Below, piece by piece: positions 1 to 32,719 of a DNA stretch of 32,719 nucleotides. The translations under genes were made by a program, and so were the position numbers. The notes beneath the pieces were generated by a model. That model did no database searches, was not told where the DNA came from, and saw nothing but the letters and a program-made list of their open reading frames with translations. Source of the stretch: Hydrocoleum sp. CS-953 (lineage in GTDB: Bacteria; Cyanobacteriota; Cyanobacteriia; Cyanobacteriales; Microcoleaceae); contig NZ_LGSU01001500.1 in the NCBI RefSeq assembly GCF_002260545.1, positions 1 through 32,719 on the forward strand. Reading direction: 5' to 3'. Within the stretch, counting starts at the first letter, position 1; every line of letters begins with the position of its first letter.

Positions 1-84
1 CAAAAAAATAATTCTGATTGTATCGATCAGTTAATAACTGAAGTATCGCCCAAGTATAGCAATAATGCATGGGAATTGGTATAA
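1..84 (+). CDS. Possible 3' end of a gene entering from the left edge
   Basis: Frame 1 is open from the first base and ends at a TAA at 82-84, giving 27 codons that end in NNAWELV. The residue mix looks protein-like, with Trp, Glu, Lys and Asp and no low-complexity run, and AT-rich non-coding DNA follows directly. The piece is too short to assign to a family. It may equally be chance read-through, so confidence is low. Confidence 0.3.
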   Translation, partial: QKNNSDCIDQLITEVSPKYSNNAWELV

Positions 85-460
85 GACGCACTCAAGACAG
101 TCAAAAGTTAGATTTTATCGGCTCAAAACTTTTCCTTGCGCAACATGAAAGGTGCTACATTCATTAATTGATAATTACCTCAAGGAAAACTGCAACGGAA
201 TTGAATATCCTGAATTATTTAATTAATAACTAATAATTATTAATCATTCGATAATTTCAGGAAATTATTTCACATCCAAAGTTTGAAACTATTTGATTTG
301 TAGCATTCTTTTTTTTGAAATGGAATAATTTAATTCCCTACTTTTAGAACAACTTATTTATAGGGAATTTTATCTCAATCAGAATGAGTTAATAACTCAT
401 ACATAGATATAGCTGAATACTAACATTAACCAGCTATTAGCCTAAAAATTTGTACATATA

Positions 461-696
461 ATTAGGGCTTGCTGACTAAATATAAAAGCCTTAATAGATA
501 AAAATTTTCGCCTTTTTTGGTCTGGAAAAAGTACGAAATTTTAGGTCATTTAGGTTCAAAAAGTTAGCATTTTTGGCTCAATATTACAGGAACAATTAAG
601 TGATAATTCCTCCCACTACCTCCTCGCTCCCATACCCATTTATCCTGACTCCTAACTCCTACCCTTACTAAAAGACTTTATTCAGCAAACCCTAAT
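461..696. mobile_element. MITE-like element, family II (TA target)
   Basis: The left end reads ATTAGGGCTTGCTGA. The right end, reverse-complemented, reads ATTAGGGTTTGCTGA and stays similar for about 20 more bases. TA lies directly outside both ends (459-460 and 697-698), as expected for a TA target duplication. It carries no transposase. A second copy in inverted orientation lies at 9301-9499. TA targeting suggests mobilisation by an IS630/Tc1-type transposase in trans, which is inference. Confidence 0.7.
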
Positions 697-804
697 TAGG
701 TATCTGTTTGCGGAGCATTCCGGAACGGAAAAGCTTGGGTCTAAATCCCCGACTTCTAGCTTGTCGTTTAATTTTAGGAGAGGTTTAAATCTCCTTCTAA
801 AAAA

Positions 805-825
805 GCTGACCGCTGACTGCTGACC
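805..825. repeat. Heptanucleotide tandem repeat (STRR-type)
   Basis: Three head-to-tail copies of GCTGACC (the middle one GCTGACT) lie just downstream of the oxidoreductase stop codon. Confidence 0.8.
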
Positions 826-832
826 GCTTTTT

Positions 833-1957
833 TTAAAAGCTACTTGTATTTTCGATAAATTCATCTAAATCTGGCACATTTACCCAAGTACCAGTTAAAT
901 TAGATTCATGGGTTAAATCCATTAATAACTGAGAATAAATACCCTCTTTTAGAGATGGAACTACAGATTTTTCTGCCTCTATTGCTTGTACCCAATTATC
1001 AACTACTCGAATAAAAGGTGCAATTCTACCATCAGAATAAACTTTGGGAAAATCTAACCTTTCAGGAATATTTATTTCTGCTAAATTATCCCCATTTTGA
1101 GAACCCCAAACTTTAAACCCATGCACATAATCTTTTTGATTATTACTACCAACAATTAAAGTACCTTTACTACCATAAACTTCTACCCAATGACCACGCC
1201 CTTGATAGGTGACAGAACTAATACAAATTTGACAGGGAGTACCATCTGCCAACTCTAACATAATATTACAAGTATCATCAGCATCTACTGGTTTTAATTG
1301 GTCTCCTACAGTCGGATCGGGGCGAGTTTTAATAGAAGTATTAAGTTGTCCCCAAAGTTTTTTAGCAGGACCAAATAACCAATTAACATAATCAAAAGTA
1401 TGGGAAGCGATCGCTCCTAATGCACCACCTCCTTTATCCTTTTGAGAATACCAATTCCAAGGACGATTTGGGTTAGCGCGACTTGATGCTAACCAATCAA
1501 TTTTAATTAGGTGTTTATCCCCCACATATCCATCTGCTAAAATTTCGGCAAATAGTTGCCAAGCAGGAATATAACGAAACTCAAAATCCATAGTTGCTAC
1601 ACATTTATTAGTAGCAGCAATATGATATAATTCTTGAGCTTCTTCTACTTTTAAAGTTGTGGGTTTTTCTAACAATAAATGTTTGCCTGCGGATAATACT
1701 TGCTTTGCCATTTCATAATGGAGAAATGGTGGAGTTGAAATTGTTACAGCACTAACTTCAGGTAGGGAAATTATCTCTTCTATGGTATTACAAGCATGAG
1801 GAATATTATGATTTAATGCAATTGATTTAGCTTTTTCTAAATCTGGATTATAAACAGCTAATACTTCAGTTTTATGATGTGCTTGTAGACCTGGTATATG
1901 TACTTTTTGACCAAATCCTGTACCGATAACTGCTACGCCAATAGTTTGATTGTTCAT
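833..1957 (-). CDS. Gfo/Idh/MocA family oxidoreductase
   Basis: This 374-aa protein is predicted to be a cytosolic NAD(P)-dependent dehydrogenase acting on a sugar, inositol or related polyol. The N-terminal Rossmann fold shows the dinucleotide-binding glycines in VIGTGFGQ (about residues 10-17). The signature LLLEKPTT (about 94-101, Glu97-Lys98-Pro99) supplies the family's catalytic/cofactor Lys. The rest matches the C-terminal alpha/beta substrate domain, including FEFRYIPAW and GGGALGAIASHTFDYVNWLF. Length is normal. The ATG at 1957 is the natural start because the glycine motif follows closely; no strong Shine-Dalgarno is visible. It stands alone between repeat-rich spacers, so its substrate cannot be inferred from neighbours. 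Family assignment is secure; the substrate is unknown. Confidence 0.9.
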   Translation of the reverse strand: MNNQTIGVAVIGTGFGQKVHIPGLQAHHKTEVLAVYNPDLEKAKSIALNHNIPHACNTIEEIISLPEVSAVTISTPPFLHYEMAKQVLSAGKHLLLEKPTTLKVEEAQELYHIAATNKCVATMDFEFRYIPAWQLFAEILADGYVGDKHLIKIDWLASSRANPNRPWNWYSQKDKGGGALGAIASHTFDYVNWLFGPAKKLWGQLNTSIKTRPDPTVGDQLKPVDADDTCNIMLELADGTPCQICISSVTYQGRGHWVEVYGSKGTLIVGSNNQKDYVHGFKVWGSQNGDNLAEINIPERLDFPKVYSDGRIAPFIRVVDNWVQAIEAEKSVVPSLKEGIYSQLLMDLTHESNLTGTWVNVPDLDEFIENTSSF

Positions 1958-1980
1958 TGTTTATTAAGAAGGATTTATTA

Positions 1981-2008
1981 ATTGATAATTGATAATTGAT
2001 AATTGATA
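1981..2008. repeat. ATTGATA heptamer tandem repeat
   Basis: Four perfect copies of ATTGATA lie in tandem. Shorter tracts of the same heptamer recur at about 2126-2154 and 2273-2293, each time beside one of the 105-bp repeats. Confidence 0.85.
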
Positions 2009-2019
2009 ATGAATACTTA

Positions 2020-2532
2020 CAGTGGATTCCAGGTTGATGAAGTACGGTGGCACTAAATTTTTAAATAGTTTTTGAAGTATGGAATTAAATTTTCACTCAA
2101 AATTAGCAAATTTACTAGAATCATGGATAATTGATAATTGATAATTGATAATGAACAATGGATAATTATTTACAGCATATTTCGGGCAAATGATGTACAA
2201 GGTAAATGGCAAAAATATTGTATTGCGGGCATCTTGCCAGGGATGATTGTACCTCATAACAGTCGATAATGGATAATTGATAATTGATAATGAATAATTA
2301 CAGCGAATTTCAGGTTGATGAAGTACGGTGGCACTAAATTTTTAAACAGTTTTTGAAGTCTGGAATTAAGTTTTCACTCAAAATTAGCAAATCTACTAGA
2401 ATCATAGATAATTCATAATGAATAATTACAGCAAATTCCATGTTGATGAAGTACAGTGGCACTAAATTTTTAAATAGTTTTTGAAGTCTGGAATTAAGTT
2501 TTCACTCAAAATTAGCAAATCTACTATAATCA
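2020..2532. repeat. Three direct copies of a ~105-bp repeat
   Basis: Copies start at about 2020, 2301 and 2429. Each runs from CAG(T/C)(G/A)(G/A)ATT through GATGAAGTAC(G/A)GTGGCAC and ends near AGCAAAT(T/C)TACTA. They differ at only a few positions. Spacing is uneven (281 then 128 bp) with ATTGATA/ATGAATAAT tracts between, so this is not a CRISPR. No ORF runs through the units. Function is unknown. Confidence 0.85.
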
Positions 2533-2634
2533 ATGTACCTCATAACAGTGGAAAGCGCTGTATTAATAATAATTAATAATGGATAATTAATTATTAATTA
2601 TTCATTATCCATCACCAAAAAATAAGGTTATTAG

Positions 2635-2782
2635 CCTCCCCTTTTAAGGGGATGAAAAAAATCAATTTAGTATTTTAATCCCGATGGTTTCCTACGGAAT
2701 GCTGCGCAAATAGTCAGAGGTACTGATAACTGTTAACGCAGTTACGACCATAGGAGGCTAACTGTTAACTGATAACTGAAAT
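2635..2782. repeat. Dispersed repeat, copy 1 (overlaps gshB stop)
   Basis: It starts with the perfect 14-bp palindrome CCCCTTTTAAGGGG and GATGAAAAAA. It ends with ACGCAGTTACGACCATAGG, AGGCTAACTG and GATAACTGAAAT. A second copy lies at 6068-6223. The end of this copy overlaps the last codons and stop of gshB. It also contains an internal GGAATGCTGCGCAAA repeat. Confidence 0.8.
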
Positions 2783-3730
2783 AGCCCATTCTATTACTTG
2801 TTTCCCCAAGTTAACATTATCAAGTAAGTCAATTTCTCTAATTCCTGTCGGACTTGTAACATTAACCTCTGTCAGATAACCACCAATCACATCTATACCA
2901 ACAAAATATAAACCATCCGCTACTAATTTAGGTGCTAAATACTCACAAATTTCATACTCCCTTTCTGTAATTTCTGTCTGAGCAACCCTACCTCCCACTG
3001 CCATATTTCCTCGAAATTCTTTGCCAGTAGGAATCCTATTTACTGCCCCAATAGGTTTACCATTCAACATAATAATTCGCTTATCTCCTTCTTTTGCTGC
3101 TGGTAAATAACTCTGAACCATCACAGGTTCTTGACCTTGTTTTGTACTAATTTCTATCAAGGAATTAAAATTTTTATCTGTAGGTTCTAAAAATAAAATT
3201 CCCTCCCCAGCTTTTCCACCCAAAGGTTTTAAAACTGCTGCTCCTTGTGACTCTAAAAATTCTCTAATTACCTGTTTATTTTGACTAACAATTGTGTTAG
3301 GAATTGCTTTTATAAATTGCAAAGCATACATTTTTTCATTAGCAGCGCGTAACCCTTGAGGAGAATTTATTACTAAAGTTTTTTCTGGATTAATATAGTC
3401 TAGAAGATAGGTAGTATAAAGATAAGGAATTGTTACTGGTGGATCTTGCCGCATAAATACAGCATCCATAGACTCTAATAGTTCCAGCATAGTTTTTCCT
3501 AAATCATACCAAGGGTTACTTGCCACCCAATGATTCTCTACCCTTTCAATTGGGATAAAATGTACCCGCTGAATTGTTGCCCAGGTTTGACTATCAATAA
3601 TAGTTAGCTGATTAATTTCCGTTATCCAAACTTCGTGACCAAGTTCTTGAGCAGCTTCCATTAGTGCAACCGTGCTATCGTGAACTGGGTTAAGTTTGTC
3701 TATGGGGTCTATGATGAATGCAAATTTCAT
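2765..3730 (-). CDS. gshB: Glutathione synthetase (prokaryotic, ATP-grasp)
   Basis: This 321-aa cytosolic enzyme joins gamma-glutamylcysteine and glycine using ATP, the second step of glutathione synthesis. The start MKFAFIIDPIDKLNPVHDST is typical of bacterial GshB. Family motifs follow in order: FMRQDPP (about 92-98), NSPQGLRAANEKMYAL (122-137), the ATP-grasp loop VLKPLGGKAGEG (166-177), the NRIP and RGNMAVGG segments (231-247), and the metal-binding LTEVNVTSPTG (286-296). Length is normal. It lies 128 bp downstream of grxC on the same strand, a pairing of glutathione maker and user common in cyanobacteria, so co-transcription is likely. Oddly, the last residues and stop codon lie inside a dispersed repeat. 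Confidence 0.96.
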   Translation of the reverse strand: MKFAFIIDPIDKLNPVHDSTVALMEAAQELGHEVWITEINQLTIIDSQTWATIQRVHFIPIERVENHWVASNPWYDLGKTMLELLESMDAVFMRQDPPVTIPYLYTTYLLDYINPEKTLVINSPQGLRAANEKMYALQFIKAIPNTIVSQNKQVIREFLESQGAAVLKPLGGKAGEGILFLEPTDKNFNSLIEISTKQGQEPVMVQSYLPAAKEGDKRIIMLNGKPIGAVNRIPTGKEFRGNMAVGGRVAQTEITEREYEICEYLAPKLVADGLYFVGIDVIGGYLTEVNVTSPTGIREIDLLDNVNLGKQVIEWAISVIS

Positions 3731-3858
3731 CTTTAATTTTGTTAATTAGTTTAAAATATTTTGAGTCATCAAGTAGGGGGAAATAATCATCTTAAAACAA
3801 GAATTACCCCTAAAAAATAATAAATTCCAGTAAAGTTTTTGTCTTACCGAAATTGATA

Positions 3859-4119
3859 CTAAACTTCTAGAAGTTGATCTAGTTTCCCTTGAGCTTCTAG
3901 TCCATATAGATCATCACAACCCCCAATATGTTGGTCATTGATAAAGATTTGTGGCAAAGAACGACGGCCATTTGCTCTATTGGCCATCTTTTCTCGTTCT
4001 ACCTCATCGCCATCTATAGCGTATTCCTGATAGTTTACTTGTTTTTTATCTAAAAGGGCTTTAGCACGAATGCAAAATGGACAACTTGACCAGGTGTAAA
4101 TTTCTACGTTAGCAGACAT
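3859..4119 (-). CDS. grxC: Glutaredoxin (dithiol, GrxC type)
   Basis: This 86-aa thioredoxin-fold protein uses glutathione to reduce disulfides and glutathionylated proteins in the cytosol. The dithiol active site CPFC is at Cys13-Cys16, preceded by EIYTWSS. The cis-proline loop SLPQIFINDQHIGGCDDL (about 54-71) completes the glutathione-binding site. The length is that of class I glutaredoxins. It lies directly upstream of gshB on the same strand, supporting a shared redox role. No clear Shine-Dalgarno precedes the ATG at 4119, but the start is fixed by the short N-terminus before the first beta strand. Confidence 0.95.
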   Translation of the reverse strand: MSANVEIYTWSSCPFCIRAKALLDKKQVNYQEYAIDGDEVEREKMANRANGRRSLPQIFINDQHIGGCDDLYGLEAQGKLDQLLEV

Positions 4120-4343
4120 AATGGATTACCCATAAATAATATTTCTTAACCTATTGTAATATTAATTGGCTCTTTGAGAATAATTTTAGATTTTATATAA
4201 CTCAGGACTTACACAGGTGAACCTAGAAACCCAATACGAGCGTAGACATTTTTTATTAAAAACCGGACAGTACAAAGTTATGAGTAGAAAAAACATTATA
4301 TCCTGACCACTAAGGCTAGGCATGATATTTTTAACTTCTGTAG

Positions 4344-5792
4344 TTAGCTCCTATCATTCGTAACCAGAGATACGGCAATAAATGCCACCAAACCTACTAA
4401 AGGAGCGATTAAGGTAGGAAAACCGTCAAAATCAGCAGTGAAAATAGGATTTTTGATATATAATAAACTGTTATCGCTACCAAACATTTTTGGCATTAGA
4501 ACAAACAATATTAGCCTAGTTCCTGTCCCCGAAATGATACAAGCTAAAGCACCATATTTTTTTGCTTTAGGCCAATACAAACCACCTGCTAGGGGCACTA
4601 ATAATCCTGCAAACCCTAAATCGAAGGCTAACAGCAACAAAATCCCAGTCTGGGGAACCAAAACAGCAAACAAAACTCCCAAAGACGTAATCCCAAAAGC
4701 CATAAACCGAGTTAACCTCAATAGCCGATCGCTACCTCGATCCCGACTACCTTGGCGAATACCAATCACATTATGGGCAATTACTGAAGATGTACCAAGA
4801 ATTGCTCCATCAGCAGTTGAAAGGGAAGCAGCAAGAATGGCAGCAATGACCAACAAGCCTAAAACTGGTGGAACCACTCCTTTGATGAGAGCTAAAAGTA
4901 AAGGACCTTCAGGAGTAATACCTGCCTGGGCTAATATTTGCGGAGTAGATAGAGCCACGATCGAAAATGGTACACCGATAATTACTGTTCCTGCTGAAGC
5001 GATCAAACAAGCTCGTTGCGCAGTTTCAGGGCTATCGGCAGCAAAAATTCGCGCCATAAAGTCGATAGCCACAATATCTCCCAAACCAAGAGCTAACAAG
5101 GTTGCCCAGTTAATGGCAGCTCCAGCAGCAGGATTGGCTAATTGCTCTAAGGCAAATGGACCCATGCCGTCTGGTATGTCAAAGCCAAAGTTGACTCCCA
5201 TAAAACCAAACAGTAGCATAGTGCCAATAAAGGCGATCGCTACCTGAATAGCATCGGTATAGACTATAGCAAACATTCCTCCAGAAGCAGTGTAAATAAA
5301 TACGATAGTTGCAATCATTATCACCCCAATAGTATAGCTAGTTCCTAAAAAACTCTCAAAAACATAGCCTCCTGCCACTAAGTTTCCTGCCAGCAAAAAC
5401 CCAAAACTCAAAACCATGATAATAGAAACGACAACTTCTGTTAAGCGACCATACTTGAGTCGATAAAAATCTGGGAGAGTAATTAATCCCATGCTGTTCA
5501 TTGGTTTGGCAAAAAATAGACCACTTAAAAGCAAACAGAGGGCTAATCCCAAGGGCAAAGATGCCCCCGCCCAAAAGCCAAATTCACCAGCTAGGTCAGT
5601 ATTGCCCAAGGTGGCATTAGAATCGACGGACTGGGCCATCAAGGTAGCAGCGGCCAGGGGCAAGATGAGGCGGCGTCCTGCTACCAGAAAGTTGATGCTA
5701 TCGCCTTTAATCTGTTTGGCAGTCCAGATACCAATACCTAAGGTAGCAAACAAAAAGAGGATGATTCCCCAAAAAAATATTAGATCTGTCAT
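4344..5792 (-). CDS. Sodium:solute symporter (SSS) family protein
   Basis: This 482-aa multi-pass inner-membrane protein is predicted to couple solute uptake to the sodium gradient. Hydrophobic segments run along the whole chain, enough for 12-13 helices. Family features include the N-terminal FLVAGRRL, SNATLGNTDLAGEFGFWAG, a TASGGMFAIVYTDAIQ segment typical of SSS helix 5, and AAILAASLSTADGAILGTSS near helix 8, where sodium-site Ser/Thr residues lie in relatives. The open frame reaches 5873, but I prefer the ATG at 5792. It begins MTDLIFFWG at the first helix and has AGGAACAGG just upstream, whereas the longer version needs a TTG start and a polar extension. The substrate cannot be told; a urea-transporter-like gene lies about 1.8 kb away but is not adjacent. 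Confidence 0.88.
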   Translation of the reverse strand: MTDLIFFWGIILFLFATLGIGIWTAKQIKGDSINFLVAGRRLILPLAAATLMAQSVDSNATLGNTDLAGEFGFWAGASLPLGLALCLLLSGLFFAKPMNSMGLITLPDFYRLKYGRLTEVVVSIIMVLSFGFLLAGNLVAGGYVFESFLGTSYTIGVIMIATIVFIYTASGGMFAIVYTDAIQVAIAFIGTMLLFGFMGVNFGFDIPDGMGPFALEQLANPAAGAAINWATLLALGLGDIVAIDFMARIFAADSPETAQRACLIASAGTVIIGVPFSIVALSTPQILAQAGITPEGPLLLALIKGVVPPVLGLLVIAAILAASLSTADGAILGTSSVIAHNVIGIRQGSRDRGSDRLLRLTRFMAFGITSLGVLFAVLVPQTGILLLLAFDLGFAGLLVPLAGGLYWPKAKKYGALACIISGTGTRLILFVLMPKMFGSDNSLLYIKNPIFTADFDGFPTLIAPLVGLVAFIAVSLVTNDRS

Positions 5793-5880
5793 AGTACCTG
5801 TTCCTGAGTTGGTTAGCTTGAATATCTGGATAATCGTAGCATGGCATAGATTTATTTGGCGTTGACCGATCAAAAGCTGA

Positions 5881-6005
5881 TATCATCTCCGGTTGAATAG
5901 TTATAATGATATCTCTCGTAGTATTGCTCTACCCCTATCTATCTGCAGAGTTAGAGCAATACTATAAACAAAAACTTTTTTCTCACTTATTATCTGGACA
6001 TCATA
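5881..6005. mobile_element. Degenerate MITE-like element, family I
   Basis: The left end TATCATCTCCGG and the reverse-complemented right end TATGATGTCCAG form imperfect inverted repeats. They are flanked by TGA (5878-5880) and TTA (6006-6008), a decayed version of the T-W-A duplication seen in other copies. Inside is a clean hairpin, with GTATTGCTCTA at 5921-5931 pairing with TAGAGCAATAC at 5952-5962. Confidence 0.5.
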
Positions 6006-6067
6006 TTACTATATAAAGTTTTGTTTTTTTATTTCAAAAAATATTACAAAAAAATGAGGTCTAAAGT

Positions 6068-6223
6068 CTCCCCTTTTAAGGGGATGAAAAAATATTTAAC
6101 TCAGTATTTCAAGCCTCCGACTAAGGTCTGAGGTTCACTGATAACTGATAACGCAGTTACGACCATAGGAGGCTAACTGTTAACGCAGTTACGACCATAG
6201 GAGGCTAACTGATAACTGAAATG
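6068..6223. repeat. Dispersed repeat, copy 2 with internal duplication
   Basis: It shares the CCCCTTTTAAGGGG palindrome and the GATAACTGAAAT end with the copy at 2635-2782. The internal unit carrying ACGCAGTTACGACCATAGG is duplicated in tandem (about 32-bp period) here and single in the other copy. Confidence 0.8.
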
Positions 6224-6250
6224 ACACACTTTGACTGGCCAAGATTTTAG

Positions 6251-6354
6251 CTACTTTTTTGTGCTTAATTCCCAAGAACCCCAATCTCGAAAAGTTATAA
6301 TTGTACTTGGTCGCAGTCCGCCATCAATAATATACTTAACACTTATAGATAGGG
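6251..6354 (-). pseudogene. Possible remnant: C-terminal fragment of an unknown protein
   Basis: Read on the minus strand, a short frame ends at 6251 with residues DGGLRPSTIITFRDWGSWE followed by LSTKK and a stop. The composition (Trp, Arg, Asp, Gly) is protein-like and unlike the AT-rich surroundings. An in-frame stop lies upstream near 6375 and no start is evident. I read it as the tail of a decayed gene but cannot name a family. It could be chance. Confidence 0.25.
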
Positions 6355-6483
6355 GTATTATTTATATGTTTGTTTCTTTATCAACAAGCCCTTTTTTGTC
6401 TAGTGAGTAGTTAGATTATTCAGGCGATTGCGATTAAACTTAGTCTATAAATATAGTCGTCATTAACTGAAAACAGTTCAAAT

Positions 6484-6993
6484 ATGCTCTGTAATTCTCT
6501 AACTCGCTTACAAATAGATAGAAATTCAACTCTGGCAGAAGCGCTATCAAACTTCAGCCTGAATAAACAATCGGAAATTCCATGGTTGGTAAAGCTTTTA
6601 GAGAATCCCAAAAGTCCACTAGCTTTACCAGGAAACATCAATTTATTCGGACATGATTGCTTGCACTTGCTGCTGGCACGAGGCACATCTGGAGCTGACG
6701 AAGCCTTTGTCATTGGCTTCACTATGGGAAACGATCTGAAAACCAATAGGCTACATATTTTGATTTTTAAAGTTTTTACGCAATTTTTCTACCCGGTAAA
6801 GTATCGTTTCACTTCTTACCAACTGCAAATTTTTGATCAAGGTTTGATTTTGGGTCAGCAGTTGAAAACCAAAAATATCCATCAATTTGACTTTAACTTG
6901 GTTCTGGACAAAAGTATTGGCGAAATGCGATCGTATTTCGGCATCAACCTTAAACAACTCGAAGAATTTATTGATTATACAAAACTCATTTGA
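6484..6993 (+). CDS. Coq4-like protein with HDxxHx11E metal motif
   Basis: This 169-aa soluble protein has no signal peptide. Residues 57-73 read His57-Asp58-x-x-His61, then eleven residues, then Glu73. That is the spacing of the zinc-binding HDxxHx11E signature of Coq4, a ubiquinone-pathway protein. The preceding ALPGNINLFG and following FVIGFTMGN fit the helical context of that family. Overall length is shorter than classical Coq4. Cyanobacteria make plastoquinone, not ubiquinone, so a literal Coq4 role is not implied. An in-frame TAG at 6454 and the absence of other ATG or GTG codons before 6484 support this start. It is flanked by repeats with no operon partner. Family link is moderate; function unknown. 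Confidence 0.65.
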   Translation: MLCNSLTRLQIDRNSTLAEALSNFSLNKQSEIPWLVKLLENPKSPLALPGNINLFGHDCLHLLLARGTSGADEAFVIGFTMGNDLKTNRLHILIFKVFTQFFYPVKYRFTSYQLQIFDQGLILGQQLKTKNIHQFDFNLVLDKSIGEMRSYFGINLKQLEEFIDYTKLI

Positions 6994-7001
6994 TAAATCT
7001 T

Positions 7002-7090
7002 AGAACTTATGCAGAATACAAAAAGATAGACCACTTTTCCGGGGCAAAGCCGTTAACCCCCAGTAGATAAAGTGTATCTGCGTAAATCCT
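7002..7090. mobile_element. Short inverted-repeat element, family III
   Basis: The left end AGAACTTATGCAGA and the reverse-complemented right end AGGATTTACGCAGA are imperfect inverted repeats bounding 89 bp. The same AGGACTTA(C/T)GCA ends frame the much larger nest at 9251-9848, and a solitary relative lies near 4204. No coding capacity. Confidence 0.5.
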
Positions 7091-7300
7091 GAATCTAATA
7101 ATTAGGGTTTGCGGATTACAGCAGTTTTCCTTCGGAATGATAGGCAAACATCTATTTTCAGCTACTTCAGGAATTTCTCCTGCTACTACTGGGTTTCAAA
7201 CTATTTGTAGTGTAAAAAATCCTAAAGTACCGTTAAAGAGAAAGCTTTATTTACAAAGATGTCTATATAGTCTTTGAGTATTTATATCAAATCCGGTTAA

Positions 7301-7449
7301 TATCATGTCCGGTAGCATCGGTATTTTATAGAGAAGGTAAGGAGGAAGTAGGGGCGATTCGCGAATCGCCCCTACAAGAGAAGGAAAAAGCTTATATGGC
7401 AGTAGATATTTTCCCAACTTTTACACAAACGATACCAACGGACATGATA
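7301..7449. mobile_element. MITE-like element, family I (inner)
   Basis: The left end TATCATGTCCGGTAGCATC and the reverse-complemented right end TATCATGTCCGTTGGTATC are inverted repeats. TAA flanks both sides (7298-7300 and 7450-7452). A perfect 28-bp palindrome sits in its middle (7348-7375). It has no ORF and appears to have inserted into the outer element at 7285-7584. Confidence 0.72.
7348..7375. repeat. Perfect 28-bp palindrome
   Basis: The left arm GTAGGGGCGATTCG is followed directly by its exact reverse complement. Related arms occur at 13345-13373 and 30594-30621, each inside a MITE-like element. Confidence 0.9.
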
Positions 7450-7588
7450 TAATTCGGTATAAAAAAATTTTTCATCTTCATCTTCATCCAAGAGCGAATG
7501 TTTCTAAATTCTCTTCCCTCCTGACTCCTGACTCCTGACTCCTAGATTAACTATTTAATTATACCAATGCTACCGGATTTGATATTAT

Positions 7589-9238
7589 CTAGATCACTAG
7601 CAACAATTCCAAAAATCTTTCCCAAGTAAGCTCTTTACCTCCTATTCTCCCTTGTAAAAAGGTTAATTCCTCATTAGAAAAGGGAGGCTCATCCACACTA
7701 GCTAACACTACATTCATTTCTTCTGGCTCCAGCACTCCATTCCCATCCTGATCGATGGGAATAAAGTAGGTGGCGAACTCATCAAGTCTTGACATCAAAC
7801 GACGGTGGCGCAGCATTAATTCCCCAAATTCTGAGAAATCAATTTCACCACTGTTATCCGCATCCATGCTGGAAAAGAGAAAGTTGAGTTCATCGTCACT
7901 CATGGGGTTCCCTGCTTGCTGCAAGTGATATCTGAGTTCTTCCAAAGACAAAGTGCCACTACGATCTCGGTCAATAGCATTAAAGATATAACGGAGGTCA
8001 TTTTTGAGTTCTAGGGGTGCTTGCTCGAAAAAAACTTTGTGATGCTTCCCTTGCATAGCAGAGTGTAATTGACTGCGGAAGGCGGATATTGCTTCTCTGG
8101 CTGTGAGGTAGCGAAAACGATGTTCTTCAGGACAAGCTATGGCAAAGGGAGCAACAGGTACTAGAGAGGAGATTGATCGCCGTAAAATAAGGAAGCAGGC
8201 ATAAGTACCCAAGTGAAATGAAACGGCTAAAATAGGTAATCCTAGGGGTGCGATTGCTATATTCAGCAGCCACTCAACCACTGCTGCGCCAAAAGCTCCA
8301 GCACAAGCAAACAGAATACTTTGTTGATTAGGTGCATAGAAAATACCCCCAATAGAAATTGCTGTTAAAGCTGAGTTGTATCCTAATAAACCAGCGTACA
8401 CCATATTCCGGTCTACCCCCACTATAATTGCTACAACCAGACCAATAGCTGACCCCAGAGACCCAACCAACGCTCCCATAGGACTACACAAGGCTAAAGC
8501 AATAATAATTAACACGGCAGAAACTAAGTTGTCTGAAAAAAAGATTTGACCGATGCCAGTGATAAGGGCAGATAAAATGCTCATCCCATCTAGGGGATCG
8601 GCCGAATCAGGAAATGGTGGTGGTGCGCCGAACTCAAAAAAAGGTTGTGGAACATAGAGGGCAATTGCCAGAAAACTGTAGGTTACAATTTGAAATGGCA
8701 CTGCCATAGAAGGCAGTCCTAGATTTACTGCCATCCAGTTTCCCAGATACTCCATTAATACTGTGCTGAGGGCAGCGCAAATGATCGCCGCCAGTAGCCA
8801 GAGCCAGTTTCCAGTACCGTTGCCCCAAGCACCAAAAGTTCCTAAAGCTAGCCCAACTAACGCTCCATTTAAGCCAAAAACACCATTACGAACACTAGGG
8901 CGATCTAGATTCATAAAAAAGCCTGTCCAGGTAGCTACAACAACTCCAACAACTAGCATCAAAGCTGTCCAGGGCGATTGAATAGAAATTGCCAGAGTGA
9001 TGAGTAGTCCAGAAATTGGATTATTAGCAAACCCTACCTGACCAATACCACGCAAACTGGCATTGATAAAATCCAAAAGCGGACGCTTTTCCAAGGTGTC
9101 ATTAAGGTCTTGCATGGTTCCCATGATGGGCAAGGGATTTCGATGAGAGGTTTTTTCTGACTTCAATATACGAGAAAGCAACTCGTGAAGAGGCAGAGGT
9201 TCAGAATTGTTTTGAGAAATTTCAGAGGCATTTGACAT
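7589..9238 (-). CDS. Urea transporter-like protein with three EF-hands
   Basis: This 549-aa inner-membrane protein has residues 50-355 resembling the UT urea-channel family. Family-like phrases are NPISGLLITLAISIQSPW (73-90), VFGLNGALVGLALG (120-133), the matching second-half segment LLGYNSALTAISIGG (284-298) and a P-x-L-x-V-S-F region (334-341). The two-fold internal repeat fits the UT fold, which passes urea down its gradient. After a cytoplasmic-looking linker come three canonical EF-hand loops: Asp423-Glu434 (DRDRSGTLSLEE), Asp459-Glu470 (DADNSGEIDFSE) and Asp496-Glu507 (DQDGNGVLEPEE). A degenerate fourth may lie near 530-541. Each loop keeps the calcium-ligand positions 1, 3, 5 and 12. 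Calcium control of the channel is inference. No urease or nitrogen-regulation gene is adjacent. The start is the ATG at 9238; no strong ribosome site is visible. Confidence 0.85.
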   Translation of the reverse strand: MSNASEISQNNSEPLPLHELLSRILKSEKTSHRNPLPIMGTMQDLNDTLEKRPLLDFINASLRGIGQVGFANNPISGLLITLAISIQSPWTALMLVVGVVVATWTGFFMNLDRPSVRNGVFGLNGALVGLALGTFGAWGNGTGNWLWLLAAIICAALSTVLMEYLGNWMAVNLGLPSMAVPFQIVTYSFLAIALYVPQPFFEFGAPPPFPDSADPLDGMSILSALITGIGQIFFSDNLVSAVLIIIALALCSPMGALVGSLGSAIGLVVAIIVGVDRNMVYAGLLGYNSALTAISIGGIFYAPNQQSILFACAGAFGAAVVEWLLNIAIAPLGLPILAVSFHLGTYACFLILRRSISSLVPVAPFAIACPEEHRFRYLTAREAISAFRSQLHSAMQGKHHKVFFEQAPLELKNDLRYIFNAIDRDRSGTLSLEELRYHLQQAGNPMSDDELNFLFSSMDADNSGEIDFSEFGELMLRHRRLMSRLDEFATYFIPIDQDGNGVLEPEEMNVVLASVDEPPFSNEELTFLQGRIGGKELTWERFLELLLVI

Positions 9239-9250
9239 AGTACATTTATC

Positions 9251-9848
9251 AGGACTTATGCAAAAAATGAAATTATATCAGATCCGGTAACATCGGTATA
9301 ATTAGGGTTTGCGGAAAAAGTCTTTTTTAAGGAGTAGGGGAGTAGGCGAGTAGGCGAGGAGTAATTTTTTTCCCAACTCTTGCTGAAAATACGCTCCTTT
9401 TTGAGCATTAAGGGCTGAAACAGGCGTACTTTTTAGATTGCTAAAAAGGCTAAAACCTTTATCTGTAAATACTTTTAGATTTAATCAGCAAGCCCTAATT
9501 AGATTGTTAATCTAGGAGTCATATCAAATCCAGTTAAACAGTTATAGTAGGTTGGCGTTGAAAATTGTCGTTATAGCAAGGCAACAGGCAACAGGCAACA
9601 GAATTTTAGGGATTTTACATTTTGTTACATACTTCTGTTTTTTCACACCGACTTACTTAGATTGGTTAACTTTTTAGGAGTCAGGAGTCAGGAGTCAGGA
9701 GGAGAGAGGATTACAAAGATTTAGTAGTTATGACGATTGGATGTTTTTTTTATGTCCAATCAAGCGGACTTGATATTATATCCCGCATCGACATAAGACG
9801 CAAGGCAAGGAAATGCGCACCAAGAGATGGCGGTTATGCGTAAGTCCT
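9251..9848. mobile_element. Nest of MITE-like elements bounded by family III ends
   Basis: The outer ends AGGACTTATGCA (9251-9262) and TGCGTAAGTCCT (9837-9848) are near-perfect inverted repeats. Inside lies a family I left end TATCAGATCCGG at 9276 with TTA before it (9273-9275). A family I right end at 9775 has TTA after it (9776-9778). Another family I left end lies at 9522, and a complete family II element at 9301-9499. Heptamer tracts GGCAACA (9580-9600) and AGGAGTC (9676-9696), three copies each, lie within. No transposase frame. Confidence 0.55.
9301..9499. mobile_element. MITE-like element, family II, second copy
   Basis: The left end is ATTAGGGTTTGCGGA and the reverse-complemented right end is ATTAGGGCTTGCTGATTAAA. 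TA flanks both sides (9299-9300 and 9500-9501). Compared with 461-696 it lies in the opposite orientation: its right end matches that element's left end (CTGA(T/C)TAAAT, AAAAG) and its left end matches the other's right end. Confidence 0.7.
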
Positions 9849-9994
9849 GTTCTTGTTTTTATTTTACTAAATAGACTTTGCTTCTGCGATTATACTATTG
9901 AGTAGGTTTTGAAGCTTATAGTTGAGAAATAATTTTTGTTTATATTAACTGCGAAACTACTTTAATTTTCAATGAATGGCGGTAAAAATTAATA

Positions 9995-10123
9995 GGCGTT
10001 CGTGATGCGTGGCTATGATTTTTCCAAACATAGAAACCGGATTGGTACTGGATGGCTTTCGATACTAACATCTGTCTCCAAACCCGGTTTCTTAAAGATT
10101 TCATAGTTTGATTCACCAACGCC
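9995..10123. mobile_element. Inverted-repeat element with hairpin core
   Basis: The ends GGCGTTCGTGA and, from the other side, GGCGTTGGTGA are imperfect inverted repeats that both run on to CTATGA. Inside, GAAACCGG(A)TTGG faces CCAAACCCGGTTTC, able to fold into a stem. The same GAAACCGGGTTT stem recurs inside the element at 24723-24879. It lies just past the hflX stop and might also act as its terminator, although no T-run follows the stem. Confidence 0.45.
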
Positions 10124-10140
10124 CAAAAAACTTTCTTCTT

Positions 10141-11865
10141 TCAAGAAGCAATAACATAATCAATAAGTTGCGCGAGTCGTTGACGCAAAGTTTCTAAACC
10201 AAGTCCCTGAGCAGCAGAAATAAATACCGCCATGGGATATTCTTCATTAGCGAATCTTAAAGTATCTCCATCTACTTCATCAATTTTGTTAAAGGCAACT
10301 AAAGCTGGTCCTGGAGTTTCTGGCATTTCCGCCAAAATAGTCATCACAGAACGTATTTGACTTTGCCAAGCAGGATGAGATAGATCCACCACATGAAGCA
10401 AAGCATCTGCATCTGTCACCTCTTCCAGAGTTGCCCGAAAAGCATCCATCAGAGTAGGTGGTAGTTCGTGAATAAATCCCACAGTGTCAGTAATTACAAT
10501 TGTAGTTGGTTTATTCGTAATAGCATCAGGAACAGTCAAACGACGAGTAATAGGATCTAGAGTAGCAAATAATTTGTCTGCTGCATAAACTTCTGAATTA
10601 GTAAGTGTATTTAATAATGTAGACTTACCAGCATTCGTATATCCAACTATTGCCACTGTTGGTACTTCTTGGCGCTGACGATGTTGCCGTAGACGGGAAC
10701 GATGTGCTTGTAACTGATTAACCTCTTTCTGTAACCGAGATATTCTAGCATTAATTGCCCGACGTTCTGTTTCTAATTTAGTTTCACCAGGTCCCCTTGT
10801 ACCAATACCACCACCAAGACGAGACATCGCTTCACCTCTACCAGTCAGACGGGGAATAGTATATTCTAGTTGAGCAAGTTCGACCTGTAATTTTCCGGCG
10901 CGAGACTGAGCGCGTTGGGCAAAAATATCCAGAATAACTTCAGTACGGTCTACAACTCTCACACCAATTTTTGTTTCTAGGTTGCGTACTTGAGCAGGGG
11001 AGAGGTCGCGGTCAAATACAACCAGGTTCGCTCCCACCGTTTGAACGCTCAGAGCAATTTCTTGAACTTTACCCTCTCCTACAACTGTCTGGGGATGGGG
11101 ATGCGATCGCTTCTGATGTACTGTCTTTAATACCTGACCTCCAGCAGTATCAACAAGTCGAGCTAGTTCGGCCAATCCATCTTCAAATTGCTGATTAGTC
11201 ATTTTATCTATTTTTAGCCCCACCAACAGCACTAAGTCTTGGTCAGAATCAACTTCTTGAGCAATAAATTCTCGCTCAAATTCTGCTTCCAATCCATCAA
11301 CTAAGTCGATAAAGTCTTGTTTGGCAAGCATATCCAGACTGAGAGGAGGCGACACGCTCCAAAAATTCAGCTCTTGAAGATCTGTATTTTCACGTTCATG
11401 TGTAGGAATAGGTAATAGGTGAGCTAGATAAGTTTGTTTAATGTAACCTGTAGCACCTCCACCCCGACGTTTAAACCCTTCACCTGTGAGGGTCAGCATC
11501 ACCAAAGCATCAAGTCGTTGAATTACCATTGCAGTCAAAGTACCTTCCGAAGGCACTTCTGCTTTCAGGTTAGTAGCGATACAACGAATACCACTGAGAC
11601 GACCTGCACCATAACGGGGTAATTCCAGGGGCGGGATTTGGGTTTGGCGGGGTGTGCCAATTCCCACCCGGATAATTTGTCCCCTACGATTAATGTATAC
11701 ACAAACTGGTTGGCCAACTTCTGTACTGATAGAGGCGACTCTCTGGGCAAATTCAGAGGTAGTTAGGCGATCGCCAGGCACTCGCTGATGGTACAACCTT
11801 TGCAGTTGTTTAAGTTGGTTAGATTTTAGACCCTGGAGATTTCCGTAGATGGTTTCGATAGGCAT
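10141..11865 (-). CDS. hflX: GTPase HflX
   Basis: This 574-aa cytosolic GTPase belongs to a family that binds the 50S ribosomal subunit and rescues or splits stalled ribosomes under stress. Residues about 205-400 form the HflX N-domain, with GEGKVQEI (263-270), VVFDRDLSPAQVRNLE, DRTEVILDIFAQRA and the glycine-rich GGGIGTRGPGETKLETERR (351-369). A coiled coil follows. The G domain carries G1 GYTNAGKST (408-416), G3 DTVGF (460-464) and G4 NKID (526-529). The first 200 residues are an extra N-terminal extension, as in cyanobacterial HflX, which explains why it is longer than the E. coli protein. The start METIYGNLQGLKS-like sequence fits the group. It is transcribed divergently from the DUF3611-like gene. 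Confidence 0.95.
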   Translation of the reverse strand: MPIETIYGNLQGLKSNQLKQLQRLYHQRVPGDRLTTSEFAQRVASISTEVGQPVCVYINRRGQIIRVGIGTPRQTQIPPLELPRYGAGRLSGIRCIATNLKAEVPSEGTLTAMVIQRLDALVMLTLTGEGFKRRGGGATGYIKQTYLAHLLPIPTHERENTDLQELNFWSVSPPLSLDMLAKQDFIDLVDGLEAEFEREFIAQEVDSDQDLVLLVGLKIDKMTNQQFEDGLAELARLVDTAGGQVLKTVHQKRSHPHPQTVVGEGKVQEIALSVQTVGANLVVFDRDLSPAQVRNLETKIGVRVVDRTEVILDIFAQRAQSRAGKLQVELAQLEYTIPRLTGRGEAMSRLGGGIGTRGPGETKLETERRAINARISRLQKEVNQLQAHRSRLRQHRQRQEVPTVAIVGYTNAGKSTLLNTLTNSEVYAADKLFATLDPITRRLTVPDAITNKPTTIVITDTVGFIHELPPTLMDAFRATLEEVTDADALLHVVDLSHPAWQSQIRSVMTILAEMPETPGPALVAFNKIDEVDGDTLRFANEEYPMAVFISAAQGLGLETLRQRLAQLIDYVIAS

Positions 11866-12149
11866 TCCTAGCCACGTTTTTGTGGCCCCTCTATATACTA
11901 CTTTTGATTATTATAAATATATAAATATTTTATTATAGCAGTTTTATTTTATTTGTGTATAAAAACCTTACTGCTTTTAGGCAATAGGGAGCAGGGAACA
12001 GGGAACAGGCAGGAATTTCAAGTTTTTTATCTACTTTTTGATTTGTCACGACCTATTTAGGATGGCTACATAATCAAAATTTTTGCAATTAACACAATTT
12101 CTTTCCTGCTTATGATATATCAAAAGATGATTTTATCGGACAAGTAACT

Positions 12150-12761
12150 ATGTTTAATTTCTTAATGGAAAACTCTTCTCCACCAACTGTTCAAGAAATT
12201 GCTTTTGCTTTTCGTCGTTGGGGTTTGGTGGGTTTTTGGGTGCAAATAGTATTTGCTTTTATTCCAATTATTATTTTGATATTTGCCCTATTTTTTACTA
12301 ATAATCCTGACTATACTAGACCAGGAAATTTATACATAGGAGAATTTTTAGCCTTTGGTTGTCTATCAGCACTGATTTTTACTATTTACTGGTGTTTTCG
12401 TTATGTAAAGTTATCTGAAAAGCTAGAAAACCCTCAGATGCGTCCTCCAAAAGCAGAGGTAATTCAATGTTTATGGATTGGGTTAATTGCTAATATTTTA
12501 GGAATGTTTTGTGCAGTAGTAGTTGCTATGGGTAAAGTAGCAACCCTCTTATGGCAAATGTTATCTATTCCCCAAGGAGCCTCAGTAATTAGCACTCCTG
12601 GTAGTAATCAAGCCATAATTAACAGAGGTACTCTAGTTGTACCGTTAGATATGGTAGGGGTACAAGCGATGTTAAGTACCATTGCTGCTGAGTTAGTAGG
12701 TATTATAGTTGCTTTGTGGCTCTTAGGTTTAGTTAGTCAACATCATTCTCACCATTCTTAA
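12150..12761 (+). CDS. DUF3611-like integral membrane protein
   Basis: This 203-aa protein has about four hydrophobic helices (roughly 26-49, 63-85, 104-135 and 171-195). An amphipathic N-terminal segment with the phrase EIAFAFRRWGLVGFWVQ is followed by RYVKLSEKLENP and the region ISTPGSNQAIINRGTLV between helices. This layout matches my memory of the DUF3611 family found in cyanobacteria and plastids, whose function is not known. The C-terminus is His-rich (QHHSHHS). The ATG at 12150 is taken; the ATG at 12165 (MENSSPP) is a reasonable alternative and neither has a strong ribosome site. It is divergent from hflX across a 284-bp gap that holds a GGGAACA heptamer pair near 11995-12010. Confidence 0.7.
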   Translation: MFNFLMENSSPPTVQEIAFAFRRWGLVGFWVQIVFAFIPIIILIFALFFTNNPDYTRPGNLYIGEFLAFGCLSALIFTIYWCFRYVKLSEKLENPQMRPPKAEVIQCLWIGLIANILGMFCAVVVAMGKVATLLWQMLSIPQGASVISTPGSNQAIINRGTLVVPLDMVGVQAMLSTIAAELVGIIVALWLLGLVSQHHSHHS

Positions 12762-13059
12762 GCTTTTTAGGATCAATGTCAAAAGTGGGTAACTCATCAA
12801 CAGTAAAGCAAAAATCAGCAGATCCCATTTTTATAGTGTATAATCAAAAGTAAGTGGGGCAGAATATAAACTTCACTATAAAATGCTGTCAAGGGAAATA
12901 CCCTTAAGGAAGTTCCGACTGCCGTAAAGGAGCATCGGAAAACTTTACTGTTTTGCTTCCTAACATAAAACCATGACATCAAAAGCGTAGTTCCTCAGTA
13001 GGAGACAAGCGATAGCGTCAATCACGGGAGCATCACAGACAATTAAATCCTAGTTGACC
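12762..13059 (+). other. Putative structured leader upstream of the 72-aa gene
   Basis: No standard gene. A TATAAT box lies at 12839-12844 with no good -35. Downstream, AAGGG/CCCTT form a hairpin at 12891-12905. AAGTTCCGA (12910-12918) pairs with TCGGAA-AACTT (12935-12945). A small TCCT/AGGA stem follows at 12992-13003. A 14-codon ORF (12883-12927, MLSREIPLRKFRLP) overlaps the first two stems. This could be a regulatory leader with an upstream peptide or an independent small RNA; both are speculative. Confidence 0.3.
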
Positions 13060-13064
13060 GGAGG
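13060..13064 (+). promoter_or_regulatory. Strong Shine-Dalgarno GGAGG
   Basis: GGAGG lies eight bases before the ATG at 13073. It decides that start over the in-frame GTG at 13064, which overlaps it. It is the best ribosome site in the window; most other genes here lack one. Confidence 0.8.
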
Positions 13065-13072
13065 TGAAAAAT

Positions 13073-13291
13073 ATGACCGAAAGATTATACTTGTTAATTT
13101 CTGGCTCAGTTTTTGCTCTAGTTGGATTCTTTCACATAATAAGGCTCATCTATCAGTGGTCTATTCAAGTAGGAGTTTTAGGCATTCCACAATGGCCATC
13201 ATTGTTAGCTATTGTAGTTGCTGGCTTCCTATCAATCTGGGCTTTTCGTGTAGCTAGTCATCTTAGGAGTTCTCCTAGTTCTTCTCACTGA
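13073..13291 (+). CDS. Small two-helix membrane protein, unknown function
   Basis: This 72-aa protein begins MTERLYLLISGS. Two hydrophobic stretches (about 5-27 and 40-62) flank a short loop WSIQVGVLGIPQWPS, and the tail is Ser-rich (SHLRSSPSSSH). No catalytic motif is visible and I do not recognise a family. A strong GGAGG site and a long, possibly structured leader suggest it is really expressed. A MITE-like element begins directly after its stop codon. Confidence 0.7.
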   Translation: MTERLYLLISGSVFALVGFFHIIRLIYQWSIQVGVLGIPQWPSLLAIVVAGFLSIWAFRVASHLRSSPSSSH

Positions 13292-13295
13292 GTAA

Positions 13296-13463
13296 TATTA
13301 TTGCGGTTGAATAGTTATAAATAACAAGGGAGGAGTCAGAATTCGTAGGGAGCGAATGGCTATTCGCCCCTACATGAATTCAGAATTCAGCATAGAAGAA
13401 GAGAAAAAAATAAGGTATTAAGAAGGATAAAGTTTTATCATACCTAATCATCGGGAAATAATA
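13296..13463. mobile_element. MITE-like element, family I variant
   Basis: The left end TATTATTGCGGTTGAATAG and the reverse-complemented right end TATTATTTCCCGATGATTAG are imperfect inverted repeats flanked by TAA on both sides (13293-13295 and 13464-13466). The core holds an almost perfect hairpin GTAGGGAGCGAAT / ATTCGCCCCTAC (13345-13373). It fills the gap between the 72-aa gene and the end of the first giant kinase gene. Confidence 0.6.
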
Positions 13464-13474
13464 TAACTCATATT

Positions 13475-16400
13475 TCACACAATTGGTAAGATAATTCTAA
13501 AGATCGTACCTTCTCCAACAGTCGAGTCACAGGTGATTTCACCACCATGTTTCTCAGTGATAATTTGATGAGCGATCGCCATCCCTAAACCTGTTCCCTT
13601 CCCTACTCCTTTCGTGGTAAACCCTTGCTCAAATATCCGCTCTTTCGTTTCTGGTTTCATTCCACTACCATTATCTTCTATTTCTATCTTGACTTCATTT
13701 TCATCTACATTGGCAGTGCTTATGTTTATTTGATTCGGTTTTTTCTCTATTTCAGCATAAGTTTTACCCACATTCGCCTCCTCAAAAGCATCTATTGCAT
13801 TTGCCAAAATATTCATAAATACCTGATTCAACTGACCTGGAAAACATTTGATTTCCGGTAGTTCCGCATATTCTTTAATTGTTTCTATTGCCGGACGTTT
13901 ATCATTAGCTTTAGTACGATGTTTGAGAATTACTAAGGTACTCTCTATGCCATCATGGATATTAAACTTCGTCTTATGCTCCTGATCTTTGCGGGAAAAT
14001 ATTCTCAGACTGGTACTGATATTTTTCATCTGCTCCACTCCCACATTCATTGACTTTAATATCTTGGGAAAATCTTCTCGTAGATATTCCAAATCAATGT
14101 CTTCGGCATGATCTTCTATTTCTTCAGCAGCAGTATTCTCTTCATATAGCTCCAAATGTTCTAATAAGTCAGTTAGGTTGTCTTGAGCCATGGAAATATT
14201 ACCAGCAATGAACCCTAATGGATTATTAATTTCATGGGCAACACCAGACAGCAAACTTCCTAATGCTGACATTTTCTCACTTTGAACTATTTGTAGTTGT
14301 GCTTTTTGTAAATCTCGCAGTGCTTGTTGAGCTTGCTCATAGAGTTGAGCATTTTTCAGAGCAATGGCAGCTTGAGCGCAGAGAAATTCAATTATTGTCT
14401 GCCGTTGTGTCGTAAACACACCTTTGGTTGTAGGATGTTCTAAGTACAAAATAGCCACTAAATCACCTTGATGCAATAGTGGCACACAAAACACACTTTG
14501 GGGCTGATAAGTAAGTAAGTACCCTTCGAGGATGCCAGTGATTTCGGTTTTGCTTTCATTAATGAGTACAACGGACTGTGTATTTTTCACATATTGAATC
14601 AAGCGAATGGGTACTGGACTCTGTATAGTTAGAGGTTGTGAGTAGGTATCAGTCTCTATTGTACCATCTGTTGTCAGTTGTGCTATTGCCCGCAGTTGCC
14701 ACCGTTCACTTTCTGTAATCAATAAAACAGCTTTTTGTGCCCCAGCATTGGTGAGAATAATCTGTAGAATGTTGCCTAATAGTGGTTCCAACTCTATGAT
14801 ACTGGAGATGGCTTGAGCTGCTTGTAAAATAGCTGCCAAATCTAAGGTGTCAGATAATCCCGTGCTAGTAGTTTGAGTGTTTGTTTTTGAGGTTAGTGTT
14901 TGAGTCACCCACTCGATACTATCAAGGGGATTCAATTCTACCTGTTGCTGTTGCAGGATCGGGGTAAGTAGTTGACGGTATTTTGCTTCTAGTTGATTAA
15001 TCTTAGCTTTAGCTTCCCACCGAGCATAACAATAGTAAGCTTCTTGCATATAGCCTGCTGCCACCTTCTGTTTACCCCAGTCGAGGTAGAATTTAGCTGC
15101 GAGTTCGTTAGCTAATGCTTCTTCTTGGAGATATTCGTTTTCTTTGGCTCCTGCTATAGCTTGGTCATAAAGCTCTATTGCTTCAAATCGTTCTCCTAAA
15201 ACTCGGTGGCGCTCTGCTGCTACTAAATCTACCTTATGTTGACCATTCATCGGAGCATAGTTAGCCCAGTATTGCATTTTTTTCTGATTAGTTTCAACCT
15301 TTTCGAGAATACTTTTCTGCACAGATGTCTCTGCATCACCATAATGAGCTAACTGAGTCAAGGAATCATAGAAATTCCACGCATACTCATCCAAAAAGGC
15401 TACAACCCCATCCAAATAAAACTCAGCTAGTGCAGCATTTTCCAATGCTTGGGGAATCTGATCGAATAAATAGCAAAGAATCAACTTATTCAGATAAACA
15501 TAATGCAGTGCCGTGCGGTCATTAGCAGCGATTTGAAACGGAACAGATTTAGTTTCATTATAAGCTGTTCCTATTAGTTCCCATGAAACTTCCGACTCTC
15601 CCAATAAATTGAGAACAGCTTGTTCAAAAGCTTGATTCCAAGCCAAGGTATTTTCTTGTTTCATAGTGGCGAGAGCATGACTTGTAGTTGCCATTTCCCC
15701 TTTAAGAGTAAAGAGGTTCTGACCCATTAAATAAAGGTATTGAGATCGGTTGGAGATAGCAAAACCCCCAAACTGGAAGTTTCCTGTATCAAGTCCAGCT
15801 TGGTAAGCCTTAAGTAACAAGGGAATAGCTTCCCTAACATGAGTCGAATAGTGACTGATGCAAGCCCCTGTAACATAAGTACCACTAACACCATCGCCTG
15901 TTTGGGGACTTAAATCCAACTTGCAAGCAAGTTTTCCATATTCCTGAGCTGAGGTAAAGTCCTGTAATACCAAAATACAAACTACGCCATAGTCGCCATA
16001 GATAAGTGCAGATTGGGGTGTATTTCCATATTGAATCAATAACTGCATCAGCTTGCAAACTACCCAAGGAAAAAGGCTGGGATTTGCCTGATAACAGGGT
16101 GCTATTAAATTTGCTAGAATCTTTACTTTTGCCAACTGGTTCTTATCGTCTATCAAAGGTAAGTCTGCTAAAGAGGCAATAGCTTTACCTTCCATCGCCT
16201 GAGAAATTGCTGCCAGTTCCACCTGTAAATCCTCAATGCCAGGTGATTCTGGAACCTTAATGCCTAATAAACCCAAGAACTCTATACCTATATTCAAAGC
16301 TGATAACTGTTCCGTTTGAGCCATCTTAGCCTGTATTTTAATTTCATGGACTTTCACCACATCGAGCAAGTCTTCCTGATGATTCAGAACTTGTTCAATT

Positions 16401-18841
16401 ATGGTTTCCATCAATTCAAAATCACCAGTCAGATAAGCTGCTTCTGCATAATTCTCATGTAATTTTAAGGCTAATTCATAATTCCTTTGCCAACTTTCTA
16501 CATCCAGTAAAGACAACGCTGTTTGAAAATATTGCAATGCTGCTGTATAAGCTGCCGAACCTTTAGCTTTTTCTCCCGCAGTTAAATTGAGTTGCATCAA
16601 ATTCTCTCTTTCTGTGGGTTCAGCGATTAATTCTATTGCCTGGTTCCAGTGATTAACAATTGTAAAAATCTTGCTCTCCTGTTCTTCTGGAGAAAGCTTT
16701 TTCGACAGTAACCTGCCGATGTGTAAATGGGTAGCTTGTTTTTGCCCTTGAGGAATTAGAGAATAAGCTGCTTGTTGCACTCGGTCATGTAAAAACCGAT
16801 AATTCACTGAAATGTTTTCTAAACTTTTCTCCTGTTGTTCCTCACCTTGGAAAAATTTATAACTGTCACTGTTGGGAATTACAAACCCTTCTTGTAAACC
16901 TCGCCATAAATTCCCTGCTACTTCATCTTGAGTCTGCTCACACACCACTGCTAATATGGCTAAGTCAAATTGGTTCCCTATACAAGCTGCTAGTTTCAGT
17001 ACATTATGATTAGTTTCTGGCAGTTTCTGCAACCGCCCTACCATAAATTCTACCACATCATCTGTGAGTGCTAACTGTCGTACTTCTGTTAGATCGCACT
17101 GCCAGTACCCTGCATCTGCCTCAAATTTAATACACTCATCTTCATGCAACCCTTTCAAAAATTGGGTGCTAAAAAACGGGTTACCCTTTGTTTTCTGATA
17201 GACTAACTCGGATAAGGGCGCTGCTATAGATGTCGCACACAATAATGTTTCAGCTACCAAACGATTAATATCTGTTTCACTCAAAGGTGTTAGAGTTAGA
17301 GTCTCAATATTTGCCCCTTGTTTATTAATTTCATCTAATGTCAACATCAATGGATGAGCTGGAAATACCTCGTTATCTCTATATGCTCCTAACACTAATA
17401 AATAACCAACTTCCGACTCATCCATCAATAACTTGAGCAAGTTTAACGATGCTGAGTCCGCCCATTGTAGGTCATCCAGGAAAATTACCAAAGGATGCTC
17501 TTTTGTGGTAAATACCCGTATAAATTTACTAAACAATAAATTAAAACGATTTTGCGCTGCACTTCCTGATAGTTCCGCAACTTCTGGTTGAGTACCAATT
17601 ATTCTTTCTACTTCTGGCACTACATCTATAATTACTTGTCCGTTTTCTCCCACCGCATCCAGAATTTTCCCTTTCCATACAGCTAGTTCCTCATCTGACT
17701 CCCCTAACAATTGTCCCATTAAATCTCGGAAAGCTTGCACGAAAGCAGAGAAAGGAATGTTGCGATTAAATTGGTCAAACTTCCCTTTAATGAAATACCC
17801 TCTTTGCTTAACTATGGGTTTATGTACTTCATTGACTACTGCCGTCTTCCCTATTCCAGAAAACCCTGCCACAAGCATCATTAGAGTTGCACCTTCAGCC
17901 ACAAGAGCGAATCCATCCAAGAGTTTTTGTACTTCTGTTTCTCGTCCGTAGAGTTTTTCTGGAATCATGAAGCGATCGCATAAATCTTTACTACCTAGCT
18001 CAAATTGTGTAATTTCTCCTGTTGCTTGTAACTGTTGTAAACATTGCTCTAGATCGTGCTTGAGACCCAAAGCACTCTGATAACGCTCTTCCGCATTTTT
18101 CGCCATTAACTTCAGTATTATATCCGACAATACTTGAGGAATTTCTGTCCTGTTCCCTATTTTTGGTATTTGGGCAATATGACAATGGACTAATTCCATG
18201 GGGTCGGTAGTAGTAAAGGGTAATTTTCCTGTTAGAAGTTCAAAAAAAGTTACACCTAGAGAATAGAAGTCGGTGCGATAGTCAATTCCTCGGTTCATCC
18301 GTCCAGTTTGTTCTGGGGAAATGTAAGCTAGAGTTCCTTCTAGGACGTTGGGACTAATTAGTTGTTGTTGTTCTTTGGGCAGTAGAGTAGAGATGCTAAA
18401 GTCTATCAGTTGGACTTGCTTGGTTTCCGGATTTATAATAATGTTACCTGGTTTAATGTCTTTGTGAATGATGCGCTGTTGGTTCAGATAGTGGAGAGCT
18501 TCACTCAGTTGAATAGCGATGTGGAGAAAATTGCTGAGAGTTTGCTCTGAGTTTTGCCAATAATTTAAAAGAGCGATCGCTCCATTATCTGGCATCACCA
18601 AGGCGTAACTATTACCGTAGCGTTCTAGGGCTAGAGGTTGCACAATAGCTGGATGTTCCAGATGACGGGTGATAATGTATTGATTACGGAATTGGACTAA
18701 TTCATTGAAAGTGGGGTGGGGGTTGCGTAATACTTTAATAATTACTGGTTTCTGGTCACAGATACGCTGGCCACGATAGACCATAGTGCGCGTACCTTGG
18801 TATAAGTTTTCGCTTAGGTAGTAGTTAGGAAGGTTAAGCAT
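13475..18841 (-). CDS. Hybrid Ser/Thr kinase-AAA ATPase-GAF-histidine kinase (copy 1, C-type A)
   Basis: This 1788-aa HstK-type signalling protein is predicted to be cytosolic, as no membrane helix is seen. Ser/Thr kinase, residues 8-270: Lys36 (VIIKVLRN), catalytic loop HKDIKPGN (126-133), metal site Asp147 in DFS rather than DFG, and [11 protein letters not shown]. ATPase, about 295-640: Walker A GFSGIGKT (326-333) and Walker [10 protein letters not shown] (454-462). About 700-1310 is a helical TPR-like region ending in [16 protein letters not shown] and [10 protein letters not shown] is about 1335-1500. A coiled coil leads to the phospho-acceptor His1536 (GVAHEINNP), N-box about 1675-1685, DNGSGMK about 1724 and GTGLGM about 1750. 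Cues, substrates and any partner response regulator are unknown; none is encoded in the window. It differs from copies 2 and 3 at the extreme N-terminus and lacks their linker insertion. Confidence 0.92.
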   Translation of the reverse strand: MLNLPNYYLSENLYQGTRTMVYRGQRICDQKPVIIKVLRNPHPTFNELVQFRNQYIITRHLEHPAIVQPLALERYGNSYALVMPDNGAIALLNYWQNSEQTLSNFLHIAIQLSEALHYLNQQRIIHKDIKPGNIIINPETKQVQLIDFSISTLLPKEQQQLISPNVLEGTLAYISPEQTGRMNRGIDYRTDFYSLGVTFFELLTGKLPFTTTDPMELVHCHIAQIPKIGNRTEIPQVLSDIILKLMAKNAEERYQSALGLKHDLEQCLQQLQATGEITQFELGSKDLCDRFMIPEKLYGRETEVQKLLDGFALVAEGATLMMLVAGFSGIGKTAVVNEVHKPIVKQRGYFIKGKFDQFNRNIPFSAFVQAFRDLMGQLLGESDEELAVWKGKILDAVGENGQVIIDVVPEVERIIGTQPEVAELSGSAAQNRFNLLFSKFIRVFTTKEHPLVIFLDDLQWADSASLNLLKLLMDESEVGYLLVLGAYRDNEVFPAHPLMLTLDEINKQGANIETLTLTPLSETDINRLVAETLLCATSIAAPLSELVYQKTKGNPFFSTQFLKGLHEDECIKFEADAGYWQCDLTEVRQLALTDDVVEFMVGRLQKLPETNHNVLKLAACIGNQFDLAILAVVCEQTQDEVAGNLWRGLQEGFVIPNSDSYKFFQGEEQQEKSLENISVNYRFLHDRVQQAAYSLIPQGQKQATHLHIGRLLSKKLSPEEQESKIFTIVNHWNQAIELIAEPTERENLMQLNLTAGEKAKGSAAYTAALQYFQTALSLLDVESWQRNYELALKLHENYAEAAYLTGDFELMETIIEQVLNHQEDLLDVVKVHEIKIQAKMAQTEQLSALNIGIEFLGLLGIKVPESPGIEDLQVELAAISQAMEGKAIASLADLPLIDDKNQLAKVKILANLIAPCYQANPSLFPWVVCKLMQLLIQYGNTPQSALIYGDYGVVCILVLQDFTSAQEYGKLACKLDLSPQTGDGVSGTYVTGACISHYSTHVREAIPLLLKAYQAGLDTGNFQFGGFAISNRSQYLYLMGQNLFTLKGEMATTSHALATMKQENTLAWNQAFEQAVLNLLGESEVSWELIGTAYNETKSVPFQIAANDRTALHYVYLNKLILCYLFDQIPQALENAALAEFYLDGVVAFLDEYAWNFYDSLTQLAHYGDAETSVQKSILEKVETNQKKMQYWANYAPMNGQHKVDLVAAERHRVLGERFEAIELYDQAIAGAKENEYLQEEALANELAAKFYLDWGKQKVAAGYMQEAYYCYARWEAKAKINQLEAKYRQLLTPILQQQQVELNPLDSIEWVTQTLTSKTNTQTTSTGLSDTLDLAAILQAAQAISSIIELEPLLGNILQIILTNAGAQKAVLLITESERWQLRAIAQLTTDGTIETDTYSQPLTIQSPVPIRLIQYVKNTQSVVLINESKTEITGILEGYLLTYQPQSVFCVPLLHQGDLVAILYLEHPTTKGVFTTQRQTIIEFLCAQAAIALKNAQLYEQAQQALRDLQKAQLQIVQSEKMSALGSLLSGVAHEINNPLGFIAGNISMAQDNLTDLLEHLELYEENTAAEEIEDHAEDIDLEYLREDFPKILKSMNVGVEQMKNISTSLRIFSRKDQEHKTKFNIHDGIESTLVILKHRTKANDKRPAIETIKEYAELPEIKCFPGQLNQVFMNILANAIDAFEEANVGKTYAEIEKKPNQINISTANVDENEVKIEIEDNGSGMKPETKERIFEQGFTTKGVGKGTGLGMAIAHQIITEKHGGEITCDSTVGEGTIFRIILPIV

Positions 18842-18903
18842 AATATATTAGTAAGCAGATTTAATTTAGGTAGACTTCAAGTTTTTAGTGAGATTTTAGC
18901 AAT

Positions 18904-18991
18904 AGACATCTCCAAAAATGAAAAATAAAATCAATTCTTATCTAAAAATTGTCAATTATTTCTCCCTGTTCCCTCTTTTCTGGAGATGTCT
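18904..18991. mobile_element. MITE-like element, family IV
   Basis: The 88-bp element has AGACATCTCCAAAA at one end and TTTTCTGGAGATGTCT at the other, close to perfect inverted repeats. AAT flanks both sides (18901-18903 and 18992-18994). It occupies half of the 166-bp gap between giant kinase genes 1 and 2. Confidence 0.7.
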
Positions 18992-19007
18992 AATGACAAT
19001 GACTAGG

Positions 19008-22000
19008 TTAAATGGGAATATCTATCATAAATTCAGTACCTTTTTCCAGTTGAGAAATACACCTTAATTTTCCTCCATGTTGCTCGGTTACTATTTGGTA
19101 ACTAATAGACAACCCCAGTCCTTTTCCTTGACCAACTGGTTTGGTCGTGAAGAAGGGGTCAAAAATACGTTGCTGAACAGTTGCGCTCATTCCTGGCCCA
19201 TTGTCAGCAATGGAAATCCTGATAGTCTGGTTGTTCTGTATTTGAGTGGCGATCCTAATTTTAGGACACTCTTGCACTTCCGAGATAATTAAAGCATCAA
19301 TGGCGTTGGTGAGAATAGACAGAAACACTTGATTGAGTTGACTGGGGTAGCAGTTGACTGGAGGTAGTTGACCATAGTTTTTCACTATGACAATATCTGG
19401 TTGGGAACCATTAACTCTGAGGCGATGTTGCAAAATCATTAAGGTGTTCTCTAATCCTTCATGGATGTCTACTTGCTTTCTTTGAGATTCGTCGAGACGT
19501 GAGAAGTTGCGTAAACCGAGAATAATCTGGCGAATGCGATCGCCACCTACTTGCATAGAATCAAAGATTTTTTCTATGTCGTCACATAAGAATTCTAGGT
19601 CTATTTCTTGTAACTTGTCTTGTATAACAACACTGGGGACGGAGTTTTCCTGGTAAAGGTTGAGCAGGTCGAGTAAGTCCTCGACATACCCGCGAGCGTG
19701 ACTGATATTGCCTGAAATAAAGGTGATGGGATTATTAATTTCATGGGCAATTCCTGCTACCATTTGACCTAAAGAAGACATTTTTTCGGTTTGGATGAGT
19801 TGAGTTTGAGTCTGCTGCAATTGTTCCAGGGTTTGTTGCAAGTGTTGGTTGTTCTCTTGGAGTTCTTGGGTTCTCTGTTGAACTTTAAGTTCTAGGTTAT
19901 GGCTATAGTTTTCTAGATGTCGGTAAAGTCTAGCGTTCTCAATGGAAATGGCGGCTTGAGCGGTAAGGAGCTTAAGAACTTCCAGTCGCTCTGAAGTGAA
20001 CGCTTCTGTGGTGAGATGGTTTTCCAGGTAGAGGATGCCAATAAGTTTTCCTTGGTTAATCATGGGAGTGCAGAGGAGACTTTTAGGTGGTTGTTTGAGC
20101 AAGTATAGATCGGCACTGAAGTTGTTGTTCTGTTCGAGGTTGTTGAGTAGCAGTGTCTTTTGAGTTCGTTTCACAGTATTGATGATGCTGCGAGGTATGG
20201 TATCGGTTTGATCTAGGGAAATAATGCTTATATCACAACTTTTGTTATTGCATTGAGCAACAATTTCCCAATTATCAGGCTTATTTAACAATAAAACTCC
20301 TTTGTTAGCCCCCGCATTCTCAATTAAAATCTGCATTAACTTAGACAGCAATGCATCAAGTTCGATTTCTTCAGATATAGTTCTGGAGGCTTTGATAGCA
20401 GAGGTATGGTCTAGGAAAAGAGTTGTGCTAGTGACTGTATCTGAGGCTTGACTAGAGATGAAATTGTTATAGGAATTACCAGTTTCTCTTGTTTCCAAGA
20501 TGGCGGTGAGAAGTTGAGAATATTTTGTTTCGAGCTGGTTGGTTTTTGCTTTTGCCCCCCAACGGGCGTAGCAATAGTAAGCTTCAATCATATAGTCGGC
20601 AGCAACTCTGTTTTTGCCCCACTCAAGGTAGAATTTGGCTGCTAGTTCGTTAGCTAGTGCTTCTTCTTGGATGTATTCATTTTCTTTTGCTCCTGCTATA
20701 GCCTGGTCGTAAAGTTCTATTGCTTCTGCTTTTTGTCCTTTAACTCGGCAAATTTCTGCTGCTACCAAATCTACCTTATGTTGATAATTCATGGGAGCAT
20801 AATTCGCCCAATGCTGTTGCAGTTTTGCTTGGTTGGCTTCTACTTGTGCAAAGATTTCTGATGTTTCCCCAGACTTTAAACTTAAAGCTGCTAAAGCCGT
20901 CAAAGAATCATAGAAATAAAACACTGGTTCACCAATGAGTCCGACACCTGCCACTAAATATTTTCTGACTTCAATTGCCTGGTTTTGAGCTGATTCAATT
21001 TCTTCAAATAAATAGTCAAGCATCAGCTTATATATATAGAAGAAATACAACGCAGCAAATTGACGCGCTTTTAGCAATTCTAGAGACTCAACTTCTTGGA
21101 AAGCTTCACCAGACAAGATAGTTGGATTTTCTGCAACTCCCAGCAAATTCAACATACATTGCCAATGGATTCGACACCTACTAGCTGTGGTTAATAGATT
21201 CAATTGCACTAGAGCATGGCAGTAAGTACGAGTTTCCGGCTCCAATATCACAAGAGGCTTACCGCACCAAAAAGAATTGTAGCAAATGGTTTGAGCATTA
21301 TATCCCGCATCTTCTACCTTTCCCACTTCTAGCCCGACTCCATAACCCTCTTTCAGCACTGGTAGTGTTGTGTTGATGTGAAATTGTCGGTGTAAAATGA
21401 AGTATCCCAACACACATAATACCTGGGGTTTAACAGCTTTAGCATCCATTTTTGCAACGAGATCGAGTGCTAATTGACCAAACTTAACCCCTACATCCAC
21501 ATCTTGCTTGATATTGCAAGCAATTATCCCATAGGCAGCATAAGCGAAAGCTGAAACTGATATATTTCCATATTGAATGGAGAGCTTGACTGACAAAGAA
21601 ACCAATAAGGGAAATAAGATAGAGCCAGACATGGAAGCTGCTGGCATGATGCTGTTACTAATCTCAACAATGGCGATTTTTTCAACCTCTGTCATCTGAG
21701 GTAGGTGAATCAATTCTTTAATTTCCCTGTCTCCAATTAGTGTTTCAACTTCTGCAATTGCTTGTTTAATATCCTCCTTTGTAGGTTCCTCTGGAAAAGT
21801 GACACCTAACTTTTGTAAGAATTCTTGGGCAATGGCAATAGCTTGAGTCGGTTGACTTCGAGAAACATTAGATAGAATTCTAATGCGGTAAACATTCACC
21901 TGTTCTGATAAAGTATATGTCTGTGTAATTACCTTTTCAATGTACTGTTCCATAGCTTCAAAATCATTGCAGAGTGAAGCCAAGTCCGCCGTTAAGTTAT

Positions 22001-24428
22001 GGAATTCTAAACTCATTTCATATTGACGTTCCCAGAGATCCTCTCCCAGCAAAGATAATCCTGTAGTAGCATATTCACGACCTCCTTGGTAAGCGGTGGC
22101 AGCTCTGGCTTTGCGACAGGCAATTAGGTTTAGCTTGGCTAATTCATCTCGTTCTTTTTGTTGAATAATTAAGCCTTTTCCATAATTTAATTGATTCACG
22201 ATTTCAAAAATGTGGTCTACCCTTGCTTCTGGGGGTATCTGTTCCAGCAACAATTGTCCGATGTGGTAATGGGTTATTTGTTTTTGAGTATCTGGAATTA
22301 AAGAATAGGCTGCCTGTTGTACGCGGTCATGTAAAAAACGATAACCCACTGTTACCGTCTCATTTGTGGTCTGTTTGACACTACCTTGAAAAAAATTGTA
22401 CGTTTCACTTATGGGTAAAATCAACCCTTCAAGTAATGCTCCCCAAATATCTCCTGCTACCTCCTCAATTGATTTCTCACAAACTACTGCCAATGTCTCT
22501 AGCTCAAACTGATTTCCTATACAAGCTGCCAACTTCAACACTTTCTGCGTTGCTGCTGACAATTTCTGCAAACGTCCAGCCATGAATTCTACTACATCAT
22601 CTGTGATGGCTGCATTATGAACTTTCACTAGGTCACATTCCCAATAACCTAAACTATGATTAAATTTAATGAGTTGCTCTTCATATAACCCTTTGAGAAA
22701 CTGTGTTGTAAAGAAGGGGTTGCCTTGGGTTTTTTGATAGACTAATTCAGTTAAGGGTACAGCTAATTCTTGACTAGAGTTCAAGGTATCTGCTACCAAT
22801 TGATTAATGTCCTCTGGAGCTAATGCTTCCAAAGTAATGGTAGAAATAATAGCTTGATTTTTCTTGAGTTCACTCAAACTTAACATCAACGGATGGGCTG
22901 GAAATACTTCATTATCTCTATATGCTCCCAATAGCAATAAATATCCTCCTTCGCTACTACTCATTAAGACTTTCATTAAGTTTAACGATGCTGAGTCTGC
23001 CCATTGAAGGTCATCTAAAAATATTACTACCGGATGTTCAGGAGCGGTAAATACGGTAATGAACTTTTGAAACAATAAGTTAAAGCGATTTTGGGCAGCA
23101 CTGCCAGATAGTTCAGGAATTGCTGGTTGAGTACCGATAATATTTTCTAGTTCTGGTACTACTTCAATTATGAGTTGAGCGTTTTCTCCCAAGGCTTTGA
23201 GTATCTTGTTTTTCCAATTTGTCAGTTCTGTATCTGACTCACTCAGTAGTTGTTTCATCAAGTCTCGGAAGGCTTGCACAAAAGCTGAGAAGGGTATGTT
23301 GCGATTGAATTGGTCAAACTTCCCTTTGATGAAATAGCCTCGTTGCCTGACTATAGGTTTATGAACTTCATTGACAACTGCCGTTTTGCCAATACCAGAA
23401 AATCCTGCTACGAGCATCATTTCTGCTCTGACTTCACTCCCCTTCACCCCGCTTTCAAAAGGGGTTTGGGGGGAATTTGCAACTCTCTCAAAGGAATCAA
23501 GCAGGGTTTGAACTTCCTTTTCTCGTCCGTAGAGCTTTTCAGGGATGAGGAAGCGATCGCTCACATCCCGCGTTCTCAATTCAAAGGATGTAATTTTCCC
23601 TGTAGTTTCTAACTGTTTTTGACATTTCTCTAAATCATACTTCAAACCCAAGGCACTCTGATAACGGTCTTCGGCATTTTTAGCCATCAACTTCAGCACT
23701 ATTTCTTGCAACAATTCCGGTGCTTGAGTTGCTACTGGAAACTTGGCTTTCTGCGCAATATGACAATGCACCAATTCCATTGGATCGCTTGCATCAAATG
23801 GTAAATTCCCGGTTAGGAGTTCAAATAATGTTATTCCTAAAGAATAGAAGTCACTGCGATAGTCAATACCTCGGTTCATTCGACCAGTTTGTTCGGGGGA
23901 TATATAGGCCAGAGTCCCTTCTAAAACATTGGGGTTGAGCAGTTGTTGTTGTTCAGTAGGTAATAAGCTGGAGATACTGAAGTCTATGAGTTGGACTTGC
24001 TTGGTTTCGGGGTGGATGAGGATATTGGCGGGTTTAATGTCTTTGTGAATGATGTGCTGTTGGCTCAGATAGTGGAAAACTTCTGCTAATTGAATAGCAA
24101 TATTGAGGAAACTACTGAGAGTGTTCTCTGAGTTTTGCCAATAGTCGGAAAGAGCGATAGCTCCTGAATCTGGCATCATTAGAGCGTAGCCATTACCATA
24201 GCGTTCTAGAGTTATTGGTTTAACAATGGCTGGATGTTCCAGGTGACGGGTGATGATATATTGGTTCCGGAATTGGACTAATTCATTGATACTGGGGTGG
24301 GGGTTGCGTAATACTTTGATAATGACGGACTGCCCAGGGGAATTTCGGATAGCTCGATAGACTAGAGTGCGTGTTCCGGTATATATTTGGTTTGTTTCTT
24401 GATATGCAGGTAAGTTAAGTATCATCAT
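19008..24428 (-). CDS. Hybrid Ser/Thr kinase-AAA ATPase-GAF-histidine kinase (copy 2, C-type B)
   Basis: This 1806-aa protein has the same architecture as its neighbours. Kinase: Lys38, HKDIKPAN (128-135), Asp149 of DFS. A repeat-derived linker (about 318-335) precedes Walker A GFSGIGKT (342-349), with Walker [10 protein letters not shown] about 120 residues on. The TPR-like middle (about 700-1320) is strongly diverged from copies 1 and 3. GAF is about 1345-1500. A Gln-rich coiled coil (about 1505-1550, VQQRTQELQENNQHLQQ) leads to His1562 in GIAHEINNPITF. N-box ILTNAIDAL is near 1706, DNGPGM near 1741 and GKGLGLS near 1768. The GAF-to-end part matches the fourth gene at about nine bases in ten by eye. 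It starts ATG-ATG-ATA (MMILNLP) with no ribosome site. Autophosphorylation on both Ser/Thr and His is plausible from the motifs but untested here. Confidence 0.92.
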   Translation of the reverse strand: MMILNLPAYQETNQIYTGTRTLVYRAIRNSPGQSVIIKVLRNPHPSINELVQFRNQYIITRHLEHPAIVKPITLERYGNGYALMMPDSGAIALSDYWQNSENTLSSFLNIAIQLAEVFHYLSQQHIIHKDIKPANILIHPETKQVQLIDFSISSLLPTEQQQLLNPNVLEGTLAYISPEQTGRMNRGIDYRSDFYSLGITLFELLTGNLPFDASDPMELVHCHIAQKAKFPVATQAPELLQEIVLKLMAKNAEDRYQSALGLKYDLEKCQKQLETTGKITSFELRTRDVSDRFLIPEKLYGREKEVQTLLDSFERVANSPQTPFESGVKGSEVRAEMMLVAGFSGIGKTAVVNEVHKPIVRQRGYFIKGKFDQFNRNIPFSAFVQAFRDLMKQLLSESDTELTNWKNKILKALGENAQLIIEVVPELENIIGTQPAIPELSGSAAQNRFNLLFQKFITVFTAPEHPVVIFLDDLQWADSASLNLMKVLMSSSEGGYLLLLGAYRDNEVFPAHPLMLSLSELKKNQAIISTITLEALAPEDINQLVADTLNSSQELAVPLTELVYQKTQGNPFFTTQFLKGLYEEQLIKFNHSLGYWECDLVKVHNAAITDDVVEFMAGRLQKLSAATQKVLKLAACIGNQFELETLAVVCEKSIEEVAGDIWGALLEGLILPISETYNFFQGSVKQTTNETVTVGYRFLHDRVQQAAYSLIPDTQKQITHYHIGQLLLEQIPPEARVDHIFEIVNQLNYGKGLIIQQKERDELAKLNLIACRKARAATAYQGGREYATTGLSLLGEDLWERQYEMSLEFHNLTADLASLCNDFEAMEQYIEKVITQTYTLSEQVNVYRIRILSNVSRSQPTQAIAIAQEFLQKLGVTFPEEPTKEDIKQAIAEVETLIGDREIKELIHLPQMTEVEKIAIVEISNSIMPAASMSGSILFPLLVSLSVKLSIQYGNISVSAFAYAAYGIIACNIKQDVDVGVKFGQLALDLVAKMDAKAVKPQVLCVLGYFILHRQFHINTTLPVLKEGYGVGLEVGKVEDAGYNAQTICYNSFWCGKPLVILEPETRTYCHALVQLNLLTTASRCRIHWQCMLNLLGVAENPTILSGEAFQEVESLELLKARQFAALYFFYIYKLMLDYLFEEIESAQNQAIEVRKYLVAGVGLIGEPVFYFYDSLTALAALSLKSGETSEIFAQVEANQAKLQQHWANYAPMNYQHKVDLVAAEICRVKGQKAEAIELYDQAIAGAKENEYIQEEALANELAAKFYLEWGKNRVAADYMIEAYYCYARWGAKAKTNQLETKYSQLLTAILETRETGNSYNNFISSQASDTVTSTTLFLDHTSAIKASRTISEEIELDALLSKLMQILIENAGANKGVLLLNKPDNWEIVAQCNNKSCDISIISLDQTDTIPRSIINTVKRTQKTLLLNNLEQNNNFSADLYLLKQPPKSLLCTPMINQGKLIGILYLENHLTTEAFTSERLEVLKLLTAQAAISIENARLYRHLENYSHNLELKVQQRTQELQENNQHLQQTLEQLQQTQTQLIQTEKMSSLGQMVAGIAHEINNPITFISGNISHARGYVEDLLDLLNLYQENSVPSVVIQDKLQEIDLEFLCDDIEKIFDSMQVGGDRIRQIILGLRNFSRLDESQRKQVDIHEGLENTLMILQHRLRVNGSQPDIVIVKNYGQLPPVNCYPSQLNQVFLSILTNAIDALIISEVQECPKIRIATQIQNNQTIRISIADNGPGMSATVQQRIFDPFFTTKPVGQGKGLGLSISYQIVTEQHGGKLRCISQLEKGTEFMIDIPI
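23424..23477 (-). repeat. Repeat-derived coding insertion in kinase 2 linker
   Basis: Between kinase and ATPase, the codons for NSPQTPFESGVKGSEV have the C-run/G-run palindromic form (TTCCCCCC...CCTTTTGAAAGCGGGG on the coding strand). Copy 1 lacks this stretch. The same form occurs in kinase 3 and in the spacer near 30450-30485. Confidence 0.6.
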
Positions 24429-24493
24429 TATCAGCTAAATTGAGAAAAGATAATTGCTATGATTTTATATCAAATTCGTTGACTTTGGAGTAA

Positions 24494-24714
24494 TATCATG
24501 TCCGGTTGAACAGTGATAAATAAATAACCATGGAGGAGTCAGGAGTCGTAGGGGCGTTTTCCTGACGGAATGCTCCGCAAACATGTCGCGCAGCGAAACT
24601 GCCGTTAGCTTCGCATAACTATCGTTAACGCCCGTACAGGAGTCAGGAGGGAAGAAAGAAGAACAGGAAAAGAAGGAGAAAGTTTTTTTATCACGCTCTG
24701 ATCCGGACATGATA
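24494..24714. mobile_element. MITE-like element, family I
   Basis: The left end TATCATGTCCGG and the reverse-complemented right end TATCATGTCCGGA both continue to GTGATAAA. TAA flanks both sides (24491-24493 and 24715-24717). The core is palindromic, with GTAGGGGCGTT facing AACGCCCGTAC and AGGAGTCAGGAG on both sides. It also contains the GGAATGCTCCGCAAACA repeat. Confidence 0.7.
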
Positions 24715-24722
24715 TAAGATAA

Positions 24723-24879
24723 TATCAAATCCGGTAGTATCGGTGTAAAAAAGGGTAGAAACCGGGTTTATATGAAATTCCCTTGTACGGAGGTTGCATA
24801 ACAAAAATGCGAACGTCCCTACCATCTATCTCCCATAAACCCGGTTTCTTATAATACTCCGAAGCCAACGGATTTGATA
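24723..24879. mobile_element. MITE-like element, family I, with GAAACCGGGTTT stem
   Basis: The left end TATCAAATCCGGTAGTATC and the reverse-complemented right end TATCAAATCCGTTGGCTTC are flanked by TAA on both sides (24720-24722 and 24880-24882). Inside is a perfect 14-bp stem, AGAAACCGGGTTTA (24757-24770) with its complement at 24836-24849. Confidence 0.65.
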
Positions 24880-24911
24880 TAATTCCTAAAAGTGGTATCA
24901 TTTGGCGATTT

Positions 24912-27900
24912 TTAGGCTCTAGGCAGTGTAATAGTAAATATTGTACCTTCTCCCACTGTGGAATCACAGATAATCTTACCGCCGTGTTTTTCCGTAATAA
25001 TTTGATGAGCGATCGCCATGCCTAAGCCTGTACCTTTCCCTACTCCTTTGGTTGTAAAACCATGCTCAAATATTCTCTCTTTCGTTTCTGGTTTTATCCC
25101 ACTACCATTATCTTCTATTTCGATCTGCACTTGATTTTCATCTATTACAGAAGTATAAAGGGTAATTCGATTGGGATTTTCCTTAATCTCAGCTAATGTT
25201 TTACCCACATTTGCTTCCTCAAAAGCATCTATCGCATTTGCTAAAATATTCATAAATACCTGATTCAATTGCCCTGGAAAACATTCGACTAGAGGAATTT
25301 GCTCATACTTTCTCAGAATTTCTATTTCTGGACGTTTTTCATTAGCTTTGGTACGGTGTTTGAGAATCAGTAAGCTGCTATCAATTCCTTCATGGATATT
25401 AAAATTTGTCTTATGTTCCTGATCCTTGCGAGCAAATGTTCGCAAACTACTACTGATATTACGAATCCTCTCTACTCCCACATTCATCGAACCTAGCAAT
25501 TTCGGTAAATCTTCACGAATAAACTCCAACTCGATCGCTTCAATTTCTTCTGCTATAACTTCTGTTGGTTGAGGATATTCTGATTGATATAAATCTATTA
25601 AACCGAGTAAATCTTGTACATATTCTTGAGCAGGCTGAATATTGCCTTCTAAAAACCCTGTGGGATTATTAATTTCATGGGCAACTCCTGCCATTAAGTT
25701 CCCTAATGCCGACATTTTTTCACTTTGAATTATTTGCAACTGTGCTTGTTGTAAATCTTGGAGTGCTTGAGTCGCCTGGCGATAGAGTAGGGCATTTTGT
25801 AGGGAAATAGTAGCTTGAGTACAGAGAAATTGTACTATGGTCTGACGGTAGGAGGTAAAAACTCCTTTGGTAGTAGAATGTTCCAGGTACAAAATAGCGA
25901 CTAAGTTTCCTTGATGTAGCAATGGCAAACAGAGTACACTTTGGGGTTGGCGCTCTAGTAAGTACCCTTCAATAATTCCTGTGATTTCGGTTTGACCTTC
26001 ATTAATGAGTACAGTTTCTTGGGTATGTTTCACATATTGAATCAAACGTATAGGTACTGGAATTTCTGTAGTTAGTACAAGGGATGTAGTTGAGGTTTCT
26101 ACTGTGCCATCAGTTGCTACTTCGGCAGTTGCTCGTATTTGCCATTCGTCATTTTCGCGAATGAGTAATGCCGTTTTCTCAGCCCCAGCATTAATGAGAA
26201 TAATCTCTACAATATCTGCCAGTAGTTGATTAAGTTCAATGGTACTTGATAGCGCTTGAGTTGTTTGAAGGATGGAAGCTAAGTCTAAGGTTTCAGATAC
26301 TCCCGTCTTCGTGGTTTTACTGTGTGTAATTGATGTTAATTTTTCGGTAAGACTTTCTAGATTTTCCAAGGAATTTAATTCCTGCTGTTGTGGTTGGAGA
26401 ATAGGAATTAGGAGTTGGGGATAAGTTTGTTCTAATTTGTCAGTTTTGGCTTTTGCTCCCCAACGGGCGTAGCAATAATAGGCTTCTTGCATATAGAAGG
26501 CTGCAGTTTTTTTCTTACCCCGGTCTAAGTAAAATTTGGCTGCTAGTTCGTTAGCTAGAGCTTCTTCTTGAATGTATTCATTTTTTTGAGCAATCTCTAT
26601 AGCACTATCGTATAGTTCCATTGCTTCGTAAGGTTTGTTCAGTAAGCGACAATTTTCAGCTTCCACTAGATTCAATTTATGCAAATAGTTACTTGGCGCT
26701 AACTTTGCCCATTGCTTGAGTTTTTCAAGATCCTCAGCAATTGGTATGGAGTTTGCTAGCAGAATTAGAGCGTGATAAAAATAGAAGGCACCTAGCATTG
26801 CCGTTCCCGCAACACCAGCAATTTTAGATTCAGCTAACTTAGCAGTTTCTAGAGCGATATTTGGTGCAGCAAAGTGATAATTCAAGATCACTTTTTGGGT
26901 GTAGACGCTGCCAATGGAGCAAATATCTCCATCAGTTTGATGTTGAGGAAGACGCTCTGTTTCATTATAAACATTCCCTATAAGCATTGTAAGATCGTCA
27001 CTTTCTCCTAGCCAGTTGCAAACAGCTTGTTGTTCAATCTGATGGAAATTGAGAGCGATAGACTGTTTGAGATGAGCGAGTGCTACACCATAGTCATCCA
27101 GTTTTTGTCGAAGTTCTAGTAAATTTTCTCCAGAAAAGTAAGCTAGTAAGCAATGATTAAAAATACAGTATGAAGCAAACTCTAAATCACCTGATTCTAA
27201 TCCAGCTTGGTATCCCTCTAGTAATGGGTTAAGTGCATTTTGCAAATGTTCTTGCCAAATTCGCACAAATGGATAGACGAGGTTGAAAATTTTGGCTTTA
27301 TACTCATTGCTTTTAGACAATTCCATTAACCGTAAAGCAATACTTCCAGCATGATTTCCAGATTCTATTTCCCCATTCAAACAAAGAATTAATCCATAGG
27401 TTGAAAACGCATAACCTGTCTCAGCAGCGTAACCAAACTGTAGAGATAACTCAATTTGCTTGAGAACAATCAATGGGTACAATTCTGGAGCGCCAATATA
27501 GGCACCTGAAGCTATAGTGCTGAGAATGTTTATTGCTGTTAGCTTTTTGGGATCGCTCATGGGTTCTAGATTAGCAACATCGTCAATTTTAGCTAATTGA
27601 GACTTAATGTTAGCTAGGGCAGATTCCATTATAGCTGAATCTGGCTCTGGTAATTCTACATCTAAGGATTCCAAGAGTGTCCGCGCAACTTTTATTGCCT
27701 CTGTCAAGTTGCTCCGTCCAATTAAAGATTGAATCTGGATGGCGATCGCTTTGGCTTGTTCGAGGATATCTGTGGTGTTGTGAATAATAGTCGCAACTAG
27801 GCGATCGACAGTCTGAAATTCACCCATTAAGGAAGCTGAGTTCGCTCCTTCAAGATGTATTTCTAGCACAATGGCAAAGTTTTGCTCCCAGGCATTAGCA

Positions 27901-30320
27901 CTCAGGAGTTGTAGTCCAGTTTGGCAGTAATATGTAGCTGCTTCGTAGGCAGATGAAATTCTAGCTCTTCGTCCAGCTACAAGATTAAGATAGATCAGTT
28001 GCTCCTGCTCTTGCACAGAATCAATTTTCTCTCTACCCAAGTTGAAATGGTTGACGATCGCAAAAATATTTTCATCAAGTTTATTCTTAGGGGTTGTCTT
28101 GAAGAGTAGTTGTCCAATATGATAATGGGTTGTTTGTTTTTCTTCTTCTAGAATTAATGAGTAAGCTGCTTGTTGAACGCGATCATGCAAAAAACGATAA
28201 CCAACGGCAATATCATCAACACTTTGCTCCTTAAACTGTTCTCCCTGGAAAAACTTATAGGTTTCGCTTTGGGGAATTATCAAACCCTCTTGTAGTGCTG
28301 CCCATAAATTTGTAGCTACCTCCTGTTGACTTTCTTCACATACAACCACCAAAGTCCCTAAGTCAAACTGGTTGCCAATACAAGCTGCCAACTTCAGTAC
28401 ATTTTGAGTTTCTGCTGATAGTTTCTGCAACCGCCCGACCATAAATTCTACAACATCATCTGTCAGAGCTAACTGTCGTATCTGTGTCAGATCGCATTGC
28501 CAATACCCTACCTCCTGATCGAATTTAATCCAACCATCCTCATGTAACCCTTTCAAAAACTGGGTGGTAAAAAATGGGTTTCCTTTAGTCTTTTGATAGA
28601 CTAATTTAGACAATGGTGTGGCAATTTCTATTGTACACAACAGGGTATCAGCAACTAAACGAGTAATATCCACTGGCTCTAAAGCAGCTAATGTCAAAGT
28701 CTTGATATTGGCTCCCTGTTTATCAATTTCATCAAGTGCCAGCATCAATGGATGAGCCGGGAATACTTCATTGTCACGATATGCTCCCAATACTAGCAAA
28801 TAACCACTATCCGACTCATTCATCAATAACTTCAGCAAGTTCAATGATGCCGAGTCTGCCCACTGTAAGTCATCTAGGAAAATTACCAGGGGATGATCTT
28901 TTGTGGTGAATACCCTCATAAATTTGCCGAACAGTAGGTTGAAGCGATTCTGTGCTGCACTGCCAGACAATTCAGGTACTGGTGGCTGTTTACCGATAAT
29001 CTTTTCCAACTCTGGAATCACTTCTATCAGCACTTGCCCATTTTCTCCTACTGCCTCTAGGATTTTGATTTTCCATTTGGTTAGCTCGGCATCGGATTCA
29101 CTCAACAATTGACCCATCAAATCTCGGAAAGCTTGCACAAAAGCAGAGAAGGGTATGTTACGATTGAACTGGTCAAACTTGCCTTTGATGAAATAGCCTC
29201 TTTGCCTCACTATGGGTTTATGAACTTCATTGATAACAGCCGTTTTCCCAATCCCAGAAAATCCTGCTACTAAAATCATTTCTGCTCTTCCTTCTCCCTT
29301 CTTTTCCTCCCTTCTCCCCCTTTTCAAAGGGGGTAACGGGGGATTACTAACTCGTTTCTCCTGCGGAGACGCTAGGCGAACAAAGGCATCAAGTAGCTTT
29401 TGTACTTCAGTTTCCCGTCCGTAGAGTTTTTCAGGTATGAGGAAGCGATCGCATACATCCCGCGTTCCTAACTCAAACGATCTAGTTTTTCCTGTAGTTT
29501 CTAACTGTTGCAAACATTTCTCTAGATCGTGCTTTAAACCCAAGGCACTCTGATAACGGTCTTCGGCATTTTTCGCCATCAATTTCAGGACAATGCTTTG
29601 CACTACTTCTGGTACTTGAGCTTCTTTGGGAAATTCGCCTTTTTGAGCAATATGACAATGGATTAATTCCATTGGATCATCTACATCAAACGGTAACTTT
29701 CCTGTAAGCAGTTCAAAGAATGTTACTCCTAGAGAATAGAAGTCGGTACGATAGTCAATACCTCTGTTCATGCGTCCGGTTTGTTCCGGGGAGATATAAG
29801 CCAGAGTGCCTTCCAGAACATTTGGGTTGAGTTGTTGTTGTTGTTCAGTAGGTAGTAAGGTAGAAATACTAAAGTCTATGAGTTGGACTTGCTTGGTTTT
29901 GCGGTGAATGAGAATATTACTGGGTTTGATGTCTTTGTGGATAATACGTTGTCCACTCAGATAGTGGAGAGCTTCTGCTAGTTGGATAGCAATGTGGAGG
30001 AAACTACTGAGAGTTTGTTCTGAGTTTGGCCAATACTCAGAGAGGGCGATCGCTCCTGAGTCTTCCATTATTAAGGCATAACCGTTACTATAGCGTTCTA
30101 AGGCCAGAGGTTGTACAATTGCTAGATGTTTGAGGTGACTGGTGATGATGTACTGGTTGCGGAAGGTAACTAGCTCATTAAAGTTAGGGTGGGAGTTGCG
30201 TAATACTTTGACAATTACTAGCTGCCGAGGAGTTGCTCGGATAGCTCGATAGACCAAGGTGCGTGTTCCAGTATATATTTGCTTTGTTTCTTGATAACCA
30301 GGTAAGTTGAGCATCATCAT
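24912..30320 (-). CDS. Hybrid Ser/Thr kinase-AAA ATPase-GAF-histidine kinase (copy 3, C-type A)
   Basis: About 1802 aa. The frame opens at a GTG (30323), but the following ATGs give [18 protein letters not shown], matching copy 2, so the ATG at 30320 is used. Numbers below count from the GTG. Kinase: Lys39, HKDIKPSN (129-136), Asp150 of DFS. A repeat-derived linker (about 320-347, [15 protein letters not shown]) precedes Walker A GFSGIGKT (354-361); Walker B is FLDDLQWAD. The TPR-like middle (about 720-1320) is largely unlike copies 1 and 2. GAF is about 1346-1510. Phospho-acceptor His1549 is in [13 protein letters not shown]-box near 1698, DNGSGIK near 1743, GTGLGM near 1766. The histidine-kinase end resembles copy 1 (MSALG...KDQEHKT.FNIH), whereas the first 35 residues resemble copy 2. 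No ribosome site is visible. Confidence 0.92.
29282..29366 (-). repeat. Repeat-derived coding insertion in kinase 3 linker
   Basis: Codons for [11 protein letters not shown] and the Lys/Glu-rich stretch after it come from a C-run/G-run palindrome (AATCCCCC, ACCCCCTTTGAAAAGGGGG). Directly beside it, at about 29361-29385, lies CTGCGGAGACGCTAGGCGAA, another repeat-like phrase of cyanobacterial type. Copy 1 has neither. Confidence 0.65.
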
Positions 30321-30374
30321 CACCAGAAAAATTCAGAAAAGATAATTCTTATAATTTTACTACATTTTTACCTA

Positions 30375-30522
30375 CTAGCGTGTCTAGACTAAAATTGTGG
30401 GTGTTTGAGCAGCCACGAGCGAAGACCTCTCCTTCCAGGGAAGGTGAGATATCCCCCCTTCCCTTCCCTGGAAGGGGGTTAGGGGGTTAGGTTTTACATT
30501 TTCAAGCTTGACGCGCCACTAG
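30375..30522. repeat. Inverted-repeat unit with GC-rich stem
   Basis: The outer ends CTAGCGTGTC and, from the other side, CTAGTGGCGCGTC are loosely inverted. Inside, CCTTCCAGGGAAGG (30431-30444) is exactly complementary to CCTTCCCTGGAAGG (30462-30475). The adjoining C-run/G-run block is an intergenic relative of the insertions found in kinases 2 and 3. Confidence 0.55.
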
Positions 30523-30569
30523 AGTTTCAATAAAATTTGACTTCCTCAAAATTTGCTTGAATTATCATT

Positions 30570-30760
30570 AGACATCTCCGGGAAAGGGGGGGGGTAGGGA
30601 CGTTGCATGCAACGTCCCTACGGAGTAGATAGAAATATAGCCGTTTTCACAAAGGTAGACTACAAAACTTCTTCCTTCTTCCTTTAAACTCAAATCTCTG
30701 TACTCTAAAAAACATGAAAACTGCTATAATTGATTTGATTTTTGATTGTCGGAAATGTCT
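30570..30760. mobile_element. MITE-like element, family IV, second copy
   Basis: The left end AGACATCTCCGGGAAA and the reverse-complemented right end AGACATTTCCGACAAT are inverted repeats. ATT lies outside both ends (30567-30569 and 30761-30763). A perfect 28-bp palindrome sits near the left end. Confidence 0.6.
30594..30621. repeat. Perfect 28-bp palindrome
   Basis: The arm GTAGGGACGTTGCA is followed at once by its exact complement. It follows a run of nine Gs. It is the same type as 7348-7375, but inside an element with different ends. Confidence 0.9.
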
Positions 30761-30794
30761 ATTTGTTTGTAGTAGAGCTTTATATCAAATCCGC

Positions 30795-32719
30795 TTAATT
30801 TGGAATATCTATGATAAATTCAGTACCTTTTTCCAGTTGAGAAATACACAGTAATTTTCCTCCATGTTGCTCGGTGACTATTTGGTAACTAATAGACAAC
30901 CCCAGTCCTGTTCCTTGACCAACTGGTTTGGTCGTGAAGAAGGGGTCAAAAATACGTTGCTTAATAGTTTCGCTCATTCCTGGCCCATTGTCAGCAATGC
31001 AAATCCTGATAGTCTGGTTGTTCTGCATTTGAGTAGTGATACTAATTTTAGGATACTCTTGCGCTTCCGAGATAATTAAAGCATCAATGGCGTTAGTGAG
31101 AATAGACAGAAACACTTGATTGAGTTGACGGGCGTAACAATTAACTGGAGGTAGTTGACTATAGTTTTTAACTATAACAATATCTGGGCGGGAGTCATTT
31201 CCTCTGAGGCGATGTTGCAAAATCATTAAGGTGTTCTCTAATCCTTCATGGATGTCTACTTGCTTTCTTTGGGATTCATCCAGACGTGAGAAGTTGCGTA
31301 AACCCAGAATAATTTGGCTGATGCGCTCGCTTCCTGTTTGCATAGAATCAAACAGTTTTTCTAAATCCTCATATAAGAATTCTAGCTCTATTTCTTGTAA
31401 CTTGTCTTGTATAGCATCACTAGGAGCGGAGGAGTTTTCCTGGTAAAGGTTGAGCAGCTCTAGTAAGTCTTGGACATATTCGCGAGCATAAGTGATATTA
31501 CCTGAGATAAAGGTAATGGGATTATTGATTTCATGGGCAATTCCTGCTACCATTTGACCTAAAGAAGACATTTTTTCAGTTTGAATAAGTTGAGCTTGGG
31601 TTTGTTGTAATTTTTGCAAGGTTTGTTGCAAGTGTTGCGTTCTCTGCTCAACTTTAGTTTCTAACTCCTGGTAAAGTCTGGCGTTTTCGATGGATATTGC
31701 TGCTTGGGCGGTCAGCAGGTTAAGAACTTCTATGCGTTCTGGAGTAAAAGCTTCTGTAGCGAGGTTGTTTTCTAGATAGAGAATGCCAATCAATTTTCTT
31801 TGGTTGAGAATGGGACTGCAAAGGATACTTTTGGGTTGTTGTTCGAGCAAATATGGGTCAGTGGTGAAGTTATTGTCTTGTTCCAAGTTGTTAATGATTA
31901 AGGTCTTTTGCGTCCGTTTGATAGTATTAATAATTGTATAGGGTAGGTTTTCGGTTTGCTCTTGGGAAATAGTGCTTGTGTGACAAGTTTCGTAATTGTA
32001 TTGAGTGATTATTTCCCAATTATCAGAGTTATTTAACAATAAGACTCCTTTGTTAGCTCCTGCATTCTCAATTAGAATCTGCATTAATTTAGATACCAAG
32101 ACATTGAATTCAATTTCTCCAGAAATAGCCTGGGATGCTTTGATAGTAGAAGCCAAATCGAATGCAGAAGTCATGCTGGTAAAAGTGCCGAGAGATTGGG
32201 AGGAACTAGGAAAATCTGTTTGAGTAGAAACAGACTGAGAAGATTTTTGGAGGATAAGCGTTAGGAGTTGAGGATAAGTTTGTTCAAGTTGGTCAGTCTT
32301 AGCTTTAGCTCCCCATTGAGCATAGCAACTGTAAGCTGACTGCATATATCCGACTGCAAATTTCTCCTTACCCCAGTCTAAGTAAAATTTGGCTGCCATT
32401 TCGTTTGCCAAAGCTTCTTCTTGGATATATTCGTTAGCTTGAGCTTCTGCTATGGCGCGATCGTATAGCTCAATTGCTTCTAGTTTTTGCCCTAGACACC
32501 GATATCGTTCTGCCTCAACTAAAAGATATTTATGTAAAAAGTTTTCCGAACAACTATCTGACCAAATTTTGAGCTGCTGCTGATTTGATTCTATTTGCTG
32601 CCAAGCATTGCTCTGTTCTTCGGCAGACATACCAGAATACATATTAGAGTTGTTGGGAAATAAGGTAAAATGGTTCAAGCAGAAATTGGCCAGAAGAATG
32701 CTAAATATTGAACGAGCCT
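30795..32719 (-). CDS. Hybrid kinase, copy 4 (C-type B), truncated by window edge
   Basis: The frame is open to the right edge: upstream of the first TTG codon (32678) it reads through SIFSILLANFC with no stop. This is therefore the C-terminal part of a longer protein, not a complete gene. Visible in order are the end of the TPR-like region (EALANEMAAKFYLDWG, YSCYAQWG), GAF (about 32150 to 31690), a Gln-rich coiled coil (KVEQRTQHLQQTLQKLQQ), the phospho-acceptor His in GIAHEINNPITF (near 31531), N-box ILTNAIDAL, DNGPGM and GTGLGLS. From the GAF to the end it matches copy 2 almost base for base, with exact runs over 30 nt. The N-terminal kinase and ATPase are predicted to lie outside the window. 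The stop codon is followed at once by a MITE-like end. Confidence 0.88.
   Translation of the reverse strand, partial: ARSIFSILLANFCLNHFTLFPNNSNMYSGMSAEEQSNAWQQIESNQQQLKIWSDSCSENFLHKYLLVEAERYRCLGQKLEAIELYDRAIAEAQANEYIQEEALANEMAAKFYLDWGKEKFAVGYMQSAYSCYAQWGAKAKTDQLEQTYPQLLTLILQKSSQSVSTQTDFPSSSQSLGTFTSMTSAFDLASTIKASQAISGEIEFNVLVSKLMQILIENAGANKGVLLLNNSDNWEIITQYNYETCHTSTISQEQTENLPYTIINTIKRTQKTLIINNLEQDNNFTTDPYLLEQQPKSILCSPILNQRKLIGILYLENNLATEAFTPERIEVLNLLTAQAAISIENARLYQELETKVEQRTQHLQQTLQKLQQTQAQLIQTEKMSSLGQMVAGIAHEINNPITFISGNITYAREYVQDLLELLNLYQENSSAPSDAIQDKLQEIELEFLYEDLEKLFDSMQTGSERISQIILGLRNFSRLDESQRKQVDIHEGLENTLMILQHRLRGNDSRPDIVIVKNYSQLPPVNCYARQLNQVFLSILTNAIDALIISEAQEYPKISITTQMQNNQTIRICIADNGPGMSETIKQRIFDPFFTTKPVGQGTGLGLSISYQIVTEQHGGKLLCISQLEKGTEFIIDIPN

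Follow-up and report, generated by a model that had tools for sequence, protein, structure and literature searches.

Comparison of individual gene segments strongly supports mosaicism by recombination in an array of tandem kinase genes in Hydrocoleum sp. CS-953. Homologous recombination among tandem and dispersed HstK-type paralogues very probably exchanges modules between these genes, with the middle of the protein behaving as a replaceable sensor cassette. The window (the whole stretch of DNA analyzed, 32,719 nucleotides) is the complete contig G000:C559 of a draft assembly (8.39 Mb, 1501 contigs), so the assembly offers no DNA to the right of it. In filamentous cyanobacteria, few signalling proteins are as large or as numerous as the HstK-type kinases. 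Four tandem kinases had been predicted here; three genes are complete, encoding proteins of ~1,800 aa, while the fourth is a 3′ fragment, and all lie on the minus strand. These are c1 (13475..18841; 1788 aa), c2 (19008..24428; 1806 aa), c3 (24912..30323; 1803 aa), and the fragment c4 (30795..32640), which retains the end of a TPR-like region, GAF, and histidine kinase.

The proteins c1–c3 share the order Ser/Thr kinase (PK), STAND ATPase (AAA), TPR-like solenoid (TPR), GAF, and histidine kinase (HK). In c1, these correspond to residues 10–262 (Pkinase), 296–483 (AAA_16, STAND), ~660–1300 (the c1-type solenoid; 14942..16864, minus strand), 1350–1495 (GAF), and 1527–1786 (HisKA/HATPase_c). Pfam matches in the array proteins comprise Pkinase, AAA_16, GAF, HATPase_c, and a weak HisKA. 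The Pkinase match (~1e-34) is accompanied by intact VIIK/VIVK, HKD, and DFS motifs in c1–c3, and the P-loop NTPase module (AAA_16, 1e-38 to 1e-42) by an intact Walker A motif, GFSGIGKT, in the same three proteins. HATPase_c was recovered at 1e-21 to 1e-23 in c1, c2, c3, and c4; HisKA scored above the cut-off in c4, below it in c1 and c2, and was not listed in c3, and the histidine kinase boxes (AHEINNP, N and G boxes) are present. Matches shown to anti-phage defence models extend no further than the general Ser/Thr kinase domain and are uninformative. At least one GAF domain sits between the two kinase domains, as is characteristic of the HstK/cbSTKIII type, and the likeness extends to the N-terminal Ser/Thr kinase and the C-terminal HisKA and ATPase (Zhang et al., 2007; PMC2176072). 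By these domain criteria the array proteins are cyanobacterial dual Ser/Thr-His kinases of that type. The original prediction described them as hybrid kinases; a Pfam search for the Response_reg (receiver) domain found none in c1–c4, so they are dual (HstK-type) kinases and fall outside the usual meaning of hybrid histidine kinase.

No Pfam TPR family matched between ATPase and GAF at 1e-3. The region is modelled as an all-helical repeat solenoid (pLDDT ~90), and an AlphaFold model of c1 residues 281–1305 (mean pLDDT 82) predicts an NTPase and a helical solenoid. The top PDB match of this model is 6MFV, a STAND protein with a TPR sensor, though the match is moderate (13% identity, TM-score 0.42 by target length). 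In the linker from kinase to ATPase, c3 (residues ~321–345) and c2 (~316–335) carry in-frame inserts that c1 lacks; these resemble translated short interspersed repeats (a 13-residue stretch; TPFESGVKGSEVR...).

The histidine kinase motifs on which the prediction relied are present, and the C-terminal types run A-B-A-B as proposed. Identity over the HK segment is 71% between c1 and c3 (type A), 86% between c2 and c4 (type B), and 47%–50% between types; for GAF, the corresponding values are 68%, 71%, and 36%. The claim that c2 and c3 are nearest at the N-terminus likewise holds (81% vs. 75%). With two A and two B types, strict alternation has a one-in-three chance and is not significant in itself, and the fragmentary state of c4 means that it rests on three genes and one fragment. 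At one locus in a related genome (G002:C45), a B type adjoins a B type.

The fourth gene is incomplete, as had been noted, but not simply because of the window edge; c4 is most likely a kinase gene interrupted on its 5′ side by a mobile element. Homology of c4 to its kinase relatives (closest in G002:C304 and G051:C772) begins exactly at the junction with the last ~77–79 bp of the window (32641..32719, no strand assigned). This sequence, the end of a multicopy element, cuts c4, ends the contig, and recurs at more than 20 other places in the genome, nearly all of them contig ends. Its terminal sequence, AGAGTTGTTGGGAAATAA, occurs inverted at both ends of a short element in C346; no transposase was identified for the element, which is likely a main cause of the fragmented assembly. 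The genome was searched with the G051_772 TPR for the 5′ half that c4 lacks; this returned only paralogues at 50% or less, and contig-end overlaps gave no extension of the array past the element.

Separate trees of the segments had been named beforehand as the check on mosaicism, and for 14 full-length kinases they gave conflicting topologies, and breakpoints are sharp, bearing out the recombination that had been predicted. In approximately unbiased (AU) tests of PK, AAA, TPR, GAF, and HK, each main segment rejects the trees of all others (p at most 1e-4), TPR and the TPR tail being the closest pair of segments; larger FastTree and IQ-TREE trees agree on the main conflicts. The breakpoints lie in conserved islands, namely the kinase/Walker A region, the ATPase end, the conserved TPR tail, and the H-box. 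Within the array, c3 is c2-like to codon ~390, inside AAA. Across a breakpoint zone directly after the Walker A region (codons ~390–415; 29079..29156, minus strand), it gives way to an AAA resembling c1 and G051_457a, followed by a TPR of its own type and a type-A GAF and HK, the last closest to G003_743b and G002_69. The HK region of c2 appears homogenized with that of c4 (codons ~1520–1806; 19011..19871, minus strand; nucleotide and fourfold-site identity), at 84%–97% nucleotide identity and most clearly over codons 1700–1806. In HK, c2 and c4 share 86% of amino acids and 81% of fourfold sites, as compared with 81% and 66% between c2 and its G003 orthologue; in GAF they are lower, at 71% and 52%. 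Similarity above the orthologue level in HK and below it in GAF suggests local conversion.

The nearest named relatives of these genes belong to Okeania metagenome-assembled genomes (MAGs), chiefly SIO2F4 (G003), SIO3I5 (G002), and SIO3B5 (G051), and not to Nostoc or Anabaena. Orthologues of c1 were identified in G003:C629, G051:C457 (in which the HK part differs), and G002 (C189 and C10), and of c2 in G003:C629 (gene 629b) and, more distantly, G051:C457, G050:C16, and G049:C208. Mosaics are visible at the sequence level in two of these relatives, G003 and G051, and the c1-type TPR (75%–81%) is coupled in relatives to four different C-termini. In G003_743a, a c1-type TPR (81% of amino acids and 81% of fourfold sites vs. 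629a) is fused to a B-type GAF-HK (84/85 and 81/80 vs. 629b), with the switch at codons 1275–1300 in the conserved TPR tail. On the same contig (C743), G003_743b is a five-block mosaic consisting of a c1-like start, a c2-like block to ~735, a c1-like TPR, G002_69-like GAFs, and a c3-like HK. In G051_457b, a c1 orthologue carries a c3-like HK. Since the closest genomes are draft metagenome assemblies, an individual mosaic might conceivably result from misjoined contigs, though the mosaic blocks each differ by ~15%–20% from their nearest relative. The window and G051 have c2 followed by c1, whereas in G003 c1 comes before c2. At the G002 locus orthologous to the left flank of the window (hflX, glutathione synthetase; 92% nucleotide identity), the kinase upstream is a different one.

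Replacement of the middle as a block is seen most clearly at a single locus in two Okeania genomes, SIO1I7 (G050:C22) and SIO2B3 (G049:C124), where a kinase occupies the same place in syntenic DNA inside contigs of 427 and 101 kb. Flanking blocks on both sides are mostly 91%–96% identical in nucleotides, and the ends of the kinase genes are ~95% identical (codons 1–250 and 1225 to the end), as compared with amino acid identities of 72% in AAA and 31% in TPR. The two TPRs differ in their nearest relatives (60% to G002_69 and 58% to a gene of G029); as these were the best matches, no recent donor was found for either. A search for a third allele recovered the flank in G047, G048, and other genomes, with no kinase found beside it. 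A repeat of ~70 bp at positions ~1829–1898 of the sequence L219:13837-15734 is present in dozens of copies in genomes G047–G051.

Tandem arrangement of such kinases is widespread in filamentous cyanobacteria. A search of named genomes with c1 gave 79 loci, of which 26 contain at least two such kinases within ~21 kb, all in the same orientation. Across 32 pairs from the same locus, counting those of the window, PK, AAA, GAF, and HK are each closer than between unlinked kinases (p 5e-5 for every segment by permutation), whereas TPR is not clearly closer (p 0.06). The permutation assumes independent pairs, an assumption only partly satisfied, and the p-values serve as a guide. Median identities of tandem neighbours, without the pairs of the window and without one locus that has a recent duplicate, are 82.8 against a background of 64.2 for PK, 71.6 against 57.7 for HK, and 36.8 against 36.7 for TPR. 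On these sequence comparisons, tandem neighbours have alike ends and unrelated TPRs. The pattern is seen in isolate genomes as well as MAGs, including Kamptonema UHCC 0994 (L220, L205), Nostoc FACHB-110 (L237), and Plectonema LEGE 06105 (L226). The alternating array had been singled out as unusual; given that 26 of the 79 loci already carry kinases in tandem, with alike ends and unrelated centres, it is not the unusual part. One locus, in Lyngbya sp. CCAP 1446/10 (L197), contains a tandem of three kinases, of which two are alike over their whole length (TPR 85%); this gives that pair the appearance of a recent whole-gene duplicate, unlike the other pairs.

The original prediction explained the alternation by duplication of a two-gene A-B unit, and the alternating C-terminal types of the array, together with the adjoining A and B types in G003:C629, G003:C743, and G051:C457, agree with such an origin. 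The TPRs do not. Those of c1, c2, and c3 are mutually unrelated, at 33%–36% identity, as compared with 64%–81% for orthologous TPRs between genomes. A single clade of c2-type and c4-type TPRs is rejected (p 2e-9; c4 was represented by two relatives as proxies, its own TPR being mostly lost). A clade of c1-type and c3 TPRs is not rejected (p 0.28, with long branches leaving little power), yet c1 and c3 are only 34% identical here, against 78%–81% among c1 orthologues. Duplication of the A-B unit is thereby largely refuted by the TPR trees, the segments of c1/c3 and c2/c4 not all being sisters. A version in which the duplication was followed by limited recombination is very unlikely, considering also that the similarity of c2 to c4 jumps abruptly in HK and is lower in GAF, in the manner of local conversion, and that the order of c1 and c2 is reversed between genomes.

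It is equally hard to credit that no exchange took place and that paralogues of the same age merely kept conserved catalytic ends around a TPR evolving rapidly under relaxed or diversifying selection. Catalytic segments are indeed more conserved than TPR across the kinase set (background identity 66% for PK, 70% for AAA, and 37% for TPR), but among orthologues TPR is about as conserved as the ends (78 for TPR, 82 for PK, and 87 for HK in c1; 81 for each in c2). Furthermore, the trees of the conserved segments conflict among themselves, similarity changes in sharp steps at the codon scale, and the G049/G050 locus combines 95% identical ends and abrupt boundaries with TPR alleles of unrelated ancestry. 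Chimeric contigs produced by collapsed repeats are a most improbable source of the pattern: though the genomes are drafts with 500–1500 contigs and many contigs end within these genes, the window copies are mostly 60%–90% alike in DNA and thus too different for confusion over long stretches, the c2-c1 adjacency was recovered independently in G051, and the isolate genomes named above show the same pattern. As to process, repeated duplication with divergence and conversion of the ends, instead of insertion of a new middle, could also have occurred; the absence of a recent donor among the TPRs searched counts against the cassette reading.

If modules are exchanged as we propose, recombination between neighbouring and dispersed paralogues would take place in the conserved DNA islands, presumably through RecA-type homologous recombination or gene conversion. 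The Ser/Thr kinase and GAF-histidine kinase ends would be kept alike by exchange or recent duplication, with the STAND ATPase and TPR-like solenoid forming the replaceable sensor cassette. The solenoid, perhaps with GAF, may recognize a signal, upon which the ATPase would switch and assemble in an ATP-driven manner; assembly would activate both kinases, Ser/Thr at the N-terminus and histidine at the C-terminus, the latter probably passing its output to response regulators encoded elsewhere. A swapped middle would then place an existing output under the control of a new input.

Group X fungal hybrid histidine kinases combine a kinase-like domain, ATPase, GAF, and histidine kinase with a receiver; by this description the domain order is the same, though the receiver is theirs and none was found in c1–c4. 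STAND ATPases with a TPR sensor (6MFV) similarly place an NTPase before a TPR-type helical solenoid, to which the array proteins add kinase domains on both ends. The dual-kinase family and shuffling within it are already known: Zhang et al. (2007) described HstK (Alr2258) and the duplicated, adjacent, and co-transcribed pair Pkn40/41 (Alr0709/0710), found kinase, GAF, and HisKA trees incongruent across 38 dual kinases, and proposed domain shuffling. They also reported many dual-kinase copies in filamentous strains and counted one gene in Trichodesmium, whereas the Okeania genomes searched here hold many such kinases. Their paper, from which the words AAA and tandem are absent, does not deal with the STAND ATPase, the TPR cassette, replacement at a single locus, or tandem arrays, and no description of the sensor-cassette pattern was found in the open-licence literature. 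Paralogues of the fungal NWD/HET family, STAND proteins of allorecognition, diversify their recognition domain by exchange among themselves (PMC1805685). There, WD40 repeat units are exchanged under positive selection, whereas here whole TPR blocks differ; a recognition role for the cyanobacterial proteins is putative.

By analogy with plant and fungal NLR or allorecognition repertoires, filamentous cyanobacteria might maintain a recombination-fed repertoire of STAND-TPR cassettes, shuffled into shared two-headed kinase outputs, such that related strains differ in sensing at the same locus; we consider this broader proposal speculative and rather unlikely. Should the STAND-TPR middle prove to be an exchangeable sensor, the diversity of this middle would mark the recognition part, and strains that share an output but differ in the middle (the G049/G050 locus, tandem pairs) would offer ready comparisons for ligand finding. 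Such a system would also be a bacterial counterpart to module exchange in eukaryotic STAND receptors.

Elsewhere in the Hydrocoleum genome, kinase paralogues split by stops or frameshifts were observed on contigs C505, C392, C473, C178, and C515 of G000 (L092, L090, L091, L093, and L094, respectively), which suggests a birth-and-death mode of evolution in the family. One kinase region, with a TGA inside it, is shared by C465 and C554, perhaps through assembly redundancy. Outside the array, an intergenic stretch of the window (2279–2532) contains a 128-bp sequence in two tandem copies (94% matches) and, close by, short 7-bp repeats. A gene at 7589–9238 on the minus strand encodes a urea transporter (UT, PF03253) with C-terminal EF-hands, predicted to be possibly a calcium-regulated urea channel.
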